DNA from: Pseudomonas benzenivorans
GTDB lineage: Bacteria; Pseudomonadota; Gammaproteobacteria; Pseudomonadales; Pseudomonadaceae
Direction: 5' to 3'
Assembly (NCBI RefSeq): GCF_900100495.1
Contig: NZ_FNCT01000001.1
Location: forward strand, 496,001-560,000
Length of the DNA stretch: 64,000 nt
Of the stretch, positions 1-64,000 are shown in pieces. Below the pieces are notes generated by a model, which saw only the letters and a program-made list of their open reading frames with translations, did not search any database and was not told the DNA's origin. The position numbers and the translations under genes are program-made. Numbering within the stretch: the stretch's first letter is position 1; each line of letters begins with the position of its first letter.

Positions 1-2067
1 GCGCCGCTCAAGGACCAGGTCGAGTCGCTCAGCCCGGCGCAACGCGAGGTGCTCGCGGTGCTGCCGCTGCTCAACGCCATTCGCCAGGTCGCCGCCAACC
101 CGCCGTCCTGGGCCGAAGGCTACGGCCTGTACCAGGGCGACATGCTCGGCGCCGAGGCGGCCAGCGTCTACCGCAAGCTGCTGATCGCGGTGATGGCGCC
201 GCGCCTGCTCACGCGCCTGGAGGAACAGCTGCGCAGCGGCGGCAACTCGGACTTCCTCTACGAGGGCCTCAAGGCCTACCTGATGCTGGCCAGCGGCGAG
301 CACTATGACGCGGATTTCATCAAGGCCTGGATCAACCTCGACTGGGACCACAGCCTGCCGCGCGACCTGGCCCCGGAACAGCGCGCGGCCCTGGCCGAGC
401 ACCTCGATGCGCTGTTCGCCCGCAAGCCGCCGCCGGCGCGCCTGGACGAGGACCTGATCGCCGACCTGCGCCGCCAGTTGCAGCAGATGTCGGTGGCGCA
501 GCGGGTCTACAACCGGGTCAAGCGGCAGAAGCTGCCCGATGGCCTGGCGGACTTCCGCATCAGCGAAGCGGCCGGGCGCGACGCCGCCCTGGTGTTCGCG
601 CGCAAGAGCGGCAAGCCGCTGAACGAGCCGTTGAGCGCTTTCTACACCTACCGCGGCTACCGCCAGGCATTCCTGGCCGCCAGCCTCAGCCAGTCCGGCG
701 CCCTGGCCGAGGAGCAATGGGTGCTCGGCCGCGCCCTCAGCGACAGCCAGGACACAGCCAGCCTGGCCCTGGACGTGCGCGACCTGTACTTCCAGGATTT
801 CCTCGGCCAGTGGGAGACACTGCTCGGCGACCTCGACTTCGTCGCCATCAGCAGCGTGGCCCAGGCCGCCGACGTGCTGCGGGTGCTCTCCGGGGCGAAT
901 TCGCCGCTGAAGAAGCTGCTCGACGCGGTGGCCAAGGAAACCGACCTGCAACAGGAGGATCGCCTGCCGGCGGAGAAGCTCAAGGCCGCCGACGGCACGG
1001 TGGACAAGCTCAAGCAGCAGCTCGGCTCGCTGGTCGGCCAACCGAGCGACGGCGAGGAGCAGGCGGCTGCGCCGGTCGACCCGATCACCGCGCGCTTCGC
1101 CGAGCTGAACAGCCTGGTGGCGAAGAGCGAGGGCGGGGCGGCGCCGATCGACGACCTGCTCGCCCAGCTCAACGAGCTCTACGTGCAGGTCAGCGGCATG
1201 AGCGGCGCCAGCGGCGATGCCCTGCTCGGCGAGGCGAAGAACCAGGCGGTGGCGGCCGCGGCCCGGGTCAAGCTCGGTGCCGAACGGCAACCGCCGCTGG
1301 TGCAGAACCTGGTCAACTCGGTGGTCAGTGCCACCACCAACAGCATGATGGGCGGCATCCGCAGCCAGCTCAACGCGGCCTGGATCGCCGAGGTGCTCAA
1401 CATCTACCGCCAGTCCCTGGCCGGGCGCTACCCCTTGGTCAATGGCAGCGCGCGCGAGGCCACCCTGGAGGATTTCGGCAATTTCTTCGGCGTCGGCGGG
1501 GTGATGGACAGCTACTTTCGCAAGTACCTGCAGCCCTATGTCGACACCTCGGCGAGCAGCTGGCGCTGGCAGCCGGGTGCGGCGGAGAAGCTCGGCATCG
1601 GCGCCGGCGTGTTGCAGACCTTCCAGCGTGCAGCGGCCATTCGCGATGCGTTCTTCCGCGCCGGCGGGACCCAGCCGACGGTGCGTTTCGAACTCAAGCC
1701 GGTGGCCATGGATGCCGCCATCAGCCAGTTCCTGCTCGACCTGGACGGCCAGCAACTGAGCTACGACCATGGCCCCAGCCGGCCGGTGGCGATGCAGTGG
1801 CCCAGCCCCAACAGCCTCGGCGTGGTGCGCCTGACGGTTGCCCCGCCGACCAGCGCCGGACGCTCGGGCCTGACCCTGGAAGGCCCCTGGGCCTGGTTCC
1901 GCCTGCTCGAGCAGTCCGACCTGACCCAGGGCAGCTCGCCGGACCGCTTCACCCTGCGCCTGCGCGTGGACAACGCCAGCCTGGCCTGCGAACTGCGCGC
2001 CAGCAGCGCCTTCAACCCGTTCAAGAACCGCGTGCTGAGCGGCTTCAGCCTGCCGGAGCGGCTATGA
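1..2067 (+). CDS. tssM: Type VI secretion inner-membrane protein TssM (IcmF), C-terminal part
   Basis: The frame is open from base 1, so the gene is cut by the window edge and only about the last 688 residues are present. The visible part corresponds to the periplasmic IcmF-related region and the C-terminal domain of TssM; the N-terminal membrane segments and ATPase-like domain lie outside. TssM with TssL and TssJ forms the membrane complex that anchors the type VI sheath. The assignment rests on the sequence character and on the neighbours: the stop codon overlaps the tagF start (ATGA at 2064-2067), and tagF-pppA-ppkA-tagTSRQ follow in exactly the order seen beside icmF1 in the P. aeruginosa H1-T6SS. 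Confidence 0.85.
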   Translation, partial: APLKDQVESLSPAQREVLAVLPLLNAIRQVAANPPSWAEGYGLYQGDMLGAEAASVYRKLLIAVMAPRLLTRLEEQLRSGGNSDFLYEGLKAYLMLASGEHYDADFIKAWINLDWDHSLPRDLAPEQRAALAEHLDALFARKPPPARLDEDLIADLRRQLQQMSVAQRVYNRVKRQKLPDGLADFRISEAAGRDAALVFARKSGKPLNEPLSAFYTYRGYRQAFLAASLSQSGALAEEQWVLGRALSDSQDTASLALDVRDLYFQDFLGQWETLLGDLDFVAISSVAQAADVLRVLSGANSPLKKLLDAVAKETDLQQEDRLPAEKLKAADGTVDKLKQQLGSLVGQPSDGEEQAAAPVDPITARFAELNSLVAKSEGGAAPIDDLLAQLNELYVQVSGMSGASGDALLGEAKNQAVAAAARVKLGAERQPPLVQNLVNSVVSATTNSMMGGIRSQLNAAWIAEVLNIYRQSLAGRYPLVNGSAREATLEDFGNFFGVGGVMDSYFRKYLQPYVDTSASSWRWQPGAAEKLGIGAGVLQTFQRAAAIRDAFFRAGGTQPTVRFELKPVAMDAAISQFLLDLDGQQLSYDHGPSRPVAMQWPSPNSLGVVRLTVAPPTSAGRSGLTLEGPWAWFRLLEQSDLTQGSSPDRFTLRLRVDNASLACELRASSAFNPFKNRVLSGFSLPERL

Positions 2068-2756
2068 GCGCAGCGGGTTTCTACGGCAAGCTGGCCGGAC
2101 GCGGGGACTTTATCCATCGCGGCCTGCCCAGCGGCTTCATCGAGCCCTGGGATGCCTGGCTGGCCGCCGGCATCGCCGCCAGCCAGGCGGAACTCGGGGC
2201 CGCCTGGCTGGATGCCTACCTGATCAGCCCGCTGTGGCGCTTCGCGGTGGCGCCGGGGCTGCTCGGCAATGACGCGGCGGTCGGGGTGATGATGCCGAGC
2301 ATCGACCGGGTCGGGCGCTATTTCCCGCTGTGCATCGTCCAGCTGCTGGACCAGCAGGCCGACCTGGCCTCGCTGGTCGGCGGGCCGGATGACTGGTTCG
2401 AGGCAGTCGAAGCGTTGCTGCTGTCGACGCTCGAGGCCGATGCCGAATTCGAGTCGTTCGAGGCCGCGGTCGGCGCCCTCGACGCGCCGCACCATGCGCG
2501 TCAAACACCGCGCAGCGCAGGTTTCCGTCACGTGCATTTCAATGTCGGCAGTCCGGCCGAGCGCACGGCGGTACTCGCCCAACTGAGCTGCGAGGGCGCC
2601 AGCCTGTGGTGGGGGCGGGGCTCCGAGCGGGTCGCCGCCGGCCTGCTGTGCTGCGCCGGCCTGCCGCCGCCGCAGGCCTTCAGCGCGTTCCTCCTCGGTA
2701 CGGGCGGCCAGCCGCCTTCGGCGCTACCCGTGCAGTTCGATTTCGAGAGCCCATGA
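2064..2756 (+). CDS. tagF: Type VI secretion-associated protein TagF (ImpM family)
   Basis: This 230-residue protein begins with the family pattern GFYGKLAGRGDF and carries the compact TagF/ImpM domain (DUF2094). In Pseudomonas TagF is a cytoplasmic post-translational repressor of the H1-T6SS that acts independently of the PpkA/PppA phosphorylation switch; this is established for the family, not shown here. The start at 2064 overlaps the tssM stop by four bases and the end overlaps the pppA start, so translation is probably coupled. A longer frame runs upstream through tssM but has no support as a coding start. Confidence 0.88.
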   Translation: MSAAGFYGKLAGRGDFIHRGLPSGFIEPWDAWLAAGIAASQAELGAAWLDAYLISPLWRFAVAPGLLGNDAAVGVMMPSIDRVGRYFPLCIVQLLDQQADLASLVGGPDDWFEAVEALLLSTLEADAEFESFEAAVGALDAPHHARQTPRSAGFRHVHFNVGSPAERTAVLAQLSCEGASLWWGRGSERVAAGLLCCAGLPPPQAFSAFLLGTGGQPPSALPVQFDFESP

Positions 2757-3484
2757 TGATTCCGTCCGCAGTCGATCATTACCAATCCGCCAGTCACAGC
2801 CATGTCGGCATGGTCCGCCAGGTCAACGAGGATGCCTGTCTCGATGCGCAGCAGGCCGGGCTCTGGGCCGTCGCCGACGGCATGGGCGGACACGCGGCCG
2901 GCGATTTCGTCAGCAGCCTGGTGGTCGACAGCTTGCGCCGGGTCGCCCCGGCGCAAGCGCTGCCCGACTATGTGCAGGCCCTGCGCGACAGCCTCGTCGA
3001 GGTCAACCGCGCGGTGCGTGAAGAAGCCGGGCGGCGCGGCGTGAGCATGATGGGCTGCACCCTGGTGCTGCTGGTCGCCCGCGGCAGCCAGGCGAGCTGC
3101 CTGTGGGCCGGCGACAGCCGCCTGTACCGCCTGCGCGATGGCCGGCTGAACCTCATCAGCCACGACCACAGTTATGTGCAGGAGCTGGTCGACAGCGGCG
3201 CACTGGGCGAGGCGGAGGCGCGCGAACACCCCATGGGCAATATCGTCACCCGCGCGCTGGGTGCCCAGGATGGCCTGGAGCTGGCCGAGGTACAGCTCGA
3301 GGTGCTTCCCGGCGACTGCTTCCTGCTGTGCAGCGACGGCCTCAACAAGACCGTGGAAGACCACGAGCTGCAGGAAGTGCTCGGCCATGAGGCGCCCTAT
3401 GAAATGGTCCGCAGCCTGGTGCACCTGGGCCTGACCCGGGGCGCGCCGGACAACATCACTGCGGTCGTCGTCAAAGCCTACTGA
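2753..3484 (+). CDS. pppA: Type VI secretion PP2C-type serine/threonine phosphatase PppA
   Basis: This 243-residue protein is a single PP2C catalytic domain. Visible metal-binding motifs are VRQVNEDA near the N-terminus, ADGMGGHAAGD around residues 40-50, and a C-terminal APDNITAVVV motif. PppA-type phosphatases dephosphorylate Fha1 and so antagonise the PpkA kinase, switching the type VI apparatus off. Two adjacent ATG codons (2753 and 2756) are possible starts; the first overlaps the tagF stop. ppkA follows after 16 bases, giving a kinase/phosphatase pair in one transcription unit. Confidence 0.9.
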   Translation: MMIPSAVDHYQSASHSHVGMVRQVNEDACLDAQQAGLWAVADGMGGHAAGDFVSSLVVDSLRRVAPAQALPDYVQALRDSLVEVNRAVREEAGRRGVSMMGCTLVLLVARGSQASCLWAGDSRLYRLRDGRLNLISHDHSYVQELVDSGALGEAEAREHPMGNIVTRALGAQDGLELAEVQLEVLPGDCFLLCSDGLNKTVEDHELQEVLGHEAPYEMVRSLVHLGLTRGAPDNITAVVVKAY

Positions 3485-3500
3485 GGGATGCAGGCAGAGC

Positions 3501-6500
3501 ATGGATATCGAGATTCCCGGCTACCAGATCGAGCGCGAACTGGGCGATGGCGCCATGGCCACGGTGTACCTGGCCACCCAGCGCTCGCTGGAACGCAAGG
3601 TGGCGTTGAAGATCATGGCGGCGGCGCTGGCGGCCGACCGCAGCTTCTGCGAGCGCTTCCTGCGCGAAGGCAAGACCCTGGCCCGGTTGTCCCATCCGCA
3701 CACGGTGACCATCTACGACATCGGCAGTGTCGACCACCACTACTACATGGCCATGGAGTACCTGCCCAACGGCACGCTCAAGGAGCGCATCGCCGAGGGT
3801 CTGAGCGCCGAACAGGGACTGCTCTACCTGCGCCAGATCGCTTCGGCCCTGGGCTATGCCCACGCCCAGGGTCTGGTCCACCGCGACGTCAAGCCGGCGA
3901 ATATCCTCTTTCGCGCCGACGGCGCGGCGGTGCTCTCGGACTTCGGCATCGCCAAGTCGCTGGAGGACCGCACCCAGTTCACCCAGGCCGGCTTCGCCGT
4001 CGGCACCCCCAGCTACATGAGCCCGGAACAGGCGCGCGGCCAGCAGATCGACGGCCGCGCCGACCTCTATGCCCTGGGCGTGGTGTTCTACGAAATCCTC
4101 ACCGGCAAGCTGCCCTATGTCGGCGCCGATTCGCTGTCCACCGCCCTGGCCCACCTGACCGAGCCCTTGCCCGAATTGCCGATCGCCCAGGGCCGCTACC
4201 AGGCGATCCTGAGCAAGCTGCTGGCTAAGGAACCGGCCGAGCGCTTCGCCGATGCGGCGGCGCTGATCGCCGCGCTGGACCAGCTGCCGGCGGCCGCCGC
4301 GCCGGCGCACGGCGACAGCGAGGCGACCCAGTTCCGCCCCCTGGGCCTGCCGCCCGAAGCCATGGCGCAGCAGGCCGGGCGTATCGACCTCGGCGGGCTG
4401 ACGCCGGTGTCGTTGAACATGCCGCCATTGGCGACGGAAACGCCGGCCGCCGCACCCCAGGCGAAGCAAGCCGCAGACAGTCGCGAGCAACGCCCGGCTG
4501 CGCCGCCGCCGAGCCAGGGGCGCGGGCCGCGGCTGGCGATAGCCGGCGCCGCGCTGCTCGGGCTGCTGGCGCTGCTCGGCGGCGGCTACTGGCTGTTCGT
4601 CGCCACGCCGGCTAGCGCGCCGGAGCAGGCCGAGGTCGAAGCACCGGAACAGTCCGCCGGCGAGTCGCCAGCAGCGTCCGCCGAGTCTTCGGCGCAGTCG
4701 GCCGGCGCCGAGGGCGAGGCCGTGGTTCAGGACGGCGGCGAACGGCCGCTGTTGATGGCCGGCAAGAAGACCCTGTTCCAGCGCGTGCTGAGCAAGCCCG
4801 AGGCGCGTTTCGCCAGCCAGGCGGGAGGCGCGGGGCAGGGCGACGCGCTGCCGGCTTTCTCGGTGTTCTATGTCTACCAGCGTAAGCTGGTCGGCGGGCA
4901 GGACTGGCTGGAACTCGGCGTCTCCAGCGACGGCCAGCGCGACGGCTGGCTGCCGGCCGCGGCGGTGAGCGACTGGAAGCAGAGCCTGGTGCTCAAGTTC
5001 ACCGAGCGTTCCGGGCGCTCGCCGGTGATGTTCCTCGATACGCCCGACGCGGTGGAGCGCTTTCTCGGCGATACCGCACAGGCGCGCGCGGCGCTGCACC
5101 AGGCGCAGTTCGAGAAGCAGGTCGCTCCCGAGATAGTTGCCCTGGAACCGCTCGACAGCGCCGTTCCGCAGGAGCAGTTCTACCTGCTGCCGATCTTCGA
5201 GTCGCGCGAGGGCTTCGATGGCAACGGCCTGCCGGTGCAGCTGCTCAACGTCGCCTCGATCGACCCCGGCGACGCCGAGCAGGTGATGGGTGACGGTAGC
5301 CAGGCTTACCAGAACGGCCAGTTCCGTACCGGCATCGTCCTGGTGGTCGACACCTCGGTATCGATGCAACCCTATATCGACCGGGTCAGCCAGGTGGTGC
5401 AGGAACTGCACCGGCAGATCGCCAGCCGCGGCGACCTGGACAACGTCAGCTTCGGCCTGGTGGGCTTTCGCAGCAACATCGAGAAAACCCCGGGGCTGGA
5501 GTACGTCAGTCGCACTCTGGTGAGCCTGGAGGAGGGCAGCGATCCGCAGCGCTTCGTCGAGCTGGCCCGCCAGGTCCGGGCCACCGACGTCTCCAGCCAC
5601 GCCTTCAACGAGGACGCTTTCGCCGGGGTGATGGAGGCGGTCGAGGGCATGGACTGGACCCCCTACAGCGGCCGCCTGATCCTGCTGGTCAGCGACGCCG
5701 GGGCGCTGCGCAAGAACGACCCGCTCAGTCGCACCCAGATGAACGAGGCCGAGGTGCGCGAGGCGGCGCTGCGCAAGCAGATCAAGATCTACGCCCTGCA
5801 CCTGCGCACGCCGCTCGGCAAGGACAACCACGGCTTCGCCGAGCAGCAGTACCGCAGCCTGACCGCCGACGCCAACCCGCAGATCGGCGACCTGTATATC
5901 CCGGTGGCCGATGGCGAGGTGGGTAAGTTCGGGCAGAGCGTCGCCGAGATCGGGATGATCTTCGCCGAACTGGTGCACCAGGTGGGCAGCAATCAGGTGC
6001 TCAAGCCCAGCGAGCACCAGTCCGCGCACAGTATCGCGGCCAAGAGCACGGCCATCGGCTACGCCATGCACATGGATTTCCTCGGCCGCCGCCGTGCGGT
6101 GCAGGCCCCGCAGCTGGTCACCGCCTGGACCGCCGATCACGACCTGACCAACCCGTCGTTGCCGGCCTTCCAGGTCTGCGTGCTGCTGACCAAGCTGCAG
6201 CTCAACGACCTGCAGCAGTCGCTCAAGCTGATCGTCGACGCGGCGCGGCGCACCCAGTCCTCGCCCAAGGACTTCTTCCAGGAGATCGCCAGCGCCAGCG
6301 CCTACATGAGCCGCGACCCCAGCGGCCTCAAGCAAGGGCGTAACCTGGCCGAGTCCGGCGTGCTCGGCGAGTACCTGGAGGGGCTGCCGTACCGCAGCAA
6401 GTCGCTGAACATGACCCAGGACCTCTGGCTGTCGCTGAGTGTGGCCGAGCAGGAGGACTTCATCGACGAACTGCAATCGAAGATCCGCCTCTACGAAACC

Positions 6501-6590
6501 TTCCACAACGACATCGCCAACTGGGTGCGGTTCGGCGATGCGCAACCTGGCGACGCGCTCTATCGCGTGCCGCTGGCGACGCTGCCCTGA
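3501..6590 (+). CDS. ppkA: Type VI secretion serine/threonine protein kinase PpkA with VWA domain
   Basis: This 1029-residue membrane kinase starts with a Hanks-type domain: glycine loop LGDGAMATVYLA, VALKI lysine, HRDVKPAN with catalytic Asp129, and DFGIAK with Asp147. A Pro/Ala-rich linker leads to one transmembrane helix around residues 345-367. The periplasmic half contains a von Willebrand A domain whose MIDAS motif DTSVS starts at Asp617. In the family, TagQRST signals make PpkA dimerise and phosphorylate Fha, activating secretion. The kinase residues are all present. The stop codon shares a base with the tagT start, so the genes are coupled. Confidence 0.93.
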   Translation: MDIEIPGYQIERELGDGAMATVYLATQRSLERKVALKIMAAALAADRSFCERFLREGKTLARLSHPHTVTIYDIGSVDHHYYMAMEYLPNGTLKERIAEGLSAEQGLLYLRQIASALGYAHAQGLVHRDVKPANILFRADGAAVLSDFGIAKSLEDRTQFTQAGFAVGTPSYMSPEQARGQQIDGRADLYALGVVFYEILTGKLPYVGADSLSTALAHLTEPLPELPIAQGRYQAILSKLLAKEPAERFADAAALIAALDQLPAAAAPAHGDSEATQFRPLGLPPEAMAQQAGRIDLGGLTPVSLNMPPLATETPAAAPQAKQAADSREQRPAAPPPSQGRGPRLAIAGAALLGLLALLGGGYWLFVATPASAPEQAEVEAPEQSAGESPAASAESSAQSAGAEGEAVVQDGGERPLLMAGKKTLFQRVLSKPEARFASQAGGAGQGDALPAFSVFYVYQRKLVGGQDWLELGVSSDGQRDGWLPAAAVSDWKQSLVLKFTERSGRSPVMFLDTPDAVERFLGDTAQARAALHQAQFEKQVAPEIVALEPLDSAVPQEQFYLLPIFESREGFDGNGLPVQLLNVASIDPGDAEQVMGDGSQAYQNGQFRTGIVLVVDTSVSMQPYIDRVSQVVQELHRQIASRGDLDNVSFGLVGFRSNIEKTPGLEYVSRTLVSLEEGSDPQRFVELARQVRATDVSSHAFNEDAFAGVMEAVEGMDWTPYSGRLILLVSDAGALRKNDPLSRTQMNEAEVREAALRKQIKIYALHLRTPLGKDNHGFAEQQYRSLTADANPQIGDLYIPVADGEVGKFGQSVAEIGMIFAELVHQVGSNQVLKPSEHQSAHSIAAKSTAIGYAMHMDFLGRRRAVQAPQLVTAWTADHDLTNPSLPAFQVCVLLTKLQLNDLQQSLKLIVDAARRTQSSPKDFFQEIASASAYMSRDPSGLKQGRNLAESGVLGEYLEGLPYRSKSLNMTQDLWLSLSVAEQEDFIDELQSKIRLYETFHNDIANWVRFGDAQPGDALYRVPLATLP

Positions 6591-7294
6591 TGCTGCGCCT
6601 GCGCGATATCGGCAAGAGCCGCAACGGCTACCGCCTGCTGGTGCCGCGCCTGGACCTGCGCCCCGGCCAGCGCCTGGCCCTGGTGGGGCCGAGCGGCAGC
6701 GGCAAGAGCACCTTGCTCGACCTGCTGGCCCTGGTGCTCAGCCCGGACCCCGGCGGCACCCTGGAGCTGACCCGCGACGGCCGCATCAGCGACATCGCCG
6801 GGCTCTGGCGCCACGGCCGCCAGGACCTGCTGGCCGAGTTGCGCAGCCGCGCCATGGGCTATGTACTGCAGACCGGCGGCCTGCTCGGCTTTCTCGATGT
6901 ACGACGCAATATCGGCCTGTCGCGCGCCCTGCTGGGCATGGCCGAGGATGCCACGGTGCAGCGCCTGGCCGAGCGCCTGGAAATCGCCGACCAGCTGCAC
7001 AAGCTGCCCGCCGCGCTTTCGGTCGGCCAGCGCCAGCGGGTCAGCATCGCCCGGGCGCTGGCCCACTCACCGGCCATCGTGCTGGCCGACGAACCGACGG
7101 CCTCGCTCGATCCGCTGAATGCCGAGCGGGTCATGCAATTGCTGGTCGCCCAGGCCGAGGAGCAAGGTGCCTGCATCGTCGTGGCCACCCATGACGAGGC
7201 GCTGGCGCAGCGGGTCGGCCTGCAACTGCAGCGCCTGCAGGTGCAGCGCAGCGGCGCTGGCGGCGTGCTCGCGACCCTGCTGGAGGCCGGCTGA
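6590..7294 (+). CDS. tagT: TagT, ABC-transporter ATPase of the type VI signalling complex
   Basis: This 234-residue nucleotide-binding domain has Walker A GPSGSGKST near residues 33-41, the ABC signature LSVGQRQR and Walker B IVLADEPTASLD. It belongs to the LolD/MacB-like ATPases. In P. aeruginosa TagT and the permease TagS form an inner-membrane complex with ATPase activity that acts upstream of PpkA in the threonine-phosphorylation pathway; it is not known to transport a substrate. The start overlaps the ppkA stop (TGATG), and the stop overlaps the tagS start in the same way. Confidence 0.88.
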   Translation: MLRLRDIGKSRNGYRLLVPRLDLRPGQRLALVGPSGSGKSTLLDLLALVLSPDPGGTLELTRDGRISDIAGLWRHGRQDLLAELRSRAMGYVLQTGGLLGFLDVRRNIGLSRALLGMAEDATVQRLAERLEIADQLHKLPAALSVGQRQRVSIARALAHSPAIVLADEPTASLDPLNAERVMQLLVAQAEEQGACIVVATHDEALAQRVGLQLQRLQVQRSGAGGVLATLLEAG

Positions 7295-8490
7295 TGGGCC
7301 TGGCGCTGATGAGCCAGCTGGCCTGGCACGACTACCGCGCCGACGGCCGCCTGTCGGCCTGCGCGGTGTTGGCGCTGGTCGCGGTGCTGGCGCCGCTGCT
7401 GGTGCTGTTCGGCCTCAAGTTCGGCCTGATCACCAGCCTCACCGAGCGCCTGGAGCGCGACCCCGGGGTGCGCGAGATCGTGCCGCTGGGCGGTGGGCGC
7501 TTCAGTGCCGAGGCGATCGCCGAGCTGGCCGCCCGTGCCGACGTGGCCTTCGCCTTGCCGCGCACCCGGCAGATCGCCGCCACCGCCGAGCTGTCCGCCG
7601 GCGACAGGGGCGTGACGGTGGAGATGATTCCCACCGCCGCCGGCGATCCGCTGGTGGCGCCGGCGCTCCTGCCGTTGCCCGCGGACGGCGTGCTGCTCAG
7701 CCAGCGGGCGGCGGAGAAGCTCGGCGTGGAGGCCGGCGACCGCTTGAGCGCCGCCTTCGGCCGCCAGGTCGACGGCCGCCCGGAATACCAGCGCACCGAC
7801 TTGCTGGTGGTGGGTGTGCTGCCGCTCGGCGCCTTCCCCCGCGATGCCCTGTTCGCCTCGCTGAGCCTGCTCGAAGCCGCGGAGGATTACCGCGACGGTC
7901 TGGCGGTGCCGGCGCTGGGCTGGCCCGGGCGGAGCGAGGCGCAGCGCAGTGCGCGGGTCTATCCGGGCTTTCGCCTGTATGCCGCGGGCCTAGAGGATGT
8001 CGAGCGCCTGCGCCGCTATTTCGCCGCGCGCAACCTGGAGGTGGCCACCCAGGCGCAGGCCATCGCCCAGCTGCGCTCGCTCAGTCGCAACCTCAGCCTG
8101 GTGTTCTGGATCATCGCCAGCCTGGCGCTCGGCGGCGCCTTCGCGGCGATGACCGCCAGCGCCCTGGCCGCGGTCGAGCGCAAGCGCCGGGCCCTGTCGG
8201 TGCTGCGCCTGCTCGGCTTCTCGTCCACCGCGCTGGTCGCCTTCGTGGTGTTGCAGGCGCTCTACACCGGGGTGTTCGGCCTGATCCTGGCGTGGGGGCT
8301 GTATGGCGCGGCGGAGCTCGGGTTGAACCGCCTGTTCCAGCAGACGCCGGGCGAGTACGCCTGCAGCCTGCTGTTCGGGCATTACCTGCTGGCGCTGCTG
8401 GCGACCTTGCTGTGCAGCAGCCTGGCCGCCGCCTCCGGTGGCTGGCGGGCGGCGCGGATCGAAGCCTCGGAAGGATTGCGCGATGTCTAA
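7294..8490 (+). CDS. tagS: TagS, FtsX-like permease of the type VI signalling complex
   Basis: This 398-residue integral membrane protein has an N-terminal helix (about residues 22-42), a large periplasmic domain, and three C-terminal helices characteristic of FtsX/MacB-type permeases. It is the membrane partner of TagT, and the pair passes the surface signal to PpkA. The ATG overlaps the tagT stop. The end overlaps a possible tagR start at 8483, and the downstream sequence is disturbed by an inverted repeat, as described under tagR. Confidence 0.86.
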   Translation: MGLALMSQLAWHDYRADGRLSACAVLALVAVLAPLLVLFGLKFGLITSLTERLERDPGVREIVPLGGGRFSAEAIAELAARADVAFALPRTRQIAATAELSAGDRGVTVEMIPTAAGDPLVAPALLPLPADGVLLSQRAAEKLGVEAGDRLSAAFGRQVDGRPEYQRTDLLVVGVLPLGAFPRDALFASLSLLEAAEDYRDGLAVPALGWPGRSEAQRSARVYPGFRLYAAGLEDVERLRRYFAARNLEVATQAQAIAQLRSLSRNLSLVFWIIASLALGGAFAAMTASALAAVERKRRALSVLRLLGFSSTALVAFVVLQALYTGVFGLILAWGLYGAAELGLNRLFQQTPGEYACSLLFGHYLLALLATLLCSSLAAASGGWRAARIEASEGLRDV

Positions 8491-10486
8491 CAGACTGCCA
8501 AAAAATACGCATCCTGTAGGTTGGGCTGAGCACCACGAAGCCCAACAGGGCGACCTGGTCGGGCTTCGTTCCCCAGCACCAACCTATGTTTCGGCGTCGA
8601 TTGTCCCAGGGTTTGTCTGCTGCGTAATGCTGCTGATGGTCGGTTGCTCCGAGGCCGAGGAGCCACAGAGCCAGCGTGCCGACCCAGACGCCGCGTCCGC
8701 AGTGGTGCAGACGGTGCAGGAGGCGCAAGCGCCTCCGCCTCAGGAAGCGCCTGAAGTCCCAGAAGCTCAAGGGCCTCAAGAAGCCGAAGAGGCGCCGGCA
8801 GCCGCCGAGGCGCAACCCGCTCCGGCAGCGCAAGAGCCGGCACCCGCCAGCCCATCTGCCGCCGACAACCCCAAGCCGCTGGCCGACGATGTCAGCCTGC
8901 CGCTGCCCTGCGCGGGCGAGATGGTCTTCCGCCACGTCTACATCCTCGCCCGCGGCGCCCTCGACGATAAGGAGATCAGCCTCGGCCAGCCCTTCAGCGA
9001 GGGCGAGCCGGGCTACCAGCAGTCGTTCATTTCCGGCTACCGGCGCGACTACATCAATGGCCAGTTCCTCCTCGAGGATCTGCCGAGCGACTGGCAAGAG
9101 CGCATCGGCCCGGGCCTGCCCAAGGGCCGGGACGATGCGCTGCTCAAGCCCATGCTGTATTTCGTCGGCAAGTACGAGGTCACCGAGCGCCAGTACCAGC
9201 TGGTCATGGCCCAGGCCGCAGCCTTGGCCGGCGAGGGCGAGGCGCCGAGCTGCGACCAGCCGCCCGCGGGCATGCCGGCGCGGCGGCCCAAGGTCAACCT
9301 GTCGCGCTTCGAGGCCGAGCGCTTCGCCGCGGTCTACAGCGCCTGGCTGCTCAAGCACCACCGCGAGCGCCTGCCGATCAGCGGGCGCGGCGACAACCCC
9401 GAGGACGGCGGCGTGGGCTTCGTCCGCCTGCCCACCGAGGTCGAGTGGGAATTCGCCGCCCGCGGCGGCCATGCGGTCAGCCGCCAGGAGCTGGAAGGCC
9501 GGCTGTTCCCGCGCAAGGAGGAGGGCAGCGACGGCGACGGCCCGCTGGCCGACTGGGCGGTCTACACCCAGGTCGCTGGCGGCACGGGGCAAGGTGCGCG
9601 GCTGTTGCCGGTGGGCATGCGCAAGGCCAACCCGCTGGGGCTCTACGACGTGATCGGCAATGCCGCGGAAATGGTCCACGATCCGTTCCAGATGGTGCAT
9701 GCCGGGCGCCGCCAGGGCACCTACGGCGGTTTCGTGGTCAAGGGCGGCAACTACCTGGAAGGCGAGCTGACCCTGTTCACCGGGATGCGCCGCGAATACC
9801 CGCTGTTCACCGCGCAAGGCAGCGAGCAGCGCAACGAGACCACTGGCTTCCGCGTGGCCCTGGGCGCCTTGTCGGCCCCGCGCTCGCGCTACCAGGCGCT
9901 GTTCGAGCAGTGGCAACGGGAAGGTCGCCTGGCCGGGCTGACCGACGAGATCGCCGACGCCGACGACCCGACCCAATTGCTCGACAGCATCATCGCCGAC
10001 AGCCAAGACCCGGACCTGCAGGCCCGCCTGGCACTGGTCAACGAGGAGCTCAAGCGCAACGTCTCGCTGATCGCCCGGCAGCGCCAGGAAGCGGCCGCCA
10101 ACCTGATCCAGTCGGCGGCGCTGGTCGCCGAGACCGTCAGCAACTACAACATCCGCCTGACCAACCTGCAGAACAGCCTGACCAAGGCGCGCAAGGCCAA
10201 GGACCAGGCTGCGGTGCAGCTCTACCAGTCGGCCATCGCCAACGGGCGCACCGCCCTGGACGGCGCGGTGACGATCTACATCGACAACCTGGCCACCGGA
10301 ACGCGCTACTCCGATGCGGTGGTCCAGGCCCAGTTGCAGCGCACCCGCGAAGAGCTCAATCGCAACCCGGTGCTAGGCAAGAGTCTGGTCAAACGGGCTA
10401 CGCTGTTCGTACGCCACGTGGGCGAATACCGTGAGCAACGTAAAGCTGACCCGGCCGCGATCCTGAAGGAGCTGCTTGGCCCCTAG
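8483..10486 (+). CDS. tagR: TagR, formylglycine-generating-enzyme-like type VI signalling protein (5' end disturbed)
   Basis: The body is a sulfatase-modifying-factor/FGE-fold domain (about residues 220-480 from this start), with motifs VGKYEVTERQYQ, RLPTEVEWEFAARGG, NPLGLYDVIGNAAEM and GFRVALG. TagR proteins are periplasmic and promote PpkA activation. The start is unclear. The ATG at 8483 gives a 667-residue product whose first 45 residues are read through the inverted repeat; the ATG at 8627 gives only MLLMVGC before the body. A different-frame ATG at 8586 encodes MFRRRLSQGLSAA and then stops. Joined by a one-base shift to VMLLMVGCSEAEE, it would make an ideal lipoprotein signal peptide. 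A frameshift or sequencing error at about 8620-8627 is therefore likely. Confidence 0.78.
   Translation: MSNRLPKNTHPVGWAEHHEAQQGDLVGLRSPAPTYVSASIVPGFVCCVMLLMVGCSEAEEPQSQRADPDAASAVVQTVQEAQAPPPQEAPEVPEAQGPQEAEEAPAAAEAQPAPAAQEPAPASPSAADNPKPLADDVSLPLPCAGEMVFRHVYILARGALDDKEISLGQPFSEGEPGYQQSFISGYRRDYINGQFLLEDLPSDWQERIGPGLPKGRDDALLKPMLYFVGKYEVTERQYQLVMAQAAALAGEGEAPSCDQPPAGMPARRPKVNLSRFEAERFAAVYSAWLLKHHRERLPISGRGDNPEDGGVGFVRLPTEVEWEFAARGGHAVSRQELEGRLFPRKEEGSDGDGPLADWAVYTQVAGGTGQGARLLPVGMRKANPLGLYDVIGNAAEMVHDPFQMVHAGRRQGTYGGFVVKGGNYLEGELTLFTGMRREYPLFTAQGSEQRNETTGFRVALGALSAPRSRYQALFEQWQREGRLAGLTDEIADADDPTQLLDSIIADSQDPDLQARLALVNEELKRNVSLIARQRQEAAANLIQSAALVAETVSNYNIRLTNLQNSLTKARKAKDQAAVQLYQSAIANGRTALDGAVTIYIDNLATGTRYSDAVVQAQLQRTREELNRNPVLGKSLVKRATLFVRHVGEYREQRKADPAAILKELLGP
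8517..8586. repeat. REP/MITE-like imperfect inverted repeat at the tagS-tagR junction
   Basis: The left arm begins TAGGTTGGGCTGAGCACCA and ends CGAAGCCC. The right arm begins GGGCTTCG and ends CAGCACCAACCTA. The arms pair over most of about 27 bases with a loop of roughly 15-20 bases. This architecture and the TAGGTTGGGC motif resemble intergenic palindromes dispersed in Pseudomonas genomes, which I recall but cannot confirm here. It sits exactly where the signal-peptide-coding part of tagR should begin. Confidence 0.6.
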
Positions 10487-10568
10487 CAGCGCCTTCGGGC
10501 AGACGAGAGGGGCATACGGCGGATCAGCGCAGGATGGAATCAACACACTCAAGCATGAGAGAACGACC

Positions 10569-11447
10569 ATGGAATATCCTCACAGTCATTCACTGCTGCA
10601 CCCCACCTTGCTCTGCAGCGCCGCCTTTTCCGCGCTGTTGCTCGGCGGCTGCGCCAGCCTCGGCGGCGGCGTCAGCTCCAAGGTCGCGGCCACCACCAAG
10701 GCCAATTACTACCCGGCTTGCTACGAGCCGGTCAGCCAACTGCGCAGCTCCGATGCGGCGATGCAGAAGTCCGTCGCCACCGGCGCCATCGCCGGCGGCC
10801 TGCTCGGCGGCCTGGCCGGGGCCCTGAGCGGAGGCGACCATGCCGCGCGCAACACGCTGATCGGCGCGACCACCGGTGCCCTGGTCGGCGGCGCGGCCGG
10901 TTACTACAGCGAACGGCAGAAGCAGATCGCCGACGACAAGCAGCGGATCGCTTCCTATGGCGGCGACTTCGAACGCAGCAGCGAAGATCTGGATCGCAGC
11001 ATCGTCTACGCCAAGGCCGCCCAGGATTGCTACCAAGGCGAATTCGCCAAGCTGCAGGCCGCGCATCGGGCCAAGAGCATGAGCGACAGCGAGGGGCGTA
11101 GCCGATTTGCCGAAATCGTCAGCGGCCTGAAGGAAACCAATGCCTTGTTGGCTGCCGTGGATGGCCGCGCCGGCGAAGACATCAATACCTACACCCAGGC
11201 CTACGAAAAGGACCTGCAAGAGGTCGGCGTCGAGCGCCAGACCGTGGCCACGGCCGTCAGCAAACCGGTCGCCAAACCCAAAGCGGTCCCGCAGGAAGCC
11301 GTGGCCACCGAGCAGCAACTGCAAAAGGCGACTGCCAAGCGTACCGAAGCGCAGGAGGTAAGCAGCCGCGGCACCAGCATGGTCAGCAGCGCCTGCAACA
11401 ACCCGGATATCGGCGACTGGGGAGGCGACGCCTGCGGCAGCGTGTGA
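10569..11447 (+). CDS. tagQ: TagQ, outer-membrane lipoprotein of the type VI signalling cascade
   Basis: This 292-residue protein starts with a lipoprotein signal peptide: hydrophobic segment SAAFSALLLGGC with the lipobox cysteine near residue 28. A glycine-rich segment of the kind seen in the glycine-zipper fold follows (GAIAGGLLGGLAGALSGG and GATTGALVGGAAG), and then a charged helical C-terminal half. In P. aeruginosa TagQ is an outer-membrane lipoprotein that anchors TagR and begins the signalling pathway to PpkA. It is the last gene of the type VI unit. The 82-base gap after tagR is the largest within the cluster. Confidence 0.85.
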   Translation: MEYPHSHSLLHPTLLCSAAFSALLLGGCASLGGGVSSKVAATTKANYYPACYEPVSQLRSSDAAMQKSVATGAIAGGLLGGLAGALSGGDHAARNTLIGATTGALVGGAAGYYSERQKQIADDKQRIASYGGDFERSSEDLDRSIVYAKAAQDCYQGEFAKLQAAHRAKSMSDSEGRSRFAEIVSGLKETNALLAAVDGRAGEDINTYTQAYEKDLQEVGVERQTVATAVSKPVAKPKAVPQEAVATEQQLQKATAKRTEAQEVSSRGTSMVSSACNNPDIGDWGGDACGSV

Positions 11448-11712
11448 CCCCTGCTCCTTGCTAGACCCTCGGCGTTTGGCGAGCGCCAGCGCCGTTGGCT
11501 GGACCGGTGCATCCCTATCCATCCGTCTCGAGCTATCCAGTTAGTCAATGGAATCATTGCGTTAGGCGATTAACGTGATGTTCGATAGAGACTCCGGCGC
11601 TCGTCGAGTGCCGGGCAGGCAGGACTCGTCGCGCCGCGTCAGTGCGTGCATGACAACCCTGAGCTAGGGTAAAGCCATGAGATAGAGAGATCGCGACGAC
11701 AGGGACGCTTCT
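11448..11712. other. Intergenic region between the type VI and chemosensory operons
   Basis: These 265 bases contain a weak GC-rich hairpin at about 11471-11493 (GGCGTTTGGCG pairing with CGCCAGCGCC) just after tagQ. There is no T-tract, so it may or may not terminate transcription. The rest should hold the promoter of the chemosensory operon, but I cannot pick convincing -35/-10 boxes. Confidence 0.4.
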
Positions 11713-12192
11713 ATGGACAGATACTTGGTGCTGCCTTTCTGGCTTGCCGGGCAGCACTTCGCGGTGGCACTCGAGCATGTCGTGCGCGTGCTGCCCGCAC
11801 TATTGAGCACACCGCTGCCGGGGGCGCCGGCGACGGTCTGCGGATTGGTCAATGTGCAGGGCCAAATCCTACCGGTGGTCGACCTGGCGCGACGCTTCGA
11901 CTGGCCGTCGGCGCAGGTGACGCTGTGGCAACCCTTCATCTGGCTCAAGACCAGCCGGCGTGATCTGCTGTTGCCGGTCGCAACGGTCGAGGCGGTGCGC
12001 AGCTGCGCCGCAGAGGATTTTTCCCCGGCCCTCGATCCGCGCGTGCCGTCCAGCCTGCTGCAAGGCGTCCTGCGCACTGCCGAGGGCATGTTGCTGATCC
12101 AGGATGTCGAACAGGTGCTCTCCGATGCCGATGAGCAGTGCCTGGCCGCGGCGCTGGCGGAAAACGGAGGCGCGCCCGATGACGCGGATTGA
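11713..12192 (+). CDS. cheW: CheW-like coupling protein (first of two, WspB position)
   Basis: This 159-residue protein has the CheW beta-barrel pattern: LPFWLAGQHFAVALEHV, the loop TVCGLVNVQGQILPVVDL, and a C-terminal MLLIQDVEQVL segment. CheW proteins link receptors to the CheA kinase. It is the first gene of a seven-gene unit whose order (CheW, CheR, CheW, MCP, CheA, CheB, output) places it as the equivalent of WspB. The gene overlaps the following cheR by 14 bases. Sequence divergence between the two CheW proteins of this operon suggests distinct partners. Confidence 0.82.
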   Translation: MDRYLVLPFWLAGQHFAVALEHVVRVLPALLSTPLPGAPATVCGLVNVQGQILPVVDLARRFDWPSAQVTLWQPFIWLKTSRRDLLLPVATVEAVRSCAAEDFSPALDPRVPSSLLQGVLRTAEGMLLIQDVEQVLSDADEQCLAAALAENGGAPDDAD

Positions 12193-13714
12193 AGCGTCCT
12201 GTTCGCCGCGCGTGCTCGAGGTGCTGGCGCACAAGGTTCACCAGCACCTGGGCATCGACTTCTCGGCTGAGCGCCGGCCGGACCTGCTGCGGCGCCTGCA
12301 GCTGCTGGCCATGGAGCAGCACATCGAGGACTTCTCGGGGTGGCTGCAGGCCTTGGCTTTCGCCGACTGGGACGCAGCCCAAGTACAGGCGCTGATTCCC
12401 GCTTTTACCGTCGGCGAAACCTATTTCCGCCGCGACGCCGAGGCCCTCGACTGGCTGGCCCGGCAGCACCTCGGAGCGCTGTTGGCGCGCCGGCGCCTGG
12501 CCGGGCAACGCAGCCTGCGCCTGTGGAGTGCCGGTTGTTGCACCGGTGAGGAGGCCTACAGCCTGCTGTTTCTGCTCGATGAGCTGTTGGGTAGGGAAGC
12601 CGACACCTGGTCGTTGGAGTTGCTCGCCAGCGACATCAACACGGCTTTCCTCGCCCGGGCGGAGCAGGGCCTCTATGGCGCCAATGCCTTTCGCCGCAAC
12701 GACAGCGCTTTTCGCCGACGCCATTTCCAGGCCGAGGGCCGGTTGTGGCGCGTGCGGCCGGCCTGGCGCGGGCGTATCCGGTTTATCCCGTACAACCTGG
12801 CCGACGGCCTGCAACCCTGCCCGATGCAGGGTGCCGACCTGATCCTCTGCCGCAATGTGCTGATGTATTTCTCGCCGCCGCGCGCCGCTGCCGTGCTGCA
12901 TCGGCTGCTCGGCAGCCTGAGCCGCGACGGGCTGCTGCTGTTGAGCGCGGTCGAGGCCGGCATCGCCACCCAGGCCGGCTTCACGGGCACCTGGGCCGGT
13001 TGCAATTACGCCCTGGCCAGCGCTGCGCGAGGTGGCGTGCGGCCTGCCAGCGGTGCGCCCGCCGAGGCCGGCCCGGCGCCCGCTTGGGTGCCGCCCGGGG
13101 CGCCGGCCACGCGGGCGCGGAAGATCCCGCGCCCGCGGGCGGTGGTGCTCAGCCAGCCCGCTGAGCCCGCCGCTGCGCATGCCGCCGGCCCGGAGCAGCT
13201 CTGGCAGCAGGCGCAGCGGGACCTGAGTAGCGGGCATTCCCCTGCGGCCCGTGAAACCCTGCGGCGTTATCTGGCCTGTGCCGGCCTCAGCCACGCCCAG
13301 CAGCACCAGGCCTGCCTGCAGATGGCGCGTAGCTGGGCCGACCAGCAACAACTCGACGAGGCTCAGGATTGGCTGCAGCGAGCACTGGCGCTGGAGCCCG
13401 CATCGATGCCGGCCCATTGGCTGCAGGCCCAGCTCGCGCAGCAGAGGGGCGAGAACCAAGCCGCCCTGCTGGCACTGCAGCGCGTGCTCTACCTCGAGCC
13501 TGGCTTCATCCTCGGCTACTTCCTCCAGGCCCGCCTGCTGAGTGCGTCGGGCCGTGCGCGGGCCAGCGACAAGGCTTTGCGGGTCTGCCGGCAGTTGCTC
13601 GAGGAGCAGGCCGATGACGCCCCGCTGCCGCAAGGCGATGGCATGAGCTGCGCGCAATTGCTGCGCTTGTGCGAACAGTTGCTGGAGGAGCGAAGCGCAT
13701 GTCCGAGCCCCTGA
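12179..13714 (+). CDS. cheR: CheR-type receptor methyltransferase with TPR-like tail
   Basis: This 511-residue protein has an N-terminal CheR domain with AdoMet-binding features: FTVGETYFRRD, the LWSAGCCTGEEAYSL glycine-rich motif, LLASDIN, and LILCRNVLMYF. A Pro/Ala-rich linker (about residues 285-330) leads to a C-terminal region rich in TPR-like helices. The same architecture is found in WspC. It should methylate glutamates on the MCP of this operon using S-adenosylmethionine. The start overlaps the previous cheW, and the end overlaps the next cheW by 16 bases. A longer upstream frame in the cheW gene is not needed. Confidence 0.88.
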   Translation: MTRIEASCSPRVLEVLAHKVHQHLGIDFSAERRPDLLRRLQLLAMEQHIEDFSGWLQALAFADWDAAQVQALIPAFTVGETYFRRDAEALDWLARQHLGALLARRRLAGQRSLRLWSAGCCTGEEAYSLLFLLDELLGREADTWSLELLASDINTAFLARAEQGLYGANAFRRNDSAFRRRHFQAEGRLWRVRPAWRGRIRFIPYNLADGLQPCPMQGADLILCRNVLMYFSPPRAAAVLHRLLGSLSRDGLLLLSAVEAGIATQAGFTGTWAGCNYALASAARGGVRPASGAPAEAGPAPAWVPPGAPATRARKIPRPRAVVLSQPAEPAAAHAAGPEQLWQQAQRDLSSGHSPAARETLRRYLACAGLSHAQQHQACLQMARSWADQQQLDEAQDWLQRALALEPASMPAHWLQAQLAQQRGENQAALLALQRVLYLEPGFILGYFLQARLLSASGRARASDKALRVCRQLLEEQADDAPLPQGDGMSCAQLLRLCEQLLEERSACPSP

Positions 13715-14307
13715 ACGATGCAGCCCGCTGGACACAGTTGCACGAACGGCTGGCCGAGTTCGAACGCCGCCTGTCAGAGGGCTTCGCCATTGCGCCGGAT
13801 GAGTCGGCGGCGCGCCTGCGCGAGCGTACCCGGCAATGGGCCGGCACGCCCCAGGCGGAGGATCGCCAGGGGGAACTGGAGGTGCTGACCTTCAGCCTCA
13901 GCAATGAGCTGTATGCCATCGGCAGCGAGCATGTCGCCCAGGTGCTGCCGTTGAGCCAGTACACGCCGCTGCCGAGCACGCCGGGTTACGTGCTGGGCAT
14001 CGTCAATGTGCGCGGGCGCATCGTCTCGGTAGTGGATCTGCGGGTGCTGTTCGAGCTGCCGATCGTCGGGCTTTCCGAACGCAGCTTTCTGCTCGTCCTG
14101 CAGAGCGCGGACATGGAGTTCGGCCTGTTGATCGACCGCGTGCTGGGGGTCGCGCAAATCCGCCGCGAGGCCTTGCAGAGCAGCCTGGCCAACCTGTCTG
14201 GGGTGCGGGCGAAGTATCTGCTTGGGGTTACCCGCGAACAATGGACGGTGCTGGATGGTGCACGGCTGCTGGGCGATTCGAGTCTGTGCGTGATGGCCGA
14301 GGATTAG
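13699..14307 (+). CDS. cheW: CheW-like coupling protein (second, WspD position)
   Basis: This 202-residue protein has about 70 extra N-terminal residues before a canonical CheW domain ([52 protein letters not shown]-like region and VLDGARLL). The extended N-terminus matches WspD-type couplers. It should bridge the MCP and the hybrid CheA encoded next. The start lies inside the end of cheR, and a 34-base gap containing a GGGAGAGGGA-type ribosome-binding sequence precedes the MCP. Confidence 0.85.
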
Positions 14308-14341
14308 GCCCTGGGAAGCCAGGGAAGGGAGAGGGACAAGC

Positions 14342-15979
14342 ATGATGGGCAAGGTCTTGCAGTTCAACATCGGCAGCAAGCTGATCATGGCGTTCGTGGT
14401 ACTGATCCTGGGGTTTGGCGGCCTGCTCTTCACCACCCTGGAGCAATTCGTCGGCCTGCAGGAAAGCGAAGAGCTGCAATTCAGGCGCAACTATGAGCGG
14501 ATCTCTGCGGTGAAGGAGCTGCGCATCAATATCGCGGCGCAGCGCAACGACCTGCTGCTGGCCATAAGCGACGGAACCGTGAATCAGCTGGAAGAGCGCG
14601 AGGAGGAAATTCGCCGTCGCAGCGAGGAAAACGACCGGCTCATGCAACGCCTGCGCGCGGCGGCGAGCGATGACCAGGAGGCCGGTGATTTGCTCGAACA
14701 GTTCATCGCCGTGCGTACCAGCCTGGCGCAGAGCCGGACGAACCAGTTGCAGCTGATCCGCAGTGGCCAGTTGGACGAGGCGCGGCAGTTGAGCGGGGGG
14801 CTGCAGCTGGAGCGGATGAACAAGATCCATGAGTTGGGCCTGCAACTGGTCAAGTTGACCGAGCGCCGCATCGGCGAAGCACTGGCCAACTCGCGTCAGG
14901 TGCTGGAGACCCTGCGCGAACGCATCCTCAACCTGAGCCTGCTGCTGGTGGGGGGCATCATCGTTCTGGCCTGGCTGCTCAGCCGGCATATCGCGGCGCC
15001 ACTGGCGCGCCTGACCGGTTTTGCCGAGCAGATCGGCCGCGGCGAGATTCCCAGCGGCCTGGCCAACAGTTCACGACAGGACGAGGTGGGCCGGCTGACC
15101 CAGGCGTTCGTCGACATGAGCCAGTACCTGCGCGATCTGGTGCAGGAAATGAACGAAGGCATCTCGGTGCTGGCGTCCTCCAGCGAGGAGATCCTTGCCG
15201 CCACCACCCAGGTGGCGGCAAGCACCCAGGAAACCGCCACCGCCATCAGCGAAATCGCCACCACGGTGGAAGAGGTCAAGCAGACCGCGGTGCTCGCCGG
15301 TAACAAGTCGCAAACGGTCGCCGAGAGTACCGAGCGCACCCGCCAGGTGGCGCAGAGCGGCCGCCAGGCGGTGGATGAAGCGCTCAAGGGCATGGGGCAG
15401 ATTCGCGAACAGATGCAGGCGGTGGCGGAAAGCATCATGCGCCTGGGCGAGCAGAGCCAGACCATCGGCGAGATCGTCGCCTCGGTCGGCGACCTGGCCG
15501 AGCAGTCCAACCTGCTCGGGGTCAACGCCTCGATCGAGGCGGTCAAGGCCGGCGAGGCCGGCAAGGGTTTCTCGGTGGTGGCCCAGGAGGTCAAGGTCCT
15601 GGCCGACCAGTCGAAACAGGCCACCGCGCAGGTGCGCGGGATTCTCGGCGAAATCCAGAAGGCCATGACCAAGGCGGTACTGCTGGCCGAGCAGGGCAGC
15701 AAGACGGTGGAAATCGGCTACGAGCGAGCCCAGAGCAGCGGCGAGGCGATCCGTGCCCTGAGCAGCAGTATCGAGGAGTCAAGCGAAGTGGCCGTGCAGA
15801 TCGCCGCCACCAGTCAGCAGCAGATGATCGGCATGGATCAGATCGCGACGGCCATGGAGAGCATTCGCCAGGCCAGCCAGGACAATGTCGGCGGTAGCCG
15901 CCAGGTCGACCAGGCCGCCCGCAACCTGCATCAGCTGGGCCTCAAGCTCAAGGGCCTGGCGGCCCGTTTCAAGCTGTGA
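14342..15979 (+). CDS. Methyl-accepting chemotaxis protein (WspA position)
   Basis: This 545-residue receptor has a first membrane helix at about residues 12-34 ([18 protein letters not shown]), a periplasmic four-helix-bundle-type ligand region, a second helix around 197-216 ([14 protein letters not shown]), a HAMP linker and a cytoplasmic signalling domain. The hairpin tip reads [21 protein letters not shown] rather than the flagellar-type [19 protein letters not shown], as in receptors feeding alternative (non-flagellar) cellular functions. It should control the hybrid CheA kinase of this operon. The stimulus is unknown. A strong purine-rich ribosome-binding site precedes two adjacent ATG codons. 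Confidence 0.9.
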
Positions 15980-15986
15980 GCCCGTC

Positions 15987-18185
15987 ATGAGCCTGGATCG
16001 CGAAACGCTGCGGCAACACCTGATGGCCAGTTTTCGGGTGGAGGCGGACGAGCGCCTGGGGGTGCTGGCCGACGGCCTGGCCAACTGGCGTGAGGCAACG
16101 GCTTCGGACGCGTCCATCGAGTCGCTATTCCGCGAGGTTCACAGTCTCAAGGGCGCCGCGCGGGCGGTCGGTTTGGCGCAGATCGCGCAGCTTTGTCATG
16201 CCTGGGAGAGCCTCTTGGGGGCCGTACGCGCCGGTACGCTGGAGCTGACCCCGGAGCGGGTCGAGCTGTGCCGTTATGCCCTGCGCGTGGTGCAGCAGTT
16301 GCATACCGGGCAGGCGGCGGAAGTCCACGAGCAGCAGCGGCTGATCGATGACCTGGAGGCGGCCGCTTGCGGGGCGCCGGTAAACCTGCCCGAGCGTCCA
16401 GCGCCTTTGCCGCCGGCGCCACAGGAGCCCGGCACGGTGCGGGTCGCGACGCGGCGCCTGGATGCGCTGCTGTTCCAGAGCGAGACCCTGTTGCAGCACA
16501 AGCTCGAGGCCCAGGCCCATGCCCGGCGCTTGGGCGAACATGTGCTGACCTTCGACCCCCAACGCGGTCGCCGGCTGCTCGCCGGCGGCAGCCTGAAGCG
16601 CTTGCGTGAAAGCGTACAAGCGCTACCCGAGGCAAATCGGGATGCCTTCAGGGCGCTGCTCGATTACCTGGACTGGAGCCAGGCGCAGATGGATCGCCTG
16701 CACTTCGCGGCGAGCCACCTGGAAAAAGCCGGCAAACACCTGGCGCAGGGTTTGGCGCAACTCTCCGAAACCCTCGCCGGAGAATTACAGAGCGCACTCC
16801 TGCTGGCCGGCAGCAGCCTGCTCGAAGGGTTGCCGGCGATGGTCCAGGACCTCGCCAGCCAGGCCGGCAAGCGGGTGGCGCTGCAAGTGCGCGGAGCCAG
16901 CCTGCAAGTCGACAAGCGCATTCTCGACGAACTGCGCACCCCGCTGACCCACCTGCTGCGCAATGCCGTGGACCATGGCCTGGAAACGTCGGGACAGCGC
17001 GCCGCCGGCGGCAAGTCGGAGGTCGGCCAGTTGCAGGTGGAACTGCTGCAGGAGTCGGCGGACCGTTTCGAGCTGCGCGTGCGCGACGATGGCCGCGGCC
17101 TGGCCATCGCGCAATTGAAGAGCAAGGCCGTGGCCGCCGGGCTGCTGACCGAGGAGCAGGCCGAGGCACTGGCCGATGCGGAAGCCGGCAAGCTGATCTT
17201 CGCCTCCGGGCTGTCCACCAGTGCGCTGATCACCGATCTCTCCGGGCGCGGCCTGGGCATGGCCATCGTCCAGGAGGCGGTCGAACGGATCGGCGGACGC
17301 ATCGAACTGGAGACCAGTCCGGGGCAGGGCACCTGCATTCACCTGCACCTGCCGCTTAGCCTGTCGACCTTTCGCGCGGTGATCGTGCGCAACGCCGAGC
17401 GCATCTTCGCGGTACCGGCGCTGGCGGTGGAACGCTGCCTGCGGTTGCCGGCCGGCGCGGTGAAGAATCTGGAAAACCGGCCGTCCCTGGTGGTGCAAGA
17501 ACAGGTCCTGCCGGTCTGGTCGCTGGCCGACGTGCTCGGTCTCGGCGACCAGTTGCGGGGCGAAGGCCATCTGACCCTGCTGCTGCTCAAGGTGCGCGGC
17601 GAGCGCTTCGTCCTGCTGGTGGAAGAACTGCTCGGCGACCAGGAAATCACCGTCAAGAGCCTCGGCCGCCAATTGCTGCGGGTGCGCAATCTGCTGGGCG
17701 CGACGGTCCTCGGCGACGGCCAGTTGGTGCCCATTCTGCACCCCGGCGACCTCTACCGCAGCGCCCTGGCCGCCACCGCCAGCGTGTTCGCCGAAACCAC
17801 CCAGGACAGCCAGGCGCAGCGCGCCCAGCGGCTCTTGATCGCCGAGGACTCCTTCACCTCGCGCGGCCTGCTCAAGGCCATTCTCGAAGGGGCCGGCTAT
17901 CAGGTGGCCACGGCGAACGATGGTCTGGAAGCCTGGAACGCGCTGAAGCAGGGGCCATTCGACCTGCTGGTGTCCGATGTGGAGATGCCGCGCATGGATG
18001 GTTTCAGCCTGACCAGCCGCATTCGCGCCGACCGCGAACTGGCCACCTTGCCGGTGGTGCTGGTCACCGCCCTGCACTCCGCGGAGGACCGTGCGCGCGG
18101 CCTGGAGGCCGGTGCCAATGCCTATCTGGTGAAAAGCGGTTTCGAGCAGGACAGCCTGCTCGATGCCATTCGGCGTCTGATCTGA
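15987..18185 (+). CDS. cheA: Hybrid chemotaxis histidine kinase CheA with C-terminal receiver (WspE-like)
   Basis: This 732-residue protein has an N-terminal HPt domain with phospho-acceptor His52 in VHSLKGAARAVG. It lacks an obvious P2 domain, then has dimerisation, HATPase (HLLRNAVDHGLE, RDDGRGLAIA, GRGLGMAIV), CheW-like and receiver domains. The receiver carries AEDS and phospho-acceptor Asp664 in LLVSDVEMP. WspE has the same HPt-kinase-CheW-REC layout. It should phosphorylate CheB and the output protein downstream. The ATG at 15987 follows the MCP stop by eight bases; an upstream extension through the MCP gene is rejected. Confidence 0.9.
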   Translation: MSLDRETLRQHLMASFRVEADERLGVLADGLANWREATASDASIESLFREVHSLKGAARAVGLAQIAQLCHAWESLLGAVRAGTLELTPERVELCRYALRVVQQLHTGQAAEVHEQQRLIDDLEAAACGAPVNLPERPAPLPPAPQEPGTVRVATRRLDALLFQSETLLQHKLEAQAHARRLGEHVLTFDPQRGRRLLAGGSLKRLRESVQALPEANRDAFRALLDYLDWSQAQMDRLHFAASHLEKAGKHLAQGLAQLSETLAGELQSALLLAGSSLLEGLPAMVQDLASQAGKRVALQVRGASLQVDKRILDELRTPLTHLLRNAVDHGLETSGQRAAGGKSEVGQLQVELLQESADRFELRVRDDGRGLAIAQLKSKAVAAGLLTEEQAEALADAEAGKLIFASGLSTSALITDLSGRGLGMAIVQEAVERIGGRIELETSPGQGTCIHLHLPLSLSTFRAVIVRNAERIFAVPALAVERCLRLPAGAVKNLENRPSLVVQEQVLPVWSLADVLGLGDQLRGEGHLTLLLLKVRGERFVLLVEELLGDQEITVKSLGRQLLRVRNLLGATVLGDGQLVPILHPGDLYRSALAATASVFAETTQDSQAQRAQRLLIAEDSFTSRGLLKAILEGAGYQVATANDGLEAWNALKQGPFDLLVSDVEMPRMDGFSLTSRIRADRELATLPVVLVTALHSAEDRARGLEAGANAYLVKSGFEQDSLLDAIRRLI

Positions 18186-18202
18186 GCGGGGGGCCTGCCA
18201 TC

Positions 18203-19303
18203 GTGCGCGTGTTGATCGTTGACGACTCACCGGTACTGCGCCTGCTGCTGCGTGCCGTGCTGGAAAACGCGGGCTATGCGGTGCACGAGGCCGACAGTGG
18301 CGAACAGGCCCTGACACTGCTGCAGACCTACACCCCCGACATAGTGACCATGGACGTGCATATGCCAGGCATCGACGGTTACGAGACCACCGCACGCATC
18401 CTCGAACGCTACGCCTTGCCGGTGGTGGTGCTGACTGCCAGCGCCAACGTCCACGACACGGCGACCGCGATGCGCGCCTTGGCCGCCGGCGCCCTGGCTA
18501 TAGTGGAAAAGCCGCGCGGCCTCTCGGCCCCCGACTTCGACACGCGCATCGACGAGTTGCTGCGGACCCTGCGCAGCATGTCCCAGGTCAAGGTCGTGCG
18601 GCGCCACCGGCCGGCTTTGAGCAGTCCGGCGAGCGGCACGGAGTCCACGCTCGAGCTGGTCGAGCAAACGGCCGCTGCCGCTCCGCAGGTCGTCGCCATC
18701 GCGGCCTCGGCCGGCGGTCCGGCGGCGCTGAAGAGCCTGTTGCAGAGTCTCCGGCCACCCCAGCCCTGGGTGCTGATCCTGGCCCAACACATTGCCGCCG
18801 GCTTCATGCCGAGCTTCGGCAACTGGCTGGCGAGCGTTTGCGCGCTGCCGGTGCAGATCGTCGAAGACGCCCAGGCACTGCTGCCAGGCAGGCTCTACCT
18901 GCCTCCCGACGGCACCCAGCTGGGCATCACCGCGACCCTGCGGGTGCGTCTGGAGGCCACCAGTGCGGAGCAGCGCTTCTCCCCCTCGGCCGACTACCTG
19001 TTCCACGCGGTCGCCCGCCAGTTCGGCAAGCGCGCCATCGGCATCCAGCTCTCGGGAATGGGCCGCGACGGTGCCGAAGGCTTGGCCGAGCTTCGCCGCA
19101 GGGGCGCCTTGACTCTGGTGCAGGAGCCCGGCAGCGCACTCATCGATTCCATGCCGCGCGCCGCCATCGCATTGCAGGCCGCCTGCCAGGTGTTGCCGCC
19201 TGAGGCTATCGCCGCGGTACTCAACTCGATCGCTGTACGGATCGCTTCACCGCAAGTCGTGGCAGGAGGGAGTCAGTCATGTACGCCACCGCAGAAATCT
19301 TGA
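18203..19303 (+). CDS. cheB: Chemotaxis methylesterase/response regulator CheB (WspF-like)
   Basis: This 366-residue protein has an N-terminal receiver (VDDSP, phospho-acceptor Asp51 in TMDVHMPG, lysine in VEKPRG) joined to a C-terminal methylesterase domain. The catalytic triad is visible: Ser169 in AASAGGP, His196 in AQHIAAGF, Asp289 in GMGRDGAEG. It should remove methyl groups from the operon's MCP and so adapt or damp signalling; loss of the equivalent WspF locks the Wsp system on in other pseudomonads. The start is GTG. The 3' end overlaps the output gene by 25 bases, where a strong AGGAGGG site drives the next start. Confidence 0.9.
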   Translation: MRVLIVDDSPVLRLLLRAVLENAGYAVHEADSGEQALTLLQTYTPDIVTMDVHMPGIDGYETTARILERYALPVVVLTASANVHDTATAMRALAAGALAIVEKPRGLSAPDFDTRIDELLRTLRSMSQVKVVRRHRPALSSPASGTESTLELVEQTAAAAPQVVAIAASAGGPAALKSLLQSLRPPQPWVLILAQHIAAGFMPSFGNWLASVCALPVQIVEDAQALLPGRLYLPPDGTQLGITATLRVRLEATSAEQRFSPSADYLFHAVARQFGKRAIGIQLSGMGRDGAEGLAELRRRGALTLVQEPGSALIDSMPRAAIALQAACQVLPPEAIAAVLNSIAVRIASPQVVAGGSQSCTPPQKS

Positions 19304-22300
19304 TCGTCGAGGACAGCCCGACCCAGGCGTCCGAACTGCAGTATCTGCTCGAAGCGGCAGGTTGCCGGGCGCAGATCGCGCGCAACGGCGTCGAGGCCCT
19401 GGCGATGGTCGCAAAAAAACGCCCAACCATCGTCATCAGCGACATCGTGATGCCCGAAATGGACGGCTACGAACTGTGCCGGCAGCTGAAGGGCAACCCT
19501 GGCACCGCCGACATCCCGGTGATCCTGGTGACCGCCCTGGCCAATGCGCGGGACGTGGTGCATGGCTTGGCCTCCGGAGCGGACAACTTCATCGTCAAGC
19601 CCTACGATGAAAAGTACCTGATGTCACGCATCCGCTACTTCCTGGTGAATCTCGAGCTGCGCACCCATGAACGGGTGCAGATGGGGGTCGAGGTGGTCCT
19701 CGAAGGCGAGCGCCACTTCATCACCGCCGGCCGCCAGCAGATTCTCGATCTGCTGATTTCCACCTATGAGCAGGGCGTGCGCCTGAACCATGAATTGCAG
19801 GCCAAGCACGATGAGCTGGCACGCAGCAATTCGCTGCTCAACAGCCTGTTCCACTTCACCAGCGGCCTGACCGACGCCAAGACCGAGCAGCATGTGGTCG
19901 ACGCGGCGTTGCGCCGCATCCTGGAGTTTCCCGAGGCGGTCGGCGCCTGGCTGCTGATGGCCGATGCCGGGCAGTCGCATGAGCCGGTACGGCTGGCCGG
20001 AGCCCGCGGGCACGGCCGGGGTTATGCCGCCGAACACCTGCATGCCTGCATCGGCAACTGCCCGTGCCTGCATGCCTGGTTCAGCGACCGCTTGGCCACG
20101 CCGAGCAATGTCGCCAGCTGCCCGGCACTGGCCGAGCAGGCCGGCGAGGGCCGGCATGCGAGTATCCCGCTGCTGCTCGGCAGCGAGATCATCGGCATGC
20201 TCAACGTCGTGCGCCGCCATGCGCAGAGCTGGCCGGACGAATCGCTGAATGCCCTGGCCTCGCTCGGTAGGCAACTGGCCATGGCCCTGGGTCGGGCGCG
20301 CCTGTTCGAAAGCATGGAGCAGCTGGTGGCGCAGCGCACCCTGGACCTGGCGCAGAGCGAAGCGCTGCTGCGCAAGATTCTCGACAGCCTGCCGGTCGGC
20401 GTGTTCGTCACCGACCGCAATGGCCGGCTGATCATGAGCAACCCCGAGAGCAGTCTGATCTGGGGCGGTGCGCATCCCGCCGAACTGGCCGGCTACAGCC
20501 AGTACCAGGGGTTCTGGGCCGAGACCAGCGCGCCGTTGCAGGCCAAGGACTGGCCGTTGGCGCGGGCCGTGCAGCAAGGCAAGGCCACGCGCAATAAAGT
20601 GATCGACATCGAAACCTTCGACGGCGCGAGCAAGACCATTCTCAACTCGGCGGTACCCTTTCTCGACGAGCACGGCGTACTGCAAGGCGCCATCGCGGTG
20701 ATCCAGGATGTCAGCGAGCAGCGGCGCCGCGACCTGGACATCCGCATCCGCACCCGCGCGGTGGAGGCCAGCGTCAACGCCATCATCATCACCGACAACG
20801 AGCAGGCGGATCAGCCGATCATCTACGTCAACCCGGCCTTCGAGCGCATCACCGGCTACCACAGCGAGGAGGTAATAGGGCTCAACTGCCGCTTCCTGCA
20901 GGGCAGCAAGCGGGACCAGCCGGCGCTCGAGCACATCCGCCGGGCGCTGCACAACCAGGAGGAGGGCAGCGCGGTGCTGCGCAACTACCGCAAGGACGGA
21001 TCGGAGTTCTGGAACGACCTCCGGGTCGCGCCGGTGGTCAACGACCGCGGCAAGGTCAGCCATTTCGTCGGCATCCTCCACGACATCACCGAAGCCAAGC
21101 GCTACCAGGATGAACTGGAGCACCAGGCCAACCACGACGGCCTGACCGGACTGCCGAACCGCAACCTGCTCAACGACCGCATCCGCCAGGCCATCGCCTT
21201 CGCCAGCCGCAGCCAGGGCCAGTTCACCCTGGTGTTCATGGACCTGGATCACTTCAAGGTGATCAACGACAGTCTCGGCCACAATGCCGGCGACCAGCTG
21301 CTGGTCCAGGTAACGGAGCGCCTGCTGGACTGCGCCCGGGACATCGATACCGTGGCGCGCCTGGGCGGCGACGAGTTCGTCATCCTGCTGGCCGACAGCG
21401 GCTCGTTCATCGAGCGGGTAGGCTGGCTGGAGCGCCTCAAGCAACGGGTCGCCGAGCCCCTGCTGCTCGATGGCCAGGAGCTGGTGGTCAGCTGCAGCCT
21501 GGGCTTCTGCTGCTACCCCGAGGATGGCCTCGACGTCAGCACCCTGCTGCGCAATGCCGATACGGCCATGTACCAGGCCAAGCACCAGGGGCGCAACCGC
21601 ATCTGCGCCTTCACCCCGACGATGAATGAGCAGATGCAGCGACGGCTGCTGCTGGAACGGGATATCCGCCATGCCCTGCAGAACAACGAGTTCTGCCTGG
21701 TCTACCAGCCGCAACTGGATCTGCTGAGCGGCCGTTTGTGCGGTTTCGAGGCCCTGGTGCGCTGGCAGCGGCCCGGCAAGATGGTCGCGCCGGACGAGTT
21801 CATCCCGCTGGCCGAGGAGACCGGGCAGATTGTCGCTATCGACTTCTATGTGTTCGACGCGGTGTGTCGACAGTTGCGCCTGTGGGAGGATGCGATCCAG
21901 GGCCTGAGCATCGCGGTAAATTTCTCCGCCATCAGCTTCATGGAACACAATTTCATCGAGCGCGTGCAGCAGACGATGGAACGCTATGGGGTGGCGCCGA
22001 GCCAGCTCAAGCTGGAGATGACCGAAACCGCGCTGATGACCCATGCCGACGCAGTCCTGGTCAAGATGAACAGGCTCAGCGCCTTGGGCATCCGTTTCTC
22101 CATCGATGACTTCGGCACCGGCTATTCGTCCCTGGGCTATCTGAAGCGTTTCCCGTTCAGCGAGCTGAAGATCGACCGCAGCTTCGTCACCGATGTGCAC
22201 CTGGACTCCGATAGCGCCTCGCTGGTGCGCTCGATGATCTCCATCAGCCACAACATGGGCATCAAGGCGATCGCCGAGGGGGTGGAAACCGCCGAGCAGC

Positions 22301-22863
22301 TCGGTTTCCTGCGGCGCGCCGGCTGCGACGAGCTGCAAGGCTATTACTTTTCGCCGCCCCTACCGCCCAAGGCTTGCCTGGCCTTGCTCCAGGGCAGTTC
22401 GAGCCTGTCCCTGCCGGCCAATATCCTCGACGAGGAGGAAAATTACCTGCTCCTGGTCGACGACGAACAGGGCATCCTCAATGCGCTGCAGCGCGAGCTG
22501 CGCCTGGAGAACTACCGGATCCTGACCGCCCGCAGCAGCGCCGAGGCACTGCCCCTGCTGGCACGCCACCCGGTGGGGGTGGTGCTCACCGATATGCGCC
22601 TGGCCGACATGCATGGCGTGGAATTCCTGCGCCGACTCAGGACTCTCTATCCAGACATCATCCGCATGGTGCTGAGCGGCTCCACCGAGGTCAGCAGCAT
22701 CCTCAAGGCCGTCAACGAGGGGGTGATCTATCGCTTCATCACCAAGCCTTGGCAAGTCGACGACCTGCGCAACCAGTTGCGCGAAGCCTTCATGCAACGC
22801 GAGCTGCTGCGCGAGAACAAACGCATGCGCGAACAGTTGATGGACGCAACCGCGCAGCGCTGA
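19279..22863 (+). CDS. REC-GAF-PAS-LOV-GGDEF-EAL-REC cyclic-di-GMP output protein
   Basis: This 1194-residue protein ends the chemosensory operon. Domains in order: receiver (phospho-acceptor Asp55 in VISDIVMPEMDG), GAF (about 195-350), PAS (365-480), LOV-type PAS (490-610), GGDEF (620-785), EAL (800-1045) and a second receiver (Asp1061/1062, phospho-acceptor Asp1105). The LOV domain carries GLNCRFLQG with Cys537 and the two flavin-contacting asparagines Asn569 and Asn579 in NYRKDGSEFWN. The usual signalling glutamine is Leu600 (FVGIL). GGDEF (696-700) with an upstream RDID inhibitory site and EAL (824-826) with DDFGTGYSS are intact, so both cyclase and phosphodiesterase activities are possible. 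It occupies the WspR position but is far more complex. Function is inferred from domains. Confidence 0.9.
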   Translation: MYATAEILIVEDSPTQASELQYLLEAAGCRAQIARNGVEALAMVAKKRPTIVISDIVMPEMDGYELCRQLKGNPGTADIPVILVTALANARDVVHGLASGADNFIVKPYDEKYLMSRIRYFLVNLELRTHERVQMGVEVVLEGERHFITAGRQQILDLLISTYEQGVRLNHELQAKHDELARSNSLLNSLFHFTSGLTDAKTEQHVVDAALRRILEFPEAVGAWLLMADAGQSHEPVRLAGARGHGRGYAAEHLHACIGNCPCLHAWFSDRLATPSNVASCPALAEQAGEGRHASIPLLLGSEIIGMLNVVRRHAQSWPDESLNALASLGRQLAMALGRARLFESMEQLVAQRTLDLAQSEALLRKILDSLPVGVFVTDRNGRLIMSNPESSLIWGGAHPAELAGYSQYQGFWAETSAPLQAKDWPLARAVQQGKATRNKVIDIETFDGASKTILNSAVPFLDEHGVLQGAIAVIQDVSEQRRRDLDIRIRTRAVEASVNAIIITDNEQADQPIIYVNPAFERITGYHSEEVIGLNCRFLQGSKRDQPALEHIRRALHNQEEGSAVLRNYRKDGSEFWNDLRVAPVVNDRGKVSHFVGILHDITEAKRYQDELEHQANHDGLTGLPNRNLLNDRIRQAIAFASRSQGQFTLVFMDLDHFKVINDSLGHNAGDQLLVQVTERLLDCARDIDTVARLGGDEFVILLADSGSFIERVGWLERLKQRVAEPLLLDGQELVVSCSLGFCCYPEDGLDVSTLLRNADTAMYQAKHQGRNRICAFTPTMNEQMQRRLLLERDIRHALQNNEFCLVYQPQLDLLSGRLCGFEALVRWQRPGKMVAPDEFIPLAEETGQIVAIDFYVFDAVCRQLRLWEDAIQGLSIAVNFSAISFMEHNFIERVQQTMERYGVAPSQLKLEMTETALMTHADAVLVKMNRLSALGIRFSIDDFGTGYSSLGYLKRFPFSELKIDRSFVTDVHLDSDSASLVRSMISISHNMGIKAIAEGVETAEQLGFLRRAGCDELQGYYFSPPLPPKACLALLQGSSSLSLPANILDEEENYLLLVDDEQGILNALQRELRLENYRILTARSSAEALPLLARHPVGVVLTDMRLADMHGVEFLRRLRTLYPDIIRMVLSGSTEVSSILKAVNEGVIYRFITKPWQVDDLRNQLREAFMQRELLRENKRMREQLMDATAQR

Positions 22864-22876
22864 GTGGGCAAGCGGT

Positions 22877-22900
22877 GCCGGCGCGGCCACCACCGCCGGC
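22877..22900. terminator. Hairpin between convergent genes
   Basis: GCCGGCG and CGCCGGC form a perfect 7-bp stem with a 10-base loop between the chemosensory operon (+) and the convergent regulator gene (-). There is no T-run, so termination is a guess from position. Confidence 0.4.
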
Positions 22901-22913
22901 CACTTCGAGCGGA

Positions 22914-24323
22914 TCAGAAGGACGCGATGATCCGCCCGAGCAGGGCCATGGCCTGCTCGCTCTGGGCGTTCCAGGGGTGGCCGTAATTCAGCCGGGCACA
23001 GTTGCCGAAGCGCCGGGTGGCGGAGAAGATCGGCCCCGGCGCCAGGCTGATGCCCTGGGCCAGGGCCAGGCGGAACAGCTGCAGCGAGTCCACCTGTTCG
23101 GGGAACTCGAACCAGAGGAAGTAGCCGCCGCCGGGGCGGGTGACCCGGGTGCTGGCGGGGAAGTGCCGGGCCGCCGAGGCCAGCATCGAGTCCTGCTGTG
23201 CTTCCAGGGCATGCCGCAGCTTGCGCAGGTGACGGTCGTAGCCACCGTGCTGCAGGTAGTCGGCGATGGCGGCCTGGGCCGGCACAGAAGGCGAGATCGT
23301 GGTCATCAGCTTGAGCCGGCCGATCTGCTCGGCATAGCGGCCGCCGGCGACCCAGCCGACCCGGTAACCTGGCGCCAGGCATTTGGAGAACGAGCCGCAG
23401 TGCATCACCAGGCCGTCGCGGTCGAAGCTTTTCACCGACCGGGGAGGTTGGCTGGCGAAGTGCAGCTCGGCGTAGACATCGTCCTCGATCAGCGGCACCT
23501 GATGGCGCTGCAGGAGCTCGTAGAGCGCCTGTTTGTGCTCCTCGCGCATGCTCGCGCCGAGCGGATTCTGCAGGCTGCTCATGAACCAACAGGCCTTGAT
23601 CGGCAAGCGCGCCAGGCTATCGGCGAGGCTGTCCAGGTCGATGCCTTCGCGCGGGTGCACGGGGATTTCCACCGCCTTGAGCTTCAGCCGCTCCAGCACC
23701 TGCAGGCAGGCGTAGAACGCCGGGGCCTCGATGGCTACCAGATCGCCCGGCTGGGTCACGCATTGCAGGCACAGGTTGAGCGCCTCCATGGCGCCGTTGC
23801 AGATCACCAGCTCCTCCAGCGGCAGCATCACGCCGCTGAGCATGTAGCGCAGGGCGATCTGCCGGCGCAGGTTGGGGTTGCCCTCGGTCATGTCGGCGAT
23901 CACCGCATGGGGCGACAGCTCGCGCAGGCTGTGCGCCATGGAGCGGGCCAGGCGCGGCAGGGGGAACAGGTCCGGGCTGGGGAAGGCCGAACCGAAGGGC
24001 ACGGTATCCGGGTCCTTGAGCGAGCCGAGCACGGAGAACACCAGCTCGCTGACATCGACCTCGCTGGTCTGCGCCTGGCGCACGCCGATCTCCGGCTCGG
24101 GTAGCGGGCGTTGCGCGTATTCGCGAACGAAGTAGCCCGAGCGCGGCCGGGCAAGGATCAGCCCGCGATCCTCCAGCAGGTAGTACGCCTGGAACACCGT
24201 CGAGGGGCTGACCCCATAGGTGCGGCTGGCATGCCTCACCGACGGCACCTTCTCCCCGGGCGCCAGCACGCCGCGGCGGATCAGCGCGGCGATTTCATCG
24301 GCAAACTTCTCGTAACGCTTCAT
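22914..24323 (-). CDS. MocR-type transcriptional regulator (GntR HTH plus aminotransferase-like domain)
   Basis: This 469-residue protein begins with a GntR-family winged helix (KFADEIAALIRRGVLAPGEKVPSVRH, SPSTVFQAYYLLEDRG) followed by a fold-type-I aminotransferase-like domain. The probable PLP-binding lysine lies in the CGSFSKCLAPGYRVGW motif. Such PdxR/GabR/YdcR-like proteins use bound PLP to sense an amine or vitamin B6 status and regulate neighbouring or distant genes. The target is not evident here. I chose the ATG at 24323 because it starts the conserved HTH directly. The frame extends 21 codons further but without a good start. ccoG ends 73 bases upstream on the same strand. Confidence 0.85.
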   Translation of the reverse strand: MKRYEKFADEIAALIRRGVLAPGEKVPSVRHASRTYGVSPSTVFQAYYLLEDRGLILARPRSGYFVREYAQRPLPEPEIGVRQAQTSEVDVSELVFSVLGSLKDPDTVPFGSAFPSPDLFPLPRLARSMAHSLRELSPHAVIADMTEGNPNLRRQIALRYMLSGVMLPLEELVICNGAMEALNLCLQCVTQPGDLVAIEAPAFYACLQVLERLKLKAVEIPVHPREGIDLDSLADSLARLPIKACWFMSSLQNPLGASMREEHKQALYELLQRHQVPLIEDDVYAELHFASQPPRSVKSFDRDGLVMHCGSFSKCLAPGYRVGWVAGGRYAEQIGRLKLMTTISPSVPAQAAIADYLQHGGYDRHLRKLRHALEAQQDSMLASAARHFPASTRVTRPGGGYFLWFEFPEQVDSLQLFRLALAQGISLAPGPIFSATRRFGNCARLNYGHPWNAQSEQAMALLGRIIASF

Positions 24324-24396
24324 CTTGTCCAGGCTCACCGTGGCTCGAGACGTAGCCCGATACTGTACTGGTTGCCCGGCGCCCATGCGATCCGGC

Positions 24397-25812
24397 TCAG
24401 CGATCGATGGGCGAAACGAAGGTGCTGGCGGTGCTCACCCGGATGGCCGGGTCGTCCAGGTCGACGACCTCGAAACGCAGCGGCTCGGAGCTGCTGACCG
24501 CCTGCCTGCCGACCAGGGCCACGCTCACCGGCAGGTCGAGGATTTCCCCCGGTGCCAGCAGCAACTCGCGCTTGCCTTGCAGCGCGAAGGGCGGGGCATC
24601 GACCAGCGACAGGGCATAGCGGCGCGGCTCCTGGGTCTTGTTGATGACCTTGAGGCGGTAGATGTTCTCGATCTGCCCGGCGCCGTTCTCGCGGAACAGG
24701 CCACGGTCCTTGGTCACATCGAGCGACACCAGCGCTCGCGTCTGCAAGCCCCAGCCGAAGGCGCCAATCATCAGCCCGAGCATGGCGGCGTAGCCGAGCA
24801 GCCGCGGCCGCAACCACTGGGTCCTGCCACCGGCCAGCGCGCGCTCGGAGGTATAGCGCACCAGGCCGCGGGCATAGCCCATCTTGTCCATCACCGTGTC
24901 GCAGGCGTCGATGCAGGCGCCGCAGCTGAGGCAGTCCAGTTGCAGGCCGTCGCGGATGTCGATGCCGGTGGGGCAGACCTGCACGCACATCGTGCAGTCG
25001 ATGCAGTCGCCCAGCCCTTCGGCCCGGTGATCGGCGTCCTTCCTGCGCGGACCACGGCCCTCGCCGCGGGCGCTGTCGTAGGTCACCAGCAAGGTGCTAT
25101 CGTCGAACATCACGCTCTGGAAGCGCGAGTAGGGGCACATGTGCAGACAGACCTTCTCGCGCAGCCAGCCGGCATTGAGGTAGGTCGCGGCGGTGAAGAA
25201 GAACAGCCAGGAGGCGCTGCTCAGACCCAGCTCCAGGCTCAACAGCTCGTGTGTCAGCTCGCGGATCGGCGTGAAATAGCCGACGAAAGCCAAGGCCGTG
25301 ACCAGGCTGACCGCCAGCCACAGCGCGTGCTTGGCCCCGCGGCGCAGGAGTTTGCCGACCGACCAGGGCGCTGCATCCAGCTTGATGCGCTGGTTGCGCT
25401 CGCCCTCGGTGAACCTTTCTAGCCACATGAACACCCAGGTCCACACGCTCTGCGGGCAGCTGTAGCCGCACCAGACCCGACCGGCGAACACCGTGATGCA
25501 GAACAGGCCGAAGGCGCAGATGATCAACAGCGCCGAGAGCAGGATGAAATCCTGCGGCCAGAAGGTCGCCCCGAAGATGTAGAACTTGCTCTCGTTCAGG
25601 TCCCAGAGCACCGCCTGGCGGCCACCCCAGTTCAGCCAGGCGGTGCCGAAGAACAGCAGGAACAGCGCACCTGCGCCGTACCGGCGCAGGTTGCGGAACA
25701 GCCCGCTGAAGCTGCGGGTATGGATGACGCCGCCGGCTTGTGCGGGCGTCAGGCGTATCGGGCTGCGCGGATCGATCGTCTCGACGAGCGTGGCGGGAAT
25801 GCGGTCGGTCAT
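24397..25812 (-). CDS. ccoG: Cytochrome c oxidase accessory protein CcoG (FixG/RdxA family)
   Basis: This 471-residue membrane iron-sulfur protein has about five transmembrane helices (for example ALFLLFFGTAWLNW, FILLSALLIICAFGLFCITVF), the conserved VWCGYSCPQSVWTW motif, and two ferredoxin-type 4Fe-4S clusters (GDCIDCTMCVQVCPTGIDIRDG and a following CLSCGACIDACD). A C-terminal Ig-like domain completes the family layout. CcoG participates in copper handling for cbb3-type oxidase assembly. It usually lies near ccoNOPQ-ccoHIS, which are not in this window, so this is an orphan or distant copy. I looked for an ANR/FNR half-palindrome upstream and did not find a convincing one. Confidence 0.92.
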   Translation of the reverse strand: MTDRIPATLVETIDPRSPIRLTPAQAGGVIHTRSFSGLFRNLRRYGAGALFLLFFGTAWLNWGGRQAVLWDLNESKFYIFGATFWPQDFILLSALLIICAFGLFCITVFAGRVWCGYSCPQSVWTWVFMWLERFTEGERNQRIKLDAAPWSVGKLLRRGAKHALWLAVSLVTALAFVGYFTPIRELTHELLSLELGLSSASWLFFFTAATYLNAGWLREKVCLHMCPYSRFQSVMFDDSTLLVTYDSARGEGRGPRRKDADHRAEGLGDCIDCTMCVQVCPTGIDIRDGLQLDCLSCGACIDACDTVMDKMGYARGLVRYTSERALAGGRTQWLRPRLLGYAAMLGLMIGAFGWGLQTRALVSLDVTKDRGLFRENGAGQIENIYRLKVINKTQEPRRYALSLVDAPPFALQGKRELLLAPGEILDLPVSVALVGRQAVSSSEPLRFEVVDLDDPAIRVSTASTFVSPIDR

Positions 25813-26166
25813 GAAGTTCGCCCCATCTGGCTTTATCAGGCGGGGCGCATGATCGGCGCTTCGGGTGCATCGATAACAGACTCAGATTTTCAAATAAAAA
25901 GCGGATCAGATGGCTGGCCCAGCAGACCGCGCCGGACGCACATCGGTTGGGCGGACGGCTGACGACGGCGCCACCGTCTCTCCCGCCCGCGACCAGGTCA
26001 GGGCCTGCTCGATAACCTGTAAGTCCAAATGCTGCATGTTCAACCATTGGCATCGAACTCGACGGTGCGGAAGCCATCTTGCCTGCCGCTGACCTTTATT
26101 GTCGTTCCCCGCGCCAGAGACGGCTTTTCCGCAGTAGAAAAGCGATAAGTCCGACAGGCTCCTAGG
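25813..26166. other. Intergenic region upstream of ccoG
   Basis: These 354 bases separate ccoG (reading left) from the end of the flavin oxidoreductase gene (also reading left). Near its right end, 26123-26143 forms a perfect 7-bp stem (GCTTTTC/GAAAAGC) positioned as a weak terminator of the oxidoreductase gene. A short AT-rich stretch at 25886-25907 may belong to the ccoG promoter. I see no gene here. Confidence 0.4.
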
Positions 26167-27402
26167 TCAAAGTCCCAGACCGGCCATCTGGCGCTTGTAC
26201 TGGCGGGTCCGCCGCGCCGTCTTCAGTTGCTCGGCGAGCAGCGCGCGCAGCGGCCAAACCCCCGGCTGTGGGCGGAGGCCGCCGGCTAGGCGGCGCAATT
26301 GGAACTTCACCGAGGACATATAGGCCAGCGAGGCGAGGGCTTTGTTCTTCCAGCGGATCGGTGCCAGCTCGGCGCCGGCCTCGCGCTCGCCGGCGTACCA
26401 GCGCGCAGGCAGGTCGGGAGCCAGGGCGAGGGCGGTGGCGATGCCGACCATGGCCACGCCGCTGGTCAGCACCCGTTCCACCACAGGCAGGCGGCGCACG
26501 CCGCCGGTGACCATCAGCGGCATGCGTGCCACCTCGGCGAGCTCTGCGGCGAACTCGAGGAAGTAGGCCTCGCGAGCCAGGGTGCGACCATCGCGGGCGT
26601 CGCCCTGCATGGCCGGCGCCTCGTAGCTGCCGCCGGACAGTTCGACCAGATCGACGTCCAGCTCGTTGAGCCACAGCACCACCTGCTTGGCGTCGCTGGC
26701 GTCGAAACCACCGCGCTGAAAGTCCGCCGAGTTGAGCTTGACCGCCACGCAGAAGCCCGGAGAAACACGGGCACGCACCGCCTTGACCACCTCCAGCAGC
26801 AGGCGCGCGCGGTTCTCCAGCGGCCCGCCCCAGGCATCCGTGCGTCTATTGCTCAGTGGCGAGAGAAACTGGCTGAGCAGGTAGCCGTGCGCCGCATGGA
26901 TCTGCACACCGGAAAAGCCAGCCTGCTCGGCCAACTCGGCGGCGCGGGCGAAGCGTTGAATCAGCTCGCCGATTTCCTCCTCGCTCAACGCCCTGGGCAC
27001 GGGGAACAGCTTGGACAGACCGCCCAGCTCCAAGGGTACGGCCGAAGGGGCGACGGTCGGCTGTCCCAGGTTGGCCTGCATTTGCCGGCCGGGGTGATTG
27101 AGCTGCATCCAGAACTGCGCCCCCCTGGAGCGACCGATGCGCGCCCAGTCGCGAAAGCGCTGCAGCAGGCCATCGTCCTCCAGCGCCACGCCGCCTGGGC
27201 CGGTCATGGCGCGGCGGTCGATCATCACATTGCCGGTCAGCAACAGACCGGCGCCTCCCTCTGCCCAGGCCCGGTAGAGACGCAGCAATTGGTCGGACGG
27301 CCCCTGGTCGGCTGCGGCCAGATTCTCCTCCATGGCGGCCTTGGCGATGCGGTTGGATAGGGTGGTGCCGTTGGGCAGTAGCAGAGGCTGGAAGGCGATC
27401 AT
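26167..27402 (-). CDS. NADH:flavin oxidoreductase of the old yellow enzyme family
   Basis: This 411-residue protein is a TIM-barrel FMN enzyme. Family motifs are PNGTTLSNRIAKAAMEE at the N-terminus, FWMQLNHPGRQ, the catalytic-site HAAHGYLLSQFLSPLSNRRTD with GGPLENR, and LMVTGGVR. It lacks the C-terminal FAD/4Fe-4S part of the long 2,4-dienoyl-CoA reductase-like members, so it is a short single-domain enzyme that reduces activated double bonds or quinone-like electrophiles with NAD(P)H. The substrate is unknown. It is divergent from a MerR-type regulator, and the shared 80-base space holds a typical MerR-regulated promoter pointing toward this gene. Confidence 0.85.
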   Translation of the reverse strand: MIAFQPLLLPNGTTLSNRIAKAAMEENLAAADQGPSDQLLRLYRAWAEGGAGLLLTGNVMIDRRAMTGPGGVALEDDGLLQRFRDWARIGRSRGAQFWMQLNHPGRQMQANLGQPTVAPSAVPLELGGLSKLFPVPRALSEEEIGELIQRFARAAELAEQAGFSGVQIHAAHGYLLSQFLSPLSNRRTDAWGGPLENRARLLLEVVKAVRARVSPGFCVAVKLNSADFQRGGFDASDAKQVVLWLNELDVDLVELSGGSYEAPAMQGDARDGRTLAREAYFLEFAAELAEVARMPLMVTGGVRRLPVVERVLTSGVAMVGIATALALAPDLPARWYAGEREAGAELAPIRWKNKALASLAYMSSVKFQLRRLAGGLRPQPGVWPLRALLAEQLKTARRTRQYKRQMAGLGL

Positions 27403-27430
27403 GACGGACTCCGGTATGGCAGATGGAGCG

Positions 27431-27461
27431 AGCCTAAGGTTAAAGTCAACTTCAAGGTCAA
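27431..27461 (-). promoter_or_regulatory. MerR-type promoter with 19-bp spacer for the oxidoreductase gene
   Basis: On the minus strand a TTGACC -35 box (27461-27456) and a TAGGCT -10 box (27436-27431) are separated by 19 bases, the over-long spacing characteristic of MerR-family-activated promoters. Inside the spacer, TTGAAGT-TG-ACTTTAA forms an imperfect dyad, the expected operator position. The -10 lies about 28 bases upstream of the oxidoreductase ATG. Confidence 0.7.
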
Positions 27462-27482
27462 TAGCTGAACTGAGGCAATTTC

Positions 27483-27920
27483 ATGAAAATCGGCGAACTG
27501 GCCAGGCGCTCGGGTCTGGCAACCTCACGCATCCGCTTCTACGAGGCCAGCGGGCTGATTGCCGCACAACGCCAGGCCAACGGTTACCGGGTCTATCCGG
27601 AGCAGACGCTGCAGACCCTCGGCGTCATCACCTGTGCCCAGCAGGCCGGCTTTTCCCTGGAGGAGATCCGCCGCTTGCTGCCGGACCCGGTGGAGCAGGG
27701 TTGGCCTCACGACGAACTGTTGGCCGCGCTCAGGCGCAAGATCGAGGAGATCGAGGCGATGCAGGCCCGCCTGGCGCACAACAGGTCGCAGCTACTGGCA
27801 ATCATCGCCGGCATCGAGAGCAAGCCGGAGGGCGTGCCCTGCAGCGACAACGCAAATCGGGTGCTGGCCGATCTGCGCGAGCGCAGTCAGGCCTCAGCTG
27901 TACCGAGCAAAGACGGGTAG
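27483..27920 (+). CDS. MerR-family transcriptional regulator
   Basis: This 145-residue protein has the MerR N-terminal winged helix (MKIGELARRSGLATSRIRFYE, NGYRVYPEQTLQTLGVI), a linking segment, and a coiled-coil dimerisation helix (about residues 75-110). A single cysteine near residue 122 follows in VPCSDN, without the CxxC or multi-Cys pattern of metal or SoxR-type sensors. It is divergent from the old-yellow-enzyme gene and probably activates it from the 19-bp-spacer promoter between them in response to an electrophile or similar signal. The effector is not deducible. Confidence 0.85.
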   Translation: MKIGELARRSGLATSRIRFYEASGLIAAQRQANGYRVYPEQTLQTLGVITCAQQAGFSLEEIRRLLPDPVEQGWPHDELLAALRRKIEEIEAMQARLAHNRSQLLAIIAGIESKPEGVPCSDNANRVLADLRERSQASAVPSKDG

Positions 27921-28162
27921 CCAAGAACACCACGCAGTTGGTGACGTTGTTCGTCCTGTCGAACTTGTGGATGGCTGGCTACCGCGGGAGAGGTGCGCGT
28001 GCAATGCGGGAAATGGCTGCCGCGGGGGGGTCGCGGCGGCGAGAAACAAAGAAAAGGAAGACGACCTGAGCGGGTTGGATCGATTGGCCGCCGATAAAAA
28101 TCGGCGTGGGCTGAAGTCGTCAGCCAGAAACACCTGATTACTTCAGACCATCCTTAGAGAAG

Positions 28163-28228
28163 TAAAGATTCCAAGCAGAGTCGAGCATCTCGTTTGGAAT
28201 CTGTAATTACCGACTTTTGGAATCTTTA
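28163..28228. repeat. Perfect 12-bp inverted repeat next to dif
   Basis: TAAAGATTCCAA at 28163-28174 is the exact reverse complement of TTGGAATCTTTA at 28217-28228. A third, nine-base copy TTGGAATCT lies between them at 28194-28202. The arrangement looks like clustered protein-binding sites rather than a terminator. Confidence 0.6.
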
Positions 28229-28279
28229 GTTCAGAGCACTTTTCAGATCAACCGGGGAGGCATCGTCACATGGCCTTTA

Positions 28280-28307
28280 GTTTAACATAATATACATTAT
28301 GCGAAGT
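28280..28307 (-). promoter_or_regulatory. dif: dif site (XerC/XerD chromosome dimer resolution)
   Basis: Positions 28281-28303 are, on the minus strand, identical over 23 bases to the core of the E. coli dif site as I remember it, including the XerD arm TTATGTTAAA and the central GCATAATGTATA. Only the outermost bases differ. XerCD recombination at dif resolves chromosome dimers at the terminus. The strand bias of flanking genes (mostly + to the left, mostly - to the right) fits a true terminus. It could instead be a secondary dif-like copy left by an integrated element. Confidence 0.82.
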
Positions 28308-28396
28308 TCCTGATATACGCCGCGAAACCCAGGACACGGCTTTTAGCCAGGTCGCTGTCGAGATCAGGTATGTGGGTGTCTTTTAAAAATTGTAAT

Positions 28397-28429
28397 TCTG
28401 ATTTTTAAATTGGAGGCCTTAAAATCAGA
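28397..28429. repeat. AT-rich inverted repeat
   Basis: TCTGATTTTTAA (28397-28408) and TTAAAATCAGA (28419-28429) pair over 11 bases with one bulged base and a 10-base loop. It lies between dif and the recombinase gene; the role is unknown. Confidence 0.5.
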
Positions 28430-28971
28430 GACTTACAGCTCCGCTTGGCTGATTGTGCGTTGAGAGGATGCGGATTGTTTTTTAAAAATGGAATTGGTTG
28501 ATGAGTCTTTGCCACGCTCAAGGTTCGCTAGCATGCTCATTCTCGATCTTATAGCGATAGACACCGTTTCTGAAGTGGTCACTTAACAGGCGATAATCGA
28601 CTATTTGTAGTCTATGACCTTCTAATAATTACTTTATGTGCTTAGGCAATGTGGACGCACCGGCACAAGCGTTCATATGCATGCCTTCGAGCAGCTGCGA
28701 CCCAGGCACTTGCCATAACCACACTAACTCTGACTCGCCTGAGCAATACAAAAAATCCCCTGCACCAGATTTCCCAATTTTAAAAATTAAATGAAGATCG
28801 TAACCGTATGGTTTAATTAGGTTTTTTGCTTGGCGCAAGGGGATTTACATTTTTTAAAGTTCTCAGCAATGAGCAAGTGCTTTCAATATCCGATAATCAC
28901 CAGACCCGGATATTACTCTATACTGGCGGGGAGTACCTATTTAGGCGCATCTACCCAGGCTGGCCATTTTT

Positions 28972-30264
28972 ATGTCGCAACGTCCCCAACCGTTCTTCGA
29001 GACATTTGATCGCTTTCACGAACTCAACTTCCTCCACCTCAATGGCGAGCTTCCGGTGGTTCGGGACTTCCTCCTTGGTTTTGGTGATGGACTTGAGGCG
29101 GCTGAGGGGTATCGCGCCGTCCGGGGTTTTCTGAAGTCCTACGCTGGCAACGAAGCTACTTACAACTCTTACAGAACCCATGTTGAGCGCCTGTTGCTCT
29201 GGTCCCTGCTAGTGGCCGGTAAACCCATCGTCGAGTTGCGTCGACGAGACGCCGAAGCTTTCATGGAATTCTGCCTCAATCCACCGTCTGACTGGATTGG
29301 TCCTGTGGTGAAATCCCGCTTCTTGCGCTTGGGCAGCCGCAAGAAACTCGACACTGACAGCTACATTATCAATGAGCAATGGCGGCCCTTCAGCCACACC
29401 GTGGCGAAGCGCGAGCGCAAGATCGCCAGAGAGGCCGTGGCCACCCTTCCCTCCCGTCCCTATCGCATGTCCCAGGGCTCCGTGGCCCAGGTGTTTGCGG
29501 TATGTGGCAGCTTCTTCCAGCACGCCATTGATGAAGGCCTGACCGAGGTCAACCCGTTCCGGGCGGTGAAGCAGAAATCCATCTATAAGCAACGCAACAC
29601 TCTAGATGTCGCTTCTCGCTCACTGACTCAGTTGCAGTGGAGCTATGTGATCGAAACCGCCGAGCAGTTGGCTGTCGCTAATCCGCTGCACGAGCGCACT
29701 CTGTTCATCGTTGCCACTCTGTTTTCCATGTATCTACGGGTGTCCGATCTGGTGGGGCGGGATAACTGGAGGCCCACGATGGGTGATATCCGCCGCGATA
29801 GCATGGGTAACTGGTGGTTTCATGTGGTGGGTAAGGGAAACAAGGCGGCGAAGATCAGCATCCGCGACGATTACATCCAGAACTACCTAGTGCGTTATCG
29901 TCGGCACCTGCAGCTCTCTCCCCTCCCCTCCGCCCACGAAAAAACGTCGTTGATCAGCACGCTTAAGGGTCGAGGCGGCCTTTCCGACCGTCATATCCGG
30001 CTTCTTCTGCAAGAAGTGTTCGACAGTACCCTGGTGCGCATGGCCCAGGAAGGTTGGAACAACGATGAGATCGACCAGTTGCGTTCGGCGTCATTGCACT
30101 GGCTGCGACACACATCGGCCACCTTCGATGCGCCGCATCGGGACATGAAGGATCTGCAGGCCGATCTTCGCCATAACAGCCTCAGCACCACCCAGAATAC
30201 CTACTACAACTCACTTGACGAACAGCGAGCTCACTCCGTGAAGGGGCTCAAAATAAAAAACTGA
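28972..30264 (+). CDS. Tyrosine recombinase / phage-type integrase
   Basis: This 430-residue protein has an N-terminal SAM-like core-binding region and a C-terminal tyrosine recombinase domain. The catalytic set can be traced: Arg in SMYLRVSDLVG, Lys in VVGKGNKAAK, His-x-x-Arg in LHWLRHTSAT, and His in ADLRHNSLSTTQ followed by the nucleophile in NTYYNS. It should perform site-specific strand exchange for an integrative element. No excisionase or other phage gene is adjacent. It lies 665 bases from a dif site, but I cannot tell whether it acts there. Codon use is less GC-biased than in the left flank, in keeping with transfer. No clear ribosome-binding site precedes the ATG. Confidence 0.88.
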   Translation: MSQRPQPFFETFDRFHELNFLHLNGELPVVRDFLLGFGDGLEAAEGYRAVRGFLKSYAGNEATYNSYRTHVERLLLWSLLVAGKPIVELRRRDAEAFMEFCLNPPSDWIGPVVKSRFLRLGSRKKLDTDSYIINEQWRPFSHTVAKRERKIAREAVATLPSRPYRMSQGSVAQVFAVCGSFFQHAIDEGLTEVNPFRAVKQKSIYKQRNTLDVASRSLTQLQWSYVIETAEQLAVANPLHERTLFIVATLFSMYLRVSDLVGRDNWRPTMGDIRRDSMGNWWFHVVGKGNKAAKISIRDDYIQNYLVRYRRHLQLSPLPSAHEKTSLISTLKGRGGLSDRHIRLLLQEVFDSTLVRMAQEGWNNDEIDQLRSASLHWLRHTSATFDAPHRDMKDLQADLRHNSLSTTQNTYYNSLDEQRAHSVKGLKIKN

Positions 30265-30521
30265 GAGTGCTCTCGCCTCAAACTCGCAGGTGAGCGACAA
30301 CAAAGATTCAATATCCCCAATTCAATTAAACGTCGAGGCGATATAGCGTGACTCCTCGGCAATCGATCTCTGTCGTTGTTCCGCCTTATCGACGGCGGCG
30401 CTTCCGTGCAAATGGAGTGAATCTTTGAGAAAGTTCACGGCGCACTTTTCAGCCAGTTCCCAGTTCCTTAGCAAAAGATAGGGAGCGTCAGGTAGCCACT
30501 GCGCATCGTCAACGTTGACAG

Positions 30522-30599
30522 TGCGCTTATCTGGCTAGCCCCGAAGCTTCATTCGTCAGCGGTGCTGAACTGATGGTCGACGGCGGCTTTACTGCCTAA
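30522..30599 (+). pseudogene. 3' remnant of a short-chain dehydrogenase/reductase gene
   Basis: A 25-codon open stretch encodes AYLASPEASFVSGAEL followed by MVDGGFTA and a stop, the C-terminal signature of classical SDR enzymes. No upstream SDR sequence is recognisable, so only the tail survives. It is followed after ten bases, including an AGGAG site, by the next broken gene, as in an intact operon. Confidence 0.65.
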
Positions 30600-30609
30600 G
30601 GAGCAAGCT

Positions 30610-30840
30610 ATGAGCATTAGCATTATTGGAGCCGGTGCCATTGGCACCGCACTTGCCCGATTACTTGCATCGGCTGTGATAGATGTGAGTATCGCCAATA
30701 GCCGTAACCCCGACAGCTTGGCCCCTCTGGTCGCCCAACTGGGCTCAAAGGTACGCGCTGTAACAGCTGAAGAGGCAAGTCAGGCCGACCTGGTTGAGGG
30801 TTGGCCGGGATTCGCGCCAAATTCGCCAAAATGCAATTAA
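30610..30840 (+). pseudogene. 5' remnant of an NADP-binding oxidoreductase (F420-dependent NADP reductase-like)
   Basis: Residues 1-65 have a Rossmann start, MSISIIGAGAIGTALARLLA, and continue like NADP oxidoreductases of the coenzyme F420-dependent family. The frame then runs into unrelated sequence and stops after 76 codons, against a usual length near 200. The coding sequence is lost after about position 30800, where AT-rich DNA without resemblance begins. It is part of a decayed operon with the SDR tail before it and the hydrolase fragment after it. Confidence 0.65.
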
Positions 30841-30915
30841 GCTTATGATTTAAAAGCTAAAACTGAATTTTGTAGTCAATCGGTCCCGCCGCTGCTCTCT
30901 ATAGCCTCATTTGAA

Positions 30916-31215
30916 TTGACTGGACTTAGCGCGCCACATTACGTGGCCGGTTTTGGCCTGCTTAGCGGGCGCATTCTCCCCGAGTTAGCGCCGCATATTG
31001 CCAGCACACAAGCTTTGAGTTCGCTCTCAGCGTTTGTTGCCCATGGCCATGCCGACAACAAGCTGCCGGTGACCTGGGCGCAAAAAGCCGATGCTTGGCT
31101 AAGTCTGCTGAACGTGCGGCTTGAAACACACCTGTACGACATGGCCCACGAAATAACGGCTGAAGAAATAGAAGATTTTGTCCAGTGGCTGAAGCCTCTG
31201 CTGCACATCGAATGA
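30916..31215 (+). pseudogene. 3' remnant of an alpha/beta-hydrolase (carboxylesterase/phospholipase type)
   Basis: The 99-codon frame encodes only the C-terminal part of an esterase: GLLSGRILPELAPHI, then AHGHADNKLPVTWA carrying the acid residue, and a late LYDMAHEI motif carrying the active-site histidine. The nucleophile-bearing N-terminal half is missing, so it is not an active enzyme even if translated. It overlaps the upstream edge of the ArsR gene region. Confidence 0.65.
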
Positions 31216-31241
31216 TGTCAGCTCAGAGGAATACTGCTGCC

Positions 31242-31544
31242 ATGCATCCAGATACCAATCTGCTGCTTAAAGCATTAGCCAATCAGCATCGTCGGCAGAT
31301 TCTCGGCTGGTTGCGCGATCCTCAGAAGCACTTCCCAGATCAAGAACACACATTCGTGCTGGGTGTCTGTGCCGGTCAAATAGAGAGAAAGTGCGGGCTT
31401 GCTCAGTCGACCGTTTCCAGCCATTTGGCGATCTTGCAGCACGCAGGTCTAATCACTCGCGAAAGGCTTGGCCAAACTCATTATTTCAAGCGCAGGGAAG
31501 ACACCATCGCAATGCTGGCGAAGACGCTAGAAATTACGCTGTGA
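31242..31544 (+). CDS. ArsR-family transcriptional regulator
   Basis: This 100-residue winged-helix protein has the ArsR pattern: LLLKALANQHRRQILGWL, an internal segment with cysteine, and the recognition helix CGLAQSTVSSHLAILQHAGLI followed by RERLGQTHYFKR. The members it resembles lack the ELCVCDL metal-binding motif, and none is present here, so it is probably not a metal sensor. It may have regulated the decayed SDR/oxidoreductase/hydrolase operon just upstream. I chose ATG 31242 as the start because homologues of this type begin with HPDTNLLLKAL; the frame has earlier ATG codons at 31212-31215. Confidence 0.75.
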   Translation: MHPDTNLLLKALANQHRRQILGWLRDPQKHFPDQEHTFVLGVCAGQIERKCGLAQSTVSSHLAILQHAGLITRERLGQTHYFKRREDTIAMLAKTLEITL

Positions 31545-31678
31545 AGAACATGTCGAGACTCCCGCGCAATGAGCATCTGCAAAGTGAGATGCCCCTAGTT
31601 TCTTAACTTGGAAAAAGGCGATGTAGTCAAAAATATCACAGTCCAGTCCAATCAGAATCCTTGCCTGGTACCCGCATA

Positions 31679-31870
31679 CTAGCGCCTGAGTTTGCTCGCT
31701 GACTCGCCTCCAATACCAAAGTGATTTTTCGGCATTTCGGTGATGATCACGCGCACCCGCTCGATGGGTGCGTCCAGCGAGCGCGACATGGCCTCGCTGA
31801 CTTCACGGATCAGGGTTTCCTTTTGTTCGTCGGTGCGGCCTTCGAGGATATACAGCTGGGCAATCGGCAT
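31679..31870 (-). CDS. dmpI: 4-oxalocrotonate tautomerase
   Basis: This 63-residue protein is a classic 4-OT monomer. Pro2, the catalytic N-terminal proline after Met removal, and the substrate-binding arginines Arg12 and Arg40 (mature 11 and 39) are present. It ketonises 2-hydroxymuconate in the dehydrogenase branch of the meta-cleavage pathway. It is the last gene of the dmp-type operon, 50 bases after dmpH. I see no clear terminator in the 134 bases between it and the convergent ArsR gene. Confidence 0.93.
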
Positions 31871-31920
31871 GACGGTATTCCTTCTCGTCGGTGGCCGACG
31901 CGCACGCCGGCCACATAGGG

Positions 31921-32715
31921 TTAGATGAAGCGCGCGCTGACAGAGCCGAGGCCTTGATAACGCACCGTGATGTTGTCGCCCGGCGCCACTGGCACAGCAG
32001 CGGTGATGCCGCCGGTCATGATGAAACTGCCCGCCGGGATGTGTTCGCCGCGCTCGGCCAGCAGGTTGGCCAACATCGCCACGCTGGAAGCCGGATGGCC
32101 AAGCACTGCCGCACCGGCACCTAGCTCTACCACTTCTCCGTTCTTTTCCATCACCACGCCGAGTGTGCGCAGATCCAGATCCGCAACGTTGGCCATCTGC
32201 CCACCGGTGATGAAACGGGTCGACGATGCGTTGTCAGCCACCACGCTGATCAGGTCGAACTTGAAGTTCTCATAACGTGAGTCGATCACTTCGACTGTCG
32301 GAATCACGAAGTCGGTAGCCGCCAGCACCTGGCCGATATGGCAGCCAGGGCCGTGCAATGGAGCCTTGGTGACGAAGCTTATTTCTGCCTCGATCTTCGG
32401 ATGGATCAGTTTCGAGGTATCCACCACACCGCCATCCGGCACGCTGAAGTAGTCGGCGAGGAAGCCGTAGATCGGCGTTTCCACGCCCATCTGTGCCATC
32501 TTCGCCCAGGAGGTCAGGCCCATCTTCAGGCCGACGATCTTGTTGCCGCGGGCCTCCTTGCGCCGGCGGATTTCCCACTGCACGTCGTAGGCGTCGGCGA
32601 AGGTCATGTCCGGGTAATCGTTGGTCACCTTGCTGATGTCATGCGCATGCAGCTCGGCGTTTTCGATGTGCTCGGCCAGGGCCAGCACCTGTTCGCGGGT
32701 CAGGGTACGGTTCAT
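31921..32715 (-). CDS. dmpH: 4-oxalocrotonate decarboxylase
   Basis: This 264-residue member of the hydratase/decarboxylase (FAH-like) family converts 2-oxohex-3-enedioate to 2-oxopent-4-enoate with a divalent metal. Motifs are the [12 protein letters not shown] stretch, [10 protein letters not shown] metal-binding region, and [13 protein letters not shown]. It is paralogous to the dmpE hydratase of the same operon, with which the family forms a complex. The start overlaps the dmpG stop. Confidence 0.93.
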
Positions 32716-33749
32716 CAGTTGCGCTCCTTACGGGCGGCCAATAGGTCGAGGGCGACGTCGACGATCATGTCTTCCTGGCCACCGACCATGCGCCGTTTGC
32801 CCAGTTCGACGAGGATGTCCACGGCCTTGAGGCCGTATTTCTGCGCGGCCACTTCGGAATGACGGAGGAAGCTGGAGTAGACCCCGGCGTAACCGAGGGC
32901 CAGGGTTTCGCGGTCGACCCGCACCGGGCGATCCTGCAACGGTCGGACGATGTCGTCGGCGGCGTCCATCAGGGTGTAGAGGTCGGTGCCGTGCTCCCAG
33001 CCGAGGCGTTCGGCGGCGGCGATGAACACCTCCAGTGGTGCGTTGCCGGCACCGGCGCCCATGCCGGCGAGACTGGCGTCGATGCGGTCGCAGCCCTCCT
33101 CCACCGCGACGATGGAGTTGGCCACGCCAAGCGACAGGTTGTGGTGGGCGTGCATGCCGGTCTGGGTTTCCGGCTTGAGCACGGCCTTGACCGCGCGGAA
33201 GCGCTCGCGCACGTCCTGCATGCTCAGCGCCCCGCCGGAATCGACCACGTAGATGCAGGTCGCGCCGTAGTTCTCCATCAGCTTGGCCTGCTTGGCCAGA
33301 TGCTCGGGGGCGATCATATGGCTCATCATCAAAAAGCCGACGGTGTCCATGCCCAGCTCGCGGGCGTATTCGATGTGTTGCTTAGAGACGTCCGCCTCGG
33401 TGCAGTGGGTGGCCACGCGGACCACCCGCGCGCCGGCGTTGTAGGCCGCCTTGAGGTCGTGCACCGTGCCGATACCGGGCAGCAGCAGGGTGGCGATTTT
33501 GGCGTGGCTGATCACGTCGTTGACCGCCTCGATCCACTCCAGGTCGGTGTGCGCACCGAAGCCGTAGTTGAAGCTGGAGCCTTGCAGGCCGTCGCCGTGG
33601 GCCACTTCGATGGAGTCGACCTTGGCCTGGTCCAGCGCGCGGGCGATGTCCTGCACGTTCTGCAGCGAGTACTGGTGGCGGATCGCGTGGCTGCCGTCGC
33701 GCAGGGTGACGTCGGAGATATAGAGTTTCTTGCCGGGGTTGAAGGTCAT
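32715..33749 (-). CDS. dmpG: 4-hydroxy-2-oxovalerate aldolase
   Basis: This 344-residue TIM-barrel aldolase of the HMGL-like family cleaves 4-hydroxy-2-oxovalerate to pyruvate and acetaldehyde. It shows [14 protein letters not shown] near the N-terminus and the [13 protein letters not shown] metal-site motif. It forms a channelling complex with the acylating acetaldehyde dehydrogenase encoded next to it, as shown structurally for Pseudomonas CF600 DmpFG. It lies 11 bases after dmpF with a good AGGAG site. Confidence 0.95.
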
Positions 33750-33760
33750 GGCGATTCTCC

Positions 33761-34699
33761 TCAGGCCTTGAGCATCGACTGGGCCATGCGCTCGGCAGTG
33801 GCCAGCGCGGCGGAGGTCATGATGTCGAGGTTGCCGGCGTAGGCCGGCAGGTAATGGGCGGCGCCTTCGACTTCGAGGAACACCGAGGTCTTCAACCCGC
33901 TGAACCGGCCGAGGCCGGGGATGTTCAGCGGCGCGGACTCGGGGATCACGTCGAACTGCACCTGCTGCTTCAGGCGATAGCCGGGCACGTAGGCCTGCAC
34001 CGCCTGAACCATTTCCTCCACCGAAGCCGCGACGGCGGCCTGATCGGCGGCGGCGGACAGCACATACACGGTGTCGCGCATGATCAGCGGCGGCTCAGCC
34101 GGGTTCATGATGATGATCGCCTTGCCCTTGGCCGCACCGCCGATCACTTCGATGGCTTTGCTGGTGGTCTCGGTGAACTCGTCGATGTTGGCGCGGGTGC
34201 CGGGACCGGCCGACTTGCTGCTGATCGAGGCGACGATCTCGGCGTAATGGACCTTGGCCACGCGGGAGACCGCGGCGACCATCGGGATGGTCGCCTGGCC
34301 GCCGCAGGTGACCATGTTGACGTTGAGCTTGCCGAGGTGCTCCTCCAGGTTGACCACCGGCACGCAGTACGGGCCGATGGCCGCCGGGGTCAGGTCGATC
34401 AGACGGATGCCCGGTTTGGCCTGGCGCAGCAGCGCCTCGTTCTGCACGTGGGCACTGGCCGAGGTGGCGTCGAAGACGAAATCGATGTCGGCGAATTCGG
34501 GCAGCTTGATCAGCCCTTCGACGCCGGCATGGGTGGTCGCCACGCCCATGCGCTGGGCGCGGGCCAGGCCGTCGGAGGCGGCGTCGATGCCGACCATGGC
34601 GCCCATTTCCAGGTACTTGGCGTTGCGCAGCACTTTGATCATCAGGTCGGTGCCGATATTGCCCGGACCGATGATCGCGACTTTGAGTTTCTGGTTCAT
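33761..34699 (-). CDS. dmpF: Acetaldehyde dehydrogenase (acylating)
   Basis: This 312-residue NAD/CoA-dependent enzyme turns acetaldehyde into acetyl-CoA and works with DmpG. An N-terminal Rossmann motif [14 protein letters not shown] and the catalytic-cysteine motif [11 protein letters not shown] are visible. I chose the ATG at 34699 because GGAGG lies seven bases upstream and the length then equals that of DmpF; a TTG two codons earlier is less likely. Confidence 0.95.
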
Positions 34700-34714
34700 C
34701 TGCAAGCCTCCAAT

Positions 34715-35500
34715 TCAGGTGAAGCGCACCGAGGCGCTGCCGATACCGCCGATGTCGACGCGCATCACGTCGCCGGCCTTGACCGGCTCCAACGGCACCA
34801 GCGAGCCGGACAGGATCACCTCGCCGGCTTTCAGCGCGATGCCGAAATGGCCCAGGGTGTTGGCCAGCCAGGCCACGCAGTTGACCGGTGAACCGAGCGC
34901 CGCAGCGCCGGCCCCGGTGCTGATGATGTGGCCGTTCTTTTCCACCACCATGCCGCAGGTGACCAGGTCGACCTGGCGCGGCGATACCGCCTGGTCGCCG
35001 AGCACGAACAGGCCGCAGGAGGCGTTGTCCGCCACGGTGTCCTGGATCTTGATTTTCCAGTCGCGGATGCGCGAATCGACGATCTCGAAACAGGGCATCA
35101 CGCACTCGGTGGCGGCCAGTACGTCGGCGTTGGTCACGCCGGGGCCGATCAGGTCCTTCTTGAGGATGAAGGCGATCTCGCCCTCAGCCTTGGGCTGCAT
35201 CAGTCGCTGGCTGATCGGCACCGCTTCGCCGCTGTTGAACACCATGGCGTCGGTCAGGTAACCGAAGTCCGGCTGGTGCACGCCCAGCATGTTTTGCACC
35301 GCCTTGCTGGTCACGCCGATCTTCTTGCCGATGATCTTCTCGCCGGCCGCCAGGCGTCGTTCGAGCAGGCGCAGCGAGATGTGGTAGGCGTCGTCGACGC
35401 TGATGTCGAAGCCACGCTCGGTCAGCGGGCTGATCGCCTCGCGGTTGAGCATGGCCTGGTACAGCTCGTCGCCGAGCGCGTTGATCATTATCTGGTCCAT
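34715..35500 (-). CDS. dmpE: 2-oxopent-4-enoate (2-hydroxypenta-2,4-dienoate) hydratase
   Basis: This 261-residue FAH-family hydratase adds water to 2-oxopent-4-enoate to give 4-hydroxy-2-oxovalerate. Motifs parallel dmpH: IGKKIGVTSKAVQNML, KAEGEIAFILK and ADNASCGLFVLG. The ATG at 35500 gives the standard family length; the frame extends upstream into dmpD without a family match. It follows dmpD after 11 bases. Confidence 0.94.
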   Translation of the reverse strand: MDQIMINALGDELYQAMLNREAISPLTERGFDISVDDAYHISLRLLERRLAAGEKIIGKKIGVTSKAVQNMLGVHQPDFGYLTDAMVFNSGEAVPISQRLMQPKAEGEIAFILKKDLIGPGVTNADVLAATECVMPCFEIVDSRIRDWKIKIQDTVADNASCGLFVLGDQAVSPRQVDLVTCGMVVEKNGHIISTGAGAAALGSPVNCVAWLANTLGHFGIALKAGEVILSGSLVPLEPVKAGDVMRVDIGGIGSASVRFT

Positions 35501-35511
35501 GTCGGTCTCTC

Positions 35512-36360
35512 TCAGGAATGGCGGGCGTCGGCTTCGGCGAGGAAATCCTCGACCAGGCGGGCGAAGCGGGCGGCGTGTTCGATCTGCGTCCAGTGGCCGC
35601 ACTGGCCGAACACGTGCAATTGCGCGCGAACGATCCACTCGGCCAGCGTCAGCGAAGCGGCCAGGGGGATCACCTGATCCTCGCGGCCATGGATCACCAG
35701 GGTTTCGTGGGGCAAGGCGCGGATCTGCGCCTCGCTGCTGGCCAGGCCATCGACCCAGCGCTGGCGCGGCGCGGGGAACATCTGCGCGAACGACTCCTGA
35801 AAACCGGGGCGGATGCTGGCCTGGTAACGCAGCTCGGCCAACTCGTCGGTGACCAGGCTGCGGTCATAGGCGAAGGTGTCCATCAGCCGGCGCATGGTGG
35901 CGAAGGACGGCTCATAGCCCCACACATCATCCAGGCCCGGGGTGATCGGAAAGCTCACCCCGGCGCTGCCCATCAGCACCAGCCGGCGCACGCGCTCGGG
36001 GTAGCGGATGGCCAGGGCCAGGGCCAGGCCGCCACCGAAGGAGTTACCGACCAGGTCGGCCTGTTCGATGCCCAGGGCATCCAGCACGCCAAGCGCGTGT
36101 TCGACCCAGCGCTGTTGGTGGTACTGACCATCGGCCGGGCGTTCGCTGTAGCCGAAGCCCAGCATGTCCGGGGCGATCACCCGGCGGCGCTTGGCCAGCT
36201 CGGGCATCACCAGGCGCCAGTTGGCCCAGGCGGTGACGCCGGGGCCGGAGCCGTGGATCATCATCAGCGGGAAGCCTTCGCCGCTGTCGTGCAGGTTGGT
36301 GCGATAGCCGGCGGCGAGGATTTCGCGGCCGATTTCCGGGCTGTTCTGGGGTGCGTTCAT
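35512..36360 (-). CDS. dmpD: 2-hydroxymuconic semialdehyde hydrolase
   Basis: This 282-residue alpha/beta-hydrolase cleaves the ring-fission product of catechol or methylcatechols, giving formate or acetate and 2-oxopent-4-enoate. The oxyanion HGSGPGVTAW motif, the nucleophile elbow GNSFGGGLAL, the Asp in HGREDQVIP and the late His in GQCGHWTQ are present. For methylcatechols derived from cresols or toluene this hydrolytic branch is the main route. The ATG at 36360 is preceded by GAGG; a GTG one codon earlier is possible. A decayed relative of the same gene lies at about 53.9-54.25 kb. Confidence 0.95.
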   Translation of the reverse strand: MNAPQNSPEIGREILAAGYRTNLHDSGEGFPLMMIHGSGPGVTAWANWRLVMPELAKRRRVIAPDMLGFGYSERPADGQYHQQRWVEHALGVLDALGIEQADLVGNSFGGGLALALAIRYPERVRRLVLMGSAGVSFPITPGLDDVWGYEPSFATMRRLMDTFAYDRSLVTDELAELRYQASIRPGFQESFAQMFPAPRQRWVDGLASSEAQIRALPHETLVIHGREDQVIPLAASLTLAEWIVRAQLHVFGQCGHWTQIEHAARFARLVEDFLAEADARHS

Positions 36361-36367
36361 CACGGCC

Positions 36368-37828
36368 TCACAACTTCACGCAGATGTTTTTCAGTTCGGT
36401 GTAGAACTCCAGCGAGTGCACACCCCCTTCCCGACCGATCCCGGATTGCTTGCTGCCGCCGAAGGCGGTGCGCAGGTCGCGCAGGAACCAACTGTTGACC
36501 CAGACGATGCCGGCCTCCAACTGCCCGGCGACGCGGTGCGCGCGGCTGACGTTGTCGCTCCAGAGGGTGGCGGACAGGCCATAGGGCAGGCTGTTGGCCA
36601 GGGCGACGGCTTCGGCCTCGCTGTCGAACGGACGGATATGGCAGCACGGCCCGAAGATTTCCTCGGTGACCACCGCCGAGTCGTCGGCCAGGCCGGTCCA
36701 GATGGTCGGTTGTATCCAGGCGCCGCCCGCCAATGCGTCCGGCATCTGCGGCACGCCGCCGCCGGTGACCACGGTGGCGCCGTCGGCGACGGCTTGCTGG
36801 TAGTAGGACAGCACCTTCTCGCGGTGCTTGAGGCTGACCAGCGGGCCGAAGTTGCTCGCCGGGTCGTCCGGCGGGCCGATCACCAGGCTCTCGGCACCGG
36901 CCTTCAGACGGGCGACAAACTCCTCGAAAATCGGGCGCTCGACATACAGCCGCTCGGTGCCCAGGCACACCTGACCGCAATTGGCGAAGGCCGAGCGCAG
37001 CGTGCCTTCGATGGCCTTATCCATGTCGCAGTCGGCGAAGACGATGCCGGCGTTCTTGCCGCCCAGCTCCAGCGAGACCTGGCGCACGCCTTTGGCGGCG
37101 GCGCGCATGATCAACTCGCCGGTGCCGGTTTCACCCGTGAAGGTGAAGGCATCGACATCCGCGTGCTCGGTGAGGAAGGCCCCGGCGGAATCGCCACCGA
37201 AACCATGCACCACGTTGTACACCCCGGCCGGCACGCCGGCGGCCTGCATCACCTCGCCGAGCAGGGTGGTGGTCAGCGGGGTTTCCTCGGAGGGCTTGAC
37301 CACCACGGTGTTGCCGCAGGCCAGGGCCGGGCCGACCTTCCAGGTCATCAGCAACAGCGGCAGATTCCACGGGCTGATCACCCCGATCACCCCCTTGGGG
37401 CGGCGCACCGCGTAGTTGATCGCGCCGCTGCCGTCCGGCGTGGCCATCTCGAAGGCTTCGCTGGGCACGTTCTTCAGCAGGTCGGCGAACACCTTGAAGT
37501 TGGCCGCGCCGCGCGGAATATCGATATGCGAAGCCAGGGATTTCGGCTTGCCGGTGTCCAGGCATTCGGCCTCGAGGAACTCGTCGAAGCGCGCGGTGAT
37601 GCCATCGGCCACGCGGTGCAGAATGTCCGCCCGCTCGGCCACGCTCATCGCGCCCCAGGGCCCGCTCAGCGCGGCACGTGCGGCCTGCACCGCGGCATCG
37701 ACCTCGGCGCGGCCGGCCTCGTGCACGCGGCCGATCACCTGGCCATTGGCCGGGTTGATGTCGTCGAAGGTGCGACCGCTGGCCGATCCGACGAAGGCAC
37801 CGTTAATGAAGTGCTTGATCTCTTTCAT
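36368..37828 (-). CDS. dmpC: 2-hydroxymuconic semialdehyde dehydrogenase
   Basis: This 486-residue aldehyde dehydrogenase oxidises 2-hydroxymuconic semialdehyde to 2-hydroxymuconate with NAD. Motifs are GVISPWNLPLLLMTWK, the FTGETGTG coenzyme loop, catalytic Glu in SLELGGKNAGIVFAD and catalytic Cys in NCGQVCLGTERLYV. It opens the oxalocrotonate branch used for unsubstituted and para-substituted catechols. It sits between dmpB and dmpD, as in the dmp and xyl operons. Confidence 0.95.
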   Translation of the reverse strand: MKEIKHFINGAFVGSASGRTFDDINPANGQVIGRVHEAGRAEVDAAVQAARAALSGPWGAMSVAERADILHRVADGITARFDEFLEAECLDTGKPKSLASHIDIPRGAANFKVFADLLKNVPSEAFEMATPDGSGAINYAVRRPKGVIGVISPWNLPLLLMTWKVGPALACGNTVVVKPSEETPLTTTLLGEVMQAAGVPAGVYNVVHGFGGDSAGAFLTEHADVDAFTFTGETGTGELIMRAAAKGVRQVSLELGGKNAGIVFADCDMDKAIEGTLRSAFANCGQVCLGTERLYVERPIFEEFVARLKAGAESLVIGPPDDPASNFGPLVSLKHREKVLSYYQQAVADGATVVTGGGVPQMPDALAGGAWIQPTIWTGLADDSAVVTEEIFGPCCHIRPFDSEAEAVALANSLPYGLSATLWSDNVSRAHRVAGQLEAGIVWVNSWFLRDLRTAFGGSKQSGIGREGGVHSLEFYTELKNICVKL

Positions 37829-37862
37829 CTGCGCAATCTCTGCAAAAAGGCGAGCCGGGCTT

Positions 37863-38786
37863 TCAGGTGAGCACGGTCAGGAAACGTTCGTTGAGCACCC
37901 GGTCGTGGTAAAAAATGGCCTTGCCCAGGTCCTTGGCCAGCCAGGTCACGGGCTTGTGGTCCTGGTAGTTGTAATCGCCACCGCAGAACACCTCGTTGCG
38001 GTTACCCGAGGGGTCGAAGAAGTAGATGGTCTTGCCATGGGTCAGGCCGTGGCGGGTCGGGCCGATGTCGATCGAGGTGTCGGTCATGGAAATCAGGTCG
38101 GCGGCGCGCAGCACGTCTTCCCAGGTTTCCAGAAAGAACGAGGCGTGGTGGAACCGGCCCTTCTCCGTGTGCTGGATGAAGGCCACGTCGTGGGCCTTGG
38201 TCGACAGGCTGAGGAACTGCGCGATGCGCGTGCCGTTGTCGTCGACCACCTGCTCGGCCAGGTAGAAACCGAGCACCTCGGTGAACAGCGCATAGGTCGC
38301 CTGCAGCTCGTCGCCATACAACAGGCAGTGGTCGAAACGCACCGCGCGCATGCCCTTGAGGTTGCGCGGCCAGGCTTCCGGATTGATCTCCTCCAGCCCC
38401 CATTTGCCGGTGTACTCCTTGTCGGCGTAGAGCTCGAAAAAGTGTCCGGACGGTGCCTGGAAGCGCACCCGCCGCCCGCAACCCTTGAGTTCGCCGGCGG
38501 GGATGGTTTCGATCAGGCAGCCATAATTGAGCAGATCCTGGGTCAGGCGGTTCAGGCAGTCCTCGTCGATCACCTTGAAGCCCATGAAATCCATGCCCGG
38601 CTGATCGGCCTCGCGCAGCACCACGGAGAATTTGTCGACCTCGGTCCAGGCCTTCAGGTAGACGCGCCCTTGCTCGTCGCGGTCCATTTCGATCAGACCG
38701 AGCAGGTCGCGGTAGTGGGCCAGGGCGCTCTCCAGGTTCAGTACGCGAAGCTGGACGTGACCGGGGCGCATTACGCCTTTTTTCAT
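37863..38786 (-). CDS. dmpB: Catechol 2,3-dioxygenase
   Basis: This 307-residue extradiol dioxygenase of the vicinal-oxygen-chelate family opens catechols next to the hydroxyls. The iron ligands fall at the canonical positions His153 (FDHCLLYG), His214 (RFHHASF) and Glu265 (RNEVFCGG), and the length equals that of XylE/DmpB. The upstream dmpQ gene overlaps its start by four bases, so the ferredoxin that reactivates it is translated with it. Confidence 0.97.
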
Positions 38787-39121
38787 GACGACACCTCTTG
38801 CTGGTTCTTGTTGTTGTGGTCGCCCGGGCCTTGGCGGCGCAGGCATTCGATGCTCAGGTCAGTCTGGGGAAACAGTTGGCAGGCCAGCGCCAGGCCCTGC
38901 TTGGCCGCCTCCGGCGGCACATGGTTGCAACTCATCTTGTGGCACTGGTAGGTGCCGCTCAGCACGCGCACCTTGCACAGGCCGCAGCCGCCGCCGCGAC
39001 AACCGACCGGCACGCAGCGCTTGCCCTGTTGCTCCATCGCACTGAGCACCGACTGGTCGGGCAGGCAACGGAACGTCTGGCCGCTGACCGTTTCGCGAAT
39101 CTCATAACCGGCACGGTTCAT
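38783..39121 (-). CDS. dmpQ: XylT/DmpQ-type [2Fe-2S] ferredoxin
   Basis: This 112-residue plant-type ferredoxin has the cluster motif [12 protein letters not shown] with a distal cysteine around residue 80 (LALACQLFP). In the family it re-reduces the active-site iron of catechol 2,3-dioxygenase after inactivation by substituted catechols such as 4-methylcatechol. It lies between the phenol hydroxylase genes and dmpB, overlapping dmpB. Confidence 0.93.
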
Positions 39122-39129
39122 GATTCACC

Positions 39130-40191
39130 TCAGATGCGCTTGAACAGGGCCGAACGGGTGCTCTCGCCGGCACCATCGGCGGCGGTGTAGAAGCGCTCCA
39201 TAAAGATGTCGCGCTCGAACAGCCGGCCTTGCATCAGGGTGGTGATGGCCGCGTCGATCATCGGCGGCGGGCCGCACAGATAGGCTTTTTGCCCGCCGAA
39301 GCGGCCGTCGAAATGCGCCTTGGCGGCGTCGTGGACGAAGCCCTTGAAGCCTTGCCACCCCGGGTCGTCATTGGCCTGGTTGAGCGCCGGCACATAGCTG
39401 AAGTGCGGGTGCTGCGCGGCCAGCGCCTCGAACAGCTCGCGGTTGTACAGCTCGGCGACATTGCGCGCGCCCTGGAACAGGGTGATCCGCCGCGTATCGC
39501 CGCGCTCGAGCAGATCGAGGATCATCGACTGCGGGCTCGATAACCCCGAGCCGCCGGCGATGAAGATCAGGTCGCCGGGCTGCGAGTCGCGCACGAAGAA
39601 CTGCCCATAAGGCCCGGACAGCTCCACCGAGTCGCCGACTTTCAGTTGCTTGTGGATAAAGCCGGTGGCCGCACCGCCCTCGACCAGGCGCACGTGCAAC
39701 TCGACTTCGTCGGCCCGGCTCGGCGGGTTGGCCAGCGAGAAGGCACGGGTACCGTCGATGCCCGGCAACGCCAGGTTGACGTACTGCCCGGCCTGGAACG
39801 GCATGGGCCGATCCAGCTTGATATGCAGGCCTTTGATGGTCGGCGACAGGTCAACCAGGGCGCTGACCACACCGCGGTAATCTTCCACTGGATGACCGAG
39901 AAAATCCGGGTCGGCATCGACGTCGGCTTCGATCACCATATCGCTCATGGGCATGGCACAGCAGGCCAGGACCTTGCCTTCGTCACGCTCCATGTCCATC
40001 AGGGCGAAGGGTGAGGCTGCGCCGTGGTCGGCCTCGCCTTCGACTACCTGCACCTTGCAGGTCGCACAGGTGCCATGGCCGCAGGCGAACGGCAGCCAGA
40101 CGCCCTGGCGCAGGGCGGCCTGGAGGATGGTCTGGCCGTCCTCCACTTCGATCACTTCGCCGGTCGGTTCAATGGTGACGTTGTAACTCAT
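39130..40191 (-). CDS. dmpP: Phenol hydroxylase P5, FAD/[2Fe-2S] reductase
   Basis: This 353-residue reductase has an N-terminal plant-type ferredoxin domain (CGHGTCATCKVQ with distal Cys in VLACC), then FAD-binding (RAFSLANPPS) and NAD-binding (FIAGGSGLSSPQSM) domains. It passes electrons from NADH to the diiron oxygenase DmpLNO. The last phenol-hydroxylase gene, it is followed nine bases later by dmpQ. Confidence 0.95.
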   Translation of the reverse strand: MSYNVTIEPTGEVIEVEDGQTILQAALRQGVWLPFACGHGTCATCKVQVVEGEADHGAASPFALMDMERDEGKVLACCAMPMSDMVIEADVDADPDFLGHPVEDYRGVVSALVDLSPTIKGLHIKLDRPMPFQAGQYVNLALPGIDGTRAFSLANPPSRADEVELHVRLVEGGAATGFIHKQLKVGDSVELSGPYGQFFVRDSQPGDLIFIAGGSGLSSPQSMILDLLERGDTRRITLFQGARNVAELYNRELFEALAAQHPHFSYVPALNQANDDPGWQGFKGFVHDAAKAHFDGRFGGQKAYLCGPPPMIDAAITTLMQGRLFERDIFMERFYTAADGAGESTRSALFKRI

Positions 40192-40201
40192 GGCACACCT
40201 C

Positions 40202-40561
40202 TCAGCTGCACGAACCCTGAACGCCGTTCAAGCCTGGCGTGCTCAGGCGCAGCAGGCTCTTGTGGTCGATGCCGTTGGCTTCCAGGCTAGCGGCGTAGTC
40301 CGGGGTGAACGGCTGGTCGTTGAGCAGCCAGAGCGCCTGGCTGAAATCGATTTTTGCGCTGTCCGGATGGGCCTGGATGACGCCCATGAACATCTGGTCG
40401 ATGAAGTCGCCGAAAGTTAAGGACGGCGCAACGAGTAAGGCGAAGGCCGAGCAGTACATCAGGTGTTTTTCCCAGTAGACGTAGAGCAGTTGCATGCCAT
40501 GGAAGTTGGCCTGCACGTCTCGCGGTGTGGCGGTGTATTCGCCGATTGCGTTGACAGTCAT
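40202..40561 (-). CDS. dmpO: Phenol hydroxylase P4 (gamma subunit)
   Basis: This 119-residue protein begins MTVNAIGEY and matches the small hydroxylase subunit of multicomponent phenol hydroxylases in length and position. It contributes structurally to the (alpha-beta-gamma)2 oxygenase. The ATG at 40561 follows an AAGAGGG-type site; eleven extra upstream codons are not supported by family length. Confidence 0.92.
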   Translation of the reverse strand: MTVNAIGEYTATPRDVQANFHGMQLLYVYWEKHLMYCSAFALLVAPSLTFGDFIDQMFMGVIQAHPDSAKIDFSQALWLLNDQPFTPDYAASLEANGIDHKSLLRLSTPGLNGVQGSCS

Positions 40562-40633
40562 GATCGAACCCTCTTGTTCTTGGAAGGTGGGCAATCAGGA
40601 GCGGTATGCCGCCCCTGACCTGTGGGCGACGGC

Positions 40634-42190
40634 TCAGGCCGCGTCGTGCTCTTTGTTACTCCCGGCCGGCTGGGAAGGCGTCTCCAGCTTTTTCCAGGCC
40701 AACCAGCGCTGATGATCGGGTGAGCCGACGTACTCCAAATTGTCCTGTCCGATGTTGATGTGGAAGTACTTCTGCACCACCGTCTCGAGATCCCCGCCTT
40801 CGCAGTTGCCCTGATAGATCTGATGCACCGGCAGCCAGGCCTGGATGTACTTCACCGGCTCGTTCTTGAAGATGTCGCAGCAGCCATCCGAGCAGAAGTG
40901 ATAGCGCTCGCCCTCATGAACGTGGCTGCGATGGCTGAGCTTGGTCGGATCGTCCGGCTCGGTGAAAATCGCCGGTACCTGGCAGACCTGGCATAGGTGC
41001 GGCAGGGTGTCGTTGTAGAAGCGCTCACCCTTGGCCTGCTGCTCACGCCAGAACTCGAAGCGCGGGCGGTAGTATTTGTCGAAGGTGTTCGGGTATTTCT
41101 CCGACAGCCAGTTCAGTTCCTCGTCGCCGGGTATCCAGGTATGGAAGTTGGTGGCCTTGCTGTATTGATAGAAGGTCGCCCACACCTGGTGGGTGATGTG
41201 CTCCTTGCCGATGGTGGTTTGCTCGACGTATTTCGGCGGCCGGATGCCATAGCGCTCCAGATCCTTGAACAGCGCGCCACCGGCCTGCTCGTAGTAGACC
41301 TCCCAGGCTTCGGCCCAGGACATCACTTTGTTCGGCAGCATGTAGTCCATCATCATGCCGACCAGGGTCAGCAGGCGGTAACCGCGCCAGAACCACTTGT
41401 CGATCCAGCGCTGGATGATGGGTACGTTGTCTTCATGCTGTTCGAGCATGAACTTGATCACTTCCAGACCCAGCGTCATGTGCCGCGCCTCGTCCGACTG
41501 CGCGGAGAAGCCGAAGGTGACCGTGGCCATGTCGCCGTTATAGGCGGCACCGGACATGAAGGGCACGAACAGCAGGTTGGTCAGCACGTACTCGAAGGAG
41601 AACGAGATCGCCGTGAGGAACTCGAACGGGCCGGCGGTGCGCGCATCGTCCATAAACGACTTGGGTACCGAGAGGAACCAGACCCGGTCGTACATGTGCG
41701 AGAAGTCATGCAGGCCATTGAAGTGCTTGTTGTAATGGCTCATGGCATGGAGTTGCGTCTGCACATGGCGCAGCTCGTCGATTGCCTGCATCTGGCAGGC
41801 CACCCGCGCACCGGCGCCACTGAACTGCCGACCAACCCGCGAGAAGCCCTGGAAGGCCTGGTATTCCAGCGGTGACACGCCGGTGAGGAACAGTTTCAGG
41901 GCGTTGACGTAGCGGGCATCGGAGATGTTCTGATGACCGTTATTCTGGGCGAAGGCATCGAAGATCGCGTAGAGCTTCTTCTCTTTCTCCGCCTGGTATT
42001 TCCAGTAGCTGTCCATGGTCAGGCGGAAGGGGTCTTCCCACTTGTCCCAGTCGGTGATCTTGATGCCCTCGAAGTGCTCCAGCGGGAACACGTCTTCTTT
42101 CTTCTGGTAGGTCGTTTCCCAGGCCAGATCGCGGGTCAGGTAGCGGTATTTGTCTTTCAGGTTGAGGCGTTTCTTGTTGTGGGTAGCCAT
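40634..42190 (-). CDS. dmpN: Phenol hydroxylase P3, diiron oxygenase alpha subunit
   Basis: This 518-residue catalytic subunit carries the full carboxylate-bridged diiron ligand set: Glu109, Glu139 and His142 (DELRH), Glu200, Glu234 and His237 (DEARH). A C-terminal YHS-like cysteine motif (FCSDGCCDIF) is present as in the family. It hydroxylates phenol and methylphenols to catechols, and in some relatives also benzene or toluene. The ATG at 42190 gives the DmpN length; the frame has eight further codons upstream. Confidence 0.96.
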   Translation of the reverse strand: MATHNKKRLNLKDKYRYLTRDLAWETTYQKKEDVFPLEHFEGIKITDWDKWEDPFRLTMDSYWKYQAEKEKKLYAIFDAFAQNNGHQNISDARYVNALKLFLTGVSPLEYQAFQGFSRVGRQFSGAGARVACQMQAIDELRHVQTQLHAMSHYNKHFNGLHDFSHMYDRVWFLSVPKSFMDDARTAGPFEFLTAISFSFEYVLTNLLFVPFMSGAAYNGDMATVTFGFSAQSDEARHMTLGLEVIKFMLEQHEDNVPIIQRWIDKWFWRGYRLLTLVGMMMDYMLPNKVMSWAEAWEVYYEQAGGALFKDLERYGIRPPKYVEQTTIGKEHITHQVWATFYQYSKATNFHTWIPGDEELNWLSEKYPNTFDKYYRPRFEFWREQQAKGERFYNDTLPHLCQVCQVPAIFTEPDDPTKLSHRSHVHEGERYHFCSDGCCDIFKNEPVKYIQAWLPVHQIYQGNCEGGDLETVVQKYFHINIGQDNLEYVGSPDHQRWLAWKKLETPSQPAGSNKEHDAA

Positions 42191-42201
42191 GAGCTTGTCT
42201 C

Positions 42202-42474
42202 CTAGTTCTTCCACTCGAGGACGAAGCGGTCATCGTCCTCGTCGACGTTGCCGCCGATGGTGATTACGTCCAGCAGCATTTCCTGGACGTCCCAGGCGCG
42301 GCCGAGGTTCTCTTCCACGGTTTCCCTGCGGATCTCCAGGCGCTTCTCGGCCTCGATACGGATCATCGCCGGGTGGTGCTGGACGACGGCATGGGGGTTG
42401 TCCTGGATGATGGATTCCACCAGATAACGTGCGGCGTCGTTATCCTGGAAGGCGATGTAGACGAGTGATGACAT
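42202..42474 (-). CDS. dmpM: Phenol hydroxylase P2, regulatory/effector protein
   Basis: This 90-residue cofactor-free protein matches the MmoB/DmpM effector family. It binds the oxygenase and is needed for full turnover. The sequence is acidic and starts MSSLVYIAFQDNDAARYLVE. It lies between dmpL (3-base gap) and dmpN (11-base gap). Confidence 0.93.
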   Translation of the reverse strand: MSSLVYIAFQDNDAARYLVESIIQDNPHAVVQHHPAMIRIEAEKRLEIRRETVEENLGRAWDVQEMLLDVITIGGNVDEDDDRFVLEWKN

Positions 42475-42477
42475 GGT

Positions 42478-43473
42478 TTATTCCTCGCGGCTTTTCAGGC
42501 CGATTTTCTGCAGGCGAGTAGCGAAGGCGCTGCGGACTTCATCCAGCGCGGCGATACCGGTGGCTTCCTCGGCCAGGGGCAACAATGCCTCGTAGGCACG
42601 CGGCTCCCAAACCTCCAGCCAGGCCTGCACCTGCTCACGGTTAGCCTCACTTTCGGCAAGCACGGTCTTGAACATGGCGTCGACCCAGCGCGTGCTTTCG
42701 CCGTACCAGTCGCGCATGAACTCGGTGAGCATGGCCACATCGCTGCCACCGTTCTCTGTGAGCCATTGGTCGAAGCGCTGGTACATCAGCGGCTGCAGCA
42801 AGCCGTCGAGCACCAGGTTCTGCGCCAGGCCCAACTCGAACCAGTCGCGGATCACGAAGCTGTCTTCGACGTAGCGACGCAGGCCCTGCCAGATCGGGTC
42901 GTCCAGCCAATAGGCCTTAGCTTGATCCAACGCCTCGCCAGTGCCGCCATCGAGCAGCAGGCCGATGCGCGAGAGGTACTGGCCCATGCCCAGGCGGTCC
43001 ATCGCCTGGTAGATGTGCATCTGGGTCACGGTGCCCGCGATGCTGTCGCCGGCGATACTGCTGTTATTCATGTTGGCGCCCAGCTCGGCATGCCGCAGCG
43101 GCACCAGGCAGCGCAGCAGCTTGGCCTGCAACTCGGCCGGCAGACGGCTCAGCAGCTCACGCTTTTCGCAGAAACCATAGGCGTGTTCGGTGGCTTCCTG
43201 CATCCGCGCGCGGGTTTGCACATAGGCGCCGTAGTAGAACTGGCGGGGGTCGGTAACCTTGTGCCAATCGGCCATGCGGATCGCCGTGCGGGTCGGATCG
43301 TGCAACTCGTGTTGCGGGTCCCACAGCGGGCGATAGTGAAAGTTGGTGACCGCTTCGATATCGAAGCTGGCTTCCTGGTAGCGGCTGGCGGGTTTGTCGC
43401 CGAAGCGCCGTTGCAGGTTGCTGAAGGTCTGGCGGATCGGCTCCACCGTATTGGTCTTGATCTCTACGCTCAT
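42478..43473 (-). CDS. dmpL: Phenol hydroxylase P1 (beta subunit)
   Basis: This 331-residue protein has the ferritin-like fold of the oxygenase beta subunit without diiron ligands and equals DmpL in length. It supports the alpha subunit structurally. I placed the start at the ATG beginning MSVEIKTNTVEP; the frame runs 47 codons further upstream into the dmpK region but that part has no family match. Confidence 0.95.
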   Translation of the reverse strand: MSVEIKTNTVEPIRQTFSNLQRRFGDKPASRYQEASFDIEAVTNFHYRPLWDPQHELHDPTRTAIRMADWHKVTDPRQFYYGAYVQTRARMQEATEHAYGFCEKRELLSRLPAELQAKLLRCLVPLRHAELGANMNNSSIAGDSIAGTVTQMHIYQAMDRLGMGQYLSRIGLLLDGGTGEALDQAKAYWLDDPIWQGLRRYVEDSFVIRDWFELGLAQNLVLDGLLQPLMYQRFDQWLTENGGSDVAMLTEFMRDWYGESTRWVDAMFKTVLAESEANREQVQAWLEVWEPRAYEALLPLAEEATGIAALDEVRSAFATRLQKIGLKSREE

Positions 43474-43525
43474 ATCAACCGTACCGTCTTGTTGTTGGAT
43501 GCCCATCTGCCTGTCGGCAGGGTTC

Positions 43526-43804
43526 TCAGTCCGGGTCTTTCGGCAAGCGGCGACCGACATCGCCGAAGCGCCACTTGACCATGTCGTCGTCCACCGCCTT
43601 GGCCATCGCCTCATCCATCTCCACCACGCCGTTGTTCTGGCAAAACTTCACGAAGGCGTCTTGCGGCAGCACCAACTCGACGAACAACTCAGGGTGGCCA
43701 AGGGCAAAATCAAATTCGACGAACTTGGCTTCTGGCTCGCTGCGCACCCGGATGTAACGAGTGAGCTGATCGAAAGTCGGTGTGGGGGTATTGGTCACGG
43801 CCAT
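43526..43804 (-). CDS. dmpK: Phenol hydroxylase P0, assembly protein
   Basis: This 92-residue protein is the DmpK/PhhK-type P0 component, thought to help activate the hydroxylase by iron insertion and not needed for turnover. It begins MAVTNTPTPTFDQLTRYIRV. As first gene of the operon it starts 32 bases downstream of a sigma-54 promoter, so it marks the transcription start of all 15 genes. Confidence 0.93.
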   Translation of the reverse strand: MAVTNTPTPTFDQLTRYIRVRSEPEAKFVEFDFALGHPELFVELVLPQDAFVKFCQNNGVVEMDEAMAKAVDDDMVKWRFGDVGRRLPKDPD

Positions 43805-43835
43805 CTCCAGGTTGGCGGCTTGCGCAGGACATAAC

Positions 43836-43850
43836 GCAACGGCTGTGCCA
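43836..43850 (-). promoter_or_regulatory. Sigma-54 promoter of the dmp operon
   Basis: On the minus strand TGGCAC (43850-43845), a 5-base spacer and TTGC (43839-43836) match the -24/-12 consensus exactly. It lies just upstream of dmpK, in the position of the Po promoter in phenol operons controlled by DmpR. Confidence 0.92.
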
Positions 43851-43865
43851 AAGTCTGAAAATTGA

Positions 43866-43878
43866 TTTCAAGATATTG
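43866..43878 (+). promoter_or_regulatory. Possible IHF site between activator sites and promoter
   Basis: TTTCAAGATATTG fits the IHF consensus WATCAANNNNTTR with one mismatch and lies in a strongly AT-rich stretch between the sigma-54 promoter and the upstream activator sites. IHF bending is known to assist DmpR-dependent promoters. Confidence 0.5.
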
Positions 43879-43956
43879 TTTTTTAATGGATTTATTATTT
43901 TTAGAATGATCAGAGCGAGCTAAGTTAGGCCGCGCTTGCGCAGGCTTTTTCAGCAT

Positions 43957-43993
43957 TTGATCAATTGCTCAGGGCCGCTTGAGCAAATGCTCA
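43957..43993. promoter_or_regulatory. Tandem DmpR upstream activator sites
   Basis: Two similar palindromic boxes, TTGATCAATTGCTCA at 43957-43971 and TTGAGCAAATGCTCA at 43979-43993, have their starts 22 bases apart (two helical turns). They resemble the TTGATCAATTGATCAA-type sites bound by DmpR/PhlR. They lie about 110-145 bases upstream of the -24/-12 promoter. Confidence 0.85.
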
Positions 43994-44212
43994 TAGGCCT
44001 TCGGCGGGGATGGAATGCAGCCGATCGGACGACCAGCTTTTAATCATTTGGTTGACTTTCATCAGGTGGTGAAGCCGGATATGGTGAACAGGCGTTCGTG
44101 AGTGTGTGACCGCAAAATCCGCCCCTGACGCCACCCTGGAATCGCCGCCTGCCTTGCGCTATAGCGGTGACCCTGATTTCCCCGTCCAATAACAAATAGG
44201 GGCCTCGATGAC

Positions 44213-45904
44213 ATGCCGATCAAGTACAAGCCTGAAATCCAGCACTCCGATTTCAAGGACCTGACCAACCTGATCCACTTCCAGAGCACGGAAGGCAAGA
44301 TCTGGCTTGGCGAACAGCGCATGCTCTTGCTGCAGGTTTCAGCGATGGCCAGCTTTCGCCGGGAGATGGTCAACACCCTGGGCATCGAACGCGCCAAGGG
44401 CTTCTTCCTGCGCCAGGGTTACCAGTCCGGCCTGAAGGATGCCGAACTGGCCAGGAAGCTGAGACCGAACGCCACCGAGGTCGGCATGTTCCTCGCCGGC
44501 CCTCAGCTGCATTCACTCAAGGGCCTGGTCAAGGCCCGCCCCACCGAGGTGGACATCGACAAGGAAAGCGGCCGTTTCTACGTCGAGGTGGAGTGGATCG
44601 ATTCTTTCGAAGTCGAAATCAGCCAGAGCGAACTCGGGCCGATGGACGAGCCAGTCTGCTGGACCCTGCTCGGCTACGCCTGCAGCTACTCCTCGGCCTT
44701 CATGGGCCGCGAGATCATCTTCAAGGAAATCAGCTGCCGCGGCTGTGGCGGCGACAAGTGCCGGATCGTCGGCAAGCCGGCCGAGGAATGGGAAGACGTC
44801 GAGAGCTTCAAGCAGTACTTCAAAAGCGATCCGATCATCGAGGAGCTGTACGAACTGCAATCACAGGTGGCCTCGCTGCGCACCAGCCTGCACAAGCAGG
44901 AAGGGCAGTATTACGGTATCGGCCAGTCAGCGGCCTACCAGCATGTACGGCAGATGATGGACAAAGCCGCGCAGGCCAAGGTCTCGGTGCTGCTGCTGGG
45001 TGAAACCGGGGTCGGCAAGGAAGTCATCGCCCGCAGCGTGCACTTACGCAGTAAGCGCGCCAACGAGCCTTTTGTCGCGGTGAACTGTGCGGCGATTCCA
45101 CCGGATTTGATCGAGTCCGAGCTGTTCGGCGTGGAAAAGGGTGCATTTACCGGCGCGACGCAGTCACGCATGGGCCGTTTCGAGCGGGCGAACAAGGGCA
45201 CCATCTTCCTCGATGAGGTGATCGAGCTCAGCCCCCGCGCCCAGGCCAGCCTGCTAAGGGTATTGCAGGAGAGTGAACTGGAACGGGTTGGCGACAACCG
45301 CACGCGGCGGGTCGACATTAGGGTCATTGCCGCGACCCACGAGGACCTGGCCGAGGCGGTCAAGGCCGGGCGTTTCCGGGCCGACCTCTACTACCGGCTG
45401 AATGTTTTCCCGGTCGCCATCCCGTCGCTGCGCGAACGCCGCGAGGACATTCCGCTGCTGACGGAACATTTCATCAAGCGCTTCCACGAGGAGTATGGCA
45501 AGAAGACCCTGGGCCTCTCCGACAAGGCGATGCAAGCCTGCGTGCACTACAGGTGGCCGGGCAATATCCGCGAGCTGGAGAACGTCATCGAACGCGGCAT
45601 CATCCTCACCGAGCACAACGAGAGCATCAGCGTGCAGGCGCTGTTCCCGCGGCTACCAGAGGGAAACCAGGGCGACAGTGATCGGGTCTCGGCCGAAGGC
45701 ACCCTGGTCCACCCGCAAGGCGATGCCGGCGGCTGGGTCGAGCAGATTCTCGGGAGCGGACTCAGCCTCGACAGCATCGAGGAAACGCTGATGCGCGAGG
45801 CCATGCAACGGGCCAATCAAAATGTCTCTGGGGCCGCACGGCTGCTGGGCCTGAGCCGCCCGGCGTTGGCCTATCGGCTGAAGAAGATCGGCATCGAGGC
45901 CTGA
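44213..45904 (+). CDS. dmpR: Phenol-responsive sigma-54 activator DmpR
   Basis: This 563-residue protein of the XylR/DmpR subgroup has an N-terminal sensory V4R-type domain (about 1-210) with the [11 protein letters not shown] zinc-cysteine motif, a linker, an AAA+ domain with Walker A GETGVGKE, the GAFTGA sigma-54 contact loop and an arginine-rich [16 protein letters not shown] region, and a C-terminal Fis-type helix-turn-helix ([20 protein letters not shown]). Phenols bound by the A domain relieve repression of the ATPase. It is divergent from dmpK, and its targets are the tandem sites in between. It may also act on the toluene monooxygenase genes, for which no separate activator is present in the window. 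Confidence 0.94.
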
Positions 45905-46132
45905 GCCAAGAGGTAGCCTCATAGCCTGGCAGCGCCATCAGTCTCAGCTCCTGAAGCGGCAAAGGCGCCCTGCATTTGTTTTGCTTTTCGCAGCGAACGG
46001 ATGACTGCCGCTCCCCTTTGGCTTTCCGGCAAGGCTATCGGCGCAAACGCATGAACGGCGCTGCGCCGATGGCTATGAGCGGGAGCGCAAAGCGCCAGGC
46101 CCATCCCCGGAAGGCTTATCCACAGCCGCGGC

Positions 46133-46513
46133 TCATTCGACGAACGGATGATCAACTGGCTGCATGAGTTCATCGAACCGCCCATTGGCACGCAGCTTCC
46201 GAAAGGCCTCGCTCAGAAACCTATCGGTCGCACCACCTGCGCCCCCCCCTTAGGCAGCACGATCTTCACCTCGAACCGGCGATACAGTTGCCGCTGAATG
46301 TTCTGCAGGTTGTTGGCCTTGATCAGGGGATCGGTCGCATCGTCGGCGAAGATAAAGCCATCGATGCGGCCTAGCTCGAGCTTCTTCAGGCTGCTCAGAA
46401 TATCGGCCGACGGCTGGGTGTCGAATGGAAAATACAGGGTGTGGGCGACGTCTGTTTCTATTAAATAGTCGGCCAACCTGTTCGGGTCCACCGGATTATG
46501 CCTATTGGTATAG
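46133..46513 (-). pseudogene. C-terminal half of a broken extracellular solute-binding protein gene
   Basis: Reading leftward from the IS border, codons encode TNRHNPVDPNRLADYL through VKIVLPKG, typical of family-3 amino-acid-type binding proteins. A run of eight G (46242-46249 on the opposite strand as C) then shifts the frame by one. In the other frame FLSEAFRKLRANGRFDELM and HPFVE-stop complete the protein. The gene is therefore broken by both an insertion and a homopolymer frameshift. Its N-terminal half lies at 50457-50706 beyond the IS elements. The host gene is not part of the catabolic pathway as far as I can tell. Confidence 0.75.
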
Positions 46514-46678
46514 CAGGCCGTTGAAAAATTCGGCTTCAACTGCCCCAACCCGTTCGGGTTGACGCTTTTGCAAGCGCTTGGGCCTAACGGAGCCAACGAA
46601 AGGCCTGGTTTCAGGCCTTTTTGACCGTTTTCAGCACCACTTTCACACCTTTCGACGTTTTTTTGAGCGCACCTCGCC

Positions 46679-47386
46679 TTATACATGCGAGCCTCGCCAC
46701 CAACCCGACAAGCTTCCAAGGCGGATCAGGTTGTAGACCGAGAAACCCAGCAATAACTGAGCACTTAGCTTGGCGCGACCGATCAGCTTGGTCTTGCGCA
46801 GGCCGCCAACCGTCTTCAGCCAACCAAAGCCTTCTTCGATCCGTTTGCGGATCTTCTGGCTGGCGGCATATCCCGGATGCCGCGTGGTGCGCCCATCGAT
46901 GGCGCTGCCCTTGCGCTTCTGCGCCACATGCGGTGTCACCTTCAGCTCGCGTGCCCGCTGCACAAAACGCTGCTGGTCGTAATTCTTGTCCGCACCTACC
47001 GTGCTGCCCGGCTTGGCCGTACGCTCCAGCATCTCCAGAGCCGCCTCCACCTCGGCACGTCCATTGAACTCGGCGCATTCCATATCCACGATCAGACCGT
47101 TGCGGTGCTCCATCATCGTGTGGGCCATGTGCGCCAGACGACTGGCATCGCCATTGCTCTTGCGCGCCAGCCGGGCCTCGGGATCGGTGGTCGATTGGTG
47201 GGTCGCGTTGCTGCGCTTTTCGCCCTTGAAGTCGGCATCGTGGTTGCGCGTACCATCCTCCGGGGGTTCGCCGCCGTCCTTCTTGATGAAGGACTTGTGC
47301 GAGGCCCAGGCGTCGATCAGCGTGCCATCGACGCTGAAATGCTCGTCGCTGGCGTACTCGGACCATTCCTCCAGGGACTTGATGCG
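46679..47386 (-). pseudogene. IS5-family transposase, C-terminal part
   Basis: An open frame without its own start reads RIKSLEEWSEYASDEHF, DGTLIDAWASHKSF, then GADKNYDQQRFVQ and RKRIEEGFGWLKTVGGLRK before the stop. The DDE catalytic acids are recognisable (Asp in DGTLIDAW, Asp in GADKNYD, Glu in RIEEGFGW). It is separated from its N-terminal part by the IS21 element. Joined to that part it would make a 361-residue transposase with no other defect. Confidence 0.85.
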
Positions 47387-47499
47387 CTGAAAGTGTTGCC
47401 GCTGACCGAAAACTGACCCAGTAGAGGCTGTTCTGCCGACTGAAAACTGACCCAGGTGTTCAACTGCTTCTGCTCAATTTTTGAGCAGGAGAACACAGG

Positions 47500-49008
47500 G
47501 TGATCAGTATGGAAATGATGGGCAAAATCCGCCGGATGTATTTCCGCGACAAGCTGTCGCTGCATGAGATAGCCAAGCGCACCGGGTTGGCGCGCAACAC
47601 GATTCGCAAGTGGGTCAGAGCACCTGAGGCCAAGCCGCCGGTCTACCAACGCCGCGCGATCTTCAACAAACTCAGCCCTTTTCACGCCACGCTGGAGCAG
47701 GCGCTAAAAGCCGATTCGCTGCGGCCCAAGCAACAGCGGCGCAGTGCCAAGGCGCTGTTGGCGCAAATCAAAGCCGAAGGTTATGACGGTGGCTACAGCC
47801 AGCTCACCGCGTTTATCCGTGCCTGGCGAGGGGGACAGGGCAAGGCGTCGCAGGCCTTTGTGCCGCTGACCTTTGCTCTTGGCGAGGCGTTTCAGTTTGA
47901 CTGGAGCGAGGAAGGCTTGCTGGTCGGCGGCATTTACCGGCGTATGCAGGTGGCACATCTGAAGCTGTGTGCCAGCCGTGCGTTCTGGCTTGTGGCGTAT
48001 CCGAGCCAGGGCCATGAGATGTTATTTGACGCCCATACACGCTCGTTCGGCTCCTTGGGCGGCGTGCCGCGCCGGGGCATCTACGACAACATGAAGACGG
48101 CCGTCGACAAGGTCAATAAGGGCAAAGGCCGGGCGGTGAATGCGCGCTTTGCGGTGATGTGCGCGCATTACCTGTTCGATCCGGACTTCTGCAACGTCGC
48201 CGCTGGTTGGGAAAAGGGCATCGTTGAAAAGAACGTGCAAGACAGCCGTAGGCGCATCTGGCTAGACGCCCAGGACTGTCATTTTCACTCCTTCGAGGAA
48301 CTCAATGCCTGGCTGGGCCAGCGCTGCCGCGCGCTTTGGAACGAGCTGACGCACCCTCAATACAGCGGGCTGAGTGTAGCCGAAGTGCTGGAGTTGGAGC
48401 GCGCTGAACTGATGCCTGTGCCAGCGCCATTCGACGGTTACGTCGAGCGGCCTGCGCGGGTCTCCAGCACCTGCCTGGTCAGCGTCGGGCGCAACCGCTA
48501 CTCGGTGCCATGTGAGTACGCGGGTAAGTGGGTCAGCAGCCGTTTGTATCCGACGCGAATCGAGATGGTGGCCGATGATGCGCTGATTGCCAGCCATGTC
48601 CGCTTGCTGGATCGCGACCAGGTCAGCTATGACTGGCAGCACTACCTCCCGCTGATCGAACGCAAGCCCGGTGCGCTGCGCAACGGAGCGCCCTTTGCTG
48701 ATCTGCCAGCGCCGCTGCGTCAGCTTAAGCACGGTCTGGGGCGTCATGCCGGCGGTGACCGGATCATGGCGCAAGTCCTGGCTGCCGTACCGGTCGCCGG
48801 ACTCGATGCCGTGCTGGTAGCCGTTGAGCTGGTACTGGAGAGCGGCAGCCTGAGCGCCGAACACATCCTCAATGTCGTGGCACGGCTGACTGCATCCGAA
48901 CCACCACCCAGCGTCGAAACCCACTTGTCGCTCAAGGAAGCCCCCGTCGCTAACACGGCGCGCTACGACCGCCTGCGTGGCCAGGCCGAGGAGGTCGGTC
49001 ATGCGTGA
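47500..49008 (+). CDS. istA: IS21-family transposase IstA
   Basis: This 502-residue transposase has an N-terminal helix-turn-helix ([21 protein letters not shown]), an rve-type DDE catalytic domain (FDWSEEGLL with the first acid, [13 protein letters not shown] with the second, [13 protein letters not shown] with the Glu), and a C-terminal beta domain. IstA cuts and joins the element ends; it works with the IstB ATPase, whose gene overlaps the istA stop. Confidence 0.92.
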
Positions 49009-49804
49009 TTTGATGGCGGAACTCAAGGAGCTGCGCCTGCACGGCATGGCCACGGCCTGGGCGGAGTTAACTGCACAGGGTGAGTCGAACACAGCCTCGT
49101 CCAAGTGGCTGCTCGAACACCTGCTGGAACAAGAGCACACAGATCGCGCCATGCGCTCGGTGAGCCACCAGATGAACATGGCCAAGCTGCCGATGCACCG
49201 CGATCTGGCCGGCTTCGACTTCAGCGCCTCCAGCGCCGACGCTCGCTTGATCAGCGAGCTGGCCAATCTGAGCTTTACCGACACCGCGCAGAACGTGGTG
49301 CTGATCGGTGGGCCAGGCACCGGTAAAACCCACCTAGCCACCGCGCTGGCCGTGTCCGGCATCACCCGGCACGGTAAGCGCGTGCGCTTCTACTCCACGG
49401 TCGATCTGGTCAATCTGCTGGAGCGCGAAAAACACGACGGCAAAGCCGGGCGGATCGCCCAGGCACTGCTGCGCATGGATCTGGTCATCCTCGACGAACT
49501 GGGTTATCTGCCGTTCAGCCAGGCTGGCGGTGCGTTGCTGTTTCACCTGCTGTCCAAGCTGTACGAACACACCAGCGTGGTGATCACCACCAACCTGAGC
49601 TTCGCCGAATGGTCGAGCGTGTTCGGCGACGCCAAGATGACCACCGCCCTGCTGGATCGGCTGACCCACCACTGCCACATCGTCGAAACCGGTAACGAGT
49701 CCTATCGCCTGCAACACAGTAGCTTGGCGGCCCAGGCCAAGATCAAATCACGGGAGCGAAAGCGTAAGGGCGGCCAAGAACCGGAGGACGATGAGCCGTT
49801 CTGA
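49001..49804 (+). CDS. istB: IS21-family helper ATPase IstB
   Basis: This 267-residue AAA+ protein has Walker [10 protein letters not shown], Walker [12 protein letters not shown] and the sensor-1 VVITTNLSF. IstB is the DnaA/DnaC-like target-selection ATPase of IS21. The ATG at 49001 overlaps the istA stop by eight bases, the usual istAB arrangement; an upstream in-frame start within istA is unlikely. Confidence 0.92.
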
Positions 49805-49997
49805 TTTCATGGCGACGACGGCCTGCTACATGCTGCGTGTGGCAGGTCTTAAACAACTGAACTGGGCTAGCGAAGGAGTGGGGGCAACAGCAGCTGCGCT
49901 GGTAGACTTATCCACAGTTGCTGGTAACAAAATCAGCAATCCGCCCTGGGTCAAATTTCAATCGGCAGGGTGGGTCAATTTTCCATCAGCGCCAACA

Positions 49998-50375
49998 CTG
50001 AAAGAACAGGCGCGCTACATCCTGATTGAACAGCCGGTCGCGGTTCTGGCTGAAGGTCGAGTGATCCCACATGCGCTCGTCCATCGACAAGCCGACGACC
50101 CAGCGAAACAACAGGTTGAAATCAATCTGCTCGACCAACTGCCGCTCGGAGCGAATGGTGTAGATCACCTGGAGCAACGCAGCACGCAGCAGGCGCTCCG
50201 GCGCAATCGAGGCGCGCAGCAGGGTGGAGTACAGCCCGTCGAAGTCCTGGTCCATCGAGGTCAGGACGGTATCGACCAACTCGCGCAGGGGACGCAGCGG
50301 GTGATCGTTCGGAATGCGCTGCTCTAGCGTCGTGTAGCTGAACAGCTCGTTTTGTTTGAGGTCGAGTCCACGCAT
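49998..50375 (-). pseudogene. IS5-family transposase, N-terminal part
   Basis: A 126-codon start beginning MRGLDLKQNELFSYTTLEQR and including DHPLRPLRELVDTVL, the LLRASIAPERLLRA segment and MWDHSTFSQNRDRL ends at RLFFQ exactly at the IS21 target duplication. Reading on into position 47386 restores an in-frame RLFFQ-RIKSLEEW junction. Confidence 0.85.
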
Positions 50376-50456
50376 TGGCTTGGGCTGGCTTCGGCAGAAG
50401 AGGATGGCCGCCATTTTGCCAGAGCCGCGCGGGCCCTGGCTTTTTTCAACGGCCTG

Positions 50457-50706
50457 ATAGAGGACGAAATTGACGTTAAAGATGGTTGTTCGACAGGCTG
50501 AAATTCGCCTGTGACATGTCGAGCGGCTTGATCAGCGGCATATGGGAATCCACCTTCCTGCCCTCGACGTGGCTCATCGAACGGGCAAAGGACACGACCT
50601 GATAATCGATGCTCCTGTTGCTGACCGCGCTGATCACCTTGAGAAGATCCACCAATACGCCCTTGTCCGGTAAAGAAGGCGAGGGGTGTTCTCCTCGCCA
50701 AAACAA
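50457..50706 (-). pseudogene. N-proximal part of the broken solute-binding protein gene
   Basis: The frame encodes DKGVLVDLLKVISAVSNRS and HMPLIKPLDMSQANFSLS, typical of family-3 binding proteins. It then ends at TAA after NNHL. Skipping one base gives FNVNFVLY, which joins the fragment at 46513. The signal-peptide part is missing: the stop of the outer-membrane channel gene lies only 16 bases upstream. The gene is therefore damaged at its start, by a frameshift, and by the IS5 insertion. Confidence 0.7.
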
Positions 50707-50721
50707 CAGACGAGACCCTAT

Positions 50722-52086
50722 TCAGAACCTGTGGGTATAGGCGATGGTCCAGTTGTCTTGCGAGTGGCTGGTTCGAATGGGGGCTGAGGTGTCCGGCAGG
50801 GTCGAGTTGTCCATCGACTCCTTGAAGGCGTGGGAGTAGGCGAAATGAACGCTGCTCTCCTTCGAGAAATCGTAGGAAAAACCCAACGAGGCGTGCTTCT
50901 TGGGAATGGCGGGAATAACGCCGAACAACAGGTCGGAGCGTAACGCCTGGTCGGCGATGCGCGCACCGCCACGCAACGTCCAGTTGCCAGTCCGATAGGC
51001 TACGCCGGCTGACAAGATGGTCTGATCCTTGTAGTTTTGCGGGAGCAGGATATCGATGTTAGCCCCGCCATCTGACACGAAGCCAACGTCAATGTCTTTC
51101 ATTGCATGTTTCCAGAACACTCGTGAGACATCGACCGTCATCATCCACTGATCGTTGAAGCGGTGGCTCAAGCCGAGATCTAGCTTGGCGGGCATCTGGA
51201 AATCGCGGATCTTGATATCGCCGTCGAGAGGGATCTGTCCCGCGACCCCATCGATCGCAGTGAGGGTAGCCCGCCCTTCCATGTCGTTCATTTGGCTTTC
51301 AATCGTATAGGCGGCCCCCAGGATGGTGTCATTCGACATCTTGTAGATCATCCCGATACGCCCCCCCAAACCCCAGGCGTCAACGCCACTGGCCAGGGGC
51401 TGGTTCTTGGTCAGGCTGAAGTGTGCGCCGCGCAAATCAGGCAAGCCACCGAGCACAGGTACCAGGCTTCCGCTCACCCTCCCAGAGCCGATCAGCGAGC
51501 CAACCTGATCTGCGCCAAGCAACAGCTCGAGGTTCAAACCCTGCCACATGACATCGAGACTGGCGCCCACCGTCAGTTTGTCGTTGACTTCGTAACTGGC
51601 TGCGAAGGGAACGTTTAATACTAAGAGCCGGCTCGAGTTCTCGAGCCCAGTATCCAAGCCGCCGGTGGCACGAGAAAGAAAACTGTCTGTGCCATATTCC
51701 GTTCCCAGCCCCCCCTGGGCAAAGGCGCCGACCCCGAGCGCCAGGGGGCCATTGTGGTAGGTATAAGCCGCCTGGGGGGCCAGATAGGGCCCTCGGTTCT
51801 TGGAGTGGTTATTGGACGAAGCATTTTCTCCCGTAGCCAGGTTTTTCGTGTCGATGTCGGTATTCACGACATCCAACCCTAAGTGAAGTTCGGAGCCTTG
51901 GGCCATCAATGACAGCGTTGCTGGATTGGTCATCATGCCGGCCGCGCCGACATCGAATGCCGTTGCAGCTCCGCCCATGGCCCGGGAGATCGGTCCGTAG
52001 CCTTCCAATCGAAAAACGTCGGTGGCGTGGACCATTTGCGATGTGATAGCCAGGACGGCAGCGGAGATAGTGCTGAGTGTTTTCAT
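50722..52086 (-). CDS. tbuX: FadL/TodX-family outer-membrane channel for aromatic hydrocarbons
   Basis: This 454-residue protein has a signal peptide (MKTLSTISAAVLAITSQMVHA, cleaved before TDVFRLEG) and the FadL pattern: N-terminal hatch with EGYGPISRAMGGAATAF and NPATLSLM motifs, then beta-strands to a terminal aromatic residue (IAYTHRF). TodX, XylN and TbuX are relatives encoded with toluene pathways, where they let monoaromatic hydrocarbons across the outer membrane. It lies downstream of the toluene monooxygenase cluster on the same strand. A GGGAG site precedes the ATG at 52086; the frame extends upstream without a start of its own. Confidence 0.88.
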   Translation of the reverse strand: MKTLSTISAAVLAITSQMVHATDVFRLEGYGPISRAMGGAATAFDVGAAGMMTNPATLSLMAQGSELHLGLDVVNTDIDTKNLATGENASSNNHSKNRGPYLAPQAAYTYHNGPLALGVGAFAQGGLGTEYGTDSFLSRATGGLDTGLENSSRLLVLNVPFAASYEVNDKLTVGASLDVMWQGLNLELLLGADQVGSLIGSGRVSGSLVPVLGGLPDLRGAHFSLTKNQPLASGVDAWGLGGRIGMIYKMSNDTILGAAYTIESQMNDMEGRATLTAIDGVAGQIPLDGDIKIRDFQMPAKLDLGLSHRFNDQWMMTVDVSRVFWKHAMKDIDVGFVSDGGANIDILLPQNYKDQTILSAGVAYRTGNWTLRGGARIADQALRSDLLFGVIPAIPKKHASLGFSYDFSKESSVHFAYSHAFKESMDNSTLPDTSAPIRTSHSQDNWTIAYTHRF

Positions 52087-52250
52087 TTTTATATGTCTCC
52101 CTTTCTTATATTTGTAAGTGATTAACAAAAAGTCAGCTGATAATCCTTTGGAGGAATTGCACATTCATTGGAGCGCCGTCGCCGGATGCGCAACTCCTTC
52201 GAGGGCGGAGAAAGGCACAGGCCAGACTGTCAAGTTTGAACCGCCAGAGA

Positions 52251-52928
52251 TCATCGCAGCATTTTCAACACTTCATGTGCGACTTCCTCCGATGAGGCAG
52301 GGTTCTGGCCGGTAACAAGATTTCCGTCCACTACAGCAAAGGGGAGCCAGTCGGGTCCTTTGGAATAGTCACCGCCGTGTTTTTTCAACTCGTCCTCTAC
52401 CAGGAATGGCACGACATTAGTCAATTGGACTGCGGCCTCTTCGCTATTGGAGAAACCGGTCACCCGTTTGCCTTGGACTATCGGGCTCCCATCCGGTTTG
52501 CGGGCATACCGCAACACGCCAGGCGCATGACAGACCGCGGAAACCGGTTTGCCGGCGGCATACATTGCCTCGATCAGCGCGACCGAGTCGGCATCCCCAG
52601 ACAGGTCCCACAGCGGCCCGTGCCCACCGGGATAGAAAACTGCGTCGTACTCATCCGCTCTGATGGCTGAAAGCCTCGAGGTGTTGGCAAGGGCCGCCTG
52701 TGTTTCTTTGTCCTGCTTGAAACGAGCGGTTGCTGCAGTTTGAAAGTCCGGCTCTTCGCTCTTCGGGTCGAGTGGGGGGTGCCCACCTTTCGGGGAGGCT
52801 AGCGTGATTTCCGCGCCAGCATCCTTGAGGACATAATAGGGTGCTGCAAACTCCTCCAACCAGAAGCCTGTTTTCTTGCCGGTGTCACCCAACCTGTCAT
52901 GGGATGTCAATACGATCAATATCTTCAT
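52251..52928 (-). CDS. DJ-1/PfpI-family protein (type 1 glutamine amidotransferase-like)
   Basis: This 225-residue protein matches the Hsp31-like subgroup of DJ-1/PfpI: FYPGGHGPLWDL, nucleophile elbow AVCHAPG with Cys133 and His134, and a supporting acid Glu25. Relatives act as glyoxalase III-type enzymes, chaperones or stress proteins, and similar genes sit near electrophile-generating catabolic pathways. No role in toluene degradation is established. The start at 52928 fits the MKILIVLTS family beginning; an ATG four codons upstream is also possible. Confidence 0.82.
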   Translation of the reverse strand: MKILIVLTSHDRLGDTGKKTGFWLEEFAAPYYVLKDAGAEITLASPKGGHPPLDPKSEEPDFQTAATARFKQDKETQAALANTSRLSAIRADEYDAVFYPGGHGPLWDLSGDADSVALIEAMYAAGKPVSAVCHAPGVLRYARKPDGSPIVQGKRVTGFSNSEEAAVQLTNVVPFLVEDELKKHGGDYSKGPDWLPFAVVDGNLVTGQNPASSEEVAHEVLKMLR

Positions 52929-53068
52929 GATTTCCCTCATTGTTAAAATGTGGCCTCTCGCTAAGTGCGCAAAACGCGTATCCGGTAATGATCAAATGGA
53001 TACTTTAGTTAACGGATAAATTTCTACGGTGAGCGAGTCTGAATCTACACAGATAGGTTTATCTTTGT

Positions 53069-53112
53069 GGACACGGCTGTGGGCGCAAACTGCCACGCCC
53101 ACAACCGTGTCC
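53069..53112. terminator. Long-armed hairpin downstream of the GST gene
   Basis: GGACACGGCTGTGGGCG and CGCCCACAACCGTGTCC pair over 17 bases with one mismatch, with a 10-base loop. It lies in the 262-base gap between gst (ending at 53191, leftward) and the PfpI-like gene, so it probably ends the toluene monooxygenase transcript or partly insulates the next gene. A TATTTTT run follows on the + strand side. Confidence 0.7.
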
Positions 53113-53190
53113 AACCATATTTTTCCTCTACGTCGCCACAGGTCTAACTTGCGGGGCTTCGCCCTCACAGAAGGCGTGCACTGAAATCCG

Positions 53191-53799
53191 TCAGCTAACC
53201 AGCCCCTCTGCTTTCAACGTTGCGTGCACGGCCGGCCGGGCAGCAACGCGGCTGACATAGCTGGTCAGCACAGGCCAAGGTGAAAGATCAACCGCTACCC
53301 ACTGTCCCCAACCTAGGACGGTAAACAGGTAGGCATCAGCTGACGTGAAGGTGTCGCCCATCAGGTACTGTTTGCCATCGAGTTTCTTCGACACGTAGTC
53401 AAAGCGTCGGGCAAGCATGTCCTTCATCTGCGTTTTCCAATCCTCCGGCGCCTTCGGATTGAATAGTGGGGCAAACGTTTTGTGCAGCTCGGTGGAAATG
53501 AAGTTGAGCCATTCCTGCAGCCGGTAACGCTCCATCGTGTCAGCGGGCGGCGCGAGTTTCTTCTCCGGCACGCGGTCGGCCAGGTACTGGATGATGGCCA
53601 ACCCTTCGGTCAGTACCTCACCGTCCTTCAGTACCAATGCTGGCACGTAGCCATTCGGGTTGATGGCGGTAAAATCGCCACCGCTTTCGGTCTTCTTGGT
53701 GGCGAGGTCGACCTTTTCCGTCTCGAAGGAAAATCCCCCCTCATTGAGGACGATATGAGGGGACAGGGAACAGGCTCCCGGGCTGTAGTAAAGCTTCAT
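53191..53799 (-). CDS. Glutathione S-transferase, bacterial beta-like class
   Basis: This 202-residue GST has the thioredoxin-like N-terminal domain with Cys10 in YYSPGACSLSPHIVL and the GSH-binding loop NGYVPALVL followed by LTEGLAIIQYLAD, then the all-helical C-terminal domain. BphK-like relatives are found in aromatic degradation operons and may conjugate or dehalogenate reactive intermediates. A good AAAGGAG site precedes the ATG. It follows a decayed hydrolase on the same strand. Confidence 0.9.
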   Translation of the reverse strand: MKLYYSPGACSLSPHIVLNEGGFSFETEKVDLATKKTESGGDFTAINPNGYVPALVLKDGEVLTEGLAIIQYLADRVPEKKLAPPADTMERYRLQEWLNFISTELHKTFAPLFNPKAPEDWKTQMKDMLARRFDYVSKKLDGKQYLMGDTFTSADAYLFTVLGWGQWVAVDLSPWPVLTSYVSRVAARPAVHATLKAEGLVS

Positions 53800-53889
53800 C
53801 GTTGCTTCTCCTTTGGGTCATGCTACAAATTGCAGCCCTACGCGGGGCCGCCGCAAACTGCCACGCGGCGCTGGTTTCTCCGGTGACAA

Positions 53890-54250
53890 GCCGAGTCACT
53901 ACTCGGCAATAAAAAAACTCACCAGGCGATTGAAGGTCGCGGCATGCTGGTTTTCGTCCAATGGCCGCAGTGACCGAAGACATACGACGGGACGCGATCA
54001 ATCAGCTCAAACAGGCGATAAGAACTCGAGAGGAGAATCACGCGATCCTCTCGCCCCTGGGCAATCAAGGTCTCCTTGCTGTTGAATGTCCGACTCGTCA
54101 CTCGCCAGCATGTCCATCCCGCGTTGGCGCGGCGGCGGGAACATGCTCGCAAACGCTTCCTGGTAGAGATGCCCACCTCATGGCTCCGGCGGGCACGGTC
54201 GTCGGTCACCAGCGCGCTGCTCAAGTTCTCCAGAAATACGACTGCCAATA
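53890..54250 (-). pseudogene. Decayed meta-cleavage-product hydrolase (TodF/DmpD-like)
   Basis: Fragments of one hydrolase are spread over all three frames: SALVTDDRARR, then in another frame YQEAFASMFPPPRQR and MDMLASDESDIQQQ, then LIAQGREDRVILLSSS, YVFGHCGHWTK, and after a further shift NQHAATFNRLVSFLLP. These match, in order, the C-terminal half of the intact dmpD product (SLVTDELAEL, FAQMFPAPRQRW, GREDQVIPL, GQCGHWTQ). At least three frameshifts and loss of the N-terminal half make it non-functional. Confidence 0.85.
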
Positions 54251-54297
54251 CTCGCCTGCGCGGCAGGCGCACCCTATCGCTACCCCAAGAGCCGTAT

Positions 54298-55359
54298 TCA
54301 AGGCCGGATCAGCATCTTCATGGCACCATCCGTTTTCTCGTGGAATGTCTTGAACGCGTCGTCCACTTGATCCAGCTTGAACTGATGCGAGAACAGGGTT
54401 GCCGGATTCACCACTCCAGTCTCCATCATCCTCAAGGCTTCCCACATGTAAGGCTGAGCGTTGGCGAAACCATTCATGTGCAGCGTGATGTTGCGTAGAA
54501 ACACATCAGCCAGATTGAGGTTGAACTTGTCGTCGCAGAACACGCCGATAGCAGCCACCGTCCCGCCGGGGCGTACCAGGTCGAGGCACATCTGCAAGGC
54601 TTCGGGATAGCCAACCACTTCGATCACCTTGTCGAAGCCGCGGCCGCCCGTTTCGGCGAGGGCCTTATCCTTCCAACCTTCCTCGCTTGCATTGATCGCG
54701 ACCGCACCCTGCTTGCGGGCGTATTCCAGGCGGTGGGTGATCTTGTCCAGCGCGACCACCCGGCCTTGGGCGCGCTGCATGGCGATGTCGAGGGTCATCA
54801 ACCCCGTCGGACCGCAGCCCACCAGCGCCACGGTTTCCCCGGGCTGAATATCCGCGAGGCGATTGGCGATCACCGCCGTAGGCAGGTTGCAAGACAGCGT
54901 GAGTGCCGCCTCGTCGGGAATCTCCCTGGGCACCTTGATTGTGTGCGTATCGGCGTAGGGGAGCACTAGCGCCTCGGCGTGGGTGCCGTTCAGATTGCCG
55001 AAGGGAAGCCCAAAGCCATAAACGGCATTGTGCGTGGTCTCGCAATGCGCCGTTTGACCCACCTCGCACATATAGCAGTGACCGCAGGAGGCCGAATAGG
55101 CCATGCTGACTCGGTCGCCGGGCTTGAACCGCCCGACTGCCCTGCCCACCTGCACCACTTCTCCGACGAGTTCATGGCCGGTCTGGGATTTTCCCTTCTC
55201 CATGATGGGGTCCAGCGCTCCGCGATACAGGTGCAGGTCCGAACCGCAAAGGGAGGTGGCGACTACTCTCACCAGCATTTCGTGATCGGCCTTGATCGCA
55301 GCATCAGGTACCTGGGTGCAGCGGATGTCCTGCGGTCCGTAATAGACGGCTGCCTTCAT
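54298..55359 (-). CDS. Zinc-dependent medium-chain alcohol dehydrogenase
   Basis: This 353-residue MDR enzyme has catalytic-zinc ligands in TSLCGSDLHLYRG and GHELVG, a structural-zinc cysteine cluster around SASCGHCYMCEVGQTAHC, and the NAD motif VALVGCGPTGLM. It could oxidise an alcohol or reduce an aldehyde formed from the aromatic substrate; a specific substrate such as benzyl alcohol is not proven by sequence. It begins 47 bases after the reductase of the toluene monooxygenase operon on the same strand and may be cotranscribed. Confidence 0.85.
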   Translation of the reverse strand: MKAAVYYGPQDIRCTQVPDAAIKADHEMLVRVVATSLCGSDLHLYRGALDPIMEKGKSQTGHELVGEVVQVGRAVGRFKPGDRVSMAYSASCGHCYMCEVGQTAHCETTHNAVYGFGLPFGNLNGTHAEALVLPYADTHTIKVPREIPDEAALTLSCNLPTAVIANRLADIQPGETVALVGCGPTGLMTLDIAMQRAQGRVVALDKITHRLEYARKQGAVAINASEEGWKDKALAETGGRGFDKVIEVVGYPEALQMCLDLVRPGGTVAAIGVFCDDKFNLNLADVFLRNITLHMNGFANAQPYMWEALRMMETGVVNPATLFSHQFKLDQVDDAFKTFHEKTDGAMKMLIRP

Positions 55360-55406
55360 ATTTTTCTCCTTGTTACTTTTAGGGTTGGTCTTGGACGGGC
55401 CGCCTC

Positions 55407-56438
55407 TCAGAAGAACCGGTCGTAGTGAATCTGCTCGAACGGCACCTGATGTCCGACCATCAACATCTCCTGCAAGGCTTGGGACATGGGTGGGGGGCCG
55501 GCAAAATAGAACTCGAAATCCTTGATGCTATCGGCCAGGGTCTGGCGAACAAGCTCATGCACGAAGCCAACCTCTCCCTTCCAGACTGAAGCGGTATCCC
55601 CTTCCGGCAAAGAGACGACGGGGTAGTAATGGATGCTTTCACCGTAACCCGGCAACTCGCGGAGGAATTTCTCACCGCATATGTCGCGTGGTGTTCTCCC
55701 ACCGTAGAAGAAGTGCAGTTGGCGGCTGCCAAACATCCCAGCCTCGGCAGCTCCACGCGCGATCGACACCACAGGCGCGAGCCCCGAGCCTCCCGCCACG
55801 CAGACGATGTCCCGCGGACTGTCGGTTCTCAAATAGGCAAGGCCATAGGGGCCCTCAACCTCGACGGAATCCCCCGGTTTGAGATGCTCTGCCAGGTAGG
55901 TACTACCTTTGCCATTGGGCACCCGCCGGATCTGGAAATGCCATTCGCCCTGTGGGTTCGGTGTGTTGGACATCGAATAAGCACGCGAACCCTCCACGCC
56001 GGGCAGTTGCATCAGCGCGAACTGCCCGGGCAAGAACTCGGCCGGGCCATCACCGACGAACCGGAACTCCAAGATGTCATGCGTCACCGCTAACGCCTCG
56101 ACAAACCTTGCACGAAAGACGCGGGGCTGTACCTTGGGGCGATATTCCGCAGCGGCGCTTACCTTGATCCGGAGGTCGGTCTTGGTGACACACTGACAGG
56201 CTAGATAGCGGTTGCGGCGTCGGTCACGGTCGGTAAGGCCGGGGGCCTGCGGCCACAACACATCAACTTCCCCCTCCAACAACTCGAAGCGGCAACTTCC
56301 GCAGCCCCCCGAATGGCACTCATACGGGAACCCGACACCGGCCTGGAGCGCCGACCGCAAGAGCGATCGGTCACCCTCACGATGGCGGAAGGACTCATCC
56401 TCTCCCGAACCGTGAATGTGTATCGTAAAGTCTTTCAT
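55407..56438 (-). CDS. tbuC: Toluene monooxygenase NADH reductase component
   Basis: This 343-residue protein has an N-terminal plant-type [2Fe-2S] domain (ECHSGGCGSCRFELL with distal Cys in YLACQCV), an FAD domain (RAYSMSNTP) and an NAD domain (VCVAGGSGLAPVVS). It supplies electrons from NADH to the Rieske ferredoxin TbuB. It equals TmoF/TouF in position, last of the six genes. The start at 56438 is the ATG of MKDFTIHIHG. Confidence 0.92.
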   Translation of the reverse strand: MKDFTIHIHGSGEDESFRHREGDRSLLRSALQAGVGFPYECHSGGCGSCRFELLEGEVDVLWPQAPGLTDRDRRRNRYLACQCVTKTDLRIKVSAAAEYRPKVQPRVFRARFVEALAVTHDILEFRFVGDGPAEFLPGQFALMQLPGVEGSRAYSMSNTPNPQGEWHFQIRRVPNGKGSTYLAEHLKPGDSVEVEGPYGLAYLRTDSPRDIVCVAGGSGLAPVVSIARGAAEAGMFGSRQLHFFYGGRTPRDICGEKFLRELPGYGESIHYYPVVSLPEGDTASVWKGEVGFVHELVRQTLADSIKDFEFYFAGPPPMSQALQEMLMVGHQVPFEQIHYDRFF

Positions 56439-56565
56439 GGCTTCATTTCCGTCTCGCCCAACGCCTGAACCGTTCAAACTCCAGGTGGTTCTGCGGGGCA
56501 CAACTGTACGACGGCTCCCGGATCAGCTGGAAGCCCCCATGAAGGGACAGAGCCCCGCGCATCGA

Positions 56566-57552
56566 TTACAGGCCGAGCCCGCTGCGAAACTCACGCGTCG
56601 CCCGGATGGCCGCCTCGGCTGCCCCAGGCACGTCGTCAAGCGCCCCGCAGTAGGCCTCGATAGCCTTGTCGGCGAGCGGCTCCCACTTCGCGATCCAGCC
56701 CTTGATGACCTCGCGGTTGTCGTCTTTCTCCAGCGCCATCTTGACCAGCGCCGTCGCCCACCGACGGTGGCGTGCCGCGTCAAGCAGCTGCGCATCAGTC
56801 AACAGCCCAAGCAAGATGTCGCCATTGTGGCGAGCAGATTCGCCGAGCTTGCGCAGCACGCTTTCTTCCACCGCAGGCTTGGCCACCAGGTTGAGCGCCA
56901 CGAAAGCTTCCGCCCAGTCCCAAGTCACCAGCACTTTTTCCATGAGTTCACGGAAGCCCTGCCACACAGGTTCGGTCTCCCAATACGCGCGCTCGGTGCG
57001 CCCGAACCCCTTGTCCTCGAACGTCAGTGACATTTCCTTCGTGCGGTAAGCGGTGTGGCTCAGCCAGCGCAGCGAATCGGCCATCTGGAAATAGGTGCAA
57101 TTGGTGATGGTGCTCGCCGGGGCCATCTGCCCGACATAGGCGGATCCCATCTGCAGCGTATGGAACAAATATCGCGCGGGGGTATAGATCCGGGCCAGGG
57201 TTCCCGCCCAGGTTTTCTCCAGAGACTTGTCGTGCTCCCGAGCGTTGAACTGATCGAAGAGCCCGTAGACGTAGGACTCCTGACCGTCCTGCATCAAGTT
57301 GTAGGTGCGATAGACGATTTCCTCCGGGTCGCGGAACGCGTTCCAGTCGTCGTGCTTGAGCGGGCTGTCGTTGCGGTACTGCTTGTACCACCGGTTCATG
57401 AACAGCTCCGGATCGAGCTCCCAGGGTGCATTCGTGTCCCGAGTGCTGTAGTGCAGATTGGTGGTGACGATCTCGTATTCGCTGGGTTTACGACGGCGGG
57501 CCGCGAGGTGGCTCCAGGTCTTCAGGGGCTTCAGAACTTGTACTTCTGACAT
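56566..57552 (-). CDS. tbuA2: Toluene monooxygenase beta subunit
   Basis: This 328-residue protein has the length and ferritin-like character of TmoE/TouE/TbuA2, the non-catalytic oxygenase subunit. It starts MSEVQVLKPLKTWSHLAARR, with the family's RRKPSEYEIVTTNLHY pattern. It lacks the diiron ligands and supports the alpha subunit. It is 30 bases after tbuV; a 127-base gap precedes tbuC. Confidence 0.94.
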   Translation of the reverse strand: MSEVQVLKPLKTWSHLAARRRKPSEYEIVTTNLHYSTRDTNAPWELDPELFMNRWYKQYRNDSPLKHDDWNAFRDPEEIVYRTYNLMQDGQESYVYGLFDQFNAREHDKSLEKTWAGTLARIYTPARYLFHTLQMGSAYVGQMAPASTITNCTYFQMADSLRWLSHTAYRTKEMSLTFEDKGFGRTERAYWETEPVWQGFRELMEKVLVTWDWAEAFVALNLVAKPAVEESVLRKLGESARHNGDILLGLLTDAQLLDAARHRRWATALVKMALEKDDNREVIKGWIAKWEPLADKAIEAYCGALDDVPGAAEAAIRATREFRSGLGL

Positions 57553-57582
57553 GACTTTCTCCTAATCTAAATAGCGTGGCGC

Positions 57583-57900
57583 TCAGACGCGCTTTGCGAA
57601 ATAAAAGCGGACGTAGTCCGGGTTGGTTTGGATCCGTCCGGAGAAGGAGCTCAGGTCGATTTCCAATTCCGGCATGTTGAACGGGCGACCCAGCGCCTGC
57701 TCGATCGTCGTGCGCCGGATGATCATCTCGTCGTCGGTATCGATCCGCAGATAAGCACGCTTGTCATCCACGCGAATTTCCTTGCCCGGGTTGTCTTCGC
57801 GCGCGGCCTCCGCCACCGCCTCGGCCAGCTCTCCGGCGCGCATCACCGGGCCCACCCGGTTGTTGAGATACTCGGCACCAACCTCTGTATTGCTAGTCAT
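57583..57900 (-). CDS. tbuV: Toluene monooxygenase effector protein
   Basis: This 105-residue protein belongs to the cofactor-free effector family (TmoD/TouD/TbuV, related to MmoB). It starts MTSNTEVGAEYLNNRVGPVMR. It binds near the alpha-subunit active site and tunes catalysis. A purine-rich AAGAAGGAGAC site precedes the ATG. The frame is open for 65 further codons upstream, but that segment has no family counterpart and lies in an unusually long 198-base gap after tbuB. Confidence 0.92.
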   Translation of the reverse strand: MTSNTEVGAEYLNNRVGPVMRAGELAEAVAEAAREDNPGKEIRVDDKRAYLRIDTDDEMIIRRTTIEQALGRPFNMPELEIDLSSFSGRIQTNPDYVRFYFAKRV

Positions 57901-58098
57901 AGTTGTCTCCTTCTTTTCATGCGTTGATTTCACTGCTGACGCAACGCCTCCCTGCCCCATCATCGCAACAGCTGCGGCCGTTCCACGCGAGCCGGAATAC
58001 AGCCGCGCCAGCCAAACTCGCAAACCCATTCCAGTACCCTCCTGCCAGTAATTTCTGCATGACCGCATCGTGTCGACGCGGAGGTGTTCGGGCATTTA

Positions 58099-58434
58099 TC
58101 AGGAGTGGGCGAAGAGGGGCTGAATGCCATCGGCATCGACGAACACATCGTCCCCTTCGATCTTCACCGGATATTGCGCCAGGGCGCAGTCCCCGGGATT
58201 GATACTCTTGCCGGAGCAGGCGTCGAACTGCCACAGATGCGCCCGGCAGATCAGTACCTTGCCGTCGAACTTGCCCTCCACCAGGGGTATGTCCTGATGC
58301 GGACAACTCCCCTGAAACGACTTGAGTTCTCCGCCCTCAGGCCAGATAAGCAGCACTTCCTGCCCGTCGACCTCGAACGATTCCATCTCCCCCTCCCACA
58401 GATCATCGAGGGAACACACTTTCTTGAATGCCAT
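58099..58434 (-). CDS. tbuB: Toluene monooxygenase Rieske ferredoxin
   Basis: This 111-residue Rieske protein has cluster ligands Cys44-Pro-His46 (SCPHQD) and Cys63-x2-His66 (CRAHLWQFD). It carries electrons from TbuC to the diiron hydroxylase, as TmoC and TouC do. The start at 58434 (MAFKKVCSLDD) has an AAGGAGTGAGG site upstream; three upstream in-frame codons are less likely to be used. Confidence 0.93.
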   Translation of the reverse strand: MAFKKVCSLDDLWEGEMESFEVDGQEVLLIWPEGGELKSFQGSCPHQDIPLVEGKFDGKVLICRAHLWQFDACSGKSINPGDCALAQYPVKIEGDDVFVDADGIQPLFAHS

Positions 58435-58485
58435 AAACCTCACTCCTTCTCGACAACACCTCTTCTGCCGCAGGAACGCCCGTGG

Positions 58486-58752
58486 TCAATGCTTGGGGGC
58501 TTCCCAGACGAATTCGAGACACTCCATGGGCTTGATCCCAGCCTCGGAGATCTTGGCCGTCCGTGGGATCAGTTCCTCGCTACCCTGCTTACGCACGCGA
58601 ATCACGTGCCCCGGCCGGGGCTTCACGCGCCGCCCCACCGAGTGATGGGCAGCAGCAGCGGCTACCTCGTCCATGGTGTTTTCGGTATCCACCGGCACCA
58701 GTTGCAACACGAAATCGCCTTCAAAATTGGAAATCAAAGGAAACAGAGCCAT
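58486..58752 (-). CDS. tbuU: Toluene monooxygenase gamma subunit
   Basis: This 88-residue protein matches the ubiquitin-fold small oxygenase subunit TmoB/TouB/TbuU. It begins MALFPLISNFEGDFVLQLVP and ends in the MECLEFVW motif. It completes the (alpha-beta-gamma)2 hydroxylase. The ATG at 58752 follows GGAGGATGG; the frame continues upstream for 28 codons with no match. Confidence 0.93.
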   Translation of the reverse strand: MALFPLISNFEGDFVLQLVPVDTENTMDEVAAAAAHHSVGRRVKPRPGHVIRVRKQGSEELIPRTAKISEAGIKPMECLEFVWEAPKH

Positions 58753-58832
58753 TGTCCATCCTCCAGTTGGTTGAATTTCTCGATGGGGAACGAGGTAATC
58801 GCCCCGTCCCCACGGGTCCCTCGGCGCCGTAA

Positions 58833-60335
58833 TCAACTCGCTTTTTTCATGCGCAGCTGCTTGTAGACCTCGACCCAGGAATAGCCATGTGCATCGTCAC
58901 CGCTCTCGCCCGGCGCGAGGTCCATATAGGCCAGGGCGCCACCCAGGTCCATTGGCTGGACCAATCCGGCCAGGAAGCGGTCCACCAGGGTCATGTGACC
59001 CGCATAGCGTTCGGGTTCCTGCTCGAAGATCCAGCGATCCGGCTCCGAGCCGAAGTGATACAGGCGTCCGTTGTATTCGAGCGAATAATCCTGGACATTC
59101 CAGCCGTTGCCTGGCGTGTAGTTGACCGGGAGGTTGCACATGTTGCATACGATCGGCAGGGTTTCCGGCAGGGTGAGTTCGGTCCGGCCTTCCACCAGGT
59201 TGTCGATGATCACATCCCAACAGTGGCCCCAGGTGTCGTTCCAACCCGGGTATTTTTCTTCGAGCCAGTCGCGCTCTTCGGGCGTAACGCCGGCTGTCGG
59301 GTTCCACCAGACGGTGGGTCGCCAGTACCAGACGCCCAGATGCATGCCGTGATGTTGCTGGTCCAGTTGCTCCAGGAAGATGTCCCAATACCAGGGCTTG
59401 TCCAGCCCCAGATCGAGAATGGAACGCTCGAACTGCTCGACGATCCACTCCTGCATGAATTCCTTGAACGACTGCTTGCGGTGCTCCAGCGGCGTGTAGT
59501 AGTCCATGATCGGGCCGGTCAGTACCGAGAACAGCCTCCACGCGCGCCAGAACGCGATGTCCACCTTCTTCTGGGCCTCTTCCTTCCTGCCGTTTTCGAT
59601 CAGGATCTGCAGCGTAGGCCCGCCGATCTGAGCGTGGCGCGATTCGTCGGTCTGGATGCTGGAGATCAGGCTGGAGAAGGTGAAGTCCCCCGCCTCGGCG
59701 GCGTCCGCCGCCAGCCCGAGGAACTGCATGTTGGTGAAACCGGTCTCGAACCCGAAGGTGAGCATGATGCCGACACTGATGGCATCGCGCGCCATCATGA
59801 TGTCGTCGAAGAAGTGGCGTGACGCGATCGCGGCCCATTCGTTGGTGTCGAATGCCTTGTGCGCCCAGTCGAACTGACGGTCCTTCGAGACATGCTCGTG
59901 CGGAAAATAGAGCTGCAGTTGCGCGTGCCGAATTTCATCCATGCTACCCAGCGTCGCCATGTTGCGCATACCCGGTGCCTTGGAGAAGCGCATCATCCGC
60001 GCCTCGGCGGTGGACGCGGCATATTCGCCGCGGGGGATGGCTCCGAAGTGCAATTTCAATACCGATTGCCAGCCCGGATCGGCGTTCTCGAACATCTTGC
60101 TGCGCTCGAGGGCCGCCTTGACCGAGTAGACACCCGCATCCTTTTCCCGCTGCACCTTGACGTATTCGGGATAGGTCTGCTTGTAGGGCTCGTCATAGGC
60201 CTCCCATTTCTCCATGGGGATATCGAAGCTGCCGCTCAGCTCCGGCGGAAACAGCTCGTCCTCCGTGACATATTTCGGCGTCCAATTAGTTGTTCTGGCG
60301 ACGTCGTACCAGTCCGTCCGATTCAATACAGCCAT
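58833..60335 (-). CDS. tbuA1: Toluene monooxygenase alpha subunit (diiron hydroxylase)
   Basis: This 500-residue catalytic subunit has every diiron ligand at the standard toluene-4-monooxygenase numbering: Glu104, Glu134, His137, Glu197, Glu231, His234. It also has the active-site residues Ile100, Gly103, Ala107 and gating Thr201. It hydroxylates toluene to a cresol, with possible second turnover to methylcatechol. From memory the sequence is closer to Ralstonia TbuA1 than to TmoA or TouA; regiospecificity cannot be read from sequence alone. It heads the operon tbuA1-U-B-V-A2-C. The ATG at 60335 follows AGAGAGGAG. Confidence 0.95.
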   Translation of the reverse strand: MAVLNRTDWYDVARTTNWTPKYVTEDELFPPELSGSFDIPMEKWEAYDEPYKQTYPEYVKVQREKDAGVYSVKAALERSKMFENADPGWQSVLKLHFGAIPRGEYAASTAEARMMRFSKAPGMRNMATLGSMDEIRHAQLQLYFPHEHVSKDRQFDWAHKAFDTNEWAAIASRHFFDDIMMARDAISVGIMLTFGFETGFTNMQFLGLAADAAEAGDFTFSSLISSIQTDESRHAQIGGPTLQILIENGRKEEAQKKVDIAFWRAWRLFSVLTGPIMDYYTPLEHRKQSFKEFMQEWIVEQFERSILDLGLDKPWYWDIFLEQLDQQHHGMHLGVWYWRPTVWWNPTAGVTPEERDWLEEKYPGWNDTWGHCWDVIIDNLVEGRTELTLPETLPIVCNMCNLPVNYTPGNGWNVQDYSLEYNGRLYHFGSEPDRWIFEQEPERYAGHMTLVDRFLAGLVQPMDLGGALAYMDLAPGESGDDAHGYSWVEVYKQLRMKKAS

Positions 60336-60571
60336 GTCAGTCTCCTCTCTTATTGTCAGGCCGGTACTATCAGGCCGGCCGGCCCGGTTCACACAACGCA
60401 GCCCATCAGGGACCACTGAAACCTTGACTGGAGTATGCGTCGCGTAACTTGGTTGCGAACTTGTCGAAAAGGTGCATGGAGCTATACCAAGGTGTAATTG
60501 AGTCGCCCCAGCTGCATTGCCCTCCAGGCCTCACCCGAGACCCATTGAGGAGGTGCGATGAGCGACCAGGG
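60336..60571. other. Island right junction upstream of the toluene monooxygenase operon
   Basis: These 236 bases lie between the divergently oriented tbuA1 and the truncated DUF1302 gene. They contain a GC-rich palindromic stretch GGCCGGCCGGCC at 60374-60386 and a purine-rich GAGGAGGTGCGATG at 60546-60559. I searched for a TGGCAC-N5-TTGC promoter toward tbuA1 and found none. No terminal inverted repeat or direct repeat was recognised. Confidence 0.5.
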
Positions 60572-61255
60572 ATGCCCGCCTTCGATATCCATTTCCCGCG
60601 GGTCAACCTGATCGGCGGTTCGATGGACTACTACTCGCAAGCGATCGACACGGTGTTCCGCTTCGAAGTCGCGCACACCGAGGGCGAGGAGTTTGCCAAC
60701 ACCCTGCAATCACGGCTGTTCTCCGAGTCCGACGTCACCCGTTACGTGATCGGTGCGGACAAGAACATCTTCATCCCCTTCCTCAACCCCGGCCGCGCCT
60801 TCCTCTTCTCCGGCCAGTTGTTCGGCCAGCACATCCACGAGCACCAGCTTGAGGATCGCCCACTGGGCAAGGCCGGCATGCCGGACTGGGAGCAGAACTG
60901 GACCGGCACCCTGCTGGTCCAGGGCTGGTGGATGAACAACCGGCTGAGCCCGCAGGTGCTAGTGGCCCACGACCTCAAGGCCCATGCCACGGCCATCGCG
61001 CCGAGCGTGGCGTACCTGTTCAGCGACAACCTGAAGATCATCGCCGGCGCCAACTTCAAGGTCGGCCGTGGTGCTCGCGAGGTCGACGACTGCCGTAGCT
61101 GCAACCCCTGGGACCCCTTCACCAGCTTTGGCCTGCCTGCCGGGGTGAGTGCCGGCCTATCCGGCTACGAGCCGCTCGGCCGCTTCCGCGCCGGCCCCAT
61201 CGGTATGGCGCAGAAGGAAGACGAACTGCAAATCAGCCTGCGTTACAGCTTCTGA
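60572..61255 (+). pseudogene. 5'-truncated DUF1302-family gene
   Basis: About 227 codons of a DUF1302 protein remain (AFDIHFPRVNLIGGSMDYYSQ, FRFEVAHTEGEEF, then strands ending in LQISLRYSF). Members are usually about 600 residues or longer, with a signal peptide, so roughly the N-terminal two thirds are gone. The C-terminal aromatic residue and the DUF1329 gene 19 bases downstream are as in intact loci. The frame is open back to 60449 but that part has no family character and no good start. The break coincides with the beginning of the catabolic DNA. Confidence 0.8.
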
Positions 61256-61274
61256 TCAACCACGAGGAACAGAT

Positions 61275-62603
61275 ATGAATAACAAGACAACCCTCCGCCT
61301 TGCCGCCCTGAGCCTGGCCCTGGCTGCTGCCACCACAGCCGGCGGCGCGCTGGCTGCCGACGAGGCGGTGATCGACAAAGCCTTCCAGCCCTATAAAACC
61401 GAGAAGCCCAGCTTCAACGGTTTGAGCGCCGGCATGACCATCAACAAGGGCAACGTCGCCCAGTTCAAGGAGATTCTCGACCCGGCCTTCTACGACTTCA
61501 TCGAGAAAGGTTGGGCGGAGCTGAAGGTCGGTGAAACCACCTCCTTCGACCTCCCTGCCAGCTACATCGAAGCCACCCGCCAGCACATGGACAAGGTCCA
61601 GCTGGGCGCCAAGCCCGGCGAGATCAGCGGCGCCGTGGCCGGCCGGCCCTTCCCTCAAGAGCCGGATGCCAGCGACCCACGTGCGGGTGAGAAGCTCGCC
61701 TGGAATTTCAAGTACGGCTACAACTGGGGCGACAGCGCCGCCGTCTCGCCGTTCTACTGGAAATTCCGCGATATGAACTCCGGCAAGGTCGAGCGCACCA
61801 TCAAGTTCGACTTCCACTTCCTCAACTTCACCCGCCGGGTCGACCAGGATCCGAAACCGGCCATCACCCCGAACCCCTCGCAGCTGTTCCGCGGCATCTA
61901 CGTCAAGGTGCAGGAGCCCTATGACGTGCGCAACACCCAGCTGCTGATCCATCGCGCCGAGGACGACCTCAAGCGCGACAACTCCTGGTTGTACCTGGGC
62001 TTCCAACGCCGCGTGCGCCGTCTGGCCACCGGCCAGGTGACCGACGCCTTCCTCGGCTCCGACCTGATGATCGAGGACTTCGAGGGCTACAACGGGCGCA
62101 TCTCCGACATGAAGTGGACCTACAAGGGCACCCGTTTCATGCTCATGCCCTTCTACAACCACAACGACCTCGCGCTGGACAGCGAAACCCACAAGGACAG
62201 CGACGGCTATCAGATGGTGGCCTTCGGCGGCCAGGGCGGTTGCTTCCCCAACATCACCTGGCAGCTGCGCAAGGTCTACGAGGTGGAATCGGTGCCGGTT
62301 GAGGCCAGCCATCCCCTCTCCAAGCGCGTGCACTACATGGACGCGCAGACTTTCGCCGTGTCGCGCACCATCTCCTACGACCGCAAGGGCGCGCAGTGGA
62401 AGACCTTCACCATCGGCAAGGCGCACCCGGACCACCACCTGCCGAAGAACAAGGGCACCGGGGTGGCGCTGGACGACAGCTTCTCGATGATCGACGTCCA
62501 GGCCATGCACTGCACCTCCGGGCATTTCAAGGGCCAGGTCGACCCAACCCTCAGCCCGCCGGAGATGTTCAGCGTGCAGCATATGCGCGCCACCGGTAAC
62601 TAA
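61275..62603 (+). CDS. DUF1329-family outer-membrane-associated protein
   Basis: This 442-residue protein has a signal peptide (MNNKTTLRLAALSLALAAATTAGGALA, cleaved near ADEAV) and the DUF1329 domain, a LolA/LolB-like half-barrel. Conserved stretches include PFYWKFRDMNSG, ISDMKWTYKGTRFML and HYMDAQTFAVSRTISYD. DUF1302-DUF1329 pairs occur widely in pseudomonads, often with RND exporters; the function is uncertain, possibly lipid or hydrophobic-compound transport. The gene itself is intact but its DUF1302 partner is truncated, so its promoter may be lost. Confidence 0.85.
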   Translation: MNNKTTLRLAALSLALAAATTAGGALAADEAVIDKAFQPYKTEKPSFNGLSAGMTINKGNVAQFKEILDPAFYDFIEKGWAELKVGETTSFDLPASYIEATRQHMDKVQLGAKPGEISGAVAGRPFPQEPDASDPRAGEKLAWNFKYGYNWGDSAAVSPFYWKFRDMNSGKVERTIKFDFHFLNFTRRVDQDPKPAITPNPSQLFRGIYVKVQEPYDVRNTQLLIHRAEDDLKRDNSWLYLGFQRRVRRLATGQVTDAFLGSDLMIEDFEGYNGRISDMKWTYKGTRFMLMPFYNHNDLALDSETHKDSDGYQMVAFGGQGGCFPNITWQLRKVYEVESVPVEASHPLSKRVHYMDAQTFAVSRTISYDRKGAQWKTFTIGKAHPDHHLPKNKGTGVALDDSFSMIDVQAMHCTSGHFKGQVDPTLSPPEMFSVQHMRATGN

Positions 62604-62615
62604 AACCCCGCCTCC

Positions 62616-62639
62616 AAGGCCAACCCTCGGGTTGGCCTT
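62616..62639 (+). terminator. Rho-independent-type hairpin after the DUF1329 gene
   Basis: AAGGCCAACC and GGTTGGCCTT form a perfect 10-bp stem around a 4-base loop 12 bases after the stop codon, followed by GTTCCTC. Position and stem strength fit a transcription terminator; the T-run is poor. Confidence 0.75.
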
Positions 62640-62744
62640 GTTCCTCAATCGCTACCGGCAAGGCCTGATCCACAACGGCGACGTCAATCGCTGCCGCTCG
62701 GGGCCAGGCCATGTGCCGCTGTAACCCCACAAGGATTCGCATTG

Positions 62745-64000
62745 ATGGCACGGAACAACCCTCGGAGCGAAATGGCCCAGGCGCAGGATCTGCTTCTGGT
62801 GCTGACCGATGCCAAAGGCGTCATTACCTATGCCAGCTCAAGCTTTTGCCACTTGGCCGGCTACAGCGAGGCGCAACTGCTGGGCCAGCCCATAGCGCGA
62901 CTGCGTCACGCCGAGATGCCCGGCGGCCCCTTCAAGGACCTCTGGGAAACCCTCGGCCGCGGCCAGTCCTGGATGGGCATGCTGAAAAACCGCCGAGCCG
63001 ATGGCGAGGCGTTCTGGGTGGATGCCTATATCAGCCCCATCCTCGACAACGGCCAGGTTCTGGAGTATCAGGCGATTTACCGTCGCCCTACGGCGGACGT
63101 CATTGCCCGCGCCAGCGAGGTCTATCGCGTGCGCGCGCAAGGCAAACAACCGGCAGCCCTGCGAAAGCCAAACCCAGCACTGGCTGAGCGCCTCAGCCTA
63201 TGCGCCTGCCTGGCCTTCCTGCCCTTGATCACGCTGGCCCTGGCGCAGGCGCCGCTAATTGGCGGGCTCACCCTGCTACTGTCGGGCGCCCTGTGTTGGG
63301 CCCTGCTGCGCTGGCAGAGCCGAGCCTTCCGGGAGTTGGTGGATAGCAGCCAACGCCTGGTGCAGCACCCGATCAAACAGCTGATCTACACCGGACGGGT
63401 GGATGAGGTCGGCCAGTTACAACTCGCCATGCGCCTGCTCGAGGTGAAATTGTCCGCCATGGTGGCGCGCATCCATGACAGCAGCAGCCGGGTCGCCGAA
63501 CATGCCGGCCAGGCCACCAGCCTGATCGGCACCAGCAACGACGCCTCCCAGGAACAGCAACACGCCCTGGCCGGCATTTCCGCCGCCGTGGAGGAATTCA
63601 CCGCGACCATCCAGGAAGTAGCGAGCAACACCCTCAACGCCGCCGAGTTGGCGCAGCAGGCGCAACAGCTGGCCGATGCTGGGCGCCTGCGCGTGGGCCT
63701 GGCCCATCACAGCATCGGTCTGCTGGCCGAAACCCTGAACAGCTCGGCCCGCGCGGTGGCGACCCTGACTCAGCAAAGCCAGGCGATCGGACGCATTTTG
63801 GACGTGATCCGCGGCATCGCCGAACAGACCAACCTGCTCGCGCTGAACGCTGCCATCGAGGCTGCGCGCGCCGGAGAGAATGGCCGCGGCTTCGCCGTGG
63901 TGGCCGATGAGGTGCGCTCCCTGGCCCAGCGCACCCAGTCCTCCACCGATGAGATTCAGGCCATGATCGAGGCCTTGCGCGAGGGAACCTCCGAGGTGGT
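62745..64000 (+). CDS. Aer-like PAS-containing methyl-accepting chemotaxis protein (partial)
   Basis: The frame runs off the window after 418 codons. An N-terminal PAS domain (about residues 10-120) has Aer-type features: [38 protein letters not shown] and [18 protein letters not shown], which in Aer bind FAD for energy or redox sensing. Two close hydrophobic segments (about 150-185) form a membrane anchor without a large periplasmic domain. The signalling domain with [32 protein letters not shown] is of the flagellar-taxis type, unlike the receptor of the chemosensory operon at 14.3 kb. AAGGA lies nine bases before the ATG. Confidence 0.9.

Follow-up and report, generated by a model that had tools for sequence, protein, structure and literature searches.

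A chemosensory array outside the Wsp lineage in Pseudomonas benzenivorans, with a predicted LOV-GGDEF-EAL output where related arrays mostly carry histidine kinases

The window analysed here is a 64,000-nucleotide stretch of the Pseudomonas benzenivorans genome, and its forward strand carries a chemosensory operon of seven genes in the order CheW-CheR-CheW-MCP-CheA:REC-CheB-output. The first coupling protein, a CheW (11713..12192, Pfam CheW E 4.4e-23), is followed by a CheR methyltransferase (12179..13714, Pfam CheR 1e-34), whose start at 12179 has a GGAGG upstream (the longest ORF begins at 12104) and whose C-terminus gives weak matches to TPR_1 and TPR_2 (E 1e-4 to 6e-4, below the Pfam cut-offs). 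The second CheW (13669..14307, Pfam CheW 1.4e-28, start uncertain) precedes a methyl-accepting receptor in which Pfam recognizes 4HB_MCP, HAMP and MCP signal domains (14342..15979); an in-operon receptor is absent from two of the six orthologous arrays examined (L009 and L198). The CheA gene (15987..18185, start uncertain, longest ORF from 15885) encodes Hpt, HATPase and CheW domains and a C-terminal receiver, as judged by Pfam, motifs and a tree, and next to it lies a receiver-containing CheB methylesterase (18203..19303), identified by Pfam and by the motifs SAGGP, QHI and GMGRDG. The output gene (19279..22863, 1194 aa) is the last of the operon; its ORF shares 25 nt with that of CheB and is preceded by a Shine-Dalgarno-like GGAGG. 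A scan for promoters and terminators returned 0 and 2 sites, respectively, with no excess over shuffled sequences. The type VI secretion block found upstream was considered as a part of the array and rejected, as no match at E <= 1e-8 was present upstream in six orthologous loci (L008-L012 and L198), where little upstream DNA was covered (about 0.3 kb for L011, about 3.8-5.5 kb for the rest).

The output protein has the architecture REC1-linker-GAF-PAS-LOV-GGDEF-EAL-REC2, and both the open frame and the Pfam profile search agree with the earlier note, which had described it with two receivers and these sensor and enzymatic domains. Pfam returns two Response_reg stretches, GAF_2 (aa 201-337), PAS (aa 368-483, 20380..20727), PAS_9/PAS (aa 493-605), GGDEF (aa 617-774, 21127..21600) and EAL (aa 794-1027, 21658..22359), and the residues singled out in that note, namely C537, N569, N579, a GGDEF with an RxxD site and an EAL, were all found where it had placed them. 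The GGDEF motif and the RxxD inhibitory site (R687/D690) are present and the EAL catalytic motifs are conserved; one orthologue (L011) has SGDEF in place of GGDEF. These motifs predict a bifunctional protein able both to synthesize and to break down c-di-GMP.

REC1 (aa 7-119, 19297..19635, recognized by Pfam) keeps E11, D12, D55, T85 and K107 in all 15 distinct sequences. REC2 (about aa 1055-1170, 22441..22788, with bounds taken from motifs and matches) is intact in the window protein, and among the 15 distinct sequences the four phosphorylation residues checked are all kept in eight and at least one is lost in seven. These losses weaken the idea of two phosphorylation inputs; two working receivers are rejected as a shared trait, and REC2 is probably mostly structural. 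The linker between REC1 and the GAF domain (aa 120-200, 19636..19878), predicted to form a beta-hairpin (136-149) and then a long helix, is the most conserved stretch of the protein, with 81.5% of positions invariant in an 11-row orthologue alignment, and REC1 is among the next. A Pfam search of aa 120-200 gave no match, and Foldseek with REC1 and the linker returned mainly receivers, the first being the receiver of a Syntrophus kinase, and gave the linker no name. The GAF domain (aa 201-337, 19879..20289, Pfam) contains C257, C261, C263 and C281 in 15/15 sequences, followed by H293, so that the family pattern reads CX3CXCX17C...H; the shorter pattern CXCX17C...H occurs in the GAF domain of an Ignavibacteriae REC-GAF-kinase. 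The domain may be a ligand sensor, as the earlier note proposed; the invariant cysteines suggest a metal or redox role, and a literature search on GAF Fe-S sensors gave CSK only, among the matches listed.

The array had been read as Wsp-like, and this kinship did not survive closer comparison. In the Wsp system (WspA-F and WspR) the genes run receptor-CheW-CheR-CheW-CheA-CheB-output, whereas here the receptor gene lies between the second CheW and CheA. That the array is a Wsp member, or a recent derivative in which WspR was exchanged for a larger enzyme, would fit the shared component types (receptor, CheW, CheR, CheA with a receiver, CheB and a REC-containing c-di-GMP output) and the scarcity of WspR alongside the array, present in 3 of 12 genomes with it versus 221 of 237 without it, in raw counts uncorrected for shared ancestry. 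This origin is nevertheless highly improbable, given that the CheA does not group with WspE in the tree and the genome's own WspE is placed elsewhere, that a separate WspR coexists in the same P. benzenivorans genome, that the gene order differs, and that the N-terminal half of the output matches the mostly histidine kinase outputs of another array lineage; the CheA tree, the gene order and the WspR elsewhere led us to reject Wsp membership. Moreover, by its Pfam architecture the output is of neither the WspR (REC-GGDEF) nor the WspH type, the two outputs by which the Wsp system is defined in PMC8552884.

In the CheA tree the array groups instead with a multi-phylum lineage (clade support 100/99) that takes in eight of the nine kinase-ended arrays tested and leaves the genome's own WspE outside; the CheA of the remaining kinase array (L197) also falls outside, on a very long branch. 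Outputs beginning with the same REC-linker module were compared at 27 non-Pseudomonas loci; at 25 of these the output contains a histidine kinase, with GAF or PAS domains present in some, and CheB adjoins the output in 14 of the 27 and is fused to it in 7. LOV, GGDEF and EAL are absent from the REC-linker output ORFs of these 27 loci within the sequence covered, eight loci running off the available sequence and Pfam having been run on a subset. The seven-gene order is the same in L031, L032, L037, L195 and L196, and also in L040, where the first CheW was matched by the query made from the other CheW, while L035 has a variant order and the array of L024 ends at a contig end. The P. benzenivorans array shares with this lineage the CheA clade, the gene order and the REC-hairpin-helix linker encoded after CheB, and carries GGDEF-EAL instead of the usual histidine kinase. 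Within Pseudomonas, a small group of species carries the LOV-bearing output. A search of plasmids gave a single relative, from Alteromonas macleodii, in which the array has a kinase output and is accompanied by a neighbouring REC-EAL regulator.

The two halves of the output protein have different kin. Residues 4-358 match an Ignavibacteriae locus (best segment 42%, REC-linker 53%), in which the matched ORF is a REC-GAF-kinase, while residues 474-1180 match a PAS-LOV-GGDEF-EAL-REC paralogue at 45%. The LOV-GGDEF-EAL part of the family sits on a long branch (0.82) in its tree, and therefore no donor is named for the C-terminal half. Judged from these sequence matches, the output is probably the product of a swap in which REC-linker-GAF was kept and PAS-LOV-GGDEF-EAL-REC took the place of the kinase.

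The LOV domain (aa 493-605, 20755..21093) scores as PAS_9/PAS in Pfam and is identified as LOV by PDB matches and Foldseek. A PDB search with a 119-aa stretch gave PF5-LOV as the best match (7r5n, E 1e-34), with phototropins, aureochromes and blue-light kinases among the best 60 of 171 matches; the predicted domain structure has a pLDDT of 90, and all 50 matches listed by Foldseek are LOV or blue-light photoreceptor structures. Additionally, none of 20000 shuffled versions of the protein contained NCRFLQ. A chance motif in an ordinary PAS domain is ruled out by these results and the LOV identity first proposed is upheld, so that by sequence and predicted fold the domain is a genuine LOV domain. 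NCRFLQ with the adduct cysteine C537 (20887..20889), together with the Arg, Asn and Asn at C+17, C+32 and C+42, which we take to be the flavin contacts of AsLOV2, is kept in 15/15 sequences, the spacing having been checked in the window; the cysteine is also kept in L198, the sixteenth sequence counted. The first reading had overlooked that the glutamine of the FVGIQ strand (C+63) is replaced by L600 (21076..21078), a leucine in all 15 sequences and in L198, where three PDB alignments among the matches listed have glutamine. A single origin of this leucine is unsupported by the tree, because L002 and L136 nest among glutamine-bearing relatives. Glutamine-free LOV receptors are known and the active-site glutamine is not strictly required (PMC9098866); about 350 natural examples have been recorded, leucine and isoleucine being the commonest substitutes, light responses are often attenuated, and in cells light regulates a LOV-GGDEF fragment that lacks the glutamine (PMC9098866). 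In the present protein, L600 may attenuate or abolish the light output.

Taken as a whole, the locus is probably a non-Wsp "alternative cellular function" (ACF) array in which the kinase half of the output has been swapped for PAS-LOV-GGDEF-EAL-REC, and in which phosphorylation of REC1 by CheA and light acting on LOV would together set c-di-GMP. For this protein, phosphotransfer, flavin binding and photochemistry are predicted. The membrane receptor would control CheA, which would phosphorylate REC1, and the resulting change would pass through the conserved hairpin-helix linker to the sensor domains and on to GGDEF and EAL, which act as a pair, while blue light would form a flavin-cysteine adduct at C537 that, even with the usual glutamine missing, would bias this helical relay as well; the output swap would thus plug the array straight into c-di-GMP. 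Two PAS-type domains, the GAF domain and REC2 also lie within the relay, which was counted against this explanation. The same swap could also have yielded a flavin redox or oxygen sensor, with light incidental. The invariable loss of the glutamine and the cysteine-rich GAF domain, with a pattern partly shared by the Ignavibacteriae kinase, would point towards redox sensing, and a descent of LOV domains from redox flavoproteins has been suggested (PMC9098866); a pure redox flavin sensor has no need of C537, however, and the adduct cysteine in its NCRFLQ context is kept in 16/16 sequences, which leaves this reading, in part compatible with dual control by phosphorylation and light, unlikely. It is also unlikely that the LOV domain serves as a structural or dimerisation PAS and that phosphorylated REC1 alone sets the output. 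The top rank of the linker in conservation, with REC1 among the next, and the often weaker light output of glutamine-less variants (PMC9098866) would suit such a role, which is likewise partly compatible with dual control, but the flavin-contact residues are invariant and LOV roughly equals REC1 in conservation, both having a mean identity of 0.81 to the window protein, above GAF, PAS, GGDEF, EAL and REC2.

If dual control by phosphorylation and light is taken as the working explanation, the direction of the light effect on c-di-GMP is a guess by analogy, since c-di-GMP output is lowered in blue light for a Mesorhizobium loti LOV-GGDEF fragment (PMC9098866) and for SL2 of Synechococcus elongatus (PMC8846402), while LadC is a light-activated cyclase (PMC10396304). 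The M. loti LOV-GGDEF-EAL protein also has a glutamine-deficient LOV domain, but with methionine at the glutamine position and with no chemosensory array mentioned in the relevant part of that paper (PMC9098866). SL2, a LOV-GGDEF-EAL protein (PMC8846402), and LadC (PMC10396304) likewise place a c-di-GMP enzyme under LOV control, but the pertinent sections of those papers do not describe them as outputs of chemosensory arrays. In the case of arrays, the Che3 system of Rhodospirillum centenum has a receiver-bearing CheA3 that phosphorylates REC1, the N-terminal receiver of the multidomain output CheS3, which is a histidine kinase and not, as predicted here, a LOV-bearing cyclase and phosphodiesterase (PMC3868531). 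ACF clusters with CheR-TPR contain multidomain response regulators, as does the present cluster, about 40% of them with kinase modules and some with PAS or GAF domains; some 20 have GGDEF, one has EAL and two have both, and LOV goes unmentioned in the main text of this survey (PMC3447774). Cluster 2 of Halomonas is a Wsp-like array whose GGDEF output has several phosphorelay domains, but this output is Hpt-REC-REC-GGDEF, the gene order is another, and EAL is absent from the main text (PMC5907407). REC-GGDEF-EAL array outputs are already in print, and a literature search at title and abstract level gave no LOV-bearing chemosensory output among the matches listed.

The broader proposal, that a single enzyme able to make and to break c-di-GMP receives both array phosphorylation and blue light, a kinase half having given way to a glutamine-free LOV half, and that this array replaces Wsp in a group largely without WspR, is put forward tentatively, as possible rather than probable. 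The family offers an evolutionarily stable glutamine-free LOV domain on a GGDEF and EAL enzyme, which bears on whether such domains are true photoreceptors, and phosphorylation would provide a second, independent input as an internal control for this question. The REC-hairpin-helix module, found before kinases in several phyla and before a c-di-GMP enzyme here, forms a natural pair for probing how it works. As a probable blue-light sensor and a predicted maker and destroyer of c-di-GMP are joined in one protein, these bacteria could combine an outside signal with light in the choice to move or settle, and a true convergence of light and array signal would link photobiology to the motile-sessile decision in non-photosynthetic bacteria.

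The output gene at 19279-22863 (+) is one uninterrupted ORF of 1194 aa, and the REC-GAF-PAS-LOV-GGDEF-EAL-REC architecture read from it in the earlier note is borne out by Pfam, with REC (REC1) at aa 7-119, GAF_2 at aa 201-337, PAS at aa 368-483, PAS_9/PAS (the LOV domain) at aa 493-605, GGDEF at aa 617-774, EAL at aa 794-1027, and a second REC stretch placed near the C-terminus by its motifs. REC1 is followed by a linker without a family name, predicted to form a beta-hairpin (136-149) and a helix (152-204). In an alignment of 11 rows, this linker has a mean identity of 0.935 to the window protein, compared with 0.81 for REC1 and LOV, 0.77 for GGDEF, 0.72 for EAL, 0.69 for PAS, 0.67 for REC2 and 0.65 for GAF. 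On the same strand, 5' of the output gene, lie genes for CheW, CheR (TPR matches below cut-off), CheW, a 4HB and HAMP receptor, CheA with a C-terminal receiver, and CheB, in that order, with inter-ORF gaps of at most 34 nt, several of them negative, and a 25-nt overlap between the CheB ORF and the output gene. CheA retains its H-box (HSLKG), N box and G box, and CheB retains SAGGP, QHI and GMGRDG. Among orthologous arrays, L009 and L198 have no receptor gene in the operon and L011 has two.

Elsewhere in the window, a type VI secretion block (49-11447) lies 5' of the array, with matches to the TssM and TagF models, TagQ by NF041250 above cut-off, a Ser/Thr kinase that weakly matches vWA, an ABC ATPase with an adjoining ORF, and an FGE-sulfatase protein; the names PpkA and TagT/S/R are assigned by gene order. 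The short upstream stretches of six orthologous arrays hold no match to this block. A PAS-MCP receptor (62604-63998) extends past the window end and has no NCRFLQ-type motif within the stretch examined.

The array had been taken as Wsp-like, a reading that is rejected here. The same genome carries a second array (L199) with the BLAST order receptor, CheR, CheA, CheB and REC-GGDEF protein, the last of which has as best PDB matches 3i5a (E 3.5e-154) and 3bre (E 4.2e-150), both WspR structures; 3i5b and 3i5c are likewise named as WspR. In a CheA tree of 36 rows, left from 51 after near-duplicates were taken out, the 14 LOV-array CheAs form one clade and group at 100/99 with eight of the nine CheAs from kinase-ended arrays, with the genome's own WspE outside; the tool warned of long branches meeting, and the ninth, from L197, is not in this group; its branch is about 5 changes per site long, and it cannot be placed. 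According to passages of PMC8552884, WspH or WspR is apparently the output in all Wsp systems, whereas the array described here ends in REC-GAF-PAS-LOV-GGDEF-EAL-REC.

REC1 and the linker are found after CheB in same-gene-order arrays of other phyla. All seven gene types occur in matching order in the loci L031, L032, L037, L195 and L196; in L040 the order agrees, with the other CheW query matching the first CheW, in L035 the second CheW and the receptor are swapped, and in L024 the contig ends within the array. Pfam finds a histidine kinase in 7/7 REC-linker outputs of one scan and also in the outputs of L195, L196 and L197. A survey of 398 genomes of the phylum (E <= 1e-50) found the REC-linker in 25, three of them Pseudomonas, with 55 matches, of which 30 were compared as loci, 27 of these from outside Pseudomonas. 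Among these 27, eight of which extend past the stretch compared, no REC-linker ORF has LOV, GGDEF or EAL and 25 contain a kinase by BLAST, the exceptions, L176 and L189, having a CheB-REC and a REC-PAS-SpoIIE protein. Given this kinase count, and because the REC-linker adjoins CheB in 14 loci and is fused to it in 7 (21/27), it is the usual output adaptor of the lineage among the loci examined, and it is kept in the Pseudomonas output protein. GAF is present in some lineage kinases (L024, L031) and also kept in Pseudomonas: aa 4-358 align with the L024 locus (42% in the best segment, 53% over REC-linker), whose second output ORF is a REC-GAF-kinase, while aa 474-1180 show 45% identity to the PAS-LOV-GGDEF-EAL-REC paralogue L002. 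By these alignments, the protein reads as an output swap in which REC-linker and GAF were kept.

Since REC-EAL response regulators adjoin two other gammaproteobacterial kinase arrays, L195 and L197, the c-di-GMP link may be older than the fusion. ORF sizes in L197 (genome G831) are identical to those of L164, a plasmid-borne array of Alteromonas macleodii (pMIT1002) whose output is a REC-linker kinase and which also carries a REC-EAL regulator; scores are equal or nearly so, and the G831 contig, at 88,747 bases, is possibly a plasmid as well. In L196, also a gammaproteobacterial array, an ORF directly after the REC-linker kinase (1151-3397, -) matches a receiver and, at 40%, a Ser/Thr kinase, and is a possible further output.

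Residues were checked in 15 distinct sequences, the window protein and 14 orthologues. The claim of two receivers holds for REC1, with E11, D12, D55, T85 and K107 retained in 15/15, but less so for REC2, in which all four residues checked are present in only 8/15. Cysteines C257, C261, C263 and C281 of the GAF domain are invariant in 15/15, despite weak GAF conservation; invariance alone is weak evidence, because 11 of the 13 remaining cysteines are likewise invariant. The better sign is a spacing common to another phylum, as judged from the motif CX3CXCX17C...H at aa 257-293 (window 20047-20157), whose CXCX17C...H part is also found in the Ignavibacteriae REC-GAF-kinase of L024. Among 65 REC-linker ORFs, with repeat copies of one gene counted, CXC-17-C-loop-His occurs in 23, namely 22 of the output-protein family and the L024 kinase. 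This suggests a putative metal, Fe-S or thiol switch, possibly a redox site, with a ligand set unlike that of the GAF Fe-S sensor CSK described in part of PMC6949291.

The LOV assignment, with Cys537, N569 and N579, was confirmed. The best phmmer match of the 119-aa stretch in the PDB is PF5-LOV (7r5n, E 1e-34), followed by further LOV entries among the best 60 of 171 matches, and with the AlphaFold model (mean pLDDT 90, 30-row alignment) all 50 Foldseek matches listed are LOV or blue-light photoreceptor structures, Meiothermus MrLOVe being the top one. N536, C537, R538, Q541, R554, N569 and N579 are kept in 15/15 output proteins. L600 sits where three PDB alignments have glutamine, and is Leu in 15/15 and in a sixteenth sequence, L198. 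A non-redundant tally of LOV-like sequences, biased towards the output-protein family through which its loci were partly retrieved, gave at the adduct and glutamine positions Cys+Gln in 28, Cys+Leu in 15 (12 of them this family), Cys+Thr in 1, Leu+Gln in 1 and neither in 3. In a midpoint-rooted tree of 45 LOV/PAS-GGDEF-EAL rows the family is a single clade (15 rows, 100/100), and its neighbour is another clade, of 15 LOV-GGDEF-EAL proteins of the same order, in which 13 carry Gln and 2 carry Leu; as the latter, L002 and L136, are nested among Gln-bearing relatives, Gln changed more than once or was regained.

Three LOV-GGDEF-EAL relatives differ in other details. L143 (G393) has Leu at the adduct-cysteine position and the glutamine present; the own-genome paralogue L002 (G000 C42, ORF 106-3672) is REC-PAS-PAS-LOV-GGDEF-EAL-REC, has SGDEF, and shares the Leu at the LOV glutamine position; and L003, from the same genome (G000 C21:177299-178702), keeps the glutamine and has one in-frame stop within the match. 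Passages of Dietler et al. (PMC9098866) describe about 350 natural glutamine-free LOVs, with predominantly Leu and Ile as replacements, and a M. loti LOV-GGDEF fragment repressed by blue light. Because signalling without the glutamine is retained there, though often attenuated, its loss is compatible with light sensing and would not disprove it, while making the strength of the response uncertain.

The output protein occurs in 12/249 genomes of a genus draw and 4/95 of a smaller one, own genome counted in both, and in 5 of 80 loci retained from a public genome collection (71-82% identity), all Pseudomonas and including P. tumuqii and P. subflava. WspR (E <= 1e-90) is present in 224/249 genus genomes, in 3/12 with the array and 221/237 without it, and 16/249 lack both. 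WspR is thus scarcer alongside the array (Fisher p 4e-8), a value that ignores shared ancestry, so one or two losses within a clade may account for it.

Array response regulators with GGDEF and EAL are not new, two having been counted in PMC3447774, where some carry PAS or GAF; its main text nowhere uses the word LOV, and no published account of a LOV-bearing array output is among the literature matches listed. Separately, light acts on c-di-GMP enzymes through LOV domains (parts of PMC8846402 and PMC10396304), and in R. centenum the output kinase CheS3 receives phosphate at REC1 from CheA3 (part of PMC3868531). With its domain parts, conservation and kinship established, the Pseudomonas output protein may bring both inputs together: REC1 phosphorylation and the LOV adduct would converge on a single helical relay, which would shift the balance between c-di-GMP synthesis and hydrolysis.
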